Positions 1-64,000 of a stretch of 64,000 bases of DNA are shown here, piece by piece. The position numbers and the translations under genes were made by a program. The notes under the pieces are model-generated. The model was not told where the DNA came from. It made no database searches and saw only the letters and a list, made by a program, of their open reading frames with translations. Each line of letters starts with the position of its first letter. Positions within the stretch are counted from its first letter, which is position 1. Where the stretch lies: NCBI GenBank assembly GCA_947625095.1, contig CANQMX010000007.1:1-64000 (forward strand). Direction: 5' to 3'. The DNA comes from an uncultured Clostridia bacterium (GTDB lineage Bacteria > Bacillota > Clostridia > Christensenellales > Borkfalkiaceae).

Positions 1-18
1 TCGTTCACTTTCCTGCTT

Positions 19-153
19 CCATAGATATTGTACCGCAAAAATTTTTGCCCCGTGGCGATGTATGCCACATTTTTTTGAATTTCTTGAAAAATTTTTCGGA
101 AGATACGTTCGTCCTGCGCAACGTCCGCTTTTGCGGGCGCAGGAGGTATGAAG
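19..153 (+). repeat. Dispersed intergenic element, copy 1
   Basis: About 135 nt that align with 30748-30886: both carry ATTGTACCGCA, a T-rich stretch, GATGTATGCCA, more T/A runs, AGATAC, a hairpin around CGTCCGC and a terminal GGTATGA. No coding gene is seen in 1-331. The remainder is GC-rich spacer, including a CGCGCGAAGCGCGGGG hairpin near 172-191. Confidence 0.6.
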
Positions 154-279
154 CGACGCCCTCTGTGCCCCCCGCGCGAAGCGCGGGGAGGGGATAAATA
201 GGGGCGCTCGATCCGCACCCCCTTGCCATCCCTCCTCAAAGAAGAGATCATTCCCGCGCCTTGCGGGGAGAATATGCAA

Positions 280-303
280 GCGGGAGGGCAAATGCCCTCC
301 CGC
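280..303 (-). terminator. Hairpin downstream of the 1,721-aa lipoprotein gene
   Basis: Ten-base-pair perfect stem GCGGGAGGGC/GCCCTCCCGC with a 4-nt loop, about 30 nt past the stop codon of the upstream minus-strand gene. There is no U-tract after it, so it may be a weak terminator or an mRNA 3'-end stabiliser. Confidence 0.4.
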
Positions 304-331
304 GCAGAATTTCTTGCGGCGATATGCCGTG

Positions 332-3300
332 TTATGCTTGTTCTTCTGTAATCTCGGTGATCTCGATCTTCTTGTTCGTTTCGTCCGTGATCTTGATCGA
401 GAGTCTCCTGCCCGTGGAGGTCGTGACGGTGAACGTCTTGCTCGTAGCATCGTAAGAGCACTCCGTAACGGTGTAATCCTGCGAGTAATAGACGTGGACG
501 ATCTTCTTTTCCGTGCCGTCCGTGAGTACTTCCACATACGAACCGAGGTCGGTGTAGTAAACTTCCGCCGCGAGTTCGCGGACTGCGACGCTCTTCAACA
601 GTTTGACTTCGCCCTCCGCGATGGAGCCGCCGTCCTCCTCGGTGAATGCAAGTTCGTAGTATTTTGCCGCGGTGATCTTCTTTTCCTCGTCCTGCGCGCG
701 CGTATATACCACATAGTACAACTTATCGCCGACCGGAAGCAGATGGTCGGGCGAAGCGATTTTCACCTTCGTTTCCGTGCCCGTTTCGAGGGTGACGGAA
801 TAGTAGTCGCCGACCCTGTAATTATTGGTCTCGCCGTAGATCACGCGCTCCGCCGAGACGGTGTAATGGGTATTGCCTTCATCCGTTTCGAGCGTCTCCA
901 CGCGCGTGTAGCCGAGAATGGTGTACCCCGCGTAACGATAGCCGAGCTGCATGAAGGTGCTGTTGTACTGCAAGGCGAAGTGCAGGCGGTATTCGTGCGT
1001 ATCGGCGGGCGTTTCATCGGTCACACTTGCTTCGCCCGAATCCGTATCCTCATCCGGGAGCACCCGCTGCGGCAAGATAACGGTGTAGACGCCCGTCTTC
1101 TCATCATATTCGTAAGTGCAGTGTTCCAAATTGTATCCGTTTAATACAGAGTTTCTGCCGAATTCCGACGTGATATACTCTTCCCCGGAAGTCCCATTCG
1201 TTTCGTACTCCGTGACGAGGGAGAGCGTGCCGTACGAATCGGGCATCTGGTAGCCGAGCATGAGAAGCAACATGAGGTATACATCGAGGTACATATTCGA
1301 CTGATAGGTCTGTATGGTCCGCATCCGCGTGATCTTATAGGTGGCATGATCCGCGCCATGATAGGACAGTTCGAGGTCAAAGCGGAAATTGCCGTTTGTG
1401 AGATACCATTCGACGGTCTGTTCCTCTGTGCCATCCCCTTCGATGACGGCGCGGTGGACAACGCCCGTGTAGTTTTTCCCGTTGATGGTGATGGTCGCCG
1501 TCACGGAGAACGTATCGCCGCCCGTAGGCGCGAACACGAGGTTTTCGAGCGCGTAGAGGGTTTCATCCTCCCCTTCCACTCTGACGGGATATGTGAAATG
1601 CTCGGCGTCGTACTTGTCGGTCGTATCGCGCGCAAAGGTGATGGCGTAGCCATCTGCGCTGTAATACGTTTCATCGCCGAAGCCTTCCGAATCGAATTGG
1701 GAGAGTTTCAACTCCTTCCCGAATTTGCCGATATCGATCGCGAGGAAGCCGTACTCGTTGGCGTTCGCCTCGCCGAAGGCTCGGCGGTAGATGGTGACAT
1801 TTCCCTCACCATCGATGTCGTAATAATACCTCGTTTGGTCGTTGAACTCCATGAAGCCATATTGCGTGAAGAGAAGGGCATCGAGACTTTCGGTATAGTA
1901 GCTCTGCGCCTCGTATTCCCGCATGACGATTTCGCCCTTTGTGCTGTCGTATTCATAGATGCAGGCGCTGGTGGCCGCCCGGTTCACATAGTAGAGAAGG
2001 TCATCGGTGAGGACGATGTACGTTCCCCGCTCGCCCGCGCCGTATTCCCCGTAGCGCACCGCGTTGCCGAAGCCGTCGAGCACAAGCACGTTCCATTCGG
2101 TGCGGTCGACATAGATGTTGCGCGCGTTGGAATACTCCACGAGGAACGCGTTGTATCCCTTGTTGTTTTGTATGACTTCCCCGAGGCTTCCCGTGTACTT
2201 CGCATTGATCCCCGTGACCTCGGTAGGAATGGTGAGCGTGAGCGTATAGACGCCGTTTTGCGAGGTGTAAACGACATCGATAACCGCGCCGTCGTCACCC
2301 TTCTGCAACGTACCTTTCCCGTGGCCGTCGAGGCGGAGAAGATAGCCATCGTTGGCGTAGTTTACGACGAAGAGATACGTGCCGTATTCCGAACCGCGGA
2401 CACCGTAAGTTCTGTCTTTGATATCGAAGAAATAATTTTCGTCGCCGACCGCCACACGGACGATGTGCTCATCGTCATCCACGATGGCATAGACGCCCTC
2501 GACGGTTTCGCCGTTCGCCATGAAGGTCGCACGGAATCCGAAGCCATCGAGCGTCAATTTATCCGTGCCGCCCTCCAATGTGTACTCGCCCGAATAGCCC
2601 GTGGTCTCGCGGGTGAAGTAAGTGGAAGAGCCGGAGGTGAGGAGCACAAAGCGGAACGCTGCCGTGTCGCCGGTTTCCTTCGGTGTGAAGCGATAGACGA
2701 CGCCCTCGACGCCATCCACGTTCTCCAACCTTTCGAGCGTGCCCTCAACGCGCGTCGGGTCTCCTTCCGTCTGCTGTGTGACGAGGATAGCGCCGCCCTT
2801 GCCGTCAAACTCGAACGTGACGTCGCTATTGGCCGTACCGTTGGCGTTGCGCTCCCGCGCGCTGCCGAGAAGTTGATCGAGGTGGGTGAACGTCTTGCTG
2901 TCGCCGCCATCGGTGAGTTCGACATAGAACCGCGAAGTCGTATCCGTAAGCCCGATGTTGACCGTCGTGACGCCGTCGCGGGAGGTGGAATACGAGCCGA
3001 CTTTCCAATCCTCCGTGCCGATCTTCAGAATGGCAAAGCCGCCCACAAGGGTAAGTTGCGCATTTACCTTTTCTTTGCCGCGCGTCACTTCGCCTGTATA
3101 CGTCGTTGTGAGGTCAGTTCCGCTTCCGTCGCCGTCACTTGTGCGCTTTACGCTCATCCAATAGGAGACCCGATAGGTCGCGGTATTCGTGCGCGTACTG
3201 TTCACACCGAACACGATGGTATCAAGGTTATGAAGATCGATGGGCGTCTCCAAAATGCCCTCGGGATATTCGATCGCCGTATTTTTGTCGATGGTGAGGG

Positions 3301-5497
3301 CGTAGGTTTTTTGGTTCTTATTATAGGTAAACGCGCCCTCCGCAACCTTGTGGAACACGTGTTGCGAAGATGTACCGGAGGCACCATAGACAGAGGCTCT
3401 GCCGCTATCCCCGTTCATTTCCTCTATCACAATGATCGGGGTAAAGTTGATGTAGTTGCCGTCCGTGTGGTAATATTCGGCGTACCCATTTCCCTTCAAT
3501 TCAAAGGTGTGCGTCGTCGTGCTCTCTTCGCCGTTCTGCACCGTCTCGGACTGCGCAAGGAATACATAGCGCGTGTTGCTGTTGAGCGCAACGGTGATGA
3601 TGTTGCCGCCGAAAATCGAGGTGGTGTAGGTGTATTTGCCTTGAACGGGCGTGCCGTTTGCGGGCGTGTAGACCGCCTCGGAGACGCCGTCGAGACGGAG
3701 CGTGGAGTTATCCGACGCGGTGTAGGTGACGGCCATGGCTTCCTCGTAAGGAATGTAGCAGCGGACATCGCCGTTGAGCGTTTGTACCGTGATGATCTTG
3801 CATACGCCATACACCCTGCCGTTGGTGTTGTAGAGGGTGAGATCGTCGCCCTCGTATGAATAGTAATAATTGGAAGTTTCGCCGTCGCCGGTATTCATGA
3901 CCACGCCGCCATAGCCATCGAGGTCGATGGACAAAAGATCGTTCGTGAGATAGGTGACGACATTTGTCCCGCTTTGCTCGGCGACGAGCGCGCGCTGCAA
4001 AACGGGCATCGCGTACTCTTCCTCGTTGCGGAACTGAAAGAGCGTTCTAAGGCCTCCGTCTACCGTCGCCTGAATAAAGCGCAGAACGCGCATTTGATCC
4101 TGCAGTTCACCCGACGTGAACGTGACATGATAATTGTTCTCCTCATCGATGGTGTACGTCCCTCTCGACTGCAAAGTCCCGTTTTGATAGATTATGCCAT
4201 CGAACGGATCCAAACCGATTTGAATGGAATCATGAATACCGCCTTCGACTGTATAGAGCTTAAATGTTTGCTCGGAACGCGTATCGACGGCATAGATAAA
4301 GGTGCCGTCGGCTTTGAGCCGCGCTTCCAACTTGATATGCGAGGGGGTGTCATAGAAGAGCGCGGAACGGTTATTCGGCGTGTATTCGCCCTCAAAGTAT
4401 TTTCCGTAGCGTTCGAGATAGCAGACCGTATCGTCCTCATGGAACAGATAGATGAGGTCTACGCCGTGCATCATATCGGTGTAGCCCTTGCTCCAAAGGG
4501 CGGTAAAGGAAATATATTCGCCGATCGTCACCGTTCCCGAGTAGTCGTTATCGTCGGAATTTTCAAGCAAACTGCGAATATAATCGCTTTCGATCGTCGT
4601 TGTATTGCCTTCGGCGTTCATCGCCGACCACGCGTACAGGAAATAGCCGTCCGCTGAAAATTCCGCAGCGGGAAGTTGGGTTTCGCAGCCATAGTAAACC
4701 TGCCGCTGGATGGGCGTTCCCTCTTGCCCATCGGGATATGCGGGAGAAAAGGTCACTTCCAGCAACTTTCTGTCGTAATACAGGCGGAACACGTTTTGCG
4801 AAGGGGTCGCCGTCAGGACTTTGGAGGTAATTGCATCCGCGGGCTGCGTGGCGGCAAGCTCAAAGCCCGTCACATCAACGGTGGGCGTGAACGCCGTCGC
4901 CGTAATATACTCGTAGCCGATATGATCTTCTTGCTCTTTCGTATAGCCTTCCAGATCGGTGTTCTGCTTGTAGATCTCCACCGTATAGCCGACTTTATAG
5001 TGCGCGGTGAGGGTCACATCCGCCGCCTGCACTTGCGCGGCGCGGGAGAGTTCGCTGTCCCCCATAAACCATGCGCCGAACTGCCAGCCCGTCTTTTCGG
5101 GCACGAGATCTTTGACGGAATCGTAAATGGCATCGCCTGCCTTTGCGTAGAGTTTTCCCGTTGCAAGCGTGCCGCCATCCAATTCCAGCTTGATCTCATA
5201 GAGTTGTTCCCACTTCGCATAGAATTTGACGGAAACCTCCGCGACGACTTCGGTTTCGGGCGTTCCCGAAAACTCCATATTCCTGTACCAGCCCTCGAAG
5301 TCATAGCCCTCCCGCTGCGGGATCGGCAACGTGTATGTTTCGCCCTTTTCCAAATAGACCGTTTCGATGGGTGAACCGCCGTTCGTCTCGAAGGAAAATT
5401 CGATTTTTTCCCCCTTGCCGCAGGCGGCAAGCACGAGACAGAGCGCACACAGCGCCATCAGGATCCCCGTCAACAGCCTTTTTCCGATTCGCTTCAT
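332..5497 (-). CDS. Large InlB-repeat lipoprotein, function unknown (1,721 aa)
   Basis: Predicted secreted lipoprotein: a basic n-region (MKRIGKR), hydrophobic core and lipobox LAAC with the lipidated Cys near residue 26. Residues ~30-95 form an InlB/Listeria-Bacteroides-type repeat (core GYDFEGWY), and at least two looser copies follow to ~300. Most of the rest is a long beta-rich, Tyr/Thr/Gly-rich region with a recurring LDGxGxA-like motif near residues 524, 599, 897, 982, 1056, 1140 and 1227. No enzyme motif was recognised. The start at 5497 is chosen over the in-frame ATG at 5524 because AGAGGAG lies about 7 nt upstream and the signal peptide begins there. It is the last gene of the minus-strand unit, 27 bp after the 950-aa LRR lipoprotein. 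A role as surface adhesin or substrate binder is inference only. Confidence 0.85.
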   Translation of the reverse strand: MKRIGKRLLTGILMALCALCLVLAACGKGEKIEFSFETNGGSPIETVYLEKGETYTLPIPQREGYDFEGWYRNMEFSGTPETEVVAEVSVKFYAKWEQLYEIKLELDGGTLATGKLYAKAGDAIYDSVKDLVPEKTGWQFGAWFMGDSELSRAAQVQAADVTLTAHYKVGYTVEIYKQNTDLEGYTKEQEDHIGYEYITATAFTPTVDVTGFELAATQPADAITSKVLTATPSQNVFRLYYDRKLLEVTFSPAYPDGQEGTPIQRQVYYGCETQLPAAEFSADGYFLYAWSAMNAEGNTTTIESDYIRSLLENSDDNDYSGTVTIGEYISFTALWSKGYTDMMHGVDLIYLFHEDDTVCYLERYGKYFEGEYTPNNRSALFYDTPSHIKLEARLKADGTFIYAVDTRSEQTFKLYTVEGGIHDSIQIGLDPFDGIIYQNGTLQSRGTYTIDEENNYHVTFTSGELQDQMRVLRFIQATVDGGLRTLFQFRNEEEYAMPVLQRALVAEQSGTNVVTYLTNDLLSIDLDGYGGVVMNTGDGETSNYYYSYEGDDLTLYNTNGRVYGVCKIITVQTLNGDVRCYIPYEEAMAVTYTASDNSTLRLDGVSEAVYTPANGTPVQGKYTYTTSIFGGNIITVALNSNTRYVFLAQSETVQNGEESTTTHTFELKGNGYAEYYHTDGNYINFTPIIVIEEMNGDSGRASVYGASGTSSQHVFHKVAEGAFTYNKNQKTYALTIDKNTAIEYPEGILETPIDLHNLDTIVFGVNSTRTNTATYRVSYWMSVKRTSDGDGSGTDLTTTYTGEVTRGKEKVNAQLTLVGGFAILKIGTEDWKVGSYSTSRDGVTTVNIGLTDTTSRFYVELTDGGDSKTFTHLDQLLGSARERNANGTANSDVTFEFDGKGGAILVTQQTEGDPTRVEGTLERLENVDGVEGVVYRFTPKETGDTAAFRFVLLTSGSSTYFTRETTGYSGEYTLEGGTDKLTLDGFGFRATFMANGETVEGVYAIVDDDEHIVRVAVGDENYFFDIKDRTYGVRGSEYGTYLFVVNYANDGYLLRLDGHGKGTLQKGDDGAVIDVVYTSQNGVYTLTLTIPTEVTGINAKYTGSLGEVIQNNKGYNAFLVEYSNARNIYVDRTEWNVLVLDGFGNAVRYGEYGAGERGTYIVLTDDLLYYVNRAATSACIYEYDSTKGEIVMREYEAQSYYTESLDALLFTQYGFMEFNDQTRYYYDIDGEGNVTIYRRAFGEANANEYGFLAIDIGKFGKELKLSQFDSEGFGDETYYSADGYAITFARDTTDKYDAEHFTYPVRVEGEDETLYALENLVFAPTGGDTFSVTATITINGKNYTGVVHRAVIEGDGTEEQTVEWYLTNGNFRFDLELSYHGADHATYKITRMRTIQTYQSNMYLDVYLMLLLMLGYQMPDSYGTLSLVTEYETNGTSGEEYITSEFGRNSVLNGYNLEHCTYEYDEKTGVYTVILPQRVLPDEDTDSGEASVTDETPADTHEYRLHFALQYNSTFMQLGYRYAGYTILGYTRVETLETDEGNTHYTVSAERVIYGETNNYRVGDYYSVTLETGTETKVKIASPDHLLPVGDKLYYVVYTRAQDEEKKITAAKYYELAFTEEDGGSIAEGEVKLLKSVAVRELAAEVYYTDLGSYVEVLTDGTEKKIVHVYYSQDYTVTECSYDATSKTFTVTTSTGRRLSIKITDETNKKIEITEITEEQA

Positions 5498-5524
5498 AAT
5501 CTTCACTCCTCTTTGATAACTCAT

Positions 5525-8377
5525 TTATTCTTGCGAGGGATCGCCCTCGGGTGTCTCCTCTACATGGAAACGATAGACGGCGTACAGCGTGACGCCCTCC
5601 GGCGCCGACGCAAGGCCGTTCGCATCGTATTCGACCGAACCGCCCAAATCCGTAGTCCAGCCGACAAAATCAAAACCCTCTCGCGCAGGAGCAGTCAAGC
5701 CGCCGAGAGCCGTACCGTAACGGATATTTCCCGCCACAACGGAATCGATAAACGTCCCGTCGTCGGAAAGTTTGCATCCATAGACTTCGGGACGGAAGGA
5801 AGAATTCCATCCCTCGTCGGGAAGTTCCACCCCTTCCGCCACATAGATCGTGAGACGGGAGCAAAGATAAAACGTATGCAATCCGATTGCGGAAACGTTG
5901 CCGCAGAAGGTGACGCTGCCGAGGCTTGTACATTCGGCAAATGCATACCGCCCGATTTCCTTTACGCTTGCGGGGATCGTAACGTTCCCGACGACACTGA
6001 CGTTGCGCCCGAAGGCGTAATCGCCGATGTACTCTACCCCCTTCCCGAGGTCGATGGTCATATTTTTGGAGGCGTCGTAAAATGCCGCTTCTCCGATCTC
6101 TTTGACGCTGTCCGGGATGCGAACTGCGGTGACCTGCGTCAAGCGGAACGCATCCTTTCCGATCTTTTGTATCCCGTCCTGTAACGTGAGGGAGGAAATT
6201 GCACTCTTGGCAAAGGCGGCATCGCCGATCTCCTTCACCGTTCCCGGAATCGTCACCGCAAACGGAACTTGCGCCACAGTCAACGCTGCGCACCCGTAAA
6301 ACGCACGCGTCCCAATATATTCGAGCGATGAACCCAAATCGATCCTTGCGAGAGCCGAGCACCCGTAAAACGCGCGGTTGGCGATGGTGCGTACGCGGCT
6401 TCCCGAAAGATCCAGCCCCGAAAGCGCGGAACAGTTATAAAAAGCATGGTGGTCTATCGCAGTGAGATTGGAAGGGAGCGTGATATACCAAAGAGATGTG
6501 CACCCATAAAATGTATAAGCCCCGATCCTCTCCAAATTTCTGTTCAGGCTTGCGGAAGTAAGAGATTCACATCCGTAAAACGCGCCGACTCCCACATGGG
6601 TCGCACCGTTCAAACCGACTACACTTTCAAGGCTCGAAGCATTGTAAAATGCATAGTCCGCAACCCCCACCGTGCCGCTTTCCAGCGTCACGTTGACCTC
6701 CGTCCCTTGATATCCTACCGCCCAATGCCCCGCATAGATCACGCCGTCGTCGGCCGCCCTCGTCCATAAACCGGAATTCAAAAAGGCATACGAGCCGATC
6801 CTCGTCACCGTGCTCGGAACCAACCAGTTGGGATTATTGGAATTATTATACAGTTGCGTACACTGCAAGAACGCATCCTGCCCGATTTCAAGCAGTCCGT
6901 CGCTGAACCGTACATTATTAAGCACTCCGCAATATGCAAACGCATAGGCGCCCACTTTGACAAGACTGTTCCGCGTCGTCGCAGTCACTTGACTCAATCT
7001 CGGAGATTGATAAAACGCATACTCGCCGATATATTTTACGGAGGCGGGAAAATCGATGATGCTCAATTCCGGCGCACCGACATAGCTCGTTCCGTTCAAC
7101 CGGATAAACGCGCGGTCGGCGATCCCGACTGTACCGGGATGCAGAACTCTGTCATCAAGGGTGCTACAAGTAAGATAGAGCGAATCGGAAACGGACAATA
7201 GCCAATCATCGGCATACACCGCATCCTCCTCTGCCTGCGCCGCTACGAGCGCCGTCTCCGTAAACGCCGCCACCCCGACGGATTCGACGCTTGCCGGAAT
7301 TTCGATACTGTTGAACTGCTCGGAATACGAGAAGCACCCCTCCCCGATGGAAGCCGTGCCTTCAGGAAGCTCTACCGTTTCAAGTGCGTCGCAGTTGGAA
7401 AACGCATACACGCCAAGCGAAAGGGAAACCCCCTCCGCGAGTTCATCGGGAAATTGGACGGAGCGCAACGCGTCGCACCCGTAAAAGGCGCGCCCGTTGA
7501 TCGTTTGGATGCCCGTGCCGAACGTGACTTCGGCAAGCGCGTCGTTCTCGTTGAACGCATATTCGCCGATCGAGGCGACGGAGTCGGGGAAAACGATCCG
7601 TGTGAGACCCGTACAATTCGTAAATGCCGATTCGCCGATCGAGGCAAGCCCTTCCCCGAGTTCCAAGGTCTGCAACGACTTGCAATAGGCGAACACATAC
7701 TCGGGTATCGCCGTGAGCGAAGCGGAGAGCGTCACCTCATTGAGCGCGCCGCAGTTCTGGAACGCCGACTTGCCGATGGAGACGACGGAATCGCCCATCG
7801 TCACTTTTGTCAGCCCCGTGCAGTTGTAAAACGCGCTGTCGCCGATCGTCCTGACGTTTTTACCGAGCGTGATGCTTGTCACACGGCTGCCCGCCGAACG
7901 GAACGCTGCGTCGCCGATGGCTGTGACGGGCTTCCCGCGGTAAGTATCCTCTATCACGACGTCGCCCTCGGCGTTCCCCACTTTGGTTACGGAATATTCC
8001 GTATTGCTGTTGATGAGCGAGTAGATCAGCCCGGACTCATATTCCCTGTGAAAATCCAACTTCTCCGTCCAATCGGAAAAGCTACCGTTGTTCTGCCCGC
8101 CGACCGAGCGCAGGCGCACGGAATAATCTCCCTCGGCGAGCCCCGAGAGGTCGTAATAGGCGCGACGGCTGGGATTGACGTCCGTCTGCCCGTTCGCAAC
8201 ATAGGTGATCTCCACCTCATACGAACGCGCGCCCCGCATTTCATCCCACGAGAGCATATACTCTTCATTCAAATCGATCCCCGTTGGCGCTTCCAATTTC
8301 GTTCCGCCGCACGCGGCGAGCGGGAGCGAAAGGCACAGGGCAAGGATCAAACAGAATAATCTCTTTCCGATCTTCAT
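5525..8377 (-). CDS. BspA-like leucine-rich repeat lipoprotein (950 aa)
   Basis: Signal peptide with lipobox PLAAC, lipidated Cys near residue 23. Residues ~28-105 resemble a fibronectin type III-like module (LSWDEMRGARSYEVEI). Roughly 125-850 is a series of LRR_5/BspA-type units with the consensus IGxxAFxxCxxLxxVxLP, for example IGDSAFYNCTGLTKVTMG. A C-terminal InlB-like module (GFDFVGWTTD) follows. BspA-family LRRs typically mediate adhesion or protein binding at the surface of oral and gut bacteria. The specific ligand is unknown. The start codon overlaps the stop of the upstream vWA gene (ATGA, 8374-8377), so the two are translationally coupled. That places this lipoprotein in the same unit as the MoxR/DUF58/Bat genes. 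Confidence 0.88.
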   Translation of the reverse strand: MKIGKRLFCLILALCLSLPLAACGGTKLEAPTGIDLNEEYMLSWDEMRGARSYEVEITYVANGQTDVNPSRRAYYDLSGLAEGDYSVRLRSVGGQNNGSFSDWTEKLDFHREYESGLIYSLINSNTEYSVTKVGNAEGDVVIEDTYRGKPVTAIGDAAFRSAGSRVTSITLGKNVRTIGDSAFYNCTGLTKVTMGDSVVSIGKSAFQNCGALNEVTLSASLTAIPEYVFAYCKSLQTLELGEGLASIGESAFTNCTGLTRIVFPDSVASIGEYAFNENDALAEVTFGTGIQTINGRAFYGCDALRSVQFPDELAEGVSLSLGVYAFSNCDALETVELPEGTASIGEGCFSYSEQFNSIEIPASVESVGVAAFTETALVAAQAEEDAVYADDWLLSVSDSLYLTCSTLDDRVLHPGTVGIADRAFIRLNGTSYVGAPELSIIDFPASVKYIGEYAFYQSPRLSQVTATTRNSLVKVGAYAFAYCGVLNNVRFSDGLLEIGQDAFLQCTQLYNNSNNPNWLVPSTVTRIGSYAFLNSGLWTRAADDGVIYAGHWAVGYQGTEVNVTLESGTVGVADYAFYNASSLESVVGLNGATHVGVGAFYGCESLTSASLNRNLERIGAYTFYGCTSLWYITLPSNLTAIDHHAFYNCSALSGLDLSGSRVRTIANRAFYGCSALARIDLGSSLEYIGTRAFYGCAALTVAQVPFAVTIPGTVKEIGDAAFAKSAISSLTLQDGIQKIGKDAFRLTQVTAVRIPDSVKEIGEAAFYDASKNMTIDLGKGVEYIGDYAFGRNVSVVGNVTIPASVKEIGRYAFAECTSLGSVTFCGNVSAIGLHTFYLCSRLTIYVAEGVELPDEGWNSSFRPEVYGCKLSDDGTFIDSVVAGNIRYGTALGGLTAPAREGFDFVGWTTDLGGSVEYDANGLASAPEGVTLYAVYRFHVEETPEGDPSQE

Positions 8378-11172
8378 TTCTTACCTGCCTTTTTCTCTTT
8401 ATGCTCGCGCACGATCTCGTGCGGCCATTTGAATTTGAATTTTCTGACGGCGATGTCGAGAAGGAAGAACGCCATCGCAAGGCCGATAAACAGCCACCGC
8501 GGGTCGAATACCCTCCCGAGCGACGTTATAAATGTGGAGAAGATTTGCCAAAATTCGTCCGCTTTAACGGCGTTGCCGTTTCCGCGCTGCGCAATTTCCG
8601 CCATCAACTTTTCGGGCGCGTCGTCCTGCGCCGCCGAATAGTTGAATTCTTGGGAATAGGAAAACGCCTTGTAGATCTCCACCGTCTCCAACACCGTGCC
8701 GTCCGCGGCGCACAGATCGACGGAGATTTTATATATGCCACTCTTTTTGATGACGAAATTGGCGCGCGAATAATTGTTCTCCGCCCCGAGCGTTGTCGTC
8801 ACATAGACGTCGCCGTCCTGCGTTTCGGGAAGGGCGTTGAGGGAGTAGGAGATTTCGCCGTCATCCGACTGCATGATGATCTTTCCGTCGATATATTCCC
8901 CGTCCTCCAGAGACGCGTAGACGCTCAAACGGTTCATGTAGTTATCTTCCTTCAAGTCGAGGCGCACGCTGCTGGGGCGGATATTCTCCACCGGCATCAG
9001 GTTGGCGACCACGTTCTGCAAAAAACGCTTCCCGCTATCGCTTGCCATGAAATCGGCGGACCAATCGCTGTAGACGTCGCACATGAAACTGCCGACCATG
9101 CCTTCGCCGAACTTTTTTTGCGCATAAATGGGTACCTCGTACTCGCCGACGAGCACGATCTCGGCGCCCGAACGTGCCTTTACGCCGAAGAACCCGCCGA
9201 GAGTCGTATCAATGACATATCTGTTTTCGAGGTCTGTACCGTGCCCGACGCCGCTCAAAAGCGGAGAGAGCGCGTCGTAAATACTGGGATTGAATTCGCC
9301 GTACGTTACCTCTTTGATCGCGGGGGCGTTGACGTCGGCGCGCATCTCTTCGAGAAGCTGGTTGCCTTGCGCGAGGTGCAACCTGCCGTTGCCGTGGTCC
9401 TCATCCACGAGAACCCTCATCGTGTTTGCGGCGGCGCCTGAACCCTCCGAGATCCCGATCCCGACGACGGAAATCGTGATCCCGTGGTTTTTATTCGCGT
9501 TTGCCGCGCTCCCGAGATAAACTGCTGCATCCTCTGTGGGCTGACCATCCGTGACGAGGATGATGTGCCGCTTATCCACATTTTGCAAATTCGCGAGCCG
9601 CTGCGTCGCGCGGTCGATCGCCGTGGAAAAGACAGTGGTCTGCCCCTTTCCGATGCCGAGGATCTTTTCACGAATGAGCGCGTCCTGCGTGCACGGCGTG
9701 AGATCGAGTACCATACCGTACTCCGTATCCATCGTCATGATGCCGATATAGTCACGCTCGGTGAGCGCATTGAGACATTCGAGTGCGCCCTGCTTCGCCC
9801 ATTCCAAATTGCTCCTTCCCTGCGCGCCCGGAGTCGACATACTGCCGGAAATATCGATGACGACCATCACGCCCACGGGCGGCGTATAGTCGATCGCCTG
9901 CACGGGCAGTATCTGCTGATACAGTGAATTGTTCATGTCCGAGCGGTTATAGGCGTGTGCGGTCTCGCCGTCCGCCTCCATGCCGCCCGTCGTAAAGACG
10001 CCGCCGCCGTAGGTGTTGACATAGTCATACAGCATGACGTCAAGCCCCTTCTCTTCGAGGTCGCGGCTTGCGATATTGTTGAGAATGACCTGGTCGTATG
10101 CCCGCAGCCCATCCACATCGGTGGGAATATTTGTCGAAGTTTTGAGGTTTACGACGTCGATCTCATAGTTCACCTCATCCTCTTCCAAAAGTTGGACGAG
10201 ACGCTCCGACTCATCCGCCTGTTCGAGAATGAGCAACCTGTTGTGGACTTGAAGCCAACGGTACGCATAGTACTCGTTGTTGATCTGCAACTTCTCGTTT
10301 TGGTAACGCACGCGAGCGAACAGTTCATGCAGGCCCTGTTCGCGGAATGCATAGTTGAACCGCACCGTCTGCGTCCCGACCGACACTCCAACGGTCCGCG
10401 AACTGTCTTCTCCCACCGGCGAACCGTTATCGAACAGTTCGATCTCCGCCTCCTCGATGTTTTCGCGACTCTCGATGATCACGTCGATGGGACAGATCTC
10501 CCCAGTCCTGACGTTACGGTCGGGAAGTTCGATCCCGGTGATCTGCACGACTTCATCGGAATAATCGCTCGGGAAATACACCGTATCCACGGTGATGCCC
10601 TGCGCGGCGATGGAACGGATGACGGAGATCGCGTCCTCATCCGTCTGTTTGCCGTCGGAGACGAGCACGATCTTTCCCGTTTCGGGATGCTCAAACAGCC
10701 CGTGCGCATACTGCAGGGCGGCGGCGATATCCGTCGCGCTCGTATCGGGCAGATCCGATTGCAAAAACAGATCGTATGCTTTAACCGCATCATACATAAA
10801 CGGAGACGCGGTCTCCTGTGTGAAGCCGAACGTCACGACGGCGGCGCGACAACTTTCGTACTCGCTCTCCCGCAAAACGGATCTTACGAAGTCCTCTTTT
10901 TCCTCCCTGTTCTCCTCCGTCGTATCCGATACATCCACCAAAAGGACGAGCTCGTTCTCGGAATTCCCCACATCGTAGTGGAAGGTCATTCCGGAGAGCG
11001 CAAAGATGCACAGCACCATGACGAGCGAGTGCAGGATGACGGAGACGACGCGGTTTCTGTTCTTTCTGAACTTCTTGTTGAGGCGAAGATACAAAAATAC
11101 CGTGAGCGCCGCAGCGGGGATCAGAAGAAGCAACAGCCAAGGATAGGTAAATTGGATGGAAAAATTACGCAT
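8374..11172 (-). CDS. Membrane protein with two vWA-type regions (Bat-like, 932 aa)
   Basis: The N-terminus (YPWLLLLLIPAAALTVFLYLRL) and a second helix near residues 40-65 form the paired N-terminal membrane segments typical of BatA/BatB-like proteins. A first vWA-like strand ELVLLVDVSDT lies near residue 75. A region near 350-410 (DQVILNNIASRD, YGGGVFTTGG) resembles the glutamine amidotransferase-like fold common in this family. A second vWA domain begins near 440 with a canonical MIDAS motif, VIDISGSMS, followed by a conserved TDGQP. A C-terminal hydrophobic helix (WLFIGLAMAFFLLDIAV) gives a third anchor and a basic tail. Such proteins act with MoxR ATPases and DUF58 proteins in assembling or activating partner complexes. 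The partner here is not shown by the sequence. The gene starts 5 bp after the BatA-like gene and overlaps the LRR gene downstream. Confidence 0.85.
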   Translation of the reverse strand: MRNFSIQFTYPWLLLLLIPAAALTVFLYLRLNKKFRKNRNRVVSVILHSLVMVLCIFALSGMTFHYDVGNSENELVLLVDVSDTTEENREEKEDFVRSVLRESEYESCRAAVVTFGFTQETASPFMYDAVKAYDLFLQSDLPDTSATDIAAALQYAHGLFEHPETGKIVLVSDGKQTDEDAISVIRSIAAQGITVDTVYFPSDYSDEVVQITGIELPDRNVRTGEICPIDVIIESRENIEEAEIELFDNGSPVGEDSSRTVGVSVGTQTVRFNYAFREQGLHELFARVRYQNEKLQINNEYYAYRWLQVHNRLLILEQADESERLVQLLEEDEVNYEIDVVNLKTSTNIPTDVDGLRAYDQVILNNIASRDLEEKGLDVMLYDYVNTYGGGVFTTGGMEADGETAHAYNRSDMNNSLYQQILPVQAIDYTPPVGVMVVIDISGSMSTPGAQGRSNLEWAKQGALECLNALTERDYIGIMTMDTEYGMVLDLTPCTQDALIREKILGIGKGQTTVFSTAIDRATQRLANLQNVDKRHIILVTDGQPTEDAAVYLGSAANANKNHGITISVVGIGISEGSGAAANTMRVLVDEDHGNGRLHLAQGNQLLEEMRADVNAPAIKEVTYGEFNPSIYDALSPLLSGVGHGTDLENRYVIDTTLGGFFGVKARSGAEIVLVGEYEVPIYAQKKFGEGMVGSFMCDVYSDWSADFMASDSGKRFLQNVVANLMPVENIRPSSVRLDLKEDNYMNRLSVYASLEDGEYIDGKIIMQSDDGEISYSLNALPETQDGDVYVTTTLGAENNYSRANFVIKKSGIYKISVDLCAADGTVLETVEIYKAFSYSQEFNYSAAQDDAPEKLMAEIAQRGNGNAVKADEFWQIFSTFITSLGRVFDPRWLFIGLAMAFFLLDIAVRKFKFKWPHEIVREHKEKKAGKK

Positions 11173-11177
11173 GAGCT

Positions 11178-13127
11178 CTACCTACCCTCCCTTGAATGTA
11201 AGATCCACTCCAAGAAGAGCAATGCCACGAGCGCGGCGGCAAGGTAAATGAGCAGATCGTCGTAAGAGAAACCGCTGTAATTTTCCTTGTAGGGATCTTC
11301 CAGCGTATCCTCCACCGCCCACAGGTTGCTTTCCGCTCTCGGCGCACGCACAAAAATGCTGACGTTGACGGGGTCTTTGTCGGTAAAATACAGTTCCTGC
11401 CGCAAGATATATGTGCCCGGGATGGAAAATTTCAGCGTCGCGGGGAACTCCTCGACGGGATCGGCGGTATCCGAATAGGTGACCCGCGGACCCCGCGCGT
11501 TAAGCACAACATCCTCGTTTACTTCAAACGCGGTGCCGTTGACCGTCGTGGGCAGGAAATAGTTAAATATATTGTAGAGCAAGATGATCCATTCGGGCTG
11601 CAGCGCGATATTGGAATAGTGCACGCTGAACGGAAGAACGGCAATCTTGATATTTTTTTGGTTTTCGACGAGAAGAAGGGGATCGGAGCCGATCGTGAGC
11701 AATGCCTCATAATCGGACTCGAAATCAAACACGGTATAGCGGCTGACCTGGATGTATTCGGGTACGAGATATTGCGTCACGGAGTGCGCCGTCATCCCGT
11801 CGCACGGAATCAATGAACCGTTCGCCGTCGCCTTTATGGTGCGAAGCCGCAATCCCGTTCCTGCGGGCGCGCGGTCGGGGTCGGCAAGCAATACCGCTCC
11901 GTCCAGCGGAAGCACATCGGGCGCGGTGTGCTCATACACATAGAAATCGTACCCGCTCTGCGGGAATTCCTGCCCCTTGGGAACTTCATCCACCTGCAAC
12001 TGCCAACGATTGGCAAAAAGCGCCTTCAACGAGTCGAGCGCGCTTGTAAAGAAGGGGTTTGGATCGGTACTCGCATAGAGCACTTTGATAAGCTCCTTCT
12101 GTCCGTCATAGAGGGAAAAATTATTGTCCGTACGGAAATAATCGTCCTCATCCACGGACACACGGATGGATCGATAGGAATAAAACCTATCGGAAGTCCC
12201 GAGATCGTAATATATGATATTTTCGGTGTCCGCGCCGCCACCGTCGCAAAAGACGACCGTCTTTACCGCATCTCCGTCGCAATAGACGCTTTGAGAAACC
12301 GAAATCGAACGCCCGCTCGCAGTGGAATCCTGCGCGTCTGCGCCTGATATGTTGAGCTGCACTTCCAATTCCCTATTGTTCCCGTAATTTGCCACCTCAA
12401 CCGTTATGACATAAAAGCCATCCACCAGTTCCGAAGTAGCGGAGAGCACGGCGGCGTTCCACTCGCCCGTTTCGGCGACGGAGACGACCGTCACATTTTC
12501 GGGAATATAGCTGTATTGGACGTCGGTGTAAAGATAGATCTTTGCCGAGGGATTCACCGCAAGCACATCCTCCGACAGTGTCAGAGCGGCGTTGATATCA
12601 CTCGATCCGTACGAGCACGTTACCTCTCCGTTTTCAAGGGCGTCAAACTCATCATAGAGGATCCGACTGTTTTCCTGCTTGACGCGCTGTGCCAAAAATG
12701 TGGGCGATGCGTCCGCCAATATGACCGAAGCGTTGCCGCCCTTTTGTATGGTCTCCTCGGAGAGCTTTCTCGCCCCCTCCACGGCGCGGTCGAAGCGGGT
12801 CTCGTTTTCCGTGCCCGCATACATACTCGCGGATGAATCGATGATCGCGATCGTATCGAGTTCGCCCGTATCGTTGCTGTGCACGATGGCGGGTTGCGCG
12901 AGAATGAGCGCCATGGCGATCAAAATGAGGAGTTGACAGATAAACAGAATAATGTTCCGCACCCTACTGGTCGGAAGCCGTTTCTTTCTGTATTTCAAGC
13001 TCAATTTCCAGACGTATGTCGTGGAAACGTGCTTTGTCTGATAATTGGGCTTGATCACGTAGATGAGAATGAGCGCCAAAACGCCCAAAAGCCCCAATAA
13101 GCCCAAAGGTAAAAGCAATGACATCAT
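11178..13127 (-). CDS. BatA-like vWA membrane protein (649 aa)
   Basis: The N-terminus has the BatA_N pattern: a first helix (LLLPLGLLGLLGVLALILIYVI), a basic loop, then a second helix (NIILFICQLLILIAMALILAQP). A vWA domain with a MIDAS-type motif AIIDSSASM follows near residue 95. The middle carries beta-sandwich-like sequence, and a C-terminal helix (DLLIYLAAALVALLFLEWIL) ends close to the stop. The start overlaps the DUF58 stop codon (ATGA at 13124-13127). A second in-frame ATG follows immediately and could also be used. In MoxR operons elsewhere, BatA-like proteins are membrane partners of MoxR and DUF58. The role here is inferred from order and architecture. Confidence 0.85.
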   Translation of the reverse strand: MMSLLLPLGLLGLLGVLALILIYVIKPNYQTKHVSTTYVWKLSLKYRKKRLPTSRVRNIILFICQLLILIAMALILAQPAIVHSNDTGELDTIAIIDSSASMYAGTENETRFDRAVEGARKLSEETIQKGGNASVILADASPTFLAQRVKQENSRILYDEFDALENGEVTCSYGSSDINAALTLSEDVLAVNPSAKIYLYTDVQYSYIPENVTVVSVAETGEWNAAVLSATSELVDGFYVITVEVANYGNNRELEVQLNISGADAQDSTASGRSISVSQSVYCDGDAVKTVVFCDGGGADTENIIYYDLGTSDRFYSYRSIRVSVDEDDYFRTDNNFSLYDGQKELIKVLYASTDPNPFFTSALDSLKALFANRWQLQVDEVPKGQEFPQSGYDFYVYEHTAPDVLPLDGAVLLADPDRAPAGTGLRLRTIKATANGSLIPCDGMTAHSVTQYLVPEYIQVSRYTVFDFESDYEALLTIGSDPLLLVENQKNIKIAVLPFSVHYSNIALQPEWIILLYNIFNYFLPTTVNGTAFEVNEDVVLNARGPRVTYSDTADPVEEFPATLKFSIPGTYILRQELYFTDKDPVNVSIFVRAPRAESNLWAVEDTLEDPYKENYSGFSYDDLLIYLAAALVALLFLEWILHSREGR

Positions 13128-14023
13128 GACATGATCCCAGATTTCAGAAGCTCCCCGAAGAGTACGCGCTCGATGGGAGTCTCCGAAGAGACGGAAATAT
13201 AGCCCGCGCCGCGCTTGGCGGTATAGGAGCGTATATCTTCGCGCAAGTCGCGCAGCGCTTCCTGATACGCCTGTTGCATTGCGGGATTGATTCTCAAACG
13301 CATATTCCTCGGATCTTCAAGATCCTCGGCTTCAGCATCCACGAGGAACACCCTGCCGTCGTAGGACGGTTCGATCTCCTCCGGCGAGAGAACTTGCACA
13401 AGCAGAACCTGCCTCTTTTTATAGCACAAAAAGTCGACCGCTTTCTTCCAATCGCTTTCGGTGAGAAAATCGGATACGATAACGGTGAGACCGTTGTTGT
13501 TTCCCGTTTCACGACATCCCGTGACGCACGCTTCGAGATCGGTGCTTCCCTCGAATTCGAGCTCGCGGATAGAACTCATCGCGCGAAAGAACGCGTTTTT
13601 CCCCACGAGCGTGCCGAACGGGTTGTCCGAAACATTGCCGCGCATGAGATGGAACGTCAACTTGTCCATATTCTGGACAGCCAAAAAGCCGAGCGCAGCC
13701 GCGGCGCCTATGGCGTAAGCGCCTTTTTGCTCGTCGTTCTTCCCGACCGAAGCGGATAGATCCAAAAATACCTGCACCTGCATCTGCCTTTCGTCCGTAA
13801 ACAGGCGCAGGAAATATTTTTCGAATCGGCTAAACAAATTCCAGTCGATGCGGCGGATATCGTCTCCGAGTTGGTATTCGCGGAAATCGGCAAATTCAAC
13901 GGTCTGTCCGTACGTCTTCACCAGATGTTTCCCGCCGAAATACCCCGCGAGATTGGATCTTAAATTTAACGACAGCGTCTCCAAACGACTGAAAAACGCG
14001 TCATCGAGTTGCGTTACCTTCAT
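13124..14023 (-). CDS. DUF58 domain protein of a MoxR operon (299 aa)
   Basis: This is the typical DUF58 layout: the signature block near residues 45-70 (FREYQLGDDIRRIDW, followed by a short Phe/Arg-rich segment) and then a degenerate vWA-like fold beginning VFLDLSASV. The length matches the family. The function of DUF58 proteins is not firmly established; they almost always accompany MoxR AAA+ ATPases and vWA proteins. It lies 16 bp after moxR and overlaps the BatA-like gene by 4 nt. The Shine-Dalgarno sequence is weak, suggesting coupling to the gene upstream. Confidence 0.9.
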   Translation of the reverse strand: MKVTQLDDAFFSRLETLSLNLRSNLAGYFGGKHLVKTYGQTVEFADFREYQLGDDIRRIDWNLFSRFEKYFLRLFTDERQMQVQVFLDLSASVGKNDEQKGAYAIGAAAALGFLAVQNMDKLTFHLMRGNVSDNPFGTLVGKNAFFRAMSSIRELEFEGSTDLEACVTGCRETGNNNGLTVIVSDFLTESDWKKAVDFLCYKKRQVLLVQVLSPEEIEPSYDGRVFLVDAEAEDLEDPRNMRLRINPAMQQAYQEALRDLREDIRSYTAKRGAGYISVSSETPIERVLFGELLKSGIMS

Positions 14024-14039
14024 TCACTTATACGCCCGT

Positions 14040-15212
14040 TTATTTTCTGCCGAACAAGCCGCGCTTCTTCTTTTTTTCTGCGTCCTCGGCGGTCTCCGCC
14101 CCCTCCTGCTCCGCGGGCGCTGCGGCCTCCGCGGGCTTTGCGCTCTCCGCGGGCTTTGCGGGCGCTTCCGCGCCCTTCTTTTCCTCCGCGGGGGAGACAA
14201 GCGGTTTGCCCGTCACGGGGCGTTTGTGGTACTTTTTCTCCACCTCGTCGAGGATCATGGTGATGACGTCGTCTGCAGTGATGCGCTCCGCGACCGCTTC
14301 GAAGTTGAGCTTCAAACGGTGGCGGAACACGGGATAGGCCATCTCGAACAAATCGTAGTAGGAGACATTATACCTGCCTTTGATGAGGGCGAGCACCTTC
14401 GCCGCCGAGACGATCGCCTGTCCCGCACGCGGGCTTGCGCCGACGCGGATATACTTCTTTGCCGCCTCCGTCGCGCACTCGCCGTCGGGTCTTGTCGCCG
14501 CGACGAGCACCATCGCATATTTCAGCACGTCCTCCGCGATGGGGATCTGGTTGGCGGTCTTGCGCATAGCGAGCAGCTGTTCGCCCGTGCACGCCCGTTC
14601 CGCCACTTCGTCCATCGTCTTTTGCGTGAGGCTGACGATCTGCATGAGTTCATCCAGCGAGGGATCTGGCACGAGCAGTTTGAACATAAAGCGGTCCATC
14701 TGCGCTTCGGGCAGAGGATATGTGCCGTCCTGTTCGATGGGGTTCTGCGTGGCGAGCACGAAGAACGGCTCGTTGAGTTTGCGCGAAACGCCCATGACTG
14801 TTACCGTGTGCTCCTGCATAGCTTCGAGGAGCGCCGACTGCGTCTTGGGGGTGGCGCGGTTGATCTCATCGGCGAGGATGATGTTGCTGAAAATAGGCCC
14901 GGGCTGGAAGTTGAACTGCGAGTTGCCCTTTTCATCCTTGACGATGATATTGGTGCCCGTCACGTCCGCGGGCATGAGGTCGGGGGTGAACTGAATACGC
15001 GAGAAGGGCAGATCGAACACTCTTCCGAGCGTTCTGACGAGCCTCGTCTTGCCGACGCCGGGCACGCCCTCGAGGAGCACGTTGCCGCCGGCGATCATGG
15101 CAATGACCGTGCCCCGCACGACCTTTTCCTGTCCGATGACGTCGCGCGAGATCTGTTTGAAGATCTGCGTGCAGATTTCGCTGAATTGCTTGATGTCTTG
15201 TTCTGTTACCAT
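14040..15212 (-). CDS. MoxR-family AAA+ ATPase (390 aa)
   Basis: Walker A GVPGVGKTRL lies near residue 55 and Walker B/sensor IILADEINRA near residue 115, followed by the MoxR-typical block TQSALLEAMQE and the sensor-1 region VLATQNPIEQDGTYPLPEAQ. The family core (about 320 aa) is followed by a ~65-aa Ala/Pro/Glu/Lys-rich tail ending KKKKRGLFGRK, longer than usual and probably disordered. MoxR proteins are chaperone-like ATPases working with vWA proteins to mature or insert cofactors into complexes. The gene is preceded by a 33-bp gap with an AG-rich Shine-Dalgarno-like stretch. Confidence 0.93.
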   Translation of the reverse strand: MVTEQDIKQFSEICTQIFKQISRDVIGQEKVVRGTVIAMIAGGNVLLEGVPGVGKTRLVRTLGRVFDLPFSRIQFTPDLMPADVTGTNIIVKDEKGNSQFNFQPGPIFSNIILADEINRATPKTQSALLEAMQEHTVTVMGVSRKLNEPFFVLATQNPIEQDGTYPLPEAQMDRFMFKLLVPDPSLDELMQIVSLTQKTMDEVAERACTGEQLLAMRKTANQIPIAEDVLKYAMVLVAATRPDGECATEAAKKYIRVGASPRAGQAIVSAAKVLALIKGRYNVSYYDLFEMAYPVFRHRLKLNFEAVAERITADDVITMILDEVEKKYHKRPVTGKPLVSPAEEKKGAEAPAKPAESAKPAEAAAPAEQEGAETAEDAEKKKKRGLFGRK

Positions 15213-15245
15213 TGTATCTCTCTCTTTGTAAGAATTTTTGTCGCT

Positions 15246-16346
15246 TTAATTGCCGCCGCCGCTCTCGCCGCCTTCCGAGCCGCCCTTCCCGATGGAATCG
15301 AGGTAGCCAGAAACGCCGCCCTGCAGGTCTCCTGGAATATTGCTCCCGTCGCCGAGGCGTCCCATCGCGTCGTCGTAGGCGTCGCCGTACTGATCGCCGT
15401 AATAGGTCTGCCCGTCATTGACCTGCTGGTTGCTATTGTCGTGGGCGTCGCCGCTACCGTTTGCGGGGTTAGTCGGGCGTTGTGGGTCTTGGGGCGGCGC
15501 ATCTTCGGAGTCGACTGGGAGTGAATTGTCGCTATCGCCGCCGTCTCCGTCTTGGCCGTCGTCCAGCAAATCGCCGAGTGCGTCGACTTCCGCAAACGTA
15601 GCGCGCACGCGGATATTTTTCGCCACGCCTTCATCTTGGCGAACGGGATCGTACAGGCCGTCCGACCAGCCCGTAAACACATAGCCCTCGTCGGGCACGG
15701 CGATCACGGCGGGAGCGTTCTCCCCCTTGGTTACGGAAATGCTCTCCTTTACCTCGTCGCCGATGCCCTCCTCCGTCAAAAAGTAAATTTTACCGCCCTT
15801 CTTTTCAACGGTATAACCGCAGGAGAACTCCCGTTCCTCTTCAAGGGAGGCGGCATACGCAACGCCGCTGGGAATGACGCCCGCCACATAGAGGGAATCG
15901 ACGGTGAGCGCGCCCACGCCGAGGATGGCGGAGGCGCCTACGGCAACGCACAGCGCGACCGAGGCGGCCACCTTGATGAGGGTATGGTCGGCGGTTCTCA
16001 GTGCCTTTTCGGTGTCCTCGCGCTGCAATTTTGCGAGGTAGGAAGTATCCCCCTCGAGTTCCATCATCGTGATGAGGCGCTCTTCGAGGCCGATCGCGTC
16101 GATCTCGCGCGCCACTTCCCTTGCGGAGGGGCGGTATTTGAGGAAATAGAAGAGGAGGGCGCTTCCCGCAAACGAGACGGCAAACAGCCCGAGCGCGAGC
16201 CAAATACCCGCGCGGAAGCCTGCGATCCACGAGGCGAGCGCAGTCACAAGGAGCACGCCGCAGGCGATGATGAGCGCGGCGAGCGCCGATTTCAAGATAG
16301 CTCCGCGGACGATCCTCCGCTGAAATCTTTTCATGCTGTCCTTCAT
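15246..16346 (-). CDS. Membrane protein of the MoxR cluster with repeat-like domain and acidic tail (366 aa)
   Basis: Not recognised as a named family. Two membrane helices lie near residues 18-38 and 42-68, and a third hydrophobic segment near 125-150. After it comes a domain containing GYVFTGWSDGLYDP, which resembles the core of InlB/Listeria-Bacteroides repeats also present in the flanking lipoproteins. The last ~110 residues are Asp/Gly/Asn/Gln-rich and low in hydrophobics (for example GQDGDGGDSDN) and end SEGGESGGGN, probably a disordered tail. A good AAGGAGG lies ~7 nt before the start. Its position directly upstream of moxR suggests a membrane scaffold for the same system, but that is inference. 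Confidence 0.7.
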   Translation of the reverse strand: MKDSMKRFQRRIVRGAILKSALAALIIACGVLLVTALASWIAGFRAGIWLALGLFAVSFAGSALLFYFLKYRPSAREVAREIDAIGLEERLITMMELEGDTSYLAKLQREDTEKALRTADHTLIKVAASVALCVAVGASAILGVGALTVDSLYVAGVIPSGVAYAASLEEEREFSCGYTVEKKGGKIYFLTEEGIGDEVKESISVTKGENAPAVIAVPDEGYVFTGWSDGLYDPVRQDEGVAKNIRVRATFAEVDALGDLLDDGQDGDGGDSDNSLPVDSEDAPPQDPQRPTNPANGSGDAHDNSNQQVNDGQTYYGDQYGDAYDDAMGRLGDGSNIPGDLQGGVSGYLDSIGKGGSEGGESGGGN

Positions 16347-16397
16347 AGTATCCTCCTTTCAAAGGTGATTTTTCACAGTTTCTTTGAAACGCGTATG

Positions 16398-16430
16398 CCT
16401 CAGCGGTATTTCCGAAGAAAACCGCTGAGG
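16398..16430 (-). terminator. Hairpin between the giant LRR gene and the MoxR cluster
   Basis: Ten-bp stem CCTCAGCGGT/ACCGCTGAGG with a 13-nt loop, in the 132-bp gap after the 3,216-aa gene. No U-tract follows on the minus strand and no convincing promoter was seen after it. It may attenuate or process the transcript rather than end it. Confidence 0.35.
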
Positions 16431-16478
16431 TCTTGCTGCGTTTGTTCAATTTATTTCGCAAGTTTGCGAAAATTTGCC

Positions 16479-19400
16479 CTAATCCTTTACGATATCGCTA
16501 TACCCGGGGAAGTCCGTCGCGCCCGAAGCCTTCAATGCTTGTGCGTACGTTGCATCGAAGGAAACGCCGCTCAAATCCATTGCCCCATCGCTGGTTCCTT
16601 GGATCCACGCCAAACCGCGGGTCGCAAATGTCTCATATTTGGATGCACCGAAATAGATGTGGTTCGTTTCCGTCGGATACCACCACTTCCCTGCCGAAAA
16701 GCTCACCCATGTACGAGGGACGAAAACATGGATATTGGGCGTATTTGCATTGAAGAGAGAATATACCTGTGTGCTGACTCTTTCGGGCAGATTCACGAAT
16801 TTCAGCGATGCACAATTCTGGAACGCGTAAGAGCCGATGGTCGCTACATTTTCGCCGAGTTTGACCCATTCGAGCGCGGGATCGTTCGTGCACATGGAGG
16901 CAGGAGTCTCCGTTAAACTGTCAGGGAGCGTAAGATTTTTGAGATTTGCGCAATCCGCGAATGCGCCGCCGTTATTGCCACCGCGAATTGTAGTGAGCCC
17001 GCTCGGAAGTGTGATCGTCGTTATTCCCGTTCCGTTGAATGCTCCGCCGCCGATCGTTGTGATTTGATCGGGAAGTTTGTTTTCCGTCTCCTTGCCATCT
17101 GCCGCAACCGCAACGACTTTGGTGAGGCTCGCAAGACCCTTGAACCATGCGTCACCGATCACGGTTATGTGCGTTCCGAACTTGACCGTAGCAAGGGCCG
17201 CGTCGTTCTGGAACATATTAGTTATGGATGCCTCCTCAAAGGTCGTATCGATGGTCGCCTCCGTGAGTACGGGCATATCGCCGAATGCGCTTGCTTCGAG
17301 CGTCGTTACGGTCGAGGGGATCGAGATCGAGGTGATGCCTGTATTCTTGAACGCACCGCCCCTGACGGTCGTAACGCTCGCGGGGATGGTGAACGAGGTG
17401 AGTCCCGTGCAATCCAGGAACCAGTTGGCGCCGATCTTAGTAAATTCCGCGGGGAAAGTAACCTTGGTGAGCGCACTGTTCTTTTGGAATAGATACGAAA
17501 CACTACCCGCCGCGGTATTGAGCGCTTCCGCGCTGCCTTGGAATTCGATCTCCTTGATTGCGCTTTCGGCAAAGGCGTAGTTCAAGAATGTTTCGATCCC
17601 ATTGGGAACGATGAGTTTGTTCATCGCGGTATTCTTGAAGGCGTACTGACCGATCTTCGTGATCTTGGAAGGGATCGTGAACGTACCGATCGTACGAGCC
17701 TGCAATTCCGCAAGCACTTCATCGGTGAGTTCCGTAACGTCGTCTGCGAGCGCAAACGTCGTGGAGCCGGTGGGATAGGCGACCAATACCTTCGTATCTG
17801 CATCCTTCTTATAGAGTTCTCCGTGCGTTCCCACCGCAAAATTCGTATTTTGATCGTCCACGGTAAACGCCGTCAACGAATCGCACAAATGGAACGCGCC
17901 TTTATTGACCGTGGTGATCGCCTTACCGATCTTGAACGTTGTAAAGTCGGTATTGCGGAACGAATACTGGCCAATGGTTGTCACCGCGTTTTCATTCATC
18001 GTGATGGAGGAAAGGCTCGTGCAACCGTCAAAGGCATAGTTCGGGATCGACGTGATGCTGTTATTGAGCGTGACCGATGTGATCTCTGTGCAATTTTGCA
18101 GAACGTATGTTCCGATCGAGGTCATTGTGCTCAGGTCGATGCTCTGCAACGCGCTGCACCCTGCGAATGCATAATTGCCGAGTTGCGTGATGTTTGCCGG
18201 AAGCGTAACGGTTTTCAGATTCTCACAATCCTGGAAGAAGTTGTTGCCCAGCTTGACGAGGTTTACATTCGTCATCTTGGAGAGATCCATCGTGGTGACC
18301 GCCGTTCCCTTGAACAGACTCGTGCCGAGCGTCTTGAGATCGGAAAGCGTTGCGGGCCAAGTAATGGTATCGAGCATCGTGCAGCCGCTGAACGCACTGT
18401 TGCCGATCTCGGTAAGCCCCGTTGCTTGAACCGTCACGCTCTTGAGCGCCGTGCAAGCCTGGAACATACTTTTGGGGATCTTGGTCACGTCGCTCGCGAT
18501 CGTCACCGAACCGAGCGAAAGCGAACCCTGGAATGTGTTGTCCCCCCATGTAATGCCTCCGTTAACCGTGATTTGTGTAAATCCGGTGTTCTGGAATGCA
18601 TTGCTTCCGGTCTTCGATACTTTGGAGAAGTCGAACGAGGCGAGGCCCGTGCAATCCTGGAAGGAACTTGCACCCACTGTAATTTGATCCGCTTGGATCG
18701 TCACCGAGGTAAGATTCGCGGCGCCTTTGAATGCACTGTCGTTGATCGTCGTATACGTCGCGGGAAGCGTGATCGATGTAAGTCCAGAGCCCGAAAACGC
18801 TTCTTTGCCGATACCGGTGAGCGTTCCGTTGCTTCCGGTCGTGGCAAACGTGGCGGGAAGTATGACCTCCGTCAATGTGGTGACATTTTGGAATGAGTGA
18901 CCGCTGATCGACTTGACCTTCGTCTTGGAGAGATCGACCCTCGTCAATTTCGTTCCGCGGAAAGTAAAATCATCGCTATCTTTCCACGTGGAGCTCTGCT
19001 TGTACTTCAAAAACTCACGGCCAATATAAACCAACGTAGTAGGGAATGTCACTTCTTCAAGGTTGGAACAGCCGTCGAATGCGCTCGTCCCCAGCCCTTC
19101 TACGCCCTCTGGAATATCGAAGCGTCTGAGCGCCGTGCATCCCGCAAACGCACTGCTGCCGATCTTTGTCACATTTTCGGGGATATCGATCTCCGTAAGC
19201 GAAATACAATCCTTAAACATGCTGCTGCCGATCTCGGTGAGGCTGCTCGGCAAGATCACCGTTTCAAGTGCGGAGCAACCCGAGAAATAGCTGCTGCCCA
19301 ACGTCTTGATCGTGGTCGCTTTCGACATATCCACATATTCCAACTTCGTGTTGTTTGCAAATACGTTACCCTGCGACGAACTCGCCGTAAATTTTGCCGC

Positions 19401-22400
19401 GGGGAACACGACGCGCGTGAGCTGCGTATTGTTGAACGCACTCGCATTGATATTGGTCAGGTTGACCAATTCTTCGAGGTTGATCGTTTCAAGACCGGAA
19501 TCCTTGAACGTTGTTGCCTGTATCTGCTTCAAGGCGACGGGCAACTTCACTTCTTTGAGTTGTGCACAGCCCATAAAGATACCGGCATTCCCCGTAGCCT
19601 TCCCGGGAAGGGACGTGATTTGCGTCTTGCTCAAATCGACTTTTGTTATCGCCGTATTCCTGAACGCCGACATACCGATCGTTTTCAACGACGCAGGGAA
19701 CAGAACGGAATACTGGTCGTTCGCGTCAGCCTCTGGATTGATCATCTCTGTGCCGAGCAGGTTGGCATTCTCGAATGCGCCCTCGCCGATGCCGTTAAGT
19801 GCGGTGCCCGCAGCGTTGCTGCCGAGCATGACACACTTGCTGAGGTCAAGCGTTTTGAGGCCGGATGCATAGAACGCCTCCGTTCCGATGTAGCTGAGGT
19901 TGACTGCAGCCGAGAATTCGAAGTCATCCAGCGCCCAGCAGTTCTTGAATGCGGTACTGTCGATAAGGCTGAGTGAACTTACGCTTCCCGAGCCGATCAT
20001 AAAGCTTACTTTTTGCAAGCTCACGCAGTTTTCAAACGCACCCGCGCCGATCTTGATGAGCGAGGCGGGAAGTACGACTTCCTCAATGTCCACCTGCCCT
20101 TTATATGTGCCCTCAGCAATTTCAAGGGTACCGTCGTCGATGACGATCCGGCCTTCCACAACGCCATACGCATAGATCAAGGTATCCTTTTCGCCTTCGG
20201 CGTTGAGTCCATAGATTGCGTGCGCATCTGCGTCGATCGAATAGTAAGTTTCATCATCGGCCGTAACGGTTTCAAGCCCCGTGACTCCCGCAAAAAGTCC
20301 CGTAACGCTCTGAACCGACGCCGAAAGGTGCATCGTCGCAAGGTCGACGCATCCCGAGAATACGCCGGACGCTACGATAATCTCTTGGACCTCGCCGTTT
20401 TCATCGGTAACGGTCGGGAATGTGAACGAGGTAAGCCCCGTGCTCTTGAATGCCGAAGTTTCGATTTCGGCGAGTTTGCTGCCCGTTTCAAAGTTCACCT
20501 CGGTGAGTTGCGTAAGGTTTTGGAAAGCGCCGTCCTTGATGATTTCCACCGATTTTGGGATCGTGATGGATGTGAGCGCAGCCGCACCGTTAAATACGCC
20601 CGTCGATGCATCGCTGGTCTTGCCCTCCTCACCGATCGTTTTGAGCTTCATATTCTTGCCGAAGACGACGTTCTTCAACGCAGAGGCGTTGGTCACAAAG
20701 CCCTTCGGCAAGCTCTCCAATTCGCAGTTGTCCGCAAAAGCGATGGTTTCGAGTTTCGTGCAACCGCTGAACAGATAGTGGTTGCTATCATTGTGCTCCG
20801 CGAATTCCTTGAAGGTGGAGGGGATCCCGATCGTCTTGAGCGCCGTGTTGGTAAATGCGCATACGCCGATGGTCGTAATGCCTTCCGGCAGGAATTGTAC
20901 CGGCGTATCTTTTCCGTCGATCGATACATTCTGCACGGTACCGATCGTAGCGAGGTTCGTGCAACCGTAGAAGGCGTGCCAACCGATCACAAATCCATCG
21001 GGTACCTCCTCTGGCAGATTTACAGTCTTCAAATTGGTGAAGTCTTGGAAGAGACCGACATAGGCGCCACTGCCTCCCGTCGACACGCTCGGCCACTGGA
21101 AGGTGGAAGGAAGCGTTACGGTTTCAAGTGCAGTATCCAATGTAAGTGTATTTCCGTACATCTCGACGCTCGGGCGCTCGGGCAAAGTGAGCGTGGTAAG
21201 CCCCTGCATCCCGGAGAGCGCACTCTGCGCAAACTTCAATTCAACTCCCGTTGCGTCTTGCGGCGTCGCCTCGAACGTCAATCCCGTCGTAATCTTATCA
21301 CAATTATAGAATGCCATCTTGGCGATGGATGTAACAGTATAGGGAATATTGATGGTCGTAAGTTCGTCGCAATTGTTGAAGGCATTTTCCCCGATCGTCG
21401 TAAGTCCGTCGGGCAAACTGACGGTCTGCAACTTTGAACTGCCGTTGCTGTTGCCGTTGAATGCATATTCTTCGATGACCAGCGTCCCGTCGATCTTCTC
21501 GCCCGACTCATCGTAAGCGACGACCTTATCGGCAAATTGAACTGTCTGGATTCCTTCGTTGTAGTGCATCGCCCTCGAAGCGACGCGCGAAACGGTTTCG
21601 GGAATATTGAGCGTTCCTTCCGTCCCCGTGCAAGCGATGGGAACGGCAAGCAACGTTACGGCATATACTTCGCCCTTCGCATTTTTCTGCGCGGCATACA
21701 ACGCGCCTTCCACCGATTTGAAATATTCGCTCCCGTCGGCAACGGTGATCGTCGTCAAATCCGTGCACCCTAAGAACGTTTCCGCGCCGATTATCGTCAT
21801 GCTCGCGGGGATCTTGACCGTCTGAAGAGCAGTGCAAGCTTGGAGCACGCTCTCGCCCAACGTCTGCACACCTTCCTCAAAGGTGATTGTTGTGAGTCCG
21901 GCCGAATTGAATGCATCGTCCCCCACTTCCCTAACTTTGCTGGGCACGGTTATCGCTTTCAACGAAGTGCAGGAAGCAAACGCATGAGCACCGATGGAAA
22001 CTGTCTCCGCAGGAAGTGTGATGTCGGAAAGGTTGCCGCACTCATGGAATGCATATTTCCCGATATTCAATTCGCTGCGCGTTCCTGTCGTAAATTCCAC
22101 CTTTGTAAGCGACGACAGGCTTTGGAATGCGTAATCGCCGATTGTCGTAACACTTGCGGGAATTTTGATTGAGTTCACTCCCTTACCCTTGAATACTACA
22201 GGGCCGATTTCCGTGACGCCTTCGGGAACAACGAAATTAACACTGGCCTTGCCGCTTTCCACATAAAGGAGTTTCGTCTTGGCTGCATTATAGATGCCGC
22301 CGTAACCGGGCGTCTCCTCGCCCTCCACGCGCACATAATTTTTATTGCCATCGATATTGATGCTCTTCAACGAATCAACCGTGGGTTTATTACCGGTCGT

Positions 22401-25400
22401 CCCCAGAACAGCAAATACGGAAGCAATGTCGATGACCGGGAAATCCGCACCGATGATAAGATCGGCCGCTACCGTGGCAAATACGCCGGTGGGAGCATAC
22501 TCAACAGACATATTGGGGCGTCCGTTCAGCGTGATTTTCGTTAAAGACGAAATATAGAAAGCTCTCCGAGCGGCTTTTACAACATTGGCGGGAACGCTCA
22601 ACGTTGTGACTTGTGTACCGGAAAACGCCTCTTCATCGATGGTAAGGTCGTTGGAGTCTTTGGTCGCATCAAAGGTAAGTTCTGTAACCCCGCTGCACCC
22701 GTAAAACGCCTGCTTGCCGATGTACGTGATCCCCACAGGAATCGTGATCGACGTAAGGCTTGTCACGTTCTTAAACGCCGCTTCGCCGATGGAGGTGATA
22801 CCATCGGGAATGTCATATTGGGTAGCGGTCCTTGCTTTGGGATAGTAAATAATCTCCTGCGTCGACGTTGTCGTGTCTTTGATCGTCCTGCAAAGCACGC
22901 CGTTCACCGAGAAGATATCATCCCCCGCTTTGGAATCCAAAATGTTGATGTCGGTAATCGCGTCGCAACCCTCCAATTTTGCAATGGAGAATCCCACTGT
23001 GTACTTGGGCACTGAAAGTGTTGTAAGTTTTGCAAGCGTATGGAATGCCTTATCCGCAATCGTAAGTGTCGCATCTTCTGCGCTGGCCGTAAAGATGATC
23101 GACTCCAATGCTTTCGCTTCGCGTATCGCTTCCGTTTGCAATTCATACACAGATGCGGGGATCGTCAACTTTGTAATCGTAGTATTTTTGTAAATCGCAC
23201 CCGTACGAATAGACGTAATATTATCGGGAAGAGTTACTTCCGTGCTCCCTGCGCTTGTCTTGTATGCCAACGGCACATAGATAAGCCTATTCGTTTCTTT
23301 CTCGTACACCATACCATCCTTTGAGGCATACTTGGGGACATTATTGTTGGGCACTTGAATGATATTCACCGCTTTCAATTTGGTAAGGCTTTCAAAAGCT
23401 TTACCAACTGAACCGAGCGAAATATCTTTCACGGTATCGGGAATATTGATGACTTCAAGCGATGTACCCGCGTTGAAATCTTCCACCGTGATGACCGTCT
23501 TCCCATTGTGCGTGGCGGGAATGGTGATCTCCTTCACTGCTCCGATCGAGGACCCCGCGGAGATAGACAACCCGCCTTCCACCTCCGTATACACAAACGG
23601 CGTCGTCCACTTCGCATAGACCGTGAGGTCTTTGAGAAGCGTATATGTACCCGTGTTGCCGCCGCTGAGGTCCGCAAACTGCGCGCCCGTGCCGCCTACG
23701 CCGCGGTACCAGCCTTGGAAGGTATACTCCACCGAGGTGGGCGTGGGAACGGGAAGCGTGAAGTTCGACTGACGGTAAGATACGGTAAACGTATCCTCGT
23801 CGCATTTGCCCTCCGGCCCGGTAACCAACGTGATGGTAAAGGTCTTGGGGGTAAACTTCGCGTAAAGGGTAAGCGCCCCGCCCGCAAAGGTGGTTTCTTC
23901 GTATTTATTTGTTCCGTTGTAGCCATCACGATACCAGCCGTCGAAGTCGTAGCCGACCCACTCGGGCTGAGGAAGTTCGATGGGGTCGCCCTCCGCGAGA
24001 TATATGCTGGGAACGTCGTCGATCTCCGCCGTATTGATGCCAAAGTCGATCGTGTCGACCGTAACATCGATGTGCGCCCAATCAAAGCCGCCGCCGTTCT
24101 TCAGCGCGCGCACATAAATAGTTTGCGTGCCGCCCGCGGTAAACGTAATCTCTGCTTCTTGATCTGTAATAGTGTGGATAACGCCATCTTCACCGATTTT
24201 CCATTGATAGCCATCCGCACCGAGGATAGCGTTCCAAGTCGCCTTGCCTGCGTGATAGGTAAGACCGCTGACAACGCCTACGTTTGTTACGGTAAGTGTA
24301 TCCGAAACATACGATTTTTCGGCTTCTACGGCGCTTACAGCATACAGGGTGACTTCTGCCGACCCCTCGCTGCCGAGATCCTCTTCTTCTATCGTATAGG
24401 TTGTTGTGTTCTCGCCCGTAACGGGAACCATTTTGTCGCCAATGTGCAATTCATAACCCGTAGCTCCCGTCACCGAATCCCACTTGAGCGTAATGCCGTC
24501 CATATGCACGTTTTGCGGCGCGGCAAGCGTCTGCTTCGTATAGGTATATTCCGCCGCTTCGGGGGAATTCCACCCGAATGCACGGGGAACAACGCTTATG
24601 GTGAGTTCGCCCTTGCCGAAACGCGTGATGGAATAGTTGCACACGGCGACGTCCTCATCCTCAACAACAGGCGTCCCGTCCAGCGTGACGCTCACGCGGT
24701 AAGCGGTGGCGTGCTCCACCTCGGGCCACGAGATAGTGCCCATCGCGCTGTCGAGTTCGATTTGCGAATTTTCTATTTTCTTAAGAATATAGTTATAAGA
24801 GTCGGTTTGCGAAACGCTCGTGACATAGCCATCTGCAAGAGCCTTTACGGTAAACGTAATGCCCTCTGCGCGCATATCGCACCCCGAGAAATCGTAGGAG
24901 ATGTATTTATTTGCGCTGGTATCGTTGAGGATCACGTCGTCAACGTGTTCGTGTCCCGCCGAGCCGCACTCATAGGAGATGGCGTAGCTCGTCGCGTTTG
25001 CAACTTTGTTGAAGAGGAGGATCCTGTTCGTCGCGTCATCGACTTTGAACACCGAAACGCGCGCGAGCGCCTTGTTATTGAAATAGCGGGTCGTAGTCTT
25101 GTTGTTGACGTCGACTTCAATCTTGTATTCCCCCTCGGCGGCCGTCGCGAAGTTGAAACTCGTATCGACGGTCGCAGCGCCCGTGGTGAGCGTGCCCGTA
25201 TGTGTGACTTGGGTTGCGGGAGCGGGCGGCGTAATGCGCAGGTCATAGGTAAGGTTCGTCCCCTCCGCGTTGATTTTTACGCCTTCCGCGGAGACGGAAA
25301 CCTCGGGCGTGCCGTCCGCCCAAACGGCAAACAGCGTCAAGTTCTGCGTGATCTCCAAATCTTCCGTATATTCATATGTAAGTTTCTCCCTATTTTCGAA

Positions 25401-26129
25401 GTCGCTCACATACCACCCGAGGAATTCTTTGCCCTCGGGGTGCACGGGAGTATCCAGCGTGCCGGCGTAGATCCTGTGGTTGACGGTCGTTGCGGCCGCG
25501 GGAGCGACGGCATTCTCGTATCCGAGGTCGAAGGACACCGTAAATTCGGGGTCGGCGACCTCAACAAAGCGCGCGTAGAGCGTCTTGTTCCCCGTAATGG
25601 GCTGCGAGAAGTAGAACGGGTTTTTGAAGGTGGTATTATCGTTGTACCAGCCGACAAAGACCAGCTCGCCCTTGGTGGGCGCGACGGCGGGCTTTGCCAC
25701 CGTTCTGCCGTTGCGGACGGTCACGGCGTCGATCGTCGTTCCGCCGTTCGTATCGAACGTCACGGTGTAATCGATCTTTCTCAAGAAGGTGTAGGTGACG
25801 TTGGAATAGGTCAGCGTGACTCTGTCGTTCTTATAGGTCGCGGAAATCGCGCCCGCATTTTCGGGCGTGAGCGTCAACGCGTCATTTTCAAGTGCGTAGT
25901 CACCCTTCAACTCGGTCGTGCCCATCGTAAGTTTGAAGGTGCACACCTCGCCGTCGCCGAGCGTGAGGGAATACTCTGCGTCTTGGTAGTCGCAGTAATA
26001 TTCGCCCGCTTCCGCTCCGGGCTCCTTGTTGTTGCCTCTTTTCGTCCAGCTACCGCACGCGGCGAGCACGCCGAGCGTGGTGACAACGGAAAAGAGCAAT
26101 CCGAGTACCAATAAAAATTTACGCTTCAT
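16479..26129 (-). CDS. Giant BspA-like LRR lipoprotein (3,216 aa)
   Basis: Signal peptide MKRKFLLVLGLLFSVV... with lipobox VLAAC, lipidated Cys near residue 25. Residues ~130-280 hold two InlB-type repeats (ELVFVGWYND, KEFLGWYVSD). A stretch of fibronectin-like or carbohydrate-binding-like modules follows to ~700 (ATAYRVSVTLDG, VTGATGYELHIG), then two more InlB-type repeats (YDFDGWYRDG, YTFQGWYRGV). From ~850 to the C-terminus there are scores of LRR_5/BspA units (IGxxAFxxCxxLxxITxP). No C-terminal anchor or sorting motif is evident, so the lipid anchor is the likely attachment. The start at 26129 is preferred over 26141 because GGATGGTGA sits just upstream and the signal peptide begins there. 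A phase-variable-looking promoter lies upstream. Likely an adhesin or host/matrix-binding protein; ligand unknown. Confidence 0.88.
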   Translation of the reverse strand: MKRKFLLVLGLLFSVVTTLGVLAACGSWTKRGNNKEPGAEAGEYYCDYQDAEYSLTLGDGEVCTFKLTMGTTELKGDYALENDALTLTPENAGAISATYKNDRVTLTYSNVTYTFLRKIDYTVTFDTNGGTTIDAVTVRNGRTVAKPAVAPTKGELVFVGWYNDNTTFKNPFYFSQPITGNKTLYARFVEVADPEFTVSFDLGYENAVAPAAATTVNHRIYAGTLDTPVHPEGKEFLGWYVSDFENREKLTYEYTEDLEITQNLTLFAVWADGTPEVSVSAEGVKINAEGTNLTYDLRITPPAPATQVTHTGTLTTGAATVDTSFNFATAAEGEYKIEVDVNNKTTTRYFNNKALARVSVFKVDDATNRILLFNKVANATSYAISYECGSAGHEHVDDVILNDTSANKYISYDFSGCDMRAEGITFTVKALADGYVTSVSQTDSYNYILKKIENSQIELDSAMGTISWPEVEHATAYRVSVTLDGTPVVEDEDVAVCNYSITRFGKGELTISVVPRAFGWNSPEAAEYTYTKQTLAAPQNVHMDGITLKWDSVTGATGYELHIGDKMVPVTGENTTTYTIEEEDLGSEGSAEVTLYAVSAVEAEKSYVSDTLTVTNVGVVSGLTYHAGKATWNAILGADGYQWKIGEDGVIHTITDQEAEITFTAGGTQTIYVRALKNGGGFDWAHIDVTVDTIDFGINTAEIDDVPSIYLAEGDPIELPQPEWVGYDFDGWYRDGYNGTNKYEETTFAGGALTLYAKFTPKTFTITLVTGPEGKCDEDTFTVSYRQSNFTLPVPTPTSVEYTFQGWYRGVGGTGAQFADLSGGNTGTYTLLKDLTVYAKWTTPFVYTEVEGGLSISAGSSIGAVKEITIPATHNGKTVITVEDFNAGTSLEVINIPDTVKDISLGSVGKAFESLTKLKAVNIIQVPNNNVPKYASKDGMVYEKETNRLIYVPLAYKTSAGSTEVTLPDNITSIRTGAIYKNTTITKLTIPASVYELQTEAIREAKALESIIFTASAEDATLTIADKAFHTLAKLTTLSVPKYTVGFSIAKLEGCDAITDINILDSKAGDDIFSVNGVLCRTIKDTTTSTQEIIYYPKARTATQYDIPDGITSIGEAAFKNVTSLTSITIPVGITYIGKQAFYGCSGVTELTFDATKDSNDLTIDEEAFSGTQVTTLSVPANVVKAARRAFYISSLTKITLNGRPNMSVEYAPTGVFATVAADLIIGADFPVIDIASVFAVLGTTGNKPTVDSLKSINIDGNKNYVRVEGEETPGYGGIYNAAKTKLLYVESGKASVNFVVPEGVTEIGPVVFKGKGVNSIKIPASVTTIGDYAFQSLSSLTKVEFTTGTRSELNIGKYAFHECGNLSDITLPAETVSIGAHAFASCTSLKAITVPSKVREVGDDAFNSAGLTTITFEEGVQTLGESVLQACTALQTVKIPASMTIIGAETFLGCTDLTTITVADGSEYFKSVEGALYAAQKNAKGEVYAVTLLAVPIACTGTEGTLNIPETVSRVASRAMHYNEGIQTVQFADKVVAYDESGEKIDGTLVIEEYAFNGNSNGSSKLQTVSLPDGLTTIGENAFNNCDELTTINIPYTVTSIAKMAFYNCDKITTGLTFEATPQDATGVELKFAQSALSGMQGLTTLTLPERPSVEMYGNTLTLDTALETVTLPSTFQWPSVSTGGSGAYVGLFQDFTNLKTVNLPEEVPDGFVIGWHAFYGCTNLATIGTVQNVSIDGKDTPVQFLPEGITTIGVCAFTNTALKTIGIPSTFKEFAEHNDSNHYLFSGCTKLETIAFADNCELESLPKGFVTNASALKNVVFGKNMKLKTIGEEGKTSDASTGVFNGAAALTSITIPKSVEIIKDGAFQNLTQLTEVNFETGSKLAEIETSAFKSTGLTSFTFPTVTDENGEVQEIIVASGVFSGCVDLATMHLSASVQSVTGLFAGVTGLETVTADDETYYSIDADAHAIYGLNAEGEKDTLIYAYGVVEGRIVIDDGTLEIAEGTYKGQVDIEEVVLPASLIKIGAGAFENCVSLQKVSFMIGSGSVSSLSLIDSTAFKNCWALDDFEFSAAVNLSYIGTEAFYASGLKTLDLSKCVMLGSNAAGTALNGIGEGAFENANLLGTEMINPEADANDQYSVLFPASLKTIGMSAFRNTAITKVDLSKTQITSLPGKATGNAGIFMGCAQLKEVKLPVALKQIQATTFKDSGLETINLEELVNLTNINASAFNNTQLTRVVFPAAKFTASSSQGNVFANNTKLEYVDMSKATTIKTLGSSYFSGCSALETVILPSSLTEIGSSMFKDCISLTEIDIPENVTKIGSSAFAGCTALRRFDIPEGVEGLGTSAFDGCSNLEEVTFPTTLVYIGREFLKYKQSSTWKDSDDFTFRGTKLTRVDLSKTKVKSISGHSFQNVTTLTEVILPATFATTGSNGTLTGIGKEAFSGSGLTSITLPATYTTINDSAFKGAANLTSVTIQADQITVGASSFQDCTGLASFDFSKVSKTGSNAFQNTGFTQITVNGGITWGDNTFQGSLSLGSVTIASDVTKIPKSMFQACTALKSVTVQATGLTEIGNSAFSGCTMLDTITWPATLSDLKTLGTSLFKGTAVTTMDLSKMTNVNLVKLGNNFFQDCENLKTVTLPANITQLGNYAFAGCSALQSIDLSTMTSIGTYVLQNCTEITSVTLNNSITSIPNYAFDGCTSLSSITMNENAVTTIGQYSFRNTDFTTFKIGKAITTVNKGAFHLCDSLTAFTVDDQNTNFAVGTHGELYKKDADTKVLVAYPTGSTTFALADDVTELTDEVLAELQARTIGTFTIPSKITKIGQYAFKNTAMNKLIVPNGIETFLNYAFAESAIKEIEFQGSAEALNTAAGSVSYLFQKNSALTKVTFPAEFTKIGANWFLDCTGLTSFTIPASVTTVRGGAFKNTGITSISIPSTVTTLEASAFGDMPVLTEATIDTTFEEASITNMFQNDAALATVKFGTHITVIGDAWFKGLASLTKVVAVAADGKETENKLPDQITTIGGGAFNGTGITTITLPSGLTTIRGGNNGGAFADCANLKNLTLPDSLTETPASMCTNDPALEWVKLGENVATIGSYAFQNCASLKFVNLPERVSTQVYSLFNANTPNIHVFVPRTWVSFSAGKWWYPTETNHIYFGASKYETFATRGLAWIQGTSDGAMDLSGVSFDATYAQALKASGATDFPGYSDIVKD

Positions 26130-26164
26130 AAATTTCACCATCCGTTATGAAGAAATTTGTTACC

Positions 26165-26195
26165 ATTATAACACCGCTACCCCCCCCCACGTCAA
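26165..26195 (-). promoter_or_regulatory. Promoter with poly-G spacer for the giant LRR lipoprotein unit
   Basis: On the minus strand, -35 TTGACG (26190-26195) and -10 TATAAT (26165-26170) are separated by 19 nt, and nine consecutive G residues (26180-26188) fall in the spacer. The start codon is about 35 nt downstream of the -10. A 19-nt spacer is longer than the 17-nt optimum seen in other promoters of this window, so changes in G-tract length would be expected to change promoter strength. Confidence 0.7.
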
Positions 26196-26517
26196 TCGTT
26201 CTTGAGTACTTTTTCAAAAAAAATTTATAAAAATACGTATTTTTTTATAAAAATCCAAGGGGGAAAGTATAAGTTATTCCAATAGTTTTATCCTTTTTTA
26301 CAAAAAATGTTATTATTTTCCATTCCCGCCGAAAAGCCCCACCGCAACGGGTAATTCTATTCTATTATATTGTAAAGTAAAAAAATGCGCCCGCGCTTAT
26401 CCCATACACGCCGCGCAACGGACAAAACAACCGAAAGTTGAAATTATACGCACGAAATTTGTTTATGCATTATTTTATACATTTTTGTATGCAGATGCAA
26501 ATGCAAAAATACGCCGC
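26196..26517. other. AT-rich intergenic region, no gene seen
   Basis: About 320 bp of A/T-rich sequence between the giant-gene promoter and the repeat cluster. No open frame with a ribosome site, no recognisable RNA and no clear additional promoter was found. It holds several A/T homopolymer runs. Confidence 0.6.
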
Positions 26518-26588
26518 CCGCCTCTAGTTTTGTTTCCTCATACCGAGCCGCCCGCCGCGCAGAGCGTGGCGGGCGGCGAGTGTATCTT
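26518..26588 (-). repeat. 71-bp direct repeat, copy 1, containing a hairpin element
   Basis: Identical over 71 bp to 26746-26816. Read on the minus strand it contains AAGATACACTC, then a GCCGCCCGCC/GGCGGGCGGC hairpin, then TCGGTATGAGG: the type-A intergenic element of this window. Confidence 0.9.
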
Positions 26589-26600
26589 TCATGTTTTTCG

Positions 26601-26659
26601 CCCCGCAAGGCCTACCCTCCTGAGGAGGGGAGGCTCCGCCGCAGGCGGTGGTGGGGAGG
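26601..26659 (+). repeat. 59-bp interspersed repeat, copy 1
   Basis: The reverse complement of this segment matches 38593-38651 at 56 of 59 positions by eye. It contains CCTCCTGAGGAGG and a GGCTCCGCCGCAGGCGG hairpin. Confidence 0.85.
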
Positions 26660-26745
26660 GATGCTCCTCATACCGTCCCATATTTTATCCCTTCATTCCG
26701 CCCCATATTTTGTTCCCTCATACCGCCTCACCTTATCCCCTCATA

Positions 26746-26816
26746 CCGCCTCTAGTTTTGTTTCCTCATACCGAGCCGCCCGCCGCGCAGAGCGTGGCGG
26801 GCGGCGAGTGTATCTT
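26746..26816 (-). repeat. 71-bp direct repeat, copy 2, containing a hairpin element
   Basis: Second identical copy of the 26518-26588 repeat. Between the two copies lie short CCTCATACCG fragments (around 26668-26748) that are truncated ends of the same element. Confidence 0.9.
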
Positions 26817-26830
26817 CCCATTTTTCATAA

Positions 26831-26850
26831 CCCGCGCCATTCAACGCGGG
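26831..26850 (-). terminator. Possible weak terminator after pheT
   Basis: Stem CCCGCG/CGCGGG with an 8-nt loop just past the pheT stop codon. On the minus strand it is followed by TTATGAAAAA rather than a U-tract, so support is limited. Confidence 0.3.
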
Positions 26851-26855
26851 CATTT

Positions 26856-29246
26856 TCACCGCAATTCCGCGCCGAGGTTGTGCTTCAAATTGCCCACGAT
26901 CTTATTGAAATACCCGTCGAGTGCGTTTGCGTCGAGCGCCTTTTCTCCCGCGGCGAAGGTGAGGCGGAAGGCCATGCTCTTCTTGCCCGCCCCGAGGCGC
27001 GCGTCGCGGTAGACGTCGAAAAGTTCCGCCCTTTTCACCGCCTTGCAGGCGTGCAGGATGCACGCCTCGACCGCCGCGCACGTCGTCTCCTCCGAAACGA
27101 CCACGGCGAGGTCGCGCGAGGCGTCGGGGAACTTGGGCAGCCCCTGATAGTCGATCTCCGCCGCAAATTGTGCGGAAATCGCCGCGTAGTCGAGTTCGGC
27201 AAGGCAGGCTCTCCTCTCGAGGGCGAGTTCGGCGGCAATGGCGGGGTGCAGTTCGCCGATGAAGCCCACCTCTGCATCACCCAGCGTGACGGTAGCCGAG
27301 ATGCCGGGGTGCAGGAAGGGATATTCCCCGCGCGCAAAGCCGAATTTCAGCCCGAACGCCTCGCCCGCGGCCTCCACCGCGCCCTTCAAGTCGAAGAAGT
27401 CCCCCTCGCCCCACAGCCCGAGCACGACCTTTTTGCGCTCGGCGGGGAGCTGCTCGCCCACGGCGGGGGAGTAGACGTTGGCAAGTTCGAAGAGCCGCCC
27501 GCTCTCGTTGCCCCGCCGCACGTTGCGCACGATGTTGGCGAGCATGGAGGGTGCGAGGACGGTGCGCATCACCGAGAGTTCCTCGCTGATGGGGTTCAAA
27601 ATTTTGACGGCGTTGCGCTCGGGCGCGCCCTCGGGCAGGCGCAGAAGGTCGAAGTCCTTGGGCGAGTAGAAGGAGTAATTGCACGCCTCAAAATAGCCCT
27701 CATTTGACAGCGTTTGCTTGAATTTGAGTTCCTGCTTCTGCGCGGGGGTCAGGCCGCCGCGGGTCACCGCCGCGCGCTTCAAGAAGGTGGGCACGATGTG
27801 CTCGTAGCCGTACATACGGATGACTTCCTCGGCGAGGTCGGGGAAGCCCTCTACGTCGTTTCTCCACGCGGGCACGGCGGCGGAAAATTCCTCCCCCTTC
27901 TCTTCCACTTCAAACCCGAGGCGGGTGAGGATGCCCCTCGTCTCCTCTTTGGGAACGGAGATGCCCAGCACGCCGTCGAGCGCGGCATACGAAGTTTTTA
28001 CGATTTTTTTCTCGGCGGGCGCGCTCATAACGTCCGCGCCGTAGGCGGTAACAGTGCCGCAGCCGAGTTCCTCCACAAGGTGCAGGGCGCGCTCCATGCC
28101 GTGTTCGGGCGACCAGATCGGCTCCACGCCCTTTTCGAAGCGGGCGGAGGAATCCGAACGCTGGCCGAGGGCGCGCGCCGTCTTTCTCACGCTGTCCCGC
28201 GCGAAACTCGCCGCCTCGAAAAAGACCTCCGTCGTCTCGGGCTTTATCTCGCTGTTGAGGCCGCCCATCACGCCCGCGAGCGCAACGGGGCGCTCGGCGT
28301 CGCAGATGAGCAAGTTCTCTCTGTGCAGGGTAAACTCCTTCTCGTCGAGGGTCGTGATCTTCTCGCCCTCCTCCGCCCTGCGGACGATTATTTTATCGCC
28401 GTGCAGATAATTTCTGTCGAAGGCGTGCATGGGCTGGCCGAGTTCGAGGAGGACGTAGTTGGTGATATCCACAATATCGGAGATGCCGCGGATGCCGCAG
28501 AGGGCGAGCCGCCGCCTCATCCACAGGGGAGATGTGCCCACCTTCACATCCTTTACATAGTGCCCGATGTAGCGGGGGCAGAGGGCGGGTTCTTTCACTT
28601 CGACGGGGATTTTCACCGCCGTCTTTGCTGCGCCGTGGGAAAAACTCGGCGCTTTGAGCGGCTTTTGGAGCACGGCGGCGACCTCGCGCGCCATGCCGAA
28701 TACGCTCTGGCAGTCGGGGCGGTTGGCGGTGACGGCGATATCGAAAATGTAGTCGTCGATGCCGACGACGGGGCGGATGTCCCCGCCCTCTTTTGCGTCC
28801 TCCTCCTTCAGGATGAGGATGCCGTCCACCTCCGCGCCGGGGTAGAAGTCCTCGGTGATGCCGAGTTCCGCGCCCGAACAGAACATCCCCTCGGAGACGA
28901 CGCCGCGCAGTTTTCCCGTCTTGATTTTCTGCACGCCGCCCTCGTGGAGAACGGTCGCGCCGTCCAAGGCGACGGGCACGAGCGCGCCCGCGAACACGTT
29001 GGTCGCCGCGGTGACGATCTGCTTTTTGCCGCGCTCGCCGCAGTCCACCTCGCAGACGGTGAGCCTGTCCGCGTCGGGGTGCTTTTCGCAGGAGAGGACG
29101 CGCCCGACGGCGACGTTTTCAACGTCCCTGCCGAGGTAGACGAGTTCCTCCACCTCGAAGCCGCAGGAGAAGAGTTTATCCTGCAACTGTTCGGCGGAAA
29201 TATCGATATCCACAAATTCTTTGAGCCAAGAAAACGGTACTTTCAT
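26856..29246 (-). CDS. pheT: Phenylalanyl-tRNA synthetase beta subunit
   Basis: The large subunit of the (alpha-beta)2 enzyme that charges tRNA-Phe. At 796 aa it has the usual bacterial length. The N-terminus KVPFSWLKEFVDI is characteristic. A tRNA-binding (EMAP/OB-like) domain spans ~40-150 (CEKHPDADRLTVCEVD). B3/B4 editing and B5 regions occupy the middle, and the C-terminal ~95 residues are the FDX-ACB anticodon-binding domain (FPDASRDLAVVV). The gene begins 12 bp after pheS and is translated from the same T-box-controlled transcript. Confidence 0.97.
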   Translation of the reverse strand: MKVPFSWLKEFVDIDISAEQLQDKLFSCGFEVEELVYLGRDVENVAVGRVLSCEKHPDADRLTVCEVDCGERGKKQIVTAATNVFAGALVPVALDGATVLHEGGVQKIKTGKLRGVVSEGMFCSGAELGITEDFYPGAEVDGILILKEEDAKEGGDIRPVVGIDDYIFDIAVTANRPDCQSVFGMAREVAAVLQKPLKAPSFSHGAAKTAVKIPVEVKEPALCPRYIGHYVKDVKVGTSPLWMRRRLALCGIRGISDIVDITNYVLLELGQPMHAFDRNYLHGDKIIVRRAEEGEKITTLDEKEFTLHRENLLICDAERPVALAGVMGGLNSEIKPETTEVFFEAASFARDSVRKTARALGQRSDSSARFEKGVEPIWSPEHGMERALHLVEELGCGTVTAYGADVMSAPAEKKIVKTSYAALDGVLGISVPKEETRGILTRLGFEVEEKGEEFSAAVPAWRNDVEGFPDLAEEVIRMYGYEHIVPTFLKRAAVTRGGLTPAQKQELKFKQTLSNEGYFEACNYSFYSPKDFDLLRLPEGAPERNAVKILNPISEELSVMRTVLAPSMLANIVRNVRRGNESGRLFELANVYSPAVGEQLPAERKKVVLGLWGEGDFFDLKGAVEAAGEAFGLKFGFARGEYPFLHPGISATVTLGDAEVGFIGELHPAIAAELALERRACLAELDYAAISAQFAAEIDYQGLPKFPDASRDLAVVVSEETTCAAVEACILHACKAVKRAELFDVYRDARLGAGKKSMAFRLTFAAGEKALDANALDGYFNKIVGNLKHNLGAELR

Positions 29247-29258
29247 CTTCGTCCCCCC

Positions 29259-30302
29259 TTAATCCTTGAATTGCTCCAAAAACCGCACGTCGTTTTCGGT
29301 GAGAAGTTTAATGTTGTTGATGCCGTATTTGAGCATTGCGATGCGCTCGATGCCCATGCCGAAGGCGAAGCCCGAATACTCGTCGGGATCGACGCCGCAG
29401 TTTTCGAGCACGCGGCGGTTGACGACGCCCGCGCCCAGGACCTCGATCCAGCCCGTGCCCTTACAAAGGGCGCACCCCTTGCCGCCGCAGGCGTGGCAGC
29501 TCACGTCCACTTCGACCGACGGCTCGGTGAACGGGAAGTAGGAGGGACGGAGGCGGGTCTTGCTCGTCTCGGAGAACATCGCCTTGACAAATTCGTCGAG
29601 CATCCCCTGAAGGTCGCACAAGGTGATGCCGCGATCCACGACAAGCCCCTCCATCTGGTGGAACATGGGCGAGTGGGTCGCGTCGTCGTCCGAGCGGAAC
29701 ACCCGCCCCGGCGAGAGCATCTTGATGGGCGGCTTCTTCTTTTCCATGAGGCGAATTTGCCCCGCGCTCGTCTGCGTGCGCAGAAGCCCGCCCTGTACAT
29801 AAAAGGTATCCTGCATATCGCGGGCGGGGTGGTCGGCGGGCGTGTTGAGCGCCGTAAAGTTGTAGTAGTCGTTCTCGATCTCCGGCCCTTCGAACACTTC
29901 AAAGCCCATGCCCGCGAAGATATCGATGAGGCGGTTCTTCACGATGGTCACGGGGTGAAGCGCGCCGTGGGAAAGTTTGCGCCCGGGCATGGTGACGTCC
30001 ACGCTCTCCGCCGCGAGTTTTTTTGCCATCTCGCGCTCCTTTGCGCGCGCGTCGAGTTCCGCGAACATCGCCTCCAGCCGCGCGCGAAGGTCGTTCACCC
30101 TTTTCCCGAATGTGGGGCGAAGTTCCTGCGCGAGTTTTTTCATGTGCTGCATGAGCGAAGTCACCTTGCCCGATCTTCCGAGGTACTGCATCTTCACCTC
30201 GTACAGGGCGCGGCTGTCCTCGGCCGTTTCGGCGGCGCGCGCCGCCTCGGCCACGATCTTTTCTTCCTCGATGTTCTCTTCCAAATTCTCCTCGAGATCC
30301 AT
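29259..30302 (-). CDS. pheS: Phenylalanyl-tRNA synthetase alpha subunit
   Basis: The catalytic subunit of PheRS, 347 aa. An N-terminal coiled coil (~1-85) precedes the class II core. Motif 2 surroundings are [14 protein letters not shown] Cys-rich insertion [17 protein letters not shown] and motif 3 [13 protein letters not shown] are both typical. The start at 30302 is chosen over an upstream in-frame ATG (30335), which lies inside the leader terminator hairpin, and because GGAGGC sits ~6 nt upstream of 30302. It is controlled by the T-box leader immediately upstream and followed by pheT. Confidence 0.97.
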
Positions 30303-30556
30303 GTCTGCCTCCAAAAAAATAAAACCCCATGCCATTGCATAGGGCGAAAAAAATCCGCTGTACCACCTATCTTCGCGCGCAAAAATTTACGCGCCTCGTT
30401 GCCCCTTAACGCGGGAGACGGCTCCGCTTGAATTTCCTTTCGGCGGGCGGCTCGCGGGGGAATACCGCGCTCCTTTCCCGAAGAACCTCTCAGCCGCGGG
30501 CTCTTCTCTCTGGACGGAAAATTTTTGGCGCGTCTCTTCCGCTTGATTGCCTTTGT
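30303..30556 (-). promoter_or_regulatory. T-box riboswitch leader of pheST
   Basis: The leader RNA senses uncharged tRNA-Phe. On the minus strand there is an AGAGAG motif followed by a GCC/GGC stem and TGAGAGG (Stem I-like), and then a T-box core. The antiterminator can be drawn in full: helix AUAGG (30370-30366) pairs with CCUAU (30343-30339); a seven-nt bulge UGGUACA (30365-30359) can pair with the tRNA ACCA end; the second helix GCG/CGC closes a U-rich loop. The 3' strand CCUAU is also the 5' strand of the terminator at 30344-30325, so the two folds exclude each other. UUC triplets occur after the Stem I-like segment, but the specifier codon was not resolved with certainty. Confidence 0.9.
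30313..30344 (-). terminator. T-box-controlled intrinsic terminator
   Basis: Stem CCCTATGC/GCATGGGG (one G-U pair) with loop AATG, followed by TTTTATTTTTTT on the minus strand. It ends 11 nt before the pheS start codon. Confidence 0.92.
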
Positions 30557-30562
30557 AAGGAC

Positions 30563-30591
30563 ATTATAGAAAAATTCCGCGGCGTTGTCAA
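30563..30591 (-). promoter_or_regulatory. Sigma-A promoter of pheST
   Basis: Consensus -35 TTGACA (30586-30591), 17-nt spacer, consensus -10 TATAAT (30563-30568) on the minus strand. The predicted start site near 30556 gives a ~250-nt leader. Confidence 0.93.
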
Positions 30592-30629
30592 ACGATTTTT
30601 TCGCGCAAAATTTTGAATTTTTTTATAAA

Positions 30630-30704
30630 AAAGCCCTCCGCCGCGCCCCCAAAAAAAGAAAGCGCGGCGCGCTTTCTTTTTTTGGGGGCGCGGCGGAGGG
30701 CTTT
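30630..30704. repeat. Perfect 75-bp palindrome
   Basis: Arms 30630-30666 and 30668-30704 are exact reverse complements around a single central base. On either strand a GC-rich stem is followed by CTTTCTTTTTTT, so it can act as a bidirectional terminator insulating pheST from the repeat region. Confidence 0.9.
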
Positions 30705-30747
30705 CACACTTGCCGCCCGCTTCCTTTGTGGCGCTTTTTTCCTTTCT

Positions 30748-30886
30748 CCATAATGATTGTACCGCATTTTTTTGCCTTTTTGGGGGATGTATGCCATATT
30801 TTTTTTGGAAAATTTGAAAAAAATTTTTAGATACACTCGCCCACCGCCCGTCCGCAAAAGCGGACGGGCGGTGGCTCGGTATGAGG
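30748..30886 (+). repeat. Dispersed intergenic element, copy 2 (ends in a type-A hairpin)
   Basis: Aligns with 19-153. Its last 58 nt (30829-30886) form the clearest type-A unit: AGATACACTC, a perfect CCACCGCCCGTCCGC stem with AAAA loop, then TCGGTATGAGG. Confidence 0.75.
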
Positions 30887-31035
30887 AGTGGGGTGGACTT
30901 CGTTGTTCGGGATTCTTCGACTCGCTGCCCGCGCTCCGCCCCCGCACAGGCGGGGCGGAGCGCGGGCAGCGGCTCAGAATGACGCATTACCGCGCGAGTG
31001 AGAGGGACACCCCTTCCGTCACCTACGGTGACACC
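30878..31035 (+). repeat. 158-bp direct repeat, copy 1 (contains a type-B hairpin element)
   Basis: Near-identical to 31300-31457. Runs from GGTATGAGGAGTGGGG through GGGATTCTTC, a long GC-rich hairpin, AGAATGACGCA and a CGTCACCTACGGTGACA hairpin. The type-B element itself is 30909-30986. Confidence 0.88.
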
Positions 31036-31078
31036 TGTCGCGGGCAGGTAGAACCCTGCCCTACTTCGCGGCTGTTCC

Positions 31079-31116
31079 GCTCGTGCCGCCCTTGGTTGAA
31101 AATAGTGCGGGCGGGG
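31079..31116 (+). repeat. 38-bp direct repeat, copy 1
   Basis: Starts GCTCGTGCCGCCCTTGG and ends GTGCGGGCGGGG; identical to 31177-31214. The intervening 60 bp holds no gene. Confidence 0.85.
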
Positions 31117-31176
31117 TGGTCGCCGTTCGCGCCTACCGATGCGCTACTTTGTCGCTATGCTCCTACTTCGCCTACG

Positions 31177-31214
31177 GCTCGTGCCGCCCTTGGTTGAAAA
31201 TAGTGCGGGCGGGG
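31177..31214 (+). repeat. 38-bp direct repeat, copy 2
   Basis: Second identical copy of 31079-31116. Confidence 0.85.
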
Positions 31215-31226
31215 CAAGGGGTGGAC

Positions 31227-31281
31227 AAGATACGCTCACGCTCCGCCGCGGCAAAGCCGCGGCGGGGCGTTCGGTATGAGG
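31227..31281 (+). repeat. Type-A hairpin element
   Basis: AAGATACGCTC, then CTCCGCCGCGG/CCGCGGCGGGG stem with a short loop, then TTCGGTATGAGG. Confidence 0.75.
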
Positions 31282-31299
31282 AAGTGGTACGCGCGGGGC

Positions 31300-31457
31300 G
31301 GTATGAGGAGTGGGGCAGACTTCGTTGTTCGGGATTCTTCGACTCGCCGCCCGCGCTCCGCCCCCGCACAGGCGGGGGGCGGCACGGGCAGCGGCTCAGA
31401 ATGACGCATTACCGCGCGAGTGAGAGGGACACCCCTTCCGTCACCTACGGTGACACC
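31300..31457 (+). repeat. 158-bp direct repeat, copy 2 (contains a type-B hairpin element)
   Basis: Second copy of 30878-31035. The type-B part is 31331-31407. Differences from copy 1 are clustered in the hairpin arms. Confidence 0.88.
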
Positions 31458-31638
31458 CACCCCTTTGAGGGGTGGGCAAGATACGCTTCCCGTTGGGGAA
31501 CGAGAGATTGCGTGCCCCTCCCCCTGTGTCCCCCTCCCCGCGGCTTCGCCGCGGGGAGGGGGATAGGAAAGAGGACTGCGTTCGGGGAAAGATACACTCA
31601 CTCACGTCCCGCTGCGGCAAAGCCGCGGGGAGGGGGAT

Positions 31639-31676
31639 AAGATACACTCCGCCCCCTATGGGGCGTCGGTATGAGG
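31639..31676 (+). repeat. Short type-A hairpin element
   Basis: AAGATACACTC, stem CGCCCC/GGGGCG with loop around CTAT, then TCGGTATGAGG. A truncated relative begins near 31589 (AAAGATACACTC), and a type-B-like fragment with CGACTACGCTCG lies at 31777-31800. Confidence 0.65.
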
Positions 31677-31800
31677 AAGTAGTGGACGGCAGGGCGTGAA
31701 CGTATGAGGAAGTGGTACGCGCGGGGTGGTATGAGGAGTGGGGCGCGGGGCGGTATGAGGAAATAAGGTGAGATTTCTCGACTACGCTCGAAATGACATT

Positions 31801-31868
31801 TTATAACGGGGGAAGCATTATAACGGGGGGAGTATTATAACGGGGGAAGCGTTATAACGGGGCAAGCA
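31801..31868 (+). repeat. Four tandem 17-bp repeats
   Basis: Units at 31801, 31818, 31835 and 31852 share TTATAACGGGG plus a variable six-base end. They end 8 bp before the stop of the GXGXG-domain gene. Confidence 0.88.
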
Positions 31869-31875
31869 AGAAGAG

Positions 31876-32598
31876 CTAATTGTTGGTGTAGAGCTGCTTG
31901 TAGGGGTTATCGGTGTTGGGGGTGAGCTTTAGGAAGGGGGAGGAGAGGATCTCCTTGACGGGAAGGGAGAACGCCGCGGCGTACTCCTTTATGATGTGCA
32001 GAATTTCCTCATCTTCGAGGCGCTCCACGCGCTCCGCCTTGACCTGCGCGGGCAGGGGGTGGGACACTTCTTCGCACCGCAAATACATCTCGCCGCCGTG
32101 CATCCCCGTGCCGCAGAAGTTGCCGACAATGCCCATGGGATCACGGTTCAGATCCAAAACGACGATGACGCCGCCCGCCTGATATTCGCCCAAAAACGAG
32201 CCGACGACGCCGCCCACCACGATGACGGGGCGGTGCTCCTTGTACGCCTTCATGTGGATGCCGACGCGGTAGCCCGCATCGCCGCGGATGAAAATTTTTC
32301 CGCCGCGCATGGCGTAGCCCACGGCGTCGCCCGCGTTGCCGAAGATGCACACTCTGCCCGCGTTCATCGTATCGCCCACCGCGTCCTGCGCGTTGCCGTG
32401 CACCTCAATTTCGCACCCGTCGAGGTACGCCGCAAGCGCGTTGCCCGGCGTGCCCTCAATATAAATATGCTTGCCCGAAAGCCCCGCGCCCAAGTACCTC
32501 TGACCGAGGCAGCCCGTGATCTCCACCTCCCTATCTTGGGAGGAGCGCACGATCTCGTTGAGGGCGCGGTAGTCCAGATTGTTTGCCTCTATTTTCAT
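31876..32598 (-). CDS. Glutamate synthase GXGXG-domain subunit (archaeal-type domain 3)
   Basis: A 240-aa stand-alone version of the C-terminal beta-helix domain of GltB. Repeating GxGxG-type turns (GDTMNAGRVCIFGNAGDAVG, MRGGKIFIRGDAGYRVG, TGMHGGEMYLR) form the right-handed helix. In large-subunit glutamate synthase this domain packs between the amidotransferase and FMN domains and holds the complex together. It is the last gene of the operon and starts inside the end of the FAD oxidoreductase gene (4-nt overlap). The final ~60 residues contain a helical extension. Confidence 0.9.
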   Translation of the reverse strand: MKIEANNLDYRALNEIVRSSQDREVEITGCLGQRYLGAGLSGKHIYIEGTPGNALAAYLDGCEIEVHGNAQDAVGDTMNAGRVCIFGNAGDAVGYAMRGGKIFIRGDAGYRVGIHMKAYKEHRPVIVVGGVVGSFLGEYQAGGVIVVLDLNRDPMGIVGNFCGTGMHGGEMYLRCEEVSHPLPAQVKAERVERLEDEEILHIIKEYAAAFSLPVKEILSSPFLKLTPNTDNPYKQLYTNN

Positions 32599-33830
32599 CT
32601 CTCCCTCCTCGTGCCGAGTTTTTCCCCGCGCACCTTGCTCGCGAACGCCATAAGCCCCGGCGCACGCTTTATGACATCGAAGTCGACGGAATCGAGGGGT
32701 ACCATGTCGCGGATGAGCGACGTGTAAATGCCTGCGCGCTCGATGTTGTTGATGAGAATGAACCCCTTTAACACGTTGTCCTTATAGAAGAGTTTTTTGT
32801 AGGTGTTTTCGCCGCGCTCCACATAACTTTCGCCCTCGTACACCCCCGCCGTTGCGATGTGCGAGCCGAAAAAGCCGATGGCGTTGAACATAGCGCCGCC
32901 GAGATACGCCGCCTTGCCTCCCGCCATGTTCTTGCCCGCGCACTCGCCCTGCAACGCGGCGTTGGGCAGGATGGCGAGAACTCTGTTCTGCTTGGTGGAA
33001 AAATCGAAACTTTCGCAGTTGTCGCCCGCGGCGTAAACGTCGGGGATGCTCGTCTGCTGTCTTTCATTGACCACGATCCCGCGGCGGACTTCCCCGCCCG
33101 CATCCCTGACGAGTTCCACATTGGGGCGCACGCCGACGGCGACGACGAGGACATCGAAGGCGACCTTTTTCCCGCTTTTGAGGTGGGCGACGTTTTGCGA
33201 AAAGCGCAAGACGCTGTCGTTCAACGCAAATTTGACGCCCTCGTTTTCCAACTGTCTTTGGACGAGCGAAGCGCCCTCTTCATCCAAGATGCTGGGAAGG
33301 ACGCGGGGAGCGAGGTCGACGACGGTCAACTCCTTTACGCGGTGCAGGATGCCCTCCGCACATTTCAGCCCGATGAGACCCGCGCCGAGAATGAGGGCGC
33401 GCGTTTGGGGCGCGAGCGCCTGTTCGAGGGCGAGGGCATCGTCCATCGTCATAAAGTTGAACTTTTCGGTCACCGTTTCCAGCCCCTCGACGGGGGGCGT
33501 GAAGGGGCGCGAACCCGTGGCGACGAGCAGTTTATCGTAGAAAATTTCCCTTTTGTCCGCGAGCACGACTTTTTTCGCCGCGGGGTCTATCCTCTCCGCC
33601 CGCGCGCCGAGCAAAACTTCCACCCTGTTCTCCTCGTAGAACGAGGCGGGGCGGTAGTTCATGCGCGCGGCGGGGATCTTTCCGTAGAGATAATAGGAGA
33701 TGAGCGGCCTACCGTAGGCGGGGCGGTTTTCTTCCGAAATGACGGTGATCGCGCCCTCCCCGTCGACGGAGCGGACGCCCTCGATGGCGAAGGTGGCGGC
33801 TGTGGAATTTCCGATGATGACGTAGCGCAT
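32595..33830 (-). CDS. FAD/NAD(P)-dependent oxidoreductase of the glutamate synthase operon
   Basis: A pyridine-nucleotide-disulfide/rubredoxin-reductase-like flavoprotein, 411 aa. An N-terminal FAD-binding Rossmann motif is present (YVIIGNSTAATFAIEG; note GNSTA in place of the usual GxGxxG). A second Rossmann motif (ALILGAGLIGLKCAEG, ~145) binds NAD(P)H, and a C-terminal FAD motif DVYAAGDNCE lies near 280. No redox-active CxxC was seen. It probably passes electrons from NAD(P)H to the neighbouring ferredoxin and FMN subunit. The ATG at 33830 is preferred over a GTG at 33836 because AGGGGG lies 5 nt upstream. It follows the ferredoxin gene within a few bases. Confidence 0.87.
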   Translation of the reverse strand: MRYVIIGNSTAATFAIEGVRSVDGEGAITVISEENRPAYGRPLISYYLYGKIPAARMNYRPASFYEENRVEVLLGARAERIDPAAKKVVLADKREIFYDKLLVATGSRPFTPPVEGLETVTEKFNFMTMDDALALEQALAPQTRALILGAGLIGLKCAEGILHRVKELTVVDLAPRVLPSILDEEGASLVQRQLENEGVKFALNDSVLRFSQNVAHLKSGKKVAFDVLVVAVGVRPNVELVRDAGGEVRRGIVVNERQQTSIPDVYAAGDNCESFDFSTKQNRVLAILPNAALQGECAGKNMAGGKAAYLGGAMFNAIGFFGSHIATAGVYEGESYVERGENTYKKLFYKDNVLKGFILINNIERAGIYTSLIRDMVPLDSVDFDVIKRAPGLMAFASKVRGEKLGTRRER

Positions 33831-33832
33831 AT

Positions 33833-34273
33833 TCACCCCCTATCCTCAAAGACGATGGCGCGGTTGGGGCAGTGCTTGACGCACTGCGGCTCGCCCATGA
33901 GATTATCGGTGCAGAGGGCGCACTTTTGCGCCGCCTTGCCCTCGGCATCGGGCATGATCGCCCCATAGGGACACACCGCGACGCAGGTGAAACACCCGAC
34001 GCACTTCTCCCTGTCAATGACGACCGCGCCCTCCTCCGTCTTGGAGAGCGCCCCCGCGATGCAGCTCTTGACGCAGAGGGCGTCGCGGCAGTGGCGGCAG
34101 TTGACCGCGAAGTGCACGTCGTTCTCCCCGTCCTCCACGCGGATGCGGGGGAAAATTTCTCTATCCTTCAAAGCGCGCACCATATCGGTATCGCCCGAAT
34201 TGGCGAACGCGCACTCGTATTCGCAGAGGTGGCAGCCGAGACACCACTCCTCGTTGACATAGACGACTTTCAT
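33833..34273 (-). CDS. Multi-cluster 4Fe-4S ferredoxin-like protein
   Basis: 146 aa with four Cys clusters: CLGCHLCEYEC (~11-21), CRHCRDALCVKSC (~59-71), CVGCFTCVAVC (~91-101) and CALCTDNLMGEPQCVKHC (~115-132). This is the HycB/DMSO-reductase-B-like arrangement that can ligate up to four clusters. It likely forms the electron wire between the FAD oxidoreductase downstream and the FMN synthase domain upstream. It begins 9 bp after the stop of the FMN-domain gene. Confidence 0.9.
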   Translation of the reverse strand: MKVVYVNEEWCLGCHLCEYECAFANSGDTDMVRALKDREIFPRIRVEDGENDVHFAVNCRHCRDALCVKSCIAGALSKTEEGAVVIDREKCVGCFTCVAVCPYGAIMPDAEGKAAQKCALCTDNLMGEPQCVKHCPNRAIVFEDRG

Positions 34274-34282
34274 GCTTCCTCC

Positions 34283-35788
34283 TCACTCGCCCGCGTGCTT
34301 GACGCCGAGAATTTCCAACTCCTTTTCTGTAAGTCCCACGCCGCGCAGCATCAGGCGGTTGCCGCGGAGGGCTTCGATGGAGTTCAGACCCATGCCGCCC
34401 ATCATCTCCTGCAACTCGTGCGTCCACGCCGTGACGAGGTTTACGAGGCGCTCCACGCCCATTTCGGGATTGAGACGCTTGACGAGTTCGGGGCGCTGGG
34501 TGGCGATGCCCCAATTGCACTTGCCTGTGTGGCAGCTGCGGCAGAGATGGCAGCCGAGGGCGACGAGCGCCGCCGTGCCGATGTAGCAGGCGTCCGCGCC
34601 CAGCGCGATGGCCTTGACGAGATCGGAGCTCGAACGGATCGACCCCGCCGCGAGGATGCTGACGTTATCGCGGATGCCCTCTTCGCGCAGGCGCGTATCG
34701 ACGGCCGCGAGGGCAAGCTCGATGGGGATACCCACATTGTCGCGGATGCGGGTGGGGGCAGCCCCCGTGCCGCCGCGGAAACCGTCGATGGCGATGATAT
34801 CCGCCCCGCTCCGCGCGATGCCGCTCGCGATGGCGGCGACGTTGTGCACCGCCGCAATTTTGACGATGACGGGCTTTTTGTACGCCGTGGCCTCCTTCAA
34901 CGAGAAGATGAGCTGGCGAAGATCCTCGATGGAATAGATGTCGTGGTGCGGGGCGGGCGAGATGGCGTCCACGCCCTTTGGGATCATGCGGGTCGTGGAG
35001 ACGGCGTCTGTAATTTTCGCCCCGGGAAGATGCCCGCCGATGCCCGGTTTCGCCCCCTGCCCCATCTTGATCTCGATGGCCGCCGCCGCTTCCAAATACT
35101 CGGGGTGCACGCCGAACCTGCCGCTTGCGACCTGCACAATGGTGTTCTTGCCGTATTTATAGAAGTCGCGGTGGAGGCCGCCCTCGCCTGTGTTGTAGTA
35201 GATGCCGAGTTGCTCCGCGGCGCGGGCGAGGCTCGCGTGGGCGTTGTAGGAGATGGAACCGTAACTCATCGCCGAAAAAAGAATGGGCGTTTTGAGTTTC
35301 AACTGCGGCGCGAGGGTATCCTTGATGCGACCCCTCTCGTCGCGGACGATCTCCGCGTGCTTGCTGCCGAGGTAGACGGTCGTCTCCATCGGCTCGCGGA
35401 GGGGGTCGATGGAGGGATTGGTGACCTGCGAGGCGTTGACAAGTAGCCTATCCCAATAGACGGGGTAGGGCTTGGGGTTGCCCATCGACGAGAGAAGCAC
35501 GCCCCCCGTGCCCGCCTGACGGTAGATCTCGTTGAGGGCGTCGCCCGTCCAATTGGCGTTGAGTTTGTAGGTATCTTCGGATTTTTTGATCTTGAGGGCG
35601 TGCGTGGGGCACAGCGCGACGCAGCGGTGGCAGTTGACGCACTTGGTGCTGTCCGAGAGCATTTTGCGATTGAATTCGTCGTAGCGGTGCGCTTCGTTGG
35701 CGCACTGCCTTTCGCACACGCGGCAGGTAATACAACTTTCCCTGTCGCGCACGATCTCATATTCGGGGTAGACAAAGAGAGGTTCCAT
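34283..35788 (-). CDS. Glutamate synthase FMN-binding subunit with N-terminal ferredoxin domain (archaeal-type domain 2)
   Basis: 501 aa. Two 4Fe-4S motifs at the N-terminus (CITCRVCERQC ~13-23; CVNCHRCVALC ~45-55) precede the TIM-barrel glutamate synthase domain. The barrel shows SYGSISYNAH, GEGGLHRDFY, GQGAKPGIGGHLPG, DGFRGGTGAAP and a C-terminal CHLCRSCHTGKCNWG, which matches the Cys cluster region of GltB. It catalyses reductive amination of 2-oxoglutarate using ammonia from the amidotransferase subunit. The ATG at 35788 overlaps the stop of the upstream gene (TAATG), with GGGGGTG before it. A longer in-frame reading up to 35884 is Arg-rich and implausible. Confidence 0.93.
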   Translation of the reverse strand: MEPLFVYPEYEIVRDRESCITCRVCERQCANEAHRYDEFNRKMLSDSTKCVNCHRCVALCPTHALKIKKSEDTYKLNANWTGDALNEIYRQAGTGGVLLSSMGNPKPYPVYWDRLLVNASQVTNPSIDPLREPMETTVYLGSKHAEIVRDERGRIKDTLAPQLKLKTPILFSAMSYGSISYNAHASLARAAEQLGIYYNTGEGGLHRDFYKYGKNTIVQVASGRFGVHPEYLEAAAAIEIKMGQGAKPGIGGHLPGAKITDAVSTTRMIPKGVDAISPAPHHDIYSIEDLRQLIFSLKEATAYKKPVIVKIAAVHNVAAIASGIARSGADIIAIDGFRGGTGAAPTRIRDNVGIPIELALAAVDTRLREEGIRDNVSILAAGSIRSSSDLVKAIALGADACYIGTAALVALGCHLCRSCHTGKCNWGIATQRPELVKRLNPEMGVERLVNLVTAWTHELQEMMGGMGLNSIEALRGNRLMLRGVGLTEKELEILGVKHAGE

Positions 35789-36876
35789 TATTTTACACCC
35801 CCGTTGAGTTCGAAGATGACGGGTTCGCCGCCGCGGGGCGCGCGGACATAGTCGAGTTCGGGTTCGATGGCGCGGATAGCACATTCCTCGCTCGCGATGT
35901 ACGCCCGCTCGCCGCGCTCCGCCACCACCATGGAGCGGAGTTTCAGCCTGTCGTTGAGCGCCATGAGGCCGCCCGTATAGCCGAAAATGATGGAAAAAGG
36001 CCCGTTGATGAGGAGGGACGGGAACATTTTACGGAGCAAAATTTCCTGCTCACGGTCTTCCTCGGGCTTGCTGTCGATGGTCGTCCAGAACGACGCCGCG
36101 ATGACTTTGGCGACCTCCCCGAGGGTGAGTTTTTTCTTGCGGAGGAGGAAGTCCACGATGTAGGTGATGACCTCGGTATCCGTCTGCAAGTTGCACTTGT
36201 AGCCGTACATCTCGATCCAGCGGCGGTTGGCATCGTAACTCGAAATTTCGCCGTTGTGCACGACGGAGTAGTCGAGAAGCCCGAAGGGGTGCGCGCCGCC
36301 CCACCAGCCCGGCGTGTTGGTGGGATATCTGCCGTGGCAAGTCCACGCGTAGCCCTCGTACTCATCGAGGCGGTAGAACCTGCCGATATCTTCGGGAAAG
36401 CCTACGCCCTTGAAGATGCCCATGTTTTTGCCGCAGGAAAAGACGTAAGCGCCCTTGATCTCCGTGTTTATCTTGTTGACGGCGCGGACGACGTACTCCT
36501 CCTCGTCGAGTTTGCGCGTCTCCAACTTGCGGGAATCGGGCAGCACAAAATAGCGGAAAATGACGGGCGCATCGGTGACACCCGCCGTCTTACGCGTGGA
36601 GATCGCCGACTGAAAGGCGACGTCAAAGTGACTGCCGATGAAATCTTCCGTCTCCTTTTTGGAGGCGGCGCCATCGTAAAAGAGATGGAACGCGTAGTAA
36701 TCCTTGTACTCGGGATAGATGCCGTAGCCCGCAAAGCCCCCGCCGAGGCCGTTGCTCCTATCGTGCATCGTGGAGATGGAGCGGATCATGCACTCGCCGC
36801 TCATCCGCCTGCCGCTGCGGTCGATGACGCCCGAAATGGCGCACCCCGAGGGGTTGCGGAACTGACCTTCCAACAT
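35788..36876 (-). CDS. Glutamate synthase class II glutamine amidotransferase subunit (archaeal-type domain 1)
   Basis: 362 aa, Ntn-hydrolase fold. The candidate nucleophile is Cys12 in SGCAISGVI. Further family motifs are CHGRYPTNTPG, HPFGLLDYSVVHNGEISSYD and TDTEVITY. It hydrolyses glutamine and channels ammonia to the FMN subunit. The start at 36876 is chosen over 36891 because CAGGAG lies 6 nt upstream of it and the 36891 start has no such site. Since the nucleophile must be N-terminal in class II enzymes, an 11-residue propeptide would have to be removed, as is known for GltB. First gene of the operon, with a clear promoter upstream. Confidence 0.9.
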   Translation of the reverse strand: MLEGQFRNPSGCAISGVIDRSGRRMSGECMIRSISTMHDRSNGLGGGFAGYGIYPEYKDYYAFHLFYDGAASKKETEDFIGSHFDVAFQSAISTRKTAGVTDAPVIFRYFVLPDSRKLETRKLDEEEYVVRAVNKINTEIKGAYVFSCGKNMGIFKGVGFPEDIGRFYRLDEYEGYAWTCHGRYPTNTPGWWGGAHPFGLLDYSVVHNGEISSYDANRRWIEMYGYKCNLQTDTEVITYIVDFLLRKKKLTLGEVAKVIAASFWTTIDSKPEEDREQEILLRKMFPSLLINGPFSIIFGYTGGLMALNDRLKLRSMVVAERGERAYIASEECAIRAIEPELDYVRAPRGGEPVIFELNGGVK

Positions 36877-36914
36877 ACTGCTCTCCTGCATAAATTCATT
36901 TTGTTTGCTTCAAT

Positions 36915-36943
36915 AGTATAAACGTATTCAAAAAAACGGTCAA
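36915..36943 (-). promoter_or_regulatory. Promoter of the glutamate synthase operon
   Basis: Minus-strand -35 TTGACC (36938-36943), 17-nt spacer, -10 TATACT (36915-36920); start site expected near 36908, about 30 nt before the start codon. Confidence 0.85.
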
Positions 36944-37001
36944 ATAGTTTCCATTTATGCGAATATATTTGTTTGTTATACAAAGTATAAGCGCAGGTTA
37001 T

Positions 37002-37026
37002 AAAAAGGGCGGGCATTGCGCCCGCC
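37002..37026 (-). terminator. Intrinsic terminator after comF
   Basis: Seven-bp stem GGCGGGC/GCCCGCC with a 5-nt loop, followed on the minus strand by TTTTTAT, 20 nt past the comF stop codon. Confidence 0.9.
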
Positions 37027-37045
37027 TGACTGTTTTTTGTGATTT

Positions 37046-37777
37046 TTACCGTTTGCCGAACGGCTCTTTTTGTTCCACGCTCGTCGCCGTGAAGGCGAAT
37101 ACCCGCGCCGCGCCCGCCCTTTTGAGCGCCTCGGAAAGTTCGCTGACGGTAGCGCCCGTGGTGAGGGTATCATCGACGATGAGCAGCGCCTTACCCTTGA
37201 CGGCGGCGCGGTCGGCGACATGAAAGCACCCCGCGAGGTTCTCCTGCCGCTCCCGCCGGCCCAGCGTCTTTTGCGGCTTTGTCTCGTGCCGCTTTTCCGC
37301 TGCGTCGACGACGGGAAGGGAGAGTTTGCGGGAAAATTCTTCGCACAAGAGAAGGGACTGATTGTAGCCGCGCTTGCGCTTTGCGCGGGCGGTCATGGGC
37401 ACGGGAACAAGCCCCTCCGCCTCGGGAAATTGCTCCTTTATTGTCGATAAACAGAGTTCGGTGACGGCGCGGTAGAGATATTTTTCGCCCCGCTTGAAGC
37501 GCAAAATGAGGCGGGAGGCCTCGCCCTCATAGAGCAACGACGAGCGCGCTCTCTCCACCGAAAGGGGCTGCTGTTTACATTCCAGGCACACCCCCTCCTC
37601 CTTCACCCGCCTGCCGCAGAGGGGACAAATCGCGCCGCCGTTCCACGGGAGCGACTTGCGGCACGCCGCACAGACGCGCTCGCCCGCGAACACTTCCCGC
37701 CCGCAGATATCGCAGGTGAAGTTGTGGGCGTCGTCGTACCTGCGCACCCATTCCCCTATCTTCTTGAAAAAACGCAT
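37046..37777 (-). CDS. comF: ComF-family phosphoribosyltransferase-like protein
   Basis: 243 aa. An N-terminal zinc-finger-like region carries three Cys pairs (CDICGREV, CAACRKSL, CPLCGRRV). A phosphoribosyltransferase-type domain follows, with PVPMTARAKRKRGYNQS and the PRPP-binding motif LIVDDTLTTGAT near residue 200. ComF proteins contribute to natural transformation, probably helping handle incoming single-stranded DNA. The start at 37777 (MRFFKKIGEW) is chosen because the upstream in-frame extension runs through the neighbouring regulator in a wrong frame. It lies 19 bp after the proximal XRE regulator and probably shares its transcript. The Shine-Dalgarno is weak. Confidence 0.88.
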   Translation of the reverse strand: MRFFKKIGEWVRRYDDAHNFTCDICGREVFAGERVCAACRKSLPWNGGAICPLCGRRVKEEGVCLECKQQPLSVERARSSLLYEGEASRLILRFKRGEKYLYRAVTELCLSTIKEQFPEAEGLVPVPMTARAKRKRGYNQSLLLCEEFSRKLSLPVVDAAEKRHETKPQKTLGRRERQENLAGCFHVADRAAVKGKALLIVDDTLTTGATVSELSEALKRAGAARVFAFTATSVEQKEPFGKR

Positions 37778-37796
37778 GATCTGTGCCAAAATGCCG

Positions 37797-38030
37797 TCAG
37801 CGGTACAATTTTGCGCCGCTTTCATCCTCCAAACCGAGAAGATAATCGGCGGAGACGCGGAATACACGGCAGATCTCCGTGAGCATGGAAAGCGACGGCT
37901 CGCTCCTGCCCTTTTCCCACGAATATACGCTATCGTCCGTCGTGCGCAAAAGCGCGGCGAGCGCGCTCTGCGCAAGCCCCTGTTCCGCCCTCAATTCGCG
38001 TAAACGCTGTTGAAATACCGAGTTTTCCAT
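37797..38030 (-). CDS. XRE-family HTH regulator, proximal copy
   Basis: 77 aa, a single Cro/C1-type helix-turn-helix: LRELRAEQGLAQSALAALL, then TTDDSVYSWEKGRSEPS as the recognition region, and VSADYLLGLEDE at the C-terminus. It has no effector domain. The start is the ATG at 38030; a TTG at 38039 would add three residues. Its last 18 residues and the matching ~56 bp are nearly identical to the adjacent distal copy, although the HTH halves differ clearly, which points to gene conversion or recent duplication. Placed between the distal copy and comF in one likely operon. Confidence 0.85.
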   Translation of the reverse strand: MENSVFQQRLRELRAEQGLAQSALAALLRTTDDSVYSWEKGRSEPSLSMLTEICRVFRVSADYLLGLEDESGAKLYR

Positions 38031-38035
38031 CGTCG

Positions 38036-38266
38036 TCAACGGTACAATTTTGCGCCGCTTTCATCCTCCAAACCGAGAAGATAGTCGGCGGAGACGTCGA
38101 AATACTCCGCGACGAGATAGATGTTTTCGGCGGTCGGCTGCACATTGCCGTTCGACCAATCGCACACGCTCATCGCCGAGACCCCGATCGCCGCGGCAAA
38201 CGCGCGCTTTGAGACGCCGCATTCCTTCAATAATTCGCTGAAACGGACAGAAAAAAGATTTTTCAC
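38036..38266 (-). CDS. XRE-family HTH regulator, distal copy
   Basis: 76 aa, Cro/C1-type HTH: FSELLKECGVSKRAFAAAIG, then VSAMSVCDWSNGNVQPT as the recognition region, ending VSADYLLGLEDESGAKLYR like its neighbour. The start must be GTG at 38266, since no other start lies upstream before a stop. AGGGG sits only 1-2 nt from it, so either initiation is unusual or the mRNA is almost leaderless. A 46-bp nested dyad starting 10 bp upstream is a likely autoregulatory operator. Confidence 0.83.
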   Translation of the reverse strand: MKNLFSVRFSELLKECGVSKRAFAAAIGVSAMSVCDWSNGNVQPTAENIYLVAEYFDVSADYLLGLEDESGAKLYR

Positions 38267-38275
38267 ACCCCTATT

Positions 38276-38321
38276 GTAAGATAAAGTTTACGTTAAAATC
38301 CAAACGTAAAATATATCTTAC
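38276..38321 (-). promoter_or_regulatory. Nested dyad, likely operator of the XRE pair
   Basis: Inner inverted repeat TTTACGTT (38287-38294)/AACGTAAA (38303-38310) with 8-nt spacer; outer inverted repeat GTAAGATA (38276-38283)/TATCTTAC (38314-38321). Each outer arm is 3 nt from the inner arm, so the whole is symmetric. It lies directly upstream of the distal regulator. A TACAAT overlaps its gene-proximal edge and could be the -10. Confidence 0.75.
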
Positions 38322-38430
38322 ACTTTGGGGCGAAAGACGGAGTGCGGGAAGTAAAACAGGAATAAGAAACCTCCCCCTGTATCCCCCTCCTTGAAAAGGC
38401 GGGGGAATGGAAAGCGAACTACGTTCGGGG

Positions 38431-38488
38431 AAGATGCACTCATTGCCGCCCGCCCGTAAAAACGGGCGGGCGGCAATTCGGTATGAGG
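38431..38488 (+). repeat. Type-A hairpin element
   Basis: AAGATGCACTC, a perfect TTGCCGCCCGCCCGT stem with AAAA loop, then TTCGGTATGAGG. It is followed at 38514 by a type-B element, the same order as at 30829-30986. Confidence 0.8.
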
Positions 38489-38513
38489 GACGGCGGGACG
38501 AACTCCGTTGATC

Positions 38514-38580
38514 GGGATTCTTCACCCGCCGCCCGGGCGCGTTGCGCTCGGGCGGCGGGTGAAGAATGACACGGGTGGCG
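38514..38580 (+). repeat. Type-B hairpin element
   Basis: GGGATTCTTC runs into a perfect TTCACCCGCCGCCCG stem whose other arm ends GAAGAATGAC. Confidence 0.8.
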
Positions 38581-38592
38581 ATATGAGGGTCG

Positions 38593-38651
38593 CCTCCCCA
38601 CCACCGCCTACGGCGGAGCCTCCCCTCCACAGGAGGGTAGGCCCTGCGGGG
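38593..38651 (-). repeat. 59-bp interspersed repeat, copy 2 (inverted)
   Basis: Reverse-complement match to 26601-26659 with three differences. Confidence 0.85.
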
Positions 38652-38672
38652 GGACGGAAAAAGCGACATGAA

Positions 38673-38697
38673 AAAACCGCCCGTGATGGGCGGTTTT
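38673..38697. terminator. Bidirectional terminator-like hairpin in repeat cluster
   Basis: AAAACCGCCC/GGGCGGTTTT with a 5-nt loop and T-runs on both strands. No gene is adjacent on either side, so it may be carried by the repeat cluster. Confidence 0.7.
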
Positions 38698-38817
38698 CTT
38701 CAAAAACAGCAAAACGCTGTGAGTTATTTGATAAAATAGGCAAAGCCCCTCCCTCTGTATCCTCCTCCCCGCAAACGGGGAGGGGGATATGTTTAGATGC
38801 CCTCCCGAGGAGGGGAA

Positions 38818-38848
38818 AAGATATACTCGGCTACGCCTCGGTATGAGG
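38818..38848 (+). repeat. Shortest type-A hairpin element
   Basis: AAGATATACTC, then a minimal stem around GGCTACGCC, then TCGGTATGAGG. The following 38849-38965 has no recognised gene. Confidence 0.6.
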
Positions 38849-38966
38849 GGTAAAGGATTCAACCCTACCGCCTGCACGCATTTTGTTATCGAAGGGCGTC
38901 ACAAGCAGCAACGTCGCGCAGTAGGAACGTAGCGAAAAAGTACCTTCTCTCAAGGCGAAAGCAAAG

Positions 38967-38989
38967 AAAAAAGCCCCCGAGGAGGGGGC
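38967..38989 (-). terminator. Intrinsic terminator of the mreB-like/maf/ppx unit
   Basis: Stem GCCCCC/GGGGGC with 5-nt loop, followed on the minus strand by TTTTTTCTTTG, about 85 nt past the mreB-like stop codon. Confidence 0.87.
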
Positions 38990-39009
38990 GAGATTGGACT
39001 TCGTTTTTC

Positions 39010-39049
39010 GGGATTCTTCACCCCCACAAGGGGGGTTCAGAATGACGCA
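39010..39049 (+). repeat. Type-B hairpin element
   Basis: GGGATTCTTC, a short CACCCCC...GGGGGGTT hairpin, then AGAATGACGCA; the spacer before it (GGACTTCG) matches that in the other composite copies. Confidence 0.75.
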
Positions 39050-39073
39050 AAAGATAGGGCGAGGAAGAAGGCG

Positions 39074-40060
39074 CTATTCCATGCAGATGCGGTCGCGGAG
39101 GGCGCGGTTGCCGATCGCCCTTCCGCCGCCGAGCACGACTGCCATTTGCGCATCCGTAGGCATATGCGCTTCCATCTGCAATTTGTCCGCGACGTAGTCC
39201 GAAAAGCCCGCGATGTTGCACACGCCGCCCGTCAAAAAGATGCCGTTCTTGCACATGGCCGCCGAGACCTCCGCAGGCAGTTTGCGCAGCAAAATTTCCG
39301 CATATTCGACAATTTTATCGACATACACGCGGATGGGAAAGAGCACATCCTCCGACGAGACGGTGACCGAGCGCGGGCGGCCCGTGGTGATATCCCGCCC
39401 GTTGACGAGCATACTCTGATGGTCGTGCTCGATGAGGCTGCCCACCGTGTTTTTCAGTTTTTCCGCCGAGAGCGCGCCGATTTTGAGGTTGTACGTCTCG
39501 GCGATGTGATCGATGATGTGGATATCCATGTTGTTGCCGCCCACGCTCATCGTGAGACCCGCGATGACGCCCTCCAAGGAGAAGGTGGCGAGCGACGTTT
39601 TGCCCGCGCCGACATCGATGGCGAACACGGGGTTGCTCTCCGACAGGGGCACATCGTGCCCGAGGGCGGCGAGATAGGGCGTTTCCGCAAAGTGCACGCG
39701 GGAGATGCCCGCCGCCTTTGCGACGCGGTAGTACTTTTCGCGCGCGCTTTCGCTGCAACCGCAGGGCACGCAGAAGAGCGCCTCGACAGAGATGCTCCGC
39801 CCAACGACCTTATTCAAAAAATATTCGAGCAGCGCACCCGCCTGCGTCACATCGACGATCTCCCCCTCGTAGACGGGGAAGAGCACGTCGCCGAATTCCC
39901 CCGTCTTGCCGAGGAGGCGCTTGGCGTCGCTGCCGAATGCGCGGATCTCGCCCGTTTCGCGCGCCACGGAGACGCACGTCGGTTCGGAGAGCACGATCCC
40001 GCTCCCGAGTTTGTAAATTTTGGTTGCCGAAGTTCCGAAATCGATGGCAAGTTTCAGCAT
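39074..40060 (-). CDS. MreB-like actin-family protein
   Basis: 328 aa, close to the MreB/Mbl length. The phosphate-1 loop is IDFGTSATKIYKL, phosphate-2 VFAIDVGAGKTSLATF (~150), then SVGGNNMDIHIIDHI, and an adenosine motif FLTGGVCNIAGFSDYV (~275). MreB-type filaments organise cell-wall synthesis. DFGTSATK and DVGAGKTSL differ from the usual DLGTANT and DIGGGTT of MreB, so a divergent paralogue is likely. GGAGGAG precedes the start. It overlaps maf by 7 nt, forming a ppx-maf-mreB-like unit. Confidence 0.85.
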   Translation of the reverse strand: MLKLAIDFGTSATKIYKLGSGIVLSEPTCVSVARETGEIRAFGSDAKRLLGKTGEFGDVLFPVYEGEIVDVTQAGALLEYFLNKVVGRSISVEALFCVPCGCSESAREKYYRVAKAAGISRVHFAETPYLAALGHDVPLSESNPVFAIDVGAGKTSLATFSLEGVIAGLTMSVGGNNMDIHIIDHIAETYNLKIGALSAEKLKNTVGSLIEHDHQSMLVNGRDITTGRPRSVTVSSEDVLFPIRVYVDKIVEYAEILLRKLPAEVSAAMCKNGIFLTGGVCNIAGFSDYVADKLQMEAHMPTDAQMAVVLGGGRAIGNRALRDRICME

Positions 40061-40617
40061 TTTTCTCCTCCGAGCGCCGCAATCAGCGCGCCGACTTCTT
40101 CCACGGGCAGCCCCACGACGTTGGTGAAACTCCCCTTCACCCCCTTGACGAGCGGGTAGCCGTCCTGTATGCCGTAGCCCCCCGCCTTATCCATGGGAAG
40201 CCCGCTTTTTACATAGCGTTCTATCAGTTCCTCCGCGAGCGGGTAAAATTCCACCCGCGTCTCCACGACGCTCTCCCTTGTCCCGCGCGGCGAACAGACG
40301 CATACGCCCGTGAATACGCTGTGCGTTTTGCCGCTCAATTTCCGCAGCATCCGCCTTGCATCCTCGCCGTCCGCGGGCTTGCCGAAAATTTCGTCCCCGA
40401 GGGCGACGACGGTATCCGCGCCGAGCACGATAGCCTCCGGATGGCGGGAAAAGACCTCCCGCGCCTTGCCGCGGGCGAACGCGAGCGCCGTTTGATACGC
40501 GGAAAGCCCCTCCGCGCGTTCCTCAAAGCGGGAGGGGGCCACTTCAAAGGGATATCCGAGTTGGGCGAGAAGTTCCCGCCTGCGGGGGGAAGCGCTCGCC
40601 AAGATGAGTTTTTCCAC
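40054..40617 (-). CDS. maf: Maf-family nucleotide pyrophosphatase
   Basis: 187 aa, full length. The N-terminal motif LASASPRRRELLAQLG contains the S-x-S-x-R-R signature. GADTVVALGDEIFGKP (~70-85) supplies the catalytic Asp region, and a late IQDGYPLVKGVKGSFTNVVGLP is typical. Maf proteins hydrolyse non-canonical or modified nucleoside triphosphates; the YhdE/Maf branch is also linked to septation control. Starts with GTG directly after the ppx stop codon (TAAGTG), so it is probably translated by coupling. Confidence 0.93.
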   Translation of the reverse strand: MEKLILASASPRRRELLAQLGYPFEVAPSRFEERAEGLSAYQTALAFARGKAREVFSRHPEAIVLGADTVVALGDEIFGKPADGEDARRMLRKLSGKTHSVFTGVCVCSPRGTRESVVETRVEFYPLAEELIERYVKSGLPMDKAGGYGIQDGYPLVKGVKGSFTNVVGLPVEEVGALIAALGGEKC

Positions 40618-42132
40618 TTAAAGAATTTCGAGATTTTTGCGGAAGCAACGCTTGAAATCGGGCCCTGCGAGCGTGGCCTGCCTTAGTTCGAGGGCGGCGT
40701 CGCCCGCAAGTTCGGTCTTCATGATGACGGAATCGCCCAAGACGTCGCAATTGACCCCCGTCACCATGCCCTGACCGCTCCTGTCGAGGCACTCCGCAAT
40801 GCGCAACAGCACGCCCAATTTTCTGACGATATCGAGGTCCTCATCGGTGACGATATCCTTGAAGCGCGCCCATTCGGCGGGGTTGATATCCTCCTTGCGG
40901 TGACACCCCGCGACGAACGCGGCGAGGACGATTTCGCGGTGGGTCGCGCCGTAGATGCCGCTGTTGAGGATCATGTAGCGGCTGTGGCTCTGGTTGTGGT
41001 AGTAGCGGACGCGCACGCCGCAATCGTGCAGGCTTGCCGCGATTTTGAGAACTTTCAGGTAGATGCGCGGGAATTTGTGCAGAACGCGCAGTTGCTTGAA
41101 GAGTTGGATGGAGAGGTGCACGACGTGTTCGACGTGCTTTTCATCGCACCCGTAGTACTTTACGAGGGTGTTGAGCGAGTAGGAGAGGACATCGGAGATA
41201 GGCCGCTCCAAGGTAAGCGGAATGGCGGTGTTGAACATGATGCCTTCCCTGAGGCCGCACCCGCTTGTGATGAAGTTTTCGACGTGGAGATAGTCGGTAA
41301 ACGCCTTGATGATGGCGAGCGCGGCGGGCATGATGTCCGCCCGTGCGGGCGAAAGACCGCGGATGCGCTTGCGCTTTTCCACATCGAGAACGCGCACCAT
41401 CTCGTAGATGGAGCGGAAATCTTCGGTGGTGAACTGGTAGTTATGCACCGTGTTCATGGGGTACTTGCGCACGATGCGGTTGATCTTGTAGAGGTTGCGG
41501 AAGGAGCCGCCCACGCCGATCATCTGCGTATCCGGCTCGATCTCCGACAGCCAATCGATCTTTTTGAATTGCTCGGTGAAAAATTCCTCGATGCGCTCGG
41601 TCTGCTCCTTGGGGGTGAGACCGTCGCCCGAGAAGAGGTCGGTGAGCGTCACCGCGCCGAAGGGAAGGGTGACAAACTGCAACACGGCGCGGCGGTTGTA
41701 GTAGATGATCTTGGTGCTGCCGCCGCCGATCTCCAGAATGATGCCCTTGGGGACATCCATCGAATTGATGACGCCGCGATAGACGAGTTCGGCCTCCGCT
41801 TCCTGCGAGAGAACGGTGACGCGGATCCCGCACGTCGCCTGAATTTCATCGAGGAAGGAGCGCTGGTTCTTGGCGCGGCGAACGGCCGCCGTGGCGACCG
41901 CGATGATGCGCTCCACGCCGTAACTATCGCAGAGTTTTTTGAACATTTTGAGCGCCTTGATGGTCTCGGCGACCCGTTGAGGCTTTAAGAAGCCGTCCCG
42001 ATCCATATCCTGACCGAGACGCACGCTCTCTTTGAGTTCATCGACGACCATGAAGTGATTTTCGTCGAACAATTCGACGATCACGAGGCGGGCGGAATTG
42101 GAGCCGAGATCGATGATACCGATTTTTTCCAT
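40618..42132 (-). CDS. Ppx/GppA family phosphatase with HD-like C-terminal domain
   Basis: 504 aa. The actin-like N-domain shows IIDLGSNSARLVIVE, a conserved ATAAVRRAKN, and the phosphate loop ILEIGGGSTKII (~140). The C-terminal ~200 residues carry an HD-type helical domain with AASLHDCG and SHSRYMILNSG...HRE. Members hydrolyse polyphosphate (Ppx) or pppGpp (GppA); which one cannot be decided from sequence. First gene of a unit with maf and the mreB-like gene. A TATAAT at 42201-42206 on the minus strand may be its -10, but no good -35 was found. Confidence 0.92.
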   Translation of the reverse strand: MEKIGIIDLGSNSARLVIVELFDENHFMVVDELKESVRLGQDMDRDGFLKPQRVAETIKALKMFKKLCDSYGVERIIAVATAAVRRAKNQRSFLDEIQATCGIRVTVLSQEAEAELVYRGVINSMDVPKGIILEIGGGSTKIIYYNRRAVLQFVTLPFGAVTLTDLFSGDGLTPKEQTERIEEFFTEQFKKIDWLSEIEPDTQMIGVGGSFRNLYKINRIVRKYPMNTVHNYQFTTEDFRSIYEMVRVLDVEKRKRIRGLSPARADIMPAALAIIKAFTDYLHVENFITSGCGLREGIMFNTAIPLTLERPISDVLSYSLNTLVKYYGCDEKHVEHVVHLSIQLFKQLRVLHKFPRIYLKVLKIAASLHDCGVRVRYYHNQSHSRYMILNSGIYGATHREIVLAAFVAGCHRKEDINPAEWARFKDIVTDEDLDIVRKLGVLLRIAECLDRSGQGMVTGVNCDVLGDSVIMKTELAGDAALELRQATLAGPDFKRCFRKNLEIL

Positions 42133-42300
42133 GCGGTCACGTCCTTAACGAAATGTGTACGGATACCCGTCCGTTCGGTAGAACACGATATTACCCTATT
42201 ATTATAGCTTGCCCACATTCTAACACATGAAATGCGTTTTGTCTATACCCTTTTTTAAAATATTTATGTTATTTTTGAAAAATTTTCATGCCGTTTTTGT

Positions 42301-42678
42301 TCATTTGTTATTTTTTAACACAAAAAACGACTTCCCGAGACGGAAAAGCGAGAGAACGATCAAAAAGCAGCCGAACCCCGTGCGGAGCACCCGCGAGGGC
42401 AGGCGCGCCGCAAGAAGGGACGCCGCCGCGGACACGAAAAGGGCGGGCAGGGCGAAGGACGCGATATTTTCCCGCGCGAGAAGGCCGCTCTTTTTGTGGA
42501 CAAGAAGCGCCGCCGCCGACATGGGCAGAAAGGACAAAAGATTCACCCCCTGCGCCGCCGCCTGCTCCACCCCGCAGAAGAGGGTCAAAAGGGGGATGAG
42601 CGCCGTTCCTCCCCCCATGCCCATTCCGCCGAGAAGCCCGCCCGCAACGCCGCAGAGGAGAAAGACGACGAAACTCAC
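42301..42678 (-). CDS. Half-size TauE/SafE (TSUP) permease, second half
   Basis: 125 aa with four likely membrane helices. The family-typical GVAGGLLGGMGMGGGTALIPLLT occupies the N-terminus and GVNLLSFLPMSAAALLVHKKSGLL follows. Full TSUP proteins (~250 aa, 7-8 helices) are made of two such halves; here each half is a separate gene. The GTG start at 42678 overlaps the stop of the upstream half (GTGA), with GAGG upstream. A longer in-frame reading to 43548 crosses the other gene and is Arg-rich, so it was rejected. Substrate (sulfite, sulfonate or other anion) not determinable. Confidence 0.8.
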   Translation of the reverse strand: MSFVVFLLCGVAGGLLGGMGMGGGTALIPLLTLFCGVEQAAAQGVNLLSFLPMSAAALLVHKKSGLLARENIASFALPALFVSAAASLLAARLPSRVLRTGFGCFLIVLSLFRLGKSFFVLKNNK

Positions 42679-43028
42679 AGCGCCATCCTCACCCCCGCCG
42701 CGAGCATGAGGAGACCGAAGAGGATTTCGACGACGCGGACGGGCAGAAGGGGCAGAAGTTTTGCCCCCAAATAGCCGCCAAGCGTCACCCCGAGCGCGAC
42801 GGGAACGAGCACCGCGACGGGTACGAGGCCGCTTATCGCATACACGGCGCCGCTCGCAAGCGAGGTGGGCAAAATGACGGCGATGGCCGTTGCGTGCGCC
42901 CGACGCGCTTCCAGCCCCGCCCGCTCCAAAAGGGGAACGGCTATCATGCCGCCCCCGCCGCCGAAGAGGCCGTTCGCCGCGCCCACCGCGCCGCCGCCCG
43001 CAAAATACCGCCATCTCTTCCCCCGCAT
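42675..43028 (-). CDS. Half-size TauE/SafE (TSUP) permease, first half
   Basis: 117 aa, three to four membrane helices. GAANGLFGGGGGMIAVPLL near residue 15 is the TSUP repeat signature, followed by HATAIAVILPTSLASGAVY, and the C-terminus VVEILFGLLMLAAGVRM is family-typical. AAGGAGGG lies 5-6 nt before the start. It overlaps the second half by 4 nt. The two products probably assemble into one transporter. Confidence 0.82.
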   Translation of the reverse strand: MRGKRWRYFAGGGAVGAANGLFGGGGGMIAVPLLERAGLEARRAHATAIAVILPTSLASGAVYAISGLVPVAVLVPVALGVTLGGYLGAKLLPLLPVRVVEILFGLLMLAAGVRMAL

Positions 43029-43125
43029 ACCGCCCTCCTTCCCCGCCGACCGCCGCGAGACAGCAAAAGTTTGTGTAAAACCAAAAAAAATTTCCCGTTT
43101 TTTGCGCGTTTTTATGCGGAAATGC

Positions 43126-43154
43126 TTGCGTCAAAATGCGATTTATATTAAAAT
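43126..43154 (+). promoter_or_regulatory. Promoter of the 1,214-aa surface protein gene
   Basis: -35 TTGCGT (43126-43131), 17-nt spacer, -10 TAAAAT (43149-43154), about 70 nt before the start codon. Confidence 0.65.
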
Positions 43155-43222
43155 AGTGTCGTATTGCAAAAATCTCGGAGAGCGCGCCGCGCTGCGCGCC
43201 CCGTTCGAAAAAGGAACTATCT

Positions 43223-46200
43223 ATGGCAAAGTTTATCACGAAAGGAAAACGGAAGCGCTGGATCGCACTCACTGCGGTCGCCCTCTCCGTCACCCTCTCT
43301 CTCGGCGTGTTCGCCGCGTGCGGCGGAAGCGAGACCCCTTCCGACGATACGGAGGAGACCGTATCTACCCCCACCGATACGCAGACGATCAAGAACGGCA
43401 ACTTTGAATTTTTCTCGGAGATGACGGAGGATGAGATGGCCAAACGGCGCGACCTCATCAATTCGCCCACGAGCTGGACGATCACGACCGTCTCCCCCGC
43501 CTCCGATACGAAGTCGGGCATCATCGATACCAAAAAGGGCGACGCCAAGTCGGGCTGGGATTACCTTGCAAAATCGGGCAGACCGTTTACCGGCCTCGAC
43601 GACGCCTACGCCAACTGGGACAACGAGAACGTGACCGCCTACGACAGGCTGAAATTCCTTGACGACTACGACGAGGAGATCGACGACCTCGACGCCAATT
43701 CCACCCAGCGCGTCTTCTTTGACACCTACCGCTCGGGCGGCGCGGAGGCCTATTCCATCGACTACGAGGATGTGAAAGACCTCCACAACGACTTCCCCAC
43801 CGGCATTGAACTGCATGACAAAGTAAAAGAGGGCGAGACCAATGTTCTGATGCTGCACAACTACGAGACCTCGGACGGCGTGCTCGGCACGGCGACCTAT
43901 GCGACCTCCTCCACCACCATCACCCTGAAGGGCGGCACGGCGGCGAAGGTATCGCTGTGGGTGTACACCGATAAACTTACCCACTACTACGAACCCGGAG
44001 AGGGCGAGGACGCGCAGAAAGTGACGCAAGACGGCGGCGCGTACATCGCCGTCACCAATACCGTGGGCAGCAACAGTTCAAGCCCTCAGTTCATCATCAA
44101 GAACATCAACACCGCGGGCGCATGGGAACAGTACACCGTGTACATCCGCGCCAACACCTTTGCGACGACCACCTACCGCCTTGTACTGGGGCTTGGGCGC
44201 AACACCTCCTCCGATAACCGCCTTGAAGCGGTGAACGGCTACGCATTCTTTGACGACGTTGTCGCCGAGACCATTACGGAGACCGCCTATGAGACGGCGA
44301 CGGCAAATTTGCCTACTTCAAGCAACGTGAACGTGACGGCCGACCTCAACTCTTCGGCGAAGGATCGCACCAAGGACGCGACCACGCTTGCAAAAGACGG
44401 GGGCACGGAATACACCCGCACGTTTGCGCTCGATCTGAAGGGCGAGAGCAAATTTGAGACGATCAATGTGGGTTCCGCAAGCGTTGCCCTCACCGAGGAG
44501 ACTTCCGGCTCGCTCACCGTGAAATCCAAGGTGGGCGACAACCGAGAGGACGACAATACGCCCACCTATAGAAAGAGCATTGCCCAAGCGACGACGTACG
44601 GCAAACTCAAAACGAGCGCGACCGCGAACGACGCCAACGGCTACCTCAAAACCATCTTTGAAAACGACTTCGAGGGCAAGTTCCCCTTCGGCGACGCCCA
44701 GACGAAGGATGACGTAGGCGTCATCATGCTCCTCTCCACCAACGGCGCGGCGTACACCGCAAAGTTGACGAGCAATGGCTTCTCCCTTGGCAAGGACAAA
44801 TATATGCTCATCTCCTTCTTCGTCAAGACGAGCACGATAAGGACGGGCAAGACGGGCGCTTCCATCACCCTTGTGGACGGCGAGAACAAGACGACCATCT
44901 CCGCCTTCGACTCCACGACGGTGGACACCGTGGACATCGATAAAGACACGAAGGATATTTACAGCGGCTGGGTGCAATGCTTCTTCATCGTGAAGAACGA
45001 GACGGAGGACGCGACCGAAAAGAAATTCTCCCTTGAATTCAACTACGGCCCGACCTCGATCGTGAGTTCCACGGTGAGCGACTACGCCGACGGCTATGCG
45101 GCGTTTGCGAACTTTGAGATGATGGCGCTCACCAAGGCGCAGGCGAACTACGCCTCGACGGGCACGTACGCGAAGAGCGTTTCGCTGACCGCCTCCGTGA
45201 AGGACACGACGAAGTTCGACGACGCGGCGAATTCCTACAACATCGAAGAGGCGCTCGCCGCGCCCGCAAACTTCCGCGGCAGAACGGCAGGCGAGGACGA
45301 GAACGCGACCGCGAACATCGTGACGGGGCTTCTCAACAAGGAATATGTGAGCGCGTATGAAGGCAACACCGATATCCAACCCCTTGTTACGCGCGGCGGC
45401 GGTAACGGCAATTGGTGGAACGGCCTCTTCGGCGACAACAAGATCGCAAGCCGCGTGGCGACGCAGCCCCTTGTCATCTACAACAAGGGCAAGGCGGCGG
45501 TTCCCGCCTACGGCTACTCGCTCCGCAGCAACAGCACCGTCTCCGCAAACTCCTCTCAGCGCATTTCGCTCCGCCTCAAAGTTTCCGAGGGGCTGCACGC
45601 GTACATCTGCCTCTACGACCTCTCCAACCCCAAGGAGAGCCTCACGAACAGTTTTGCGCCCACCGTGCCCTATATCACCTATTGGTACGATGACGACGGA
45701 AACATCGTGAAGGGCGACCCCGCAGCGGACGGCTTCAACAAGAGGACGGATATCCTCTACTACTTGCAGGAGAACGGCCTCTACACCAAGGCGGGCGAGA
45801 CGAACGGCACATACTACGCCAACCTTGCAAACTACAAGACGGACGGAAACGGCAACCTTGTGACGGGCGGCGACAACTCGCAGATCGTGTTCTACCGCAA
45901 CGAGAACGACAAGACCGATACCAACTACTACGCATACCGCGAGGGCAAAGAGGGCAGTTACACTTATACGCAGGTGGTAAAGCCCCTGCCCACCGAAGGC
46001 GAGCCGGTGCGCTACACATATGACGCAAGCGCCCTTGGCGCGTATACCTCCATCATCGAGATCACGGGAACGGAAAAGACCGCCGCAACGTGGGTGGAAG
46101 TTGCCTTCTATGTGCGCACGGGCAGCGAGGCCAAGACGTACAGCCTTGCGATCTGGGCGGGCAACCCCTCCAAGGAGACGGGCGCAGAGAACACCGAAAT

Positions 46201-46867
46201 TCCTGCGGACGGCTACCTCTTTGTGGATTGCTACAAGAACGAGAGCACCTCGAACTTCGAGGCCATCCGCGAGGAGCGCGTGAGCACCCTCTCCGATGAT
46301 ACAACCAAACTTATCGACCCCGATAAAGAGGACAGCAATCTCAAATCCGACTTTGCCCTCTACTACACCTACACCTTCTACGATTCCGACCGCTATGTCC
46401 GCTACGATAAATCGCAGGACGAAAACAACATCGGCAGCCCGTGGATCGACTATGCGCAGTCCGCCTACAAAGAGGGCATCGCATGGCTCAAATATGAGGA
46501 TCTGGACGGCGATGGCTCGCTCGGCACGGAGGTGTTCATCGACTACTCCGTCTCCGAAGTGACGGTTGCGGAACACGTCTATGATACGGACAGCGACACC
46601 GATACGGACAGCGATACCGATACCACGGCGACGGATAGCGGAACGAACATCTGGCTCATCCTCTCCTCCTCCCTCCTCGCGTTTGTGCTCATCTTCGCGA
46701 TCGTTGCCATCATCGTGCGCAAACTCTATAAGAAGCACGCGCGCGGCAAGATCAAGGTGGTGAAGGACAAACCCGCCAAGAAGCGCAAGAAGGCCGCCGA
46801 GACCGACGAGACCGCCGCTGCGCCCAAGGAAACACCCAAGGATGAAAACGACCCTTACAACGAGTAA
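43223..46867 (+). CDS. Large surface protein with lipobox and C-terminal membrane helix (1,214 aa)
   Basis: Not recognised as a named family. The N-terminus has a long basic n-region and lipobox VFAAC (Cys near residue 33). The ectodomain contains modules that look like carbohydrate-binding beta-sandwiches: IKNGNFEFFS...PTSWTITT near 55, and repeated endings such as YAFFDDVVAETI (~350) and YLFVDCYKNE. Near the C-terminus there is an acidic repeat DTDSDTDTDSDTDT, then a membrane helix (IWLILSSSLLAFVLIFAIVAIIV) and a Lys-rich cytoplasmic tail. It may therefore be tethered both by lipid and by helix, unless the lipobox is not used. AAAGGAAC precedes the start. It is a single-gene unit with its own promoter and terminator. 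Confidence 0.8.
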   Translation: MAKFITKGKRKRWIALTAVALSVTLSLGVFAACGGSETPSDDTEETVSTPTDTQTIKNGNFEFFSEMTEDEMAKRRDLINSPTSWTITTVSPASDTKSGIIDTKKGDAKSGWDYLAKSGRPFTGLDDAYANWDNENVTAYDRLKFLDDYDEEIDDLDANSTQRVFFDTYRSGGAEAYSIDYEDVKDLHNDFPTGIELHDKVKEGETNVLMLHNYETSDGVLGTATYATSSTTITLKGGTAAKVSLWVYTDKLTHYYEPGEGEDAQKVTQDGGAYIAVTNTVGSNSSSPQFIIKNINTAGAWEQYTVYIRANTFATTTYRLVLGLGRNTSSDNRLEAVNGYAFFDDVVAETITETAYETATANLPTSSNVNVTADLNSSAKDRTKDATTLAKDGGTEYTRTFALDLKGESKFETINVGSASVALTEETSGSLTVKSKVGDNREDDNTPTYRKSIAQATTYGKLKTSATANDANGYLKTIFENDFEGKFPFGDAQTKDDVGVIMLLSTNGAAYTAKLTSNGFSLGKDKYMLISFFVKTSTIRTGKTGASITLVDGENKTTISAFDSTTVDTVDIDKDTKDIYSGWVQCFFIVKNETEDATEKKFSLEFNYGPTSIVSSTVSDYADGYAAFANFEMMALTKAQANYASTGTYAKSVSLTASVKDTTKFDDAANSYNIEEALAAPANFRGRTAGEDENATANIVTGLLNKEYVSAYEGNTDIQPLVTRGGGNGNWWNGLFGDNKIASRVATQPLVIYNKGKAAVPAYGYSLRSNSTVSANSSQRISLRLKVSEGLHAYICLYDLSNPKESLTNSFAPTVPYITYWYDDDGNIVKGDPAADGFNKRTDILYYLQENGLYTKAGETNGTYYANLANYKTDGNGNLVTGGDNSQIVFYRNENDKTDTNYYAYREGKEGSYTYTQVVKPLPTEGEPVRYTYDASALGAYTSIIEITGTEKTAATWVEVAFYVRTGSEAKTYSLAIWAGNPSKETGAENTEIPADGYLFVDCYKNESTSNFEAIREERVSTLSDDTTKLIDPDKEDSNLKSDFALYYTYTFYDSDRYVRYDKSQDENNIGSPWIDYAQSAYKEGIAWLKYEDLDGDGSLGTEVFIDYSVSEVTVAEHVYDTDSDTDTDSDTDTTATDSGTNIWLILSSSLLAFVLIFAIVAIIVRKLYKKHARGKIKVVKDKPAKKRKKAAETDETAAAPKETPKDENDPYNE

Positions 46868-46878
46868 GGCATAAGAGA

Positions 46879-46906
46879 AGACCTCCCGCACGGGAGGTCT
46901 TTTTTT
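46879..46906 (+). terminator. Intrinsic terminator of the 1,214-aa gene
   Basis: Perfect 10-bp stem AGACCTCCCG/CGGGAGGTCT, 2-nt loop, then seven T residues, 11 nt past the stop codon. Confidence 0.93.
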
Positions 46907-46943
46907 GCGCTTTTTTTATGCCGTTATTTCATGCGCCGAATTT

Positions 46944-48236
46944 TTACGGAGCTTTGACGAGGCGCAAGCCCTTGGGCAGGTGATTTTTTACCGTGCCCCC
47001 CACGCACTTGCCGAGGCCCATGGGGAACTCCTCCACGCACACGGCGCACCAGCCGTTTGGAACGTCCCTTTGCAGCGGCTCGCCGCGGAGATACCCAACT
47101 GCCTCCCCGCGGGTGAGGGAGAGTTTGCGGTTTGCCCCTGCGCCGAACGCCATTGCAAGGGCATGGGCGGGCTTGAAAATTTTTCCGTCCCACGCGCCGA
47201 GTTCGACGCCGAGGCGCACGAGGCTCGCCCCCGAAAGGTCGGGCAGCCCCGCGGGCACGAGGTACATTCTGCCGTCCGCGAGCGTCGTAATTTCGCCCTC
47301 GGGGGGCGCGGAGAAGAAGTCCGCGGCAAAGGCGTGAAAGGCGCGCTCGGCCTGCACGTTTTTCTGCGCGGGGAAGGGCTTTTTAGGCAGTGTTTCGCCG
47401 TTTTCGCGCGCAAAGAGGGCGCAAAAGTGCCCCTCGCCGCGGAAGGTGTGTGGGTAGAGTTTTTTCATCCCGACGAGGGAAAATTCGGGGTGGCGGGAGA
47501 GGAAATTTTCGACCTGCCACTCGTCCTCCTCCTCGGCGAAGGTGCAGGTGGAATAGAGCAGCCGCCCGCCCTCCGCCACCATCTTAGCCGCCTCATCGAG
47601 AATGGCGCGCTGGCGCGCGGCGCACATCGCGACGTTTTCTGCGCTCCATTCGGGAATGGCGTTCGCCTCCTTTTTGAACATCCCCTCTCCCGAGCAGGGG
47701 GCGTCGGCGAGGACGAGGTCGAAGTAGGCGGGAAAGCGCGCGGCGAGCGTTTCGGGAGAGGCGCTCACGACGGCGCAGTTTGCAATGCCCATGCGCTCTA
47801 CGTTCTGCGACAAAATTTTCGCGCGGGCGTAGTTCACCTCGTTTGCAACGAGCACCCCCTCCCCCGCCATCTCTTGGGCGAGATGCGTCGTCTTGCCGCC
47901 GGGCGCGGCGCAGAGATCGAGAACGCGCCGCTTGTTGAGACCTGCCGCCATGCAACCCGCCGTCATAGCCGACGGCTCTTGCAAATAATACAGCCCCGCA
48001 AAGTGGTAGACGTCCGCGCCGGGCTTTTCCTCCTCGATATAAAAACAGGCGGCGTCTCCGCCGACATTGTCCCCGAGGGGGAAGGGCGCGCGGCGGGAAA
48101 ATTCCGCGGCGGAAATTTTGAGCGTGTTGACGCGGAGGCCTTTGCAAGGCGGCGTTTCGTACGATGCCAAAAAGGCGGGGAAATCCTCTCCCAGCCTTTT
48201 CTTCATTCTATCCAAAAATGCCTGCGGCAAATTCAT
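46944..48236 (-). CDS. RsmF/NSUN-type RNA m5C methyltransferase
   Basis: 430 aa. The SAM-binding core has LDLCAAPGGKTTHLAQ (~100), NEVNYARAKIL, DLVLADAPCSGEGMF with the catalytic PC motif (~180) and LLYSTCTF with the second catalytic Cys (~230). An N-terminal RsmF-like segment (CKGLRVNTLKIS) and a C-terminal PUA-like domain (GEAVGYLRGEPLQ, NGWCAVCVEEFPMGLGK) complete the RsmF layout. Likely target is 16S rRNA. The start at 48236 overlaps the exonuclease stop (ATGA); the longer in-frame extension is Arg-rich and rejected. Confidence 0.92.
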   Translation of the reverse strand: MNLPQAFLDRMKKRLGEDFPAFLASYETPPCKGLRVNTLKISAAEFSRRAPFPLGDNVGGDAACFYIEEEKPGADVYHFAGLYYLQEPSAMTAGCMAAGLNKRRVLDLCAAPGGKTTHLAQEMAGEGVLVANEVNYARAKILSQNVERMGIANCAVVSASPETLAARFPAYFDLVLADAPCSGEGMFKKEANAIPEWSAENVAMCAARQRAILDEAAKMVAEGGRLLYSTCTFAEEEDEWQVENFLSRHPEFSLVGMKKLYPHTFRGEGHFCALFARENGETLPKKPFPAQKNVQAERAFHAFAADFFSAPPEGEITTLADGRMYLVPAGLPDLSGASLVRLGVELGAWDGKIFKPAHALAMAFGAGANRKLSLTRGEAVGYLRGEPLQRDVPNGWCAVCVEEFPMGLGKCVGGTVKNHLPKGLRLVKAP

Positions 48237-49189
48237 ACTGTTCCGAGCGCCTCTTTGACGGCGTCCAGCGGCACGAATGCCGCCCCGCCCGCCACGGCGT
48301 TTTCGTAGCGGACGCCGCCCTCGTCGCGCGCGATGTACACGTTGCACTCCGCGGGGTGGGAGGTGTACTTGCCGCCCGAGGCGAAGATGGCCTGCACGAG
48401 TTTGACGGAAATTTCCACGTCGTCCTCCACGTCCTTGGAAAAGCAGAAGGTCTTTCCCTCGAGCGTGCCGCCCTTTTTGCGGCGATGCATATACTTGTTG
48501 ACGACGCGGTAGAACTGTTCGTGCGCGCGGTGGTGCGCCTCGCGCTGTTCCTCCCGCTCCGCGATGAAATTTTTAAGCCCGATGGAATAGGGCTGGCGGA
48601 TCTGATAATTTTCCAGCCGCCCCGGGCGGATGCGGTACTTTTCGATAAGCCCCGAAAGCCCGACGTCCTCGCGCTTGCAGAGGGCTTCGCACACGCGCAT
48701 GGTGGCGTAGGCGTCGTCCACCGCGCGGTGGGGCACAAATTCCACGCCCAAAGCCTCCGCCATCGCACCCAGCCCCAACTGCTGGCCGAACTTCTTTTCC
48801 GTATTCATCCAGAAGAACTGCGTATCGTGCCAATCGAAGCGGAAGGAGGGAAGTTTGTAGCGCTTTGTTTCGAGGTTGAGGTAGTTGACGTCGTTGAGGG
48901 TCGCGTGCCCCAAGACGATGGCCTCCCTATCTTCGAGGAGCGCCTTGATGCGCCTGTACGCGGCGGGGAAGGGCGGATATTTTTTGAAATCTTCGTACTC
49001 GTAGGGGAGCACGATCCCCTCGCCGCCCTTGCGGTCGGTGAGGTGGAACTTGCCCTTGGGGTTCATGAGGATGTCCTCGCGCACGAGCACGTTGAAATTT
49101 TCATCCGTGACAACGTACCCGAAGGCGCATATTTTGGCGACGCTCTTAAAGACGCAGGCGCACTCGATATCGAAAAAAACGTACTTCAC
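48233..49189 (-). CDS. DEDD 3'-5' exonuclease with BRCT-like C-terminus
   Basis: 318 aa. Exo I FFDIECA (Asp7, Glu9), Exo II HATLNDVNYL (~95) and Exo III HRAVDDAYATM (~155) are all present, so the DnaQ/RNase T-type active site is intact with His-Asp spacing of the DEDDh type. The last ~80 residues (LEGKTFCFSKD, IFASGGKYTSHP) look like a BRCT domain, a combination seen in some stand-alone Firmicutes exonucleases. It sits between serS and the RNA methyltransferase, with 4-nt overlaps on both sides. Substrate (DNA or RNA) not known. Confidence 0.85.
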   Translation of the reverse strand: MKYVFFDIECACVFKSVAKICAFGYVVTDENFNVLVREDILMNPKGKFHLTDRKGGEGIVLPYEYEDFKKYPPFPAAYRRIKALLEDREAIVLGHATLNDVNYLNLETKRYKLPSFRFDWHDTQFFWMNTEKKFGQQLGLGAMAEALGVEFVPHRAVDDAYATMRVCEALCKREDVGLSGLIEKYRIRPGRLENYQIRQPYSIGLKNFIAEREEQREAHHRAHEQFYRVVNKYMHRRKKGGTLEGKTFCFSKDVEDDVEISVKLVQAIFASGGKYTSHPAECNVYIARDEGGVRYENAVAGGAAFVPLDAVKEALGTV

Positions 49190-50469
49190 TTTACTACGAT
49201 CTTGGTTTGGCCGCCCATATAGGGGCGCAATACTTCGGGGATCTCCACGCTGCCGTCGGCCGAGAGGTGGTTTTCAAGGAACGCGATGAGCATACGCGGG
49301 GGAGCTACGACGGTGTTGTTGAGGGTGTGCGCATAGACGCTGCCCTTTTCCGTCTTGTAGCGGATGTTCAGCCTGCGCGCCTGCGCATCGGTGAGGTTGG
49401 AACAACTGCCCACCTCAAAATATTTCTTTTGGCGGGGAGACCATGCCTCCACATCGCAGCTGCGGTATTTGAGGTCGGCAAGATCCCCCGAACAGCATTC
49501 GAGCTGCCGCACGGGGATGCCCATGGAGACGAAGAGTTCTACGGTGTAATTCCACATCTTCTCGTACCAATCCTCGCTCTCCTCGGGCTTGCAGATGACG
49601 ATCATCTCCTGCTTTTCGAATTGGTGGATGCGGTAGATGCCGCGCTCCTCGATGCCGTGCGCGCCCTTCTCCTTGCGGAAGCAGGGGGAATAACTCGTGA
49701 GGGTTAAGGGCAGTTGCTTTTCATCGAGGGTCTGCCCCATAAAGCGGCCGATCATGGAGTGCTCGGATGTGCCGATGAGGTAGAGATCCTCGCCCTCGAT
49801 CTTGTACATCATGCCGTCCATCTCCTCAAAGGACATAACGCCCGAGACGACGTCCGAACGGATCATGAAGGGCGGGATACAGTAGGTGAACCCCTTATTT
49901 ATCATGAAGTCGCGCGCATATGCAAGCACCGCGGAGTGCAGCCGCGCGACGTCGCCCGTCAGATAGTAGAAGCCCTGCCCGCTGGTGCGCCGCGCACTGT
50001 CGATATCGATCCCCTGCAATTTTTCGAGGATGTCGAGGTGGTAGGGCACTTCAAAATCGGGCACTTTCGGCTGCAAAAAACGTTTGCGCTCAACGTTTTC
50101 CGTATCGTCCTTACCGATGGGCGTATCCTTGGAGATGATGTTGGGGATGCGCATCATCACATTTTTCAGTTTTTCCGAGACTTCGTTCGTCTCCGCCTCA
50201 ATGGCGGAAAGGCGGTCGGCATTGGCGGTGACCTGCGCGCGCACGGCGTTCGCCTCGTCCACCTTCTTCTCCTTCATGAGCGCGCCGATCTGCTTGGAAA
50301 GCGCGTTGCGCGCGGCGCGGAGGGCGTCCCCCTCCTGTTGCAGGGCGCGGCGGCGGCTATCGAGAGAAAGCGCCTCGTCCACGAGGGGAAGCTTCTGATG
50401 CTGAAATTTTTTGCGAATGTTCTCGCGCACGAGTTCGGGGTCGCTGCGCAAGAGTGCGATATCTATCAT
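49186..50469 (-). CDS. serS: Seryl-tRNA synthetase
   Basis: 427 aa, normal length. The N-terminal long coiled coil (~30-105) binds the tRNA-Ser variable arm. The class II core carries LIGTSEHSMIG, motif 2 FRKEKGAHGIEERGIYRIHQ, the Ser-binding YRSCDVEAW and motif 3 NTVVAPPRMLIAFLEN. AAGGAG lies ~8 nt before the start, and there is a clear promoter. No T-box or other long leader is present, since the start site is only ~20 nt upstream. First of three ATGA-coupled genes. Confidence 0.97.
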   Translation of the reverse strand: MIDIALLRSDPELVRENIRKKFQHQKLPLVDEALSLDSRRRALQQEGDALRAARNALSKQIGALMKEKKVDEANAVRAQVTANADRLSAIEAETNEVSEKLKNVMMRIPNIISKDTPIGKDDTENVERKRFLQPKVPDFEVPYHLDILEKLQGIDIDSARRTSGQGFYYLTGDVARLHSAVLAYARDFMINKGFTYCIPPFMIRSDVVSGVMSFEEMDGMMYKIEGEDLYLIGTSEHSMIGRFMGQTLDEKQLPLTLTSYSPCFRKEKGAHGIEERGIYRIHQFEKQEMIVICKPEESEDWYEKMWNYTVELFVSMGIPVRQLECCSGDLADLKYRSCDVEAWSPRQKKYFEVGSCSNLTDAQARRLNIRYKTEKGSVYAHTLNNTVVAPPRMLIAFLENHLSADGSVEIPEVLRPYMGGQTKIVVK

Positions 50470-50496
50470 ATCCGTTCTCTCCTTGTTTTCCCATCA

Positions 50497-50525
50497 ATTA
50501 TACACTATTTTGCAAAGAAAGGCAA
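50497..50525 (-). promoter_or_regulatory. Promoter of serS operon
   Basis: Minus-strand -35 TTGCCT (50520-50525), 17-nt spacer, -10 TATAAT (50497-50502). Confidence 0.78.
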
Positions 50526-50586
50526 CGCTTTGCCCGCCGTTTGGCGAGCTTCCCTCAAAAAATTATCGTTTGGCGGAAATATCCTT

Positions 50587-50615
50587 TTGACAATTCGCGT
50601 TTTCCCGTGTATAAT
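50587..50615 (+). promoter_or_regulatory. Promoter of the P-type ATPase gene
   Basis: Consensus -35 TTGACA (50587-50592), 17-nt spacer, consensus -10 TATAAT (50610-50615). Divergent from the serS promoter. Confidence 0.93.
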
Positions 50616-50653
50616 AAATTTGAAAACGCGCGTGCACGCGCGAAAGGAGCAAA

Positions 50654-53299
50654 ATGTTTCATAGAAAGCGCCGCGAGGAGCAGCGCGAAGAGACAAAAGT
50701 CGAAGAGCCGCAAAAGAGTTCGCCCGAAGCGGCGGAGCAAACGGAGGCGGCGCCTGCAAAAAAGCGGCGCAGCTTTTCTTCGCGCGTTCTGGATAACGGC
50801 GTCGTGAGCGAAAAGAAAAAGCGCCGCGCGCTCATGAAACGGTTTCGCAAGGCGAAGGAGATCCCCACCGACGCGGAAGAGCGGTTCACTCCCTCCCTCG
50901 ACGAGGGGCTTTCCCCCGAGCAGGTGGAGACCCGCCTCAACCAATTTTTGTTCAACGACGTCAACCGGCGCTATTCCAAATCGTACGCCGCCATCTTCAT
51001 CGGCAACATCTGCACCTTCTTCAACCTGCTGTGCCTCGCCGTCGCCGTGGCGCTCATCTTTGCGCAGGCGAGCTTTTCGCAGTTCCTCTTTGTGGGCATC
51101 TTCGGCGTCAACCTCATCATCGGCATCGTACAGGAAATTTTGGCGAAAAAACAGATCGATCGGCTCTCCGTGCTCATCTCCGCCACGGCAAAGGTCATAC
51201 GCGGCGGCGTAAAGACGGAGATCCCCATCCGCGAGATCGTCCTCGACGACGTTGTGCTGCTCGAAGCGGGGCAACAGGTGCCCGCCGACTGCAAACTTGC
51301 CGACGGCATTGTGGAAGTGAACGAATCCCTCCTCACGGGCGAGAGCGTGCCCGTCAAAAAGAACGAGGGGGATATTCTGTACGCCGGCTCGTTCATTTCG
51401 AGCGGCGCATGCCGCTGCCGCGCCGACAAGGTGGGAAAAAGCACCTACCTCAATTCGCTCACCTCCAAGGCGAAGAAGTACAAGAAGCCCAAGTCGGAGA
51501 TCATGAACTCCATCCGCCTCTTCATCCGCGTCATCGGCGTGCTCATCGTGGTCATCGGCGCCTTGATGTTCTGGATCAATTGGGGCGCGACGGGGCACAA
51601 CGTCAACCAATCCATTCAGCTCACGGGCGCAGTCATCATCGGCATGATCCCTTCGGGGCTGCTGCTTCTGACTTCGCTCGCCATGGCGATCGGCGTCACG
51701 CGGCTCGCCAAAAAGCACACCCTCGTGCAGGACCTCTACTCCCTCGAAATGCTCGCGCGCGTCAACGTGCTGTGCCTCGATAAGACGGGCACGATCACCG
51801 ACGGGAGAATGACGGTGAACGACTGCATGATCCTGAACACCTACACCGACTACTCCCTCGACGACATCATGTCAAGTATGCTCGCCGCCCTCGACGACAA
51901 CAACCAGACTTCCATCGCCCTCAAAGAGCGGTTCGGGCAGGCGGCAAAGTTGCAGGCGACGGCGACCGTCCCCTTCTCCTCCAAGCGCAAACTTTCGGCG
52001 GTCTCCTTCGGGGAGACGGGCACATTCTGCATGGGCGCGCCCGAATTTGTGCTCCGCCCCATGCCGCCCAAGATCGATAAGATCGTCAAGCAATACGCAC
52101 AGGCGGGCTTGCGTGTGCTCATCCTCGCCTATTCGCCCAATCAGATCATCGGCGACAGGCTTCCCTCCCTCCTCCGCCCCGAGGCGGTCATCACCCTTGC
52201 GGACAACATCCGCGCCGACGCGATGGACACCATAAAATGGTTCAAGGAGAACGACGTTGCCGTCAAGATAATCTCGGGTGACAACCCCGTCACCGTCTCC
52301 GAAGTCGCGCGGCGGGTGGGCGTTGAGAACGCCTCCAACTTCATCTCCCTCGACGGGCTGACCGACCCCGAAGTGGAGAACGTGGCCACGCAGTACACGG
52401 TGTTCGGCAGAGTCACGCCCGAACAGAAGGCCATCCTCGTGCGGGCGCTCAAAAAACAGGGCAACACCGTTGCCATGACGGGCGACGGCGTGAACGATAT
52501 CCTCGCCCTCAAGGAGGCGGACTGCGCCATCTCCGTTGCCTCGGGCAGCGAGGCGGCGAGAAACGTGAGCCACCTCGTGCTCATGGATAACAACTTCCTC
52601 AATCTTCCCTCCGTCGTGTTCGAGGGGCGGCGGGTCATCAACAACATCAAATCGTCGGCGTCCCTCTACATCATGAAGACGCTGTTCATCACCCTGCTCG
52701 CCATCTTCTGCGTCGCCATTCAGTCGCAGTACTTCTTCAAGACCAACAATATGCTCATCTTCGAGATGCTCGTGGCGGCGCTGCCCTCCTTCATCATCAC
52801 CCTGCAACCCAACAAGGAGCGCGTGAAGGGGCGATTTATCCCCTACGTTCTGTCGCGAAGTATTCCGGGGGCGATCACCCTCATCCTGTGCGTGCTCGCG
52901 GTGTACCTCGGCGTGCGGTTTATGCCCGAATCGTTCGGGCTTGGCCCGCTCACTACGCAGACGGTGATAAACGGCAAGGAGGAGGCGCTCATCAATCCGC
53001 TCATGATGCTCGCGGTGACCTTCGGCGGCATGGTGATGCTCTACCGCATCTTGCAGCCAATGAACCTGCTGCGCCTTGCGACCTTCGCCGTTTCGCTCGG
53101 CGTGACCGTGCTCGTCCTCGCCGTGCCCGTGCTCGGCAACCTCGTTTACGACCATTGGGACACGCTGACTTTTAACTTCCAGCAGGTGCTGTACGTCCTC
53201 GTCATCATCTTGGCGGCGTTCCCCGTCTCCAACGCGCTCGTAAAGTTGGGCGACCTCATGAACCCGCTCGAACCCGATAAGGACAAGGTGAAAAATTAA
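50654..53299 (+). CDS. Cation-transporting P-type ATPase (CtpE-like)
   Basis: 881 aa. An unusual ~95-residue basic and Glu-rich cytoplasmic extension (KRREEQREETKVEEPQ) precedes the transporter core. The actuator domain has VNESLLTGESVPVKK. Membrane helix 4 carries GMIPSGLLLLTS, the phosphorylation motif is CLDKTGTITDG with Asp near residue 376, and the hinge is MTGDGVNDILALKEADCAIS. About ten membrane helices are expected. The PSGL/PxGL helix-4 motif and missing metal-binding N-domains argue against copper or zinc ATPases and match CtpE-like proteins, for which calcium uptake is reported in mycobacteria. Ion specificity here is inference. AAAGGAGC precedes the ATG. Confidence 0.9.
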   Translation: MFHRKRREEQREETKVEEPQKSSPEAAEQTEAAPAKKRRSFSSRVLDNGVVSEKKKRRALMKRFRKAKEIPTDAEERFTPSLDEGLSPEQVETRLNQFLFNDVNRRYSKSYAAIFIGNICTFFNLLCLAVAVALIFAQASFSQFLFVGIFGVNLIIGIVQEILAKKQIDRLSVLISATAKVIRGGVKTEIPIREIVLDDVVLLEAGQQVPADCKLADGIVEVNESLLTGESVPVKKNEGDILYAGSFISSGACRCRADKVGKSTYLNSLTSKAKKYKKPKSEIMNSIRLFIRVIGVLIVVIGALMFWINWGATGHNVNQSIQLTGAVIIGMIPSGLLLLTSLAMAIGVTRLAKKHTLVQDLYSLEMLARVNVLCLDKTGTITDGRMTVNDCMILNTYTDYSLDDIMSSMLAALDDNNQTSIALKERFGQAAKLQATATVPFSSKRKLSAVSFGETGTFCMGAPEFVLRPMPPKIDKIVKQYAQAGLRVLILAYSPNQIIGDRLPSLLRPEAVITLADNIRADAMDTIKWFKENDVAVKIISGDNPVTVSEVARRVGVENASNFISLDGLTDPEVENVATQYTVFGRVTPEQKAILVRALKKQGNTVAMTGDGVNDILALKEADCAISVASGSEAARNVSHLVLMDNNFLNLPSVVFEGRRVINNIKSSASLYIMKTLFITLLAIFCVAIQSQYFFKTNNMLIFEMLVAALPSFIITLQPNKERVKGRFIPYVLSRSIPGAITLILCVLAVYLGVRFMPESFGLGPLTTQTVINGKEEALINPLMMLAVTFGGMVMLYRILQPMNLLRLATFAVSLGVTVLVLAVPVLGNLVYDHWDTLTFNFQQVLYVLVIILAAFPVSNALVKLGDLMNPLEPDKDKVKN

Positions 53300-53305
53300 A
53301 ATGCG

Positions 53306-53331
53306 AAAACCCGCCGACGGGCGGGTTTTTT
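53306..53331. terminator. Intrinsic terminator between ATPase and TerB-like genes
   Basis: AAAACCCGCC/GGCGGGTTTT stem with a 4-nt loop and T-runs on both strands; it can serve both convergent genes. Confidence 0.9.
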
Positions 53332-53366
53332 GTTGGGTTTTTTCAGTCTTTCCGCGGGCAGCGGCA

Positions 53367-53822
53367 TTATTCGCGGATGAGTTGCTTGATCCAGCGCTTC
53401 TCCTTTGCGCTCACCTTGCCGTCCACGGCGCAGATCATGAGGCATACGAGAATGATGTCGCTCTTCAACTCGTCGGAGAGTTCGCCCAAAATATCCACCA
53501 TGTCGTCGACGCATTTTTTGAGTTCGCGCGTCGCAGCGGAGAGTTGAAGCACCGTCTTTCTGCACGTCTCGTAGTCGACCTCGTCGCCGAAGAAGAGTTT
53601 GAGCGCCGGCTCGCAGATGGCGTATTCCTCCTCCGCGAGACGTCCGTCCGCGGCGATCGCGCCCATGATGAAGGTGGCAAACGCGCCGACGCCGCTCACA
53701 GCGTCGCCCGTGATCGCATGGAGGGCGGGGAGGATATCCTTCGCCTTTTCCGCGAGGACAACGGAATAGGAAACTGCGTCCATCTCTTCAAACGCCTTGC
53801 AAATTTGCTTAAATGTGTTCAT
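53367..53822 (-). CDS. TerB-like (tellurite resistance/DjlA N-terminal type) protein
   Basis: 151 aa, helical. Two acidic motifs typical of TerB-like proteins are present: MGAIAADGRLAEEEY (~55) and MICAVDGKVSAKEKRW (~130). TerB-like domains bind metal and are found in stress-response and envelope-linked proteins; no specific role can be assigned. AAGGAG lies ~8 nt upstream of the start. It appears to be transcribed alone, or after the small membrane protein upstream. Confidence 0.7.
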   Translation of the reverse strand: MNTFKQICKAFEEMDAVSYSVVLAEKAKDILPALHAITGDAVSGVGAFATFIMGAIAADGRLAEEEYAICEPALKLFFGDEVDYETCRKTVLQLSAATRELKKCVDDMVDILGELSDELKSDIILVCLMICAVDGKVSAKEKRWIKQLIRE

Positions 53823-53930
53823 GTTGTTTCTCCTTTCCTTTGGGTCTTATTTTCCTTTGGGAACTTTATTATATCACCCGCGCATGAAAAAAGCAACCCC
53901 CATATGCGACTTTTCGCCCTGCGCGGCACA

Positions 53931-53970
53931 GAAAAGCCGCCCTCCCGCATGGGAAGGGCGGCTCTTTCAC
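53931..53970. terminator. Hairpin after the small membrane protein gene
   Basis: Stem AGCCGCCCT/AGGGCGGCT interrupted by a small internal loop and GCAT-type apex, followed by TTTTCTGT on the minus strand. Confidence 0.7.
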
Positions 53971-53986
53971 ACAGACATAAATGTCA

Positions 53987-54310
53987 TCAGAACATTCCGA
54001 GAATGTTGAAGCCCAAAATGGACAGGAACGCCATCACGGAGAATACCCAAAAGAGAATTCTGAACGTTTTGGACTTGCCCTTGGAGTGCGCGTAGGCGGC
54101 AAGGAACACGCTGACGAACAGCGCGAGGTTGGCGATCAAGCCAAAAATGCCGAGCAAAGCGCCTGCCCCGCCGAGGGAGACGCCGCACTTTTGCAAGATC
54201 TTGAGAATGAACGTGATGAGGCTGACGATACCGGAGATGATGATCCCCCAGAACGCCGTTACCTTGATGAGTGCGTAATTGGTTTTCGGTTCGTTTGATT
54301 TTTGAGCCAT
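53987..54310 (-). CDS. Small membrane protein, unknown function (107 aa)
   Basis: Not recognised. Three hydrophobic helices: ~19-40 (TAFWGIIISGIVSLITFIL), ~46-72 (GGAGALLGIFGLIANLALFV) and ~83-105 (ILFWVFSVMAFLSILGF), with a hydrophilic KSNEPKTN start and a HSKGKSK loop. A perfect AGGAGGT lies 9 nt before the ATG, so it is a real gene. It stands between the TerB-like gene and ppdK on the same strand. Confidence 0.8.
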   Translation of the reverse strand: MAQKSNEPKTNYALIKVTAFWGIIISGIVSLITFILKILQKCGVSLGGAGALLGIFGLIANLALFVSVFLAAYAHSKGKSKTFRILFWVFSVMAFLSILGFNILGMF

Positions 54311-54402
54311 GGTAAATTACCTCCTATCCTTGAATACTCTTTTTTTTCGCAAGCGCCCGCGGACAAAGGTTCTGTCCGCGAAACGGTTGCGTGATTTACA
54401 CC

Positions 54403-54465
54403 TTATTTGCGAGGGTTCTTGATGTTTGCCTGTGCGGCGGCGAGCCGTGCGATGTCCTCCCTCAT
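54403..54465 (-). pseudogene. Remnant of a second ppdK copy (3' end only)
   Basis: Reads IARLAAAQANIKNPRK followed by a stop, identical to the last 16 residues of ppdK, although about ten nucleotides differ, all at synonymous positions. Only ~50 bp of homology is left, 65 bp beyond the stop of the intact gene. An ATG four codons before the match (54465) is probably chance. Synonymous-only divergence suggests the lost copy was once a functional paralogue. Confidence 0.75.
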
Positions 54466-54529
54466 AAAAGCAAGTCGGCTACCGCTTTTACAATTCGTTC
54501 GGTCGTTCCGCACGGCGCTTGCCGCAATC

Positions 54530-57175
54530 TTACTTCCTCGGGTTCTTGATATTTGCCTGCGCCGCAGCAAGTCTCGCAATGGGGACGCGGAACGGCGAGC
54601 AGGACACGTAGTTGAGGCCGATGTTGTGGCAGAACTCGATGGACGAGGGATCGCCGCCGTGTTCGCCGCAGATGCCGCAGTGCAGTTTCTTGTTGGCCTT
54701 CTTGCCGAGCTTGACCGCCATCTCCATGAGTTTGCCGACGCCCGTCGTATCGAGGCGCGCGAACGGGTCGCTCTCGTAGATCTTGTTCTGATAGTAGGCG
54801 GGAAGGAACTTGCCCGCGTCGTCGCGCGAGAATCCGAAGGTCATCTGCGTGAGATCGTTCGTGCCGAAGCAGAAGAACTGCGCCTCTTTGCCGATCTCAT
54901 CGGCGGTGAGCGCGGCACGCGGGATCTCGATCATCGTACCGACTTCGTATTTGATCTTCTTGTGCTTGGACTTGATGACCTCTTCCGCCGTCTTGACGAC
55001 GATATCCTTGACGAATTTGAGTTCCTTGACTTCGCCGGTGAGCGGGATCATGATCTCGGGTACGACCTTCCAATCCTTGTGGCGCTTTGCAACGGCGATG
55101 GCCGCCTTCATGACGGCGCGCGTCTGCATGACGGCGATCTCGGGATAGGTGACGCAGAGGCGGCAGCCACGGTGACCCATCATGGGGTTGAACTCGTGCA
55201 GATCGGAGATGATCTGTTTGATCTCGGCGACCGTCTTTTTCTGCGCCTTGGCGAGGGCTTCGATGTCCTCCTCCTCGGTGGGAACGAACTCATGGAGCGG
55301 GGGATCGAGGAAGCGAATGGTGACGGGCTGGCCGCCGAGCGCCTCGAAGAGACCCTCAAAGTCCGCCTGCTGCATCGGCTCGATCTTGGCGAGCGCCTTC
55401 TCTCTCTCCTCCACGGTGTCGGAGCAGATCATTTCGCGGAACGCGCCGATACGGGCGGGATCGAAGAACATATGCTCGGTGCGGCAAAGGCCGATGCCCT
55501 GCGCGCCGAACGCCGCCGCCTGCTTGGCGTCCTTGGGGGTATCCGCGTTGGTGCGGACGCCCAGCGCCTTGTACTTATCGGCAAGCGCCATGATCCTGCC
55601 GAAGTAGCCCGAGTTGGGGTCGGCGGGAACGGTGGGAATGAGGCAGTCGTAGATGTTGCCGGTAGAACCGTCAAGGGAGATGCCGTCGCCCTCGTGATAG
55701 GTCTTGCCCTTCAACGTAAAGCACTTGTTCTCCTCATCCATCTTGATGTCGCCGCAGCCGGAAACGCAGCAGGTGCCCATGCCGCGGGCAACTACGGCCG
55801 CGTGGGAGGTCTGCCCGCCGCGCACGGTGAGGATACCCTGCGCAAACTTCATGCCCTCGATGTCCTCGGGGGAAGTTTCGAGGCGGACAAGCACAACTTT
55901 CTTGCCTGCCTTGCCCTCCTTGACGGCGTCCTCCGCGGTGAACACGATAGAGCCCGCGGCCGCGCCGGGGGAGGCGGCAATGCCCTTGCCGACGACGTTG
56001 TTCTTATCGGCTTCCTTCAAAGCCTTGGGGTCGAACTGCGGGTGCAGGAGCATATCGAGGGACTTGGCGTCGATCTGCATGAGGGCTTCCTGCTCTGTGA
56101 TCATGCCCTCGTCGATGAGGTCGCACGCGATCTTGATGGCGGCAGCCGCCGTGCGCTTGCCGTTGCGGGTCTGGAGCATATAGAGTTTCTCGTTTTCGAC
56201 GGTGAACTCCATATCCTGCATATCGCGGTAGTGATTTTCGAGGATCTTGCAGACATCCTGGAACTGTTCGTATACCTTGGGGAACACCTTTGCCATCTGC
56301 GCGATGGGCATGGGGGTGCGAACGCCCGCGACGACATCCTCGCCCTGCGCGTTGGTGAGAAATTCGCCCATCAGCCCCTTCTCGCCCGTGGCGGGATTGC
56401 GCGTAAACGCAACGCCCGTGCCGCAGTTGTCGCCCATGTTGCCGAACGCCATCATCTGCACGTTGACCGCCGTACCCCACGAATAGGGAATGTCGTGATC
56501 CATGCGGTACACGTTGGCGCGGGGGTTGTCCCACGAACGGAACACGGCCTTGATGGCTTCGAAGAGCTGCTCCTTGGGATCGCTCGGGAAATCCTTTCCG
56601 AGCTGCTTTTTATATTCCGCTTTGAATTGGTTGGCGAGCGTTTTGAGGTCGTTCGCGTCGAGTTCGACGTCCTGCTTCACGCCCTTTGCTTCCTTCATCG
56701 CGTCGATGAGTTTTTCAAAGTACTTCTTGCCCACTTCCATGACGACGTCGGAGAACATCTGGATGAAGCGGCGGTAGCAGTCCCACGCCCAGCGGGGATT
56801 GTTCGACTTCTTGGCGATGACCTCCACCACTTCCTCGTTCAGCCCGAGGTTGAGGATGGTATCCATCATGCCGGGCATGGAAGCGCGCGCGCCCGAGCGC
56901 ACCGAGACGAGAAGGGGATTTTCCTTATCGCCGAACTTCTTACCCGTGATCTTTTCCATCTTGTCGATGTACTCCATGATCTCGGCCTGGATCTCGGGAT
57001 TGATCTGTCTCCCGTCCTCATAATACTGCGTGCACGCCTCGGTAGAGATCGTGAAGCCCTGCGGTACGGGCAGACCGATGTTCGTCATCTCCGCGAGGTT
57101 CGCGCCCTTTCCGCCGAGAAGCTCTCTCATGTTCGCGTTGCCTTCGGTGAAAAGGTAACAATACTTCTTTGCCAT
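54530..57175 (-). CDS. ppdK: Pyruvate phosphate dikinase
   Basis: 881 aa, standard length. Catalyses the reversible interconversion of pyruvate + ATP + phosphate and PEP + AMP + PPi. The N-terminal ATP-grasp shows LLGGKGANLAEM. The swivelling phosphohistidine domain has GGQTSHAAVVARGMGTCCVSGC with catalytic His near residue 458, and the PEP/pyruvate barrel has GIGLCRTEHMFF and CGEHGGDPSS near the end. The start at 57175 is preferred over 57217 because CAGGAGG lies ~8 nt upstream. It has its own promoter. A fragment of a second copy lies just downstream. Confidence 0.97.
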   Translation of the reverse strand: MAKKYCYLFTEGNANMRELLGGKGANLAEMTNIGLPVPQGFTISTEACTQYYEDGRQINPEIQAEIMEYIDKMEKITGKKFGDKENPLLVSVRSGARASMPGMMDTILNLGLNEEVVEVIAKKSNNPRWAWDCYRRFIQMFSDVVMEVGKKYFEKLIDAMKEAKGVKQDVELDANDLKTLANQFKAEYKKQLGKDFPSDPKEQLFEAIKAVFRSWDNPRANVYRMDHDIPYSWGTAVNVQMMAFGNMGDNCGTGVAFTRNPATGEKGLMGEFLTNAQGEDVVAGVRTPMPIAQMAKVFPKVYEQFQDVCKILENHYRDMQDMEFTVENEKLYMLQTRNGKRTAAAAIKIACDLIDEGMITEQEALMQIDAKSLDMLLHPQFDPKALKEADKNNVVGKGIAASPGAAAGSIVFTAEDAVKEGKAGKKVVLVRLETSPEDIEGMKFAQGILTVRGGQTSHAAVVARGMGTCCVSGCGDIKMDEENKCFTLKGKTYHEGDGISLDGSTGNIYDCLIPTVPADPNSGYFGRIMALADKYKALGVRTNADTPKDAKQAAAFGAQGIGLCRTEHMFFDPARIGAFREMICSDTVEEREKALAKIEPMQQADFEGLFEALGGQPVTIRFLDPPLHEFVPTEEEDIEALAKAQKKTVAEIKQIISDLHEFNPMMGHRGCRLCVTYPEIAVMQTRAVMKAAIAVAKRHKDWKVVPEIMIPLTGEVKELKFVKDIVVKTAEEVIKSKHKKIKYEVGTMIEIPRAALTADEIGKEAQFFCFGTNDLTQMTFGFSRDDAGKFLPAYYQNKIYESDPFARLDTTGVGKLMEMAVKLGKKANKKLHCGICGEHGGDPSSIEFCHNIGLNYVSCSPFRVPIARLAAAQANIKNPRK

Positions 57176-57215
57176 CAAAAATTCCTCCTGAAAAATTCGT
57201 TTTAGACCGTTTCTC

Positions 57216-57244
57216 ATTTTACAACAATTTTATCAAAATGACAA
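57216..57244 (-). promoter_or_regulatory. Promoter of ppdK
   Basis: Minus-strand -35 TTGTCA (57239-57244), 17-nt spacer, -10 TAAAAT (57216-57221). Confidence 0.72.
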
Positions 57245-57380
57245 GTCTTTCGCGGAGAAAAAATGGGCAAACCGCCGCATTTTTTGCACAAAAATGCGTT
57301 GGCGCGTCTATTCCGCAGACCCCGCGCCGCCGCCCGCAATTTTGCCCCCGCAAAAAATGTTCGTATCGCACGGATTTTTG

Positions 57381-57409
57381 TTGACAACTTGCAAAAAACG
57401 TGTTAAACT
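57381..57409 (+). promoter_or_regulatory. Promoter of the SecB-like gene
   Basis: -35 TTGACA (57381-57386), 17-nt spacer, -10 TAAACT (57404-57409), ~29 nt before the start codon. Confidence 0.75.
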
Positions 57410-57437
57410 TCTGCTATATTTTCAAGAGGAGAACGTT

Positions 57438-57887
57438 ATGATACAATATTCCATGAAAGCGCTTACCGCCGACGAGCTATCCTTCAAGGTGAACCGTATC
57501 CAGGCAGAGCCCAACGCTAAGTTCGAGATAAAGCCCTTCTTCTCCCGCCAGATCCGGCAGGCGAACGAAAACCCCAAGATCAACCTCGTCATTTTGGAGT
57601 GCAAGATAGAGTCTACGGAGGAAAGCCCCAAGCCCTTCAACCTGCTTGCGCGCTTTGTCGGCGTGTTCGAGGTGGAAAACATGACGACGGAGGAGGACAG
57701 GCGCACATTTGCCGTGAACGCGACGGAGACGATGTTCCCCTACCTGCGCGCGGCGATCACAAACCTCACAGCGGATGCGCTCATCAATCCGCTGACGCTC
57801 CCCGCCGTATCGGGAGCGACCATCTTCCCCGATGACCGCGGCACCAAACAGTTCTCGATCAACGTCGACCCGGATGTTGTAAACTAA
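57438..57887 (+). CDS. SecB-like chaperone family protein
   Basis: 149 aa. The C-terminal half carries the SecB-type block ATETMFPYLRAAITNLTADA followed by LTLPAVSGATIF, which lines up with the end of the SecB fold, and the N-terminal half has the alternating beta-strand pattern. SecB tetramers hold preproteins for Sec export or act as antitoxin chaperones; no toxin gene is adjacent here. AGAGGAG lies 6 nt before the ATG. A weak GCGTCCG/CGGGCGC hairpin follows at ~57897-57918 before the permease gene. The family is classically proteobacterial but also occurs in some Clostridia. Confidence 0.75.
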   Translation: MIQYSMKALTADELSFKVNRIQAEPNAKFEIKPFFSRQIRQANENPKINLVILECKIESTEESPKPFNLLARFVGVFEVENMTTEEDRRTFAVNATETMFPYLRAAITNLTADALINPLTLPAVSGATIFPDDRGTKQFSINVDPDVVN

Positions 57888-57965
57888 ATTCATTTTGCGT
57901 CCGCCAAACGACGGGCGCTTGTTTTACACATTACACAGATAACATAAAAGTATAAAGGAGAAAAT

Positions 57966-59558
57966 ATGAAAAAACAAAAGCAAGACGGCGTGCCCCAAGA
58001 GGGTATGCCCGAACCCGCCCCGCAGGAAATTTTGCGGGACGACGCCCCGCAGGAAGTCGCGCAAAACAGCGCGCCGCCTTCGGGGGAAGAAGCGCCCGCC
58101 ATGCCCAACCGAAAGGGTGCATGGGGTGCGTTTACCAATAAGCTCGACGCATATTTCGGCGTCACCGCACGCGGCTCTTCGTTCAAGCGCGAAGTCATCG
58201 CGGGACTCACGACTTTCATGTCGATGGTATACGCCCTGCTCGTAGTGCCCGGTATGTACCCCGAAGCCGCGGTGTCCTTCGGCGCGGTGTACATTGCGAC
58301 GGCGCTCGGCGCGATCTTGGGAACGATCCTCATGGCGCTCCTTGCCAAGATGCCGATCGCACAGGCCTCGGGGCTTGGCGCGACCGCATATGTAACGGGT
58401 ACGCTCATCGGGGGCAGCATGGGGCTTTCCTATGCGAACGCGATGGTGTTCGTCCTCTTCGACGGGATCATCTTCGTACTGCTCACGGCGACGGGGCTTC
58501 GCAAGAAGATCCTCGAAGCCATCCCCACCGAGGTCAAGCAGACCGTCCCCGTCGGGATCGGTATGTTCATCGCCTTCATCGGCTTTAACAACGCGGGCGT
58601 CGTGTCTCTCCACGAGGGAAGCATCAGCTTCGCCTCCTTCAACCTGCTCAGCGCCACCCTGCGCTACTGCGACGCCATCGCCGCGGCCGTTGCCCTCTTC
58701 GGTGTCATCGGCATCGCCGTTCTCGCCAAGAAAAATGTCAGCGGCTGTATTTTGTGGGGAATTCTCGGCTCTGCAGCCGTGTATTACGCGCTCATCGGCC
58801 TCGGGTGCGCATGGAATGCCGATGGGTGCAGAGCGGTGTTTACGGACATCGCCGCGCAGTTCGAAGATCCCTTCCAGGCGTTCGGCGCATGGGGAAGGGA
58901 ATCGATCGGGCAGGTGTTCGTTCACGGCTTCGACTTCTCGGATTATCTCGGCAAGAACGGCGTGGGCGCGCTCGTCCTTCTCATCCTCACCGCCGCCCTC
59001 TCCCTCTGCATGGTGGATATGTTCGATACCCTCGGCTCTATGTACGGCGCCTGCGCCAAGGGCGGCTTGCTCGACAAAGACGGCAACCCCTACCGCATGG
59101 GACAGTGTATGCTCTCCGACTCCATTGCGACCTGCGCGGGCGCGGTGTTCGGCGCGACGACCGTGACTACCTATGTGGAATCCGCCTCGGGCGTGGCGGC
59201 GGGCGGCAAGACGGGCTTCACCTCCATCATCACCGCCATCTGCTTCTTCTTCGCGATGTTCCTTTCGCCCCTCGCGCGGATCATCCCCGGCTGTGCGACG
59301 GCTGCTGCCCTCATCTGGGTGGGCGTCCTCATGATGTCCTCCGTGAAGGATGTGGATTGGGCCGATCCCGCCGTGGCGCTGCCCGCCTTCCTCACCATCG
59401 CCGTCATGGCGTTCGGGTACTCCATCTCCTACGGCATCGGTGTGGGCATCATCTCGTGTGCGCTCGTTAAATTGTTCACGGGCAAGGTGAAGGAGGTCTC
59501 CTTCGTCACATGGATCGTCGCAGCGCTCTTCCTTGCGATGTTCCTTCTCACCAACTGA
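57966..59558 (+). CDS. AzgA-type (NCS2) adenine/guanine/hypoxanthine permease
   Basis: 530 aa with about 12 membrane helices. After a ~65-residue Pro/Gln/Glu-rich cytoplasmic extension, the AzgA signature follows: REVIAGLTTFMSMVYALLVVPGM, ASGLGATAYV, GIGMFIAFIGFNNAGVV, then DMFDTLGSMYGACAKGGLLDKDG and TTYVESASGVAAGGKTGFTS, which match purine-binding helices. It imports purine bases by proton symport in characterised members. AAAGGAG precedes the ATG. The histidine phosphatase gene begins one base after its stop. Confidence 0.93.
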   Translation: MKKQKQDGVPQEGMPEPAPQEILRDDAPQEVAQNSAPPSGEEAPAMPNRKGAWGAFTNKLDAYFGVTARGSSFKREVIAGLTTFMSMVYALLVVPGMYPEAAVSFGAVYIATALGAILGTILMALLAKMPIAQASGLGATAYVTGTLIGGSMGLSYANAMVFVLFDGIIFVLLTATGLRKKILEAIPTEVKQTVPVGIGMFIAFIGFNNAGVVSLHEGSISFASFNLLSATLRYCDAIAAAVALFGVIGIAVLAKKNVSGCILWGILGSAAVYYALIGLGCAWNADGCRAVFTDIAAQFEDPFQAFGAWGRESIGQVFVHGFDFSDYLGKNGVGALVLLILTAALSLCMVDMFDTLGSMYGACAKGGLLDKDGNPYRMGQCMLSDSIATCAGAVFGATTVTTYVESASGVAAGGKTGFTSIITAICFFFAMFLSPLARIIPGCATAAALIWVGVLMMSSVKDVDWADPAVALPAFLTIAVMAFGYSISYGIGVGIISCALVKLFTGKVKEVSFVTWIVAALFLAMFLLTN

Positions 59559-59559
59559 C

Positions 59560-60081
59560 GTGAAAATTTACGTCGTGCGCCATTGCAGCACGGTGCGCAG
59601 CGAACAAAAGATCTTCTGCGGAAGCACGGATATCCCGCTCTCCCCGCGCGGGGAAGAGGAGGCGAAGGCGCTTGCCTCGCTCCATCTTTCGCCCGACGTC
59701 ATCCTCTCCTCCCCCCTTCTGCGTGCAAGACAGACGGCGGAGGCGATCGCGGGGCGTAAAATCCCCATTCTTCTCGACGGGCGCCTGCGGGAGCGCGACT
59801 TCGGCGACTTCGAGGGCACGGACTGCGCCCGCCCCGACGGCAAACAGTACCGCCGCAACATGGGCTTAAAATACCCGAACGGCGAATCCTACCTCGACGT
59901 CGCCGCCCGCATCTATCCCCTTCTCGACGAACTCACGGCGCGCTTTGCGGGAAAGACCGTATGCCTCGTCTCCCACGGCAGCGCGTGCCGCGTCATCCGC
60001 TCCTATTTTCTCGAAATGTCCGACGAGGAATTTTATTCCTACTCCCAGCCCAACGGCGCGGTGGAGGAATACGAACGGTAA
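59560..60081 (+). CDS. Histidine phosphatase superfamily protein
   Basis: 173 aa. The catalytic motif is VVRHCSTVRSE (RHC in place of the usual RHG), the acidic partner lies in RERDFGDFEG and the second His in LVSHGSACRV. SSPLLRARQTAEAI is also typical. The closest functional types are alpha-ribazole phosphatase or phosphoglycerate-mutase-like enzymes; the substrate cannot be named. The GTG at 59560, one base after the permease stop, is preferred to an ATG at 59533 inside the permease because the fold begins there. No Shine-Dalgarno is seen, so translation is probably coupled. Confidence 0.85.
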   Translation: MKIYVVRHCSTVRSEQKIFCGSTDIPLSPRGEEEAKALASLHLSPDVILSSPLLRARQTAEAIAGRKIPILLDGRLRERDFGDFEGTDCARPDGKQYRRNMGLKYPNGESYLDVAARIYPLLDELTARFAGKTVCLVSHGSACRVIRSYFLEMSDEEFYSYSQPNGAVEEYER

Positions 60082-60099
60082 CACGCCTTCAAAATTTGA

Positions 60100-60134
60100 G
60101 CCGCCCGCGCAAACTTGCGCGGGCGGCTTCGTTT
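60100..60134. terminator. Bidirectional terminator hairpin
   Basis: Perfect 13-bp stem GCCGCCCGCGCAA/TTGCGCGGGCGGC with a 2-nt loop, followed by TTCGTTT on the plus strand and CAAATTTT on the minus strand; serves the convergent phosphatase and hydrolase genes. Confidence 0.82.
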
Positions 60135-60140
60135 ATCCTC

Positions 60141-61022
60141 TTACACATTTTCCTCAAAGAAATCCAGCACCGTTTTCCACTTTTTGTCGCGGTCGGTCGT
60201 CTCGTTCAGGAACTCGTGGCGGGAATTTTTAAAGAGCACCATCTTCACGTTGGTCATGCCCGCCTTCTCGGTGTAGAAGCGGCGCAGTTTCTCCACGCCC
60301 TTGCCCATGTCGCCGACGGGGTCGTTCTCGCCCGAGGCGAGCAGCACGGGCATATCCTTTTTCAGCCCCGCGATGTACTTCTTCGTGTACAGCGATTTCA
60401 GCCCCTTGAAAAAGTCGCGGTAGAAGCGGTTGGAGCAGGTGAACCCGCACAGCGGGTCGGCGTCGTAGGCGGCGTTGTTGTCGCCGTCGGCGGAGAGCCA
60501 CTGCCCGTCCTCAAACTGCTTGGAGTACGCCCCGAACGAGAGTTTCTCGATGAGTTTCGCGGGCTTCTTTTCCCCCTTCAGATGGGAGACGACCGCGCCG
60601 AGGTACACCTCAAAATCCTTCTTGTGGTTGCTCCCGCCGATGACTGCGCCATCCACAAGACCGCTGTACTTGGAGATAAAACTCTGCGTGAGGAACGAGC
60701 CGTAGGAAAACCCGAAGATAAAATATTTGAGTGCGGGGAATTTGGCGCGGTAATATTTTGCGATCTCCGCCTCGTCGCGCACGGTATCCGCAAACATATT
60801 GCCCTTGCAGTAGCCGAGCGTCTCGGGGTCGGTCTTGCCGTGTCCGCGGTGGTCGTCGGCGACGACGAGGTACCCATGTCCGTTGAGGTACTTCGCAAAC
60901 GCCGCGTATCTGCCCGCGTGCTCGGTCATGCCGTGCACGATCTGCACGACGGCCTTGGGGCGTTCCGCCTCCAACCATTCATAGACAAAAATTTTCTTTC
61001 CTTCAAAACTTGTAAGTTGCAT
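60141..61022 (-). CDS. Alpha/beta hydrolase, monoacylglycerol lipase/lysophospholipase type
   Basis: 293 aa. Oxyanion motif IVHGMTEHAGRY (~32), HRGHGKTD, nucleophile elbow GFSYGS (~106), a catalytic Asp in GENDPVGD and His in SRHEFLNE near the C-terminus. This is the Hydrolase_4 arrangement; substrates of relatives are mono- and lysolipids. The start at 61022 is chosen because GGAGGGC lies ~5 nt upstream; the extension to 61094 crosses the promoter. No signal peptide, so cytoplasmic. Confidence 0.9.
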   Translation of the reverse strand: MQLTSFEGKKIFVYEWLEAERPKAVVQIVHGMTEHAGRYAAFAKYLNGHGYLVVADDHRGHGKTDPETLGYCKGNMFADTVRDEAEIAKYYRAKFPALKYFIFGFSYGSFLTQSFISKYSGLVDGAVIGGSNHKKDFEVYLGAVVSHLKGEKKPAKLIEKLSFGAYSKQFEDGQWLSADGDNNAAYDADPLCGFTCSNRFYRDFFKGLKSLYTKKYIAGLKKDMPVLLASGENDPVGDMGKGVEKLRRFYTEKAGMTNVKMVLFKNSRHEFLNETTDRDKKWKTVLDFFEENV

Positions 61023-61038
61023 ATTGCCCTCCACCGCT

Positions 61039-61066
61039 ATTATAGCACTTCTCCGCAAAAAATCAA
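61039..61066 (-). promoter_or_regulatory. Promoter of the alpha/beta hydrolase gene
   Basis: Minus-strand -35 TTGATT (61061-61066), 16-nt spacer, -10 TATAAT (61039-61044). Confidence 0.78.
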
Positions 61067-61097
61067 CCCTCCGCGGCAAACTCTTTCCGCGCATAGC

Positions 61098-61126
61098 TTG
61101 CGCCTTTTTGCGGGGCGTGATATAAT
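61098..61126 (+). promoter_or_regulatory. Promoter overlapping the PHP gene start (leaderless candidate)
   Basis: -35 TTGCGC (61098-61103), 17-nt spacer, consensus -10 TATAAT (61121-61126). Only six bases separate the -10 from the ATG, so transcription would start at or next to the initiation codon. Confidence 0.72.
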
Positions 61127-61132
61127 ACTGCC

Positions 61133-61939
61133 ATGCTCACCGATGTTCACAACCATTCCACATTTTCCCCCGACGGAAGATCCCCCCTCTCGGACATGGT
61201 AGCCGCGGCGAAGGCGAAAGGCCTGCGCTATTTCGGCATTTCCGAGCACTTCGACGTCGACGAAACCTCGCGCAGGCTGTACGGCGCGACGACCTCTCCC
61301 GCCTATTTTGCGGCGGCGCGCGAACTGCAAGCGGCGCAGAACGGCGCATCGTTCACCTTTCTCGTCGGCGCGGAATTCGGCTATACCGCCGAGCCAGCCG
61401 CCCGCGCATATCTTTCCGAACTTGCCCAAACCTACCGCCCCGACTTCATCGTCAACAGCGTGCACATCGTGGACGACGTCGACGCGTGGTTTCCCGCGTA
61501 CTTTGCGGGCAAGAGCAAGGCGTACTCCTACTCGCGCTACTTCGAGGCGGTGCGCGATAGCCTCGATGCGCCCTATCCCTACGACGTCGTGGGGCACATC
61601 GGGTACGTCTCGCGCAACGCGCCCTACCCCGACCGCAAACTGCGCTACGAGGATTTTTCCGCCTTCTACGACGATATCCTCCGCACGGTCGTTGCGAAGG
61701 ACAAGATTCTGGAGGTGAACACCTCCTCCCGCGGCGCGGGGAGCGACTTTTTGCCCGACTGCGACGTCCTCGAACGGTACTTTGCGCTCGGCGGAAGAAA
61801 GGTCTCCTTTGCCTCCGACGCGCACGATACTTCCCGCATCCTCGAAAAGCGGGAGACAGTCGTCGCCGCGCTCAAAAAGATCGGCTTTACGCACATCACC
61901 GTGCCCGTCTGCGGGAAACATATCCCCGTCGAATTCTGA
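61133..61939 (+). CDS. PHP-domain phosphatase (HisK-type histidinol phosphatase family)
   Basis: 268 aa. Metal-binding motifs of the PHP fold: TDVHNHSTFSPDG at the N-terminus, GISEHFD (~36), a Glu in GAEFGY (~80), NSVHIVDDVD (~110), DVVGHIGYV (~155) and the terminal SDAHD (~228). Histidinol-phosphate hydrolysis is the activity of the best-known relatives, but no his genes are nearby. There is no Shine-Dalgarno before the ATG and the promoter -10 ends 6 nt upstream, so the mRNA may be leaderless. Confidence 0.88.
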   Translation: MLTDVHNHSTFSPDGRSPLSDMVAAAKAKGLRYFGISEHFDVDETSRRLYGATTSPAYFAAARELQAAQNGASFTFLVGAEFGYTAEPAARAYLSELAQTYRPDFIVNSVHIVDDVDAWFPAYFAGKSKAYSYSRYFEAVRDSLDAPYPYDVVGHIGYVSRNAPYPDRKLRYEDFSAFYDDILRTVVAKDKILEVNTSSRGAGSDFLPDCDVLERYFALGGRKVSFASDAHDTSRILEKRETVVAALKKIGFTHITVPVCGKHIPVEF

Positions 61940-61946
61940 AAAATTT

Positions 61947-61990
61947 GAGGGGCGCGCGGCAGACCCGCGCGCCCCTCTTTTTATTTTTTT
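61947..61990. terminator. Intrinsic terminator after the PHP gene
   Basis: Thirteen-bp stem GAGGGGCGCGCGG/CCGCGCGCCCCTC with a 5-nt loop, then TTTTTATTTTTTT. The T-run overlaps the end of the convergent glutaredoxin-like gene. Confidence 0.93.
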
Positions 61991-62261
61991 ATAACGCCCT
62001 GTCGAGCGCCTCTTTGAGGCACGCCTTCACCTCTTCAAAGCTCTGCCCCGGGCGCGCCTCGTACAACTTTTCCGCCCCGCAGAAGAGGGTGGGCACATAG
62101 TAGTAATCATACTTTGCGGCAACTTCGGGCTTTCTGCTCTCCTCCACCCACTCGATGTCCGCCGCGTACTTTTTATCTTCGGAAACAAGTTCTTTGAGCG
62201 CCCGCCGCGCGTAGTGACAGTACGGGCAATCCTCCAAATAAAATAAGATAAACTTTTTCAT
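61989..62261 (-). CDS. Glutaredoxin/thioredoxin-like protein
   Basis: 90 aa thioredoxin-fold protein with redox motif CPYC at residues 12-15 (LEDCPYCHYARRAL) and the cis-proline in YYVPTLF. It probably catalyses dithiol-disulfide exchange on small cytoplasmic substrates; the specific role is unknown. The start overlaps the rsmA stop codon by 4 nt (ATGA), so it is translated after rsmA. Confidence 0.88.
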   Translation of the reverse strand: MKKFILFYLEDCPYCHYARRALKELVSEDKKYAADIEWVEESRKPEVAAKYDYYYVPTLFCGAEKLYEARPGQSFEEVKACLKEALDRAL

Positions 62262-63064
62262 TTCACAAGCCCCCTTTCAAATAAAATATCGGCAAGCCGC
62301 GCAAACGCCGCGGGGGAGAGCGTCTCGCCGCGCGCCCCCTCGGTAACATTCGCCGCGCGCAAAATTTCCCGCGCCGCGCCCCGTTCGAGGTTCGCCGCGT
62401 TCATCAGATTATTTTCGAGCGTCTTTCGCCTGCTCGAAAAGGCCAGCCGCACGGCAAAGCGGTAGGCTTTTTCGCTCTTCACGGGCACGCCCCCCGAAAA
62501 ATCCACCCGCACCACCGCCGAATCCACATTGGGGCGGGGGGTGAACATCGTCCGCGGCACGCTCCGCGTGATATGCGCCGTGCCTCTTAGGGCGAGCGCC
62601 GCCGTGATCGCGCCGTAGTCGGGCGTATTTTCCCGCGCGCACAGCCGCCGCGCGACCTCCTCCTGCACCATCACGGTGAGGCCGAGGCAGCCCTTCGCCT
62701 CCTCGCAAAAGCGCATCAAAACGGGCGTCGTGATGTAGTAGGGCAGATTTGCGACGACGCGGTACTCTCCCAACTCCTCTTCAAGTTTGCGCATATCCTC
62801 GCGCATGAAATCGCGGAACACGACCTCCACGTTCTCCAAGCCCGCCAGCGTCTGCGAAAGAAGGGGCTTCAACTCGGCGTCGATCTCGTACGCGACGACG
62901 CGCTTCGCCCTCCTTGCGAGCGCCCTTGTGAGCGCCCCCGCGCCCGCGCCGATCTCCAGAACGGTCGCAGTTTCATCCACGCCCGCGTCCCGCGCGATGG
63001 CGTCGAGCAAATTTTCATCGGTCAAAAAATTCTGCCCGTAGCGCTTTTTGAAGCGAAATTCCAT
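62258..63064 (-). CDS. rsmA: 16S rRNA dimethyladenosine transferase
   Basis: 268 aa (KsgA). Dimethylates two adjacent adenines near the 3' end of 16S rRNA. N-terminal FKKRYGQNFLTDENLLD, SAM motif LEIGAGAGALTRAL (~48), the acceptor-binding NLPYYITTPVLMRF (~115) and PRPNVDSAVVRVD are all standard. The start at 63064 is preferred over 63106 because GTGAGGAA lies ~5 nt upstream. Coupled to the glutaredoxin-like gene downstream; TatD and its linked radical SAM protein lie upstream, the usual tatD-rsmA neighbourhood. Confidence 0.97.
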   Translation of the reverse strand: MEFRFKKRYGQNFLTDENLLDAIARDAGVDETATVLEIGAGAGALTRALARRAKRVVAYEIDAELKPLLSQTLAGLENVEVVFRDFMREDMRKLEEELGEYRVVANLPYYITTPVLMRFCEEAKGCLGLTVMVQEEVARRLCARENTPDYGAITAALALRGTAHITRSVPRTMFTPRPNVDSAVVRVDFSGGVPVKSEKAYRFAVRLAFSSRRKTLENNLMNAANLERGAAREILRAANVTEGARGETLSPAAFARLADILFERGLVK

Positions 63065-63139
63065 CTGTTTCCTCACAAATTTTGCCCCGCGCCGCACACA
63101 CTGCAAGCGAGGGAGCGACCCTCCTCACCGAGGAAAAGC

Positions 63140-63159
63140 AAGGAGCCTTGCGGCTCCTT
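63140..63159 (-). terminator. Terminator of the tatD-radical SAM unit
   Basis: Eight-bp stem AAGGAGCC/GGCTCCTT with a 4-nt loop directly after the radical SAM stop codon, followed by GCTTTTCC on the minus strand. Confidence 0.6.
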
Positions 63160-63750
63160 TTAATCTATCATGGGTCGGACGCGGAGCGGGATTCCCACCC
63201 CCTCCGCGATTTTTTTGCACATTTCCACCTTCTCCGTGCCGATGCAGTCCACAACAGAAAACCACGCGTTCAGCCCTTCCGCCTTGCAATCGCGGGCAAA
63301 TTGCAGCATCCCCTCGAACGCCCCTTCCACCTGCGGCAGGCACAGCGCGTCGTACTCCTCTCTCGTCGGCGCGTTGAGGGAAATATTGATGCCGTCGAGT
63401 TTGCCCTTCAGTTCGGGCGCAATGTTCCTGCCCGCGAGGAGCGACCCGTGCCCGTTGGTGTTGAGGCGGGTCTTGCCGCCCTGCGCGTGCACAAAATCGC
63501 AAAGTTCCAGCATCTCTTTGAGCCGCTCCGTCGGCTCGCCGAAGCCGCAAAACACGATCTCCCTGTACTTTTGGGGATCGCCGACGGCGCTTTTCACCGC
63601 CTCCACCGTCGGTTCGCCGCTCTTCAACCACAGGGCGTAGCCCTCGTAGGTCTTTTTGCCGTTGCGCACGCAGAAGGTGCAGCGGTTGGAGCAGCGGTTG
63701 GTGAGATTGATGTAGAGATTTTCTCCGATTTGATAGGCGTAAGTATCCAT
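63160..63750 (-). CDS. TatD-linked radical SAM protein
   Basis: 196 aa. Radical SAM cluster motif CSNRCTFC (C-x3-C-x2-C, ~22-29), followed by IVFCGFGEPTERL (SAM-binding GEPT motif, ~72) and LNTNGHGSLL. The protein is short for the superfamily and has no C-terminal accessory cluster. Its family is regularly encoded next to tatD, and here the ATG lies 1 nt after the tatD stop. The reaction is not known. The start at 63750 is preferred because the upstream extension overlaps tatD out of frame. Confidence 0.9.
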   Translation of the reverse strand: MDTYAYQIGENLYINLTNRCSNRCTFCVRNGKKTYEGYALWLKSGEPTVEAVKSAVGDPQKYREIVFCGFGEPTERLKEMLELCDFVHAQGGKTRLNTNGHGSLLAGRNIAPELKGKLDGINISLNAPTREEYDALCLPQVEGAFEGMLQFARDCKAEGLNAWFSVVDCIGTEKVEMCKKIAEGVGIPLRVRPMID

Positions 63751-63751
63751 C

Positions 63752-64000
63752 TTATTCCATCTTTTTGAACAGCGTTTTGGCGTTCTTCTCAATTTGCGCA
63801 GTCAGCGCATCGATATTTTCGCCCCGCACTTCGGCAAGCCTCTGCACGATGAGGGGGATATTCGCGGGCGTGTTTTTCTCCCCGCGGAAGGGGCTTAAAT
63901 AGGGGCTGTCCGTCTCGGTGAGAAGCCTCTCCGCAGGGCAATTCACCGCGGCCCCCACGGCGCGGCGGGCGTTCTTGAAGCACACCGTCCCGCCGAAGGA
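63752..64000 (-). CDS. TatD-family metal-dependent hydrolase, C-terminal part (cut by window edge)
   Basis: Only the last ~82 codons are in the window; the gene continues beyond position 64000. GGTVCFKNARRAV and the diagnostic LLTETDSPYLSPFRG carry the conserved TDSP metal-ligand region, and IVQRLAEVRG is the usual C-terminal helix. TatD proteins are Mg-dependent 3'-5' exonuclease/DNase-type hydrolases. Confidence 0.93.
   Translation of the reverse strand, partial: SFGGTVCFKNARRAVGAAVNCPAERLLTETDSPYLSPFRGEKNTPANIPLIVQRLAEVRGENIDALTAQIEKNAKTLFKKME

Follow-up and report, generated by a model that had tools for sequence, protein, structure and literature searches.

A promoter with nine guanines in its spacer, located directly before the gene of a giant surface-type lipoprotein, is likely to be one of a large class of slipped-strand phase-variable promoters resembling those of porA and tp0126 and occurring at many loci. 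It was found in a window of 64,000 nucleotides (the whole stretch of DNA analysed) of an uncultured Clostridia bacterium, probably a gut inhabitant. For the class, the slipped-strand promoter switch proposed in the preliminary description is well supported by the number of loci, the floating position of the tract, the scattered spacer lengths, the differences between orthologues, and the lipoproteins encoded downstream; for the window site itself, the direct evidence for switching is neutral or slightly against.

The promoter is coded on the minus strand and consists of a -35 hexamer TTGACG (26195-26190), a G9 homopolymer (26188-26180), and a -10 hexamer TATAAT (26170-26165), all by direct reading; the -35 hexamer was also returned by a whole-genome pattern search. 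The spacer (26171-26189) is composed of T, G9, and TAGCGGTGT, and is 19 nt long. The complete promoter TTGACG-T-G9-TAGCGGTGT-TATAAT covers positions 26195-26165 of the minus strand directly 5' of the giant gene, with a pure homopolymer of at least eight nucleotides between recognizable -35 and -10 elements. The good -35, the perfect -10, and the G9 in a 19-nt spacer were thus read as they had been described, and the calculation that loss of two Gs restores 17 nt is correct, as G7 would give this length. Other promoters of the window had been credited with 17-nt spacers (one with 16 nt), and a scan of spacers of 17-21 nt returned TTGAC..TATAAT at 30563 and 50587, both with 17 nt. The window contains one run of at least seven Gs, counted as three overlapping G7 matches, versus 9.3 expected in shuffled sequences. 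The run by itself is unremarkable; what is unusual is its location between -35 and -10.

The giant lipoprotein ORF (26141..16479, minus strand) codes for 3,220 aa from the ATG at 26141, which lies 23 nt 3' of the -10, or for 3,216 aa from the ATG at 26129. The size of 3,216 aa given in the preliminary description matches the second ATG, and the lipoprotein and LRR character was confirmed: a signal peptide ending in the lipobox LAAC was read from the translation, and Listeria-Bacteroides repeats together with 17 stretches of BspA-type LRR_5 were identified. The target of the window promoter is accordingly a surface-type protein. Seven further minus-strand ORFs follow down to position 332, with small gaps or none. 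These code for a protein of 366 aa with InlB-type repeat (15246..16346), a MoxR-type AAA ATPase of 390 aa (14040..15212), a DUF58 protein of 299 aa (13124..14023), a BatA/VWA protein of 649 aa (11178..13127), a VWA protein of 932 aa (8374..11172), a second LRR_5 protein of 950 aa (5525..8377), and a protein of 1,730 aa with Listeria-Bacteroides repeat (332..5524), with which the contiguous unit on this strand ends. No terminator-like site was found in the stretch 16200-16700, which covers the gap between the first two genes, and the sole weak promoter-like site there (16295-16267) lies within the gene of the 366-aa protein. Read-through from the G9 promoter into the 26-kb unit, with all eight genes on one transcript, is probable. 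The Bat-type MoxR, DUF58, and VWA genes (8374-15212) are flanked by LRR surface proteins in this unit. In the interval from pheT to the giant gene, a sequence of some 69 nt is present in two copies (26520-26588 and 26748-26816); it contains a GC-rich inverted repeat (CCGCCCGCCGCGC...GGCGGGCGGCG) and ends in GTGTATCTT, and GC-rich intergenic repeats of this kind carry a number of the other G runs of the genome. The closest matches of pheT are uncultured Clostridia MAGs labelled 'Lapin', presumably from rabbit gut, and Candidatus Gallimonas merdigallinarum represents the nearest named genus among the matches.

The preliminary description had considered a single site, but the main result is a wider system that extends across the genus and four families of the order. 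Similar promoters were recognized throughout the genome from which the window derives. Its G8+ runs occupy 63 rows, of which 50 are away from promoters and 13 between a -35 and a -10 as called by our own scoring; one duplicate from a contig overlap was dropped, and each of the 12 distinct sites that remain resembles a promoter whose spacer holds G9-G11, eight of them with exact TTGAC and TATAAT. Six of the 12 sites precede lipoproteins, and one each precedes a secreted protein, a membrane protein, an ABC ATPase, and a protein that is GrpE-like by a weak Pfam match. Of the two other sites, one is truncated by a contig end and one has no clear target. In the genus, the exact pattern TTGAC..G8+..TATAAT gave 203 sites in 65 of 91 genomes (contig overlaps retained; 20 sites from genome G002 alone), and the reversed pattern gave none in 151 genomes. 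In the order sample, sites were present in 67 of 396 genomes with a reversed control of zero, and 60 of the 67 positive genomes belong to four families (16 to the own family, 18 to f32, 17 to f19, and 9 to f28). The phylum sample is near background: besides the own genome, 7 of 397 genomes had one match each, versus three reversed-control matches. C8+ tracts in the spacer are less common: 14 of 101 genus genomes have them, with 19 sites in all, so that per genome G tracts outnumber them about 12-fold (203 in 91 versus 19 in 101). In G002, 18 of the 20 G-tract promoters have 15-nt spacers and some are located near contig ends; four of them were read (L214-L216), and all precede lipoproteins with similar signal peptides. 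Genome G293 of family f32 has spacer tracts of G12-G14, longer than the 8-11 at 116 sites of the genus.

Lipoprotein genes are over-represented behind G-tract promoters, with 64 of 107 versus 8 of 47 ordinary promoters from the same loci (p=6.5e-7). Promoters with no ORF passing the Shine-Dalgarno rule (9 of the 116 with a G tract, 22 of the 69 ordinary ones) were omitted from this test, the window's own giant gene among those omitted, and the lipobox and Shine-Dalgarno rules were our own working rules. Lipoproteins were found behind 3 of 11 G-tract promoters with a 17-nt spacer versus 61 of 96 with other spacings (p=0.026). This speaks against the switch reading, in which 17 nt should be the ON state, as does the fact that certain targets, such as the ABC ATPase and the GrpE-like protein, are not surface proteins. 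Two giant secreted proteins paralogous to the target of the promoter at C4:11061, one on contig C9 of the own genome (L314; tract at 50293, minus strand; frame of 3,117 aa) and one in genome G085 (L316; 2,736 aa), have a G9 that apparently lies within the coding sequence for the N-terminus, before the signal peptide, with the start codon placed by inference. This coding G9 is probably a translational switch, a counterpart of the promoter device, and its presence in paralogues supports the switch reading, as a slippage device would predict. A further candidate for a coding G-tract switch is C6:51856 of the own genome (L023), where a G9 lies 10 nt past an ATG whose frame has no stop over 500 or more codons of the stretch fetched. 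Contigs C6 (1-77) and C9 (end) share an exact overlap of 77 nt holding the G9 promoter of a lipoprotein gene; the assembly branched there, and the break resembles a k-mer branch point. It was considered as a sign of tract mixtures and rejected, as the branch is away from the tract edge.

Orthologous promoters, compared with one genome per species, differ in tract length at several loci. Promoter L194 has G8 and a 16-nt spacer and L238 has G9 and 17 nt, and the 40 nt listed past the -10 are identical; the same holds for L062 (G10/17 nt) and L242 (G9/15 nt). Three orthologous promoters, L058, L191, and L237, have G10/16, G9/14, and G9/15, respectively. The gene behind C4:11061 is preceded by G9/15, G8/14, and G12/18 in three species; in three more (L293-L295), no G or C run of at least seven was found upstream, and in a fourth (L297) the region is cut by the contig end. 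Before the GrpE-like gene, G9/17 and G8/16 were found in two species and two tandem G9 promoters with 20-nt spacers in a third (L287, genome G034), and the tract is absent in two others. This gene was considered as a wide housekeeping orthologue series and rejected, as no more than 5 of 101 genomes yielded it. Unchanged are the pairs L059/L187 (G9/19) and L057/L077 (G9/16), and three copies in genome G030 all have G9/15. Comparison of these assemblies demonstrates variability of tract length between species at loci other than the window site.

At the window site, no such difference was seen. In a search for this site, 11 of 101 genomes matched, over the full length only the own genome and G062; the nine others matched over 24-47 nt of a promoter or start region and were not counted as orthologues. 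The sole orthologue found (G062, locus L251) has 86% identity over 196 nt, with -35, -10, tract, and leader conserved, and its promoter is also G9/19 nt, although bases on either side of the tract are substituted. Behind it follow an ORF of 3,274 aa and ORFs of 368, 381, 299, 649, and 934 aa, which in size and order are near the 366, 390, 299, 649, and 932 aa of the window. The preliminary description had called for tract counts in related genomes at this site; related genomes differ at some other loci, and the window site is G9/19 nt in the only orthologue found.

As the differences were seen only between species, the slippery tract might be an evolutionary tuner or rheostat acting between lineages, too slow for switching within a population. 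MutS, found in the own genome and in 113 of 121 order genomes, would fit such slow change, as would tracts that are short beside those of many contingency loci. We hold this explanation to be rather unlikely. The tract lengths at 116 sites of the genus have their mode at nine (G8, 24; G9, 69; G10, 19; G11, 4), and the excess of G9 over G7 and G8 (G7 counted among the matches listed) suggests selection for mutability. Furthermore, similar pure G tracts vary within isolates: the excerpted text of PMC7864442 gives 7-11 G for Treponema pallidum tprL, and G tracts of Bifidobacterium breve also vary according to an excerpt of PMC9187656. Since MutS is present, any slippage occurs with that repair gene in place, and loss of mismatch repair as its cause was rejected on the same MutS counts. 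Genome G108, with three G-tract sites, is one of the eight without a MutS match.

Spacer length is related to the base and length of the tract. At loci gathered mainly from the genus, a 17-nt spacer was present in 112 of 142 promoters whose G runs do not exceed three, in 10 of 16 with G4-5, and in 12 of 124 with G8+, a total inflated by many loci fetched for their G8+ site; most G8+ spacers are within 14-20 nt. In a genus search not selected for G8+ (101 genomes, 51 matches listed, reversed pattern zero), 22 of 41 promoters with G6 and 3 of 10 with G7 were at 17 nt. T8+ tracts, used as a homopolymer control, kept 17 nt in 37 of 49 sites of 101 genus genomes (p=4e-17 versus G8+; two matches in the reversed control), which counters a loosening of the spacer by homopolymers in general. 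C8+ tracts were at 17 nt in 4 of 19 sites. Nine is also the length of 17 of the 19 C tracts, and T runs drop from 42 (T8) to 7 (T9).

Within the G8+ class, spacers of 15, 16, 17, 18, and 19 nt were counted 25, 19, 12, 19, and 28 times in the genus, with 13 of 116 outside this range, and 11, 26, 5, 18, and 13 times among the matches listed outside the genus, where 29 of 102 were outside the range and identical strings recurring within one genome were entered once. With both sets pooled (outside the genus, the matches listed), 17 nt is the rarest of these lengths, with 17 of 176 sites; the dip has p=1.6e-4 versus a uniform spread, in a post hoc test with sites that include paralogues and so are incompletely independent. 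That 17 nt is the optimum may be concluded from its frequency in ordinary promoters and from other bacteria. One reading of the dip is that assemblies catch most G-tract promoters off the optimum; selection against over-strong expression, or another optimum for the G-tract class, would be other readings. The tract floats in register, 0-12 nt from TTGAC and 0-11 nt from TATAAT. A change in length would carry the spacer through the optimum, because the tract needed for 17 nt is of 5-12 nucleotides over the 116 sites (7-11 in 104 of them) and is G7 at the window.

These figures also bear on the possibility that the tract serves as a fixed regulatory element, such as a regulator site or a stiff, A-form-like spacer, whose length is not meant to vary. 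Both species with the window promoter keep G9/19 nt in spite of the nearby substitutions, and many paralogues of one genome share a length, as in G030 (G9/15 nt) and G002 (18 of 20 at 15 nt). Nevertheless, an element of this kind is improbable: the tract has no constant distance to the -35 or the -10, C tracts occur in the same place, several orthologues have tracts of unequal length, and the 17-nt peak is kept with T and lost with G or C. A protein-binding site at fixed register was considered too and is countered by the floating tract.

The giant gene could instead be driven by another, ordinary promoter, with the G9 site as a decayed remnant whose 19-nt spacer is poor. The preliminary description had seen only one promoter here, which is true of strong sites; on the same strand, two weak candidates matching 9 of 12 positions (26501-26472 and 26381-26354) lie about 210-330 nt upstream of the giant gene, and a third is inside it. 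The scan covered spacers of 16-18 nt only, so the G9 promoter could not appear in its list. The three weak sites are close to chance level, with 1.5 expected in the 3.5-kb stretch, while G062 has retained both hexamers, the tract, and the leader, and the strong intact hexamers speak against decay, so that a remnant appears quite improbable. Chance runs in a GC-rich genome or false poly-G from sequencing are scarcely credible, since, even though G runs of at least seven are not over-represented in the window and most of the genome's G8+ rows lie away from promoters, the reversed control was zero in sets of 151, 396, and 101 genomes, randomly oriented runs would give equal numbers of G and C instead of the scarcity of C tracts observed, the matches cluster in few families, and two species share the unique sequences that flank the tract on either side.

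In a slipped-strand switch, a good -35 and a good -10 would be separated by a tract that usually has 8-12 Gs, in some cases Cs, and that gains or loses nucleotides by replication slippage, shifting the spacer through about 14-20 nt; the promoter would be strong near 17 nt and weak or silent further off, so that clone-mates would differ in the surface lipoproteins they make. At the window site, by analogy with porA and tp0126, G9/19 nt would be the weak or OFF state and G7/17 nt the ON state, with the giant LRR lipoprotein as output, probably together with the same-strand genes that follow. The benefit may lie in immune, phage, or adhesion variation. The promoter anatomy, its recurrence, the floating tract, the lost 17-nt peak, the differing tract lengths of some orthologues from different species, and the lipoprotein bias are observed; we infer that slippage takes place in a population, which state is ON, the read-through into the 26-kb unit, and this benefit. 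We give even chances to the wider idea that, in whole families of the order, a code of promoter spacing controls much of the surface lipoproteome, in which up to about 20 promoters per genome would hop stochastically around 17 nt, the assembled majority would be mostly off the optimum, and each cell would display a different surface combination. If true, surfaces would be combinatorially variable in four families of one Clostridia order, with gut relatives of the window genome among them, which would have consequences for IgA coating, susceptibility to phages, heterogeneity at the strain level, and the interpretation of MAG assemblies. The 91 genomes also provide a natural library of some 200 promoters that share their hexamers and vary in spacer length, and the switching hypothesis can be tested directly in existing metagenome reads.

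Homopolymers in the promoter also set the expression of surface proteins in Mycoplasma, where the vlp promoters have a poly-A spacer, and in Bordetella, where the fim promoters have a poly-C tract; both differ from the G-tract class in base and in lineage. To our knowledge, most described cases of transcriptional phase variation by homopolymers at multiple loci come from mucosal pathogens. In open-access full text, nothing relevant was found that connects Gallimonas/Borkfalkia or Christensenellales with phase variation, so the claim that such a switch is new for this type of organism stands uncontradicted in that literature, although the mechanism itself is of a known kind. It is the scale and place of its use that appear to be new.

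The survey of homopolymeric tracts from 2010 deals, in the part excerpted, with tracts within coding genes (PMC2831843). The closest known system is porA of Neisseria meningitidis, where a poly-G lies between -10 and -35 and expression is lost when the 17-nt spacing is reduced, as given in an excerpt of PMC7864442. The window class shares with it the G tract in the spacer and the surface-protein target; however, porA is one gene of a Gram-negative pathogen, while the present promoters occupy many loci per genome in relatives, belong to uncultured Clostridia, precede mostly lipoproteins, and are known from sequence. In Treponema pallidum, according to the same excerpt, tp0126 has a poly-G between -35 and -10 with 17 nt as the best spacing, and the tract of tprL and its tpr paralogues is located just 5' of the transcription start (PMC7864442). 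Poly-G in promoters of several surface-protein genes is common to T. pallidum and the window class, but T. pallidum is a spirochaete and its targets are outer-membrane proteins. The pilus switch of B. breve, as described in the excerpt of PMC9187656, operates by replication slippage of a G tract in a gut commensal and resembles the window class in the tract, the gut commensal, and the surface structure affected; its tract is intragenic, unlike that of the window promoter, and it is the own-genome paralogue at C9:50293 that resembles the B. breve type.
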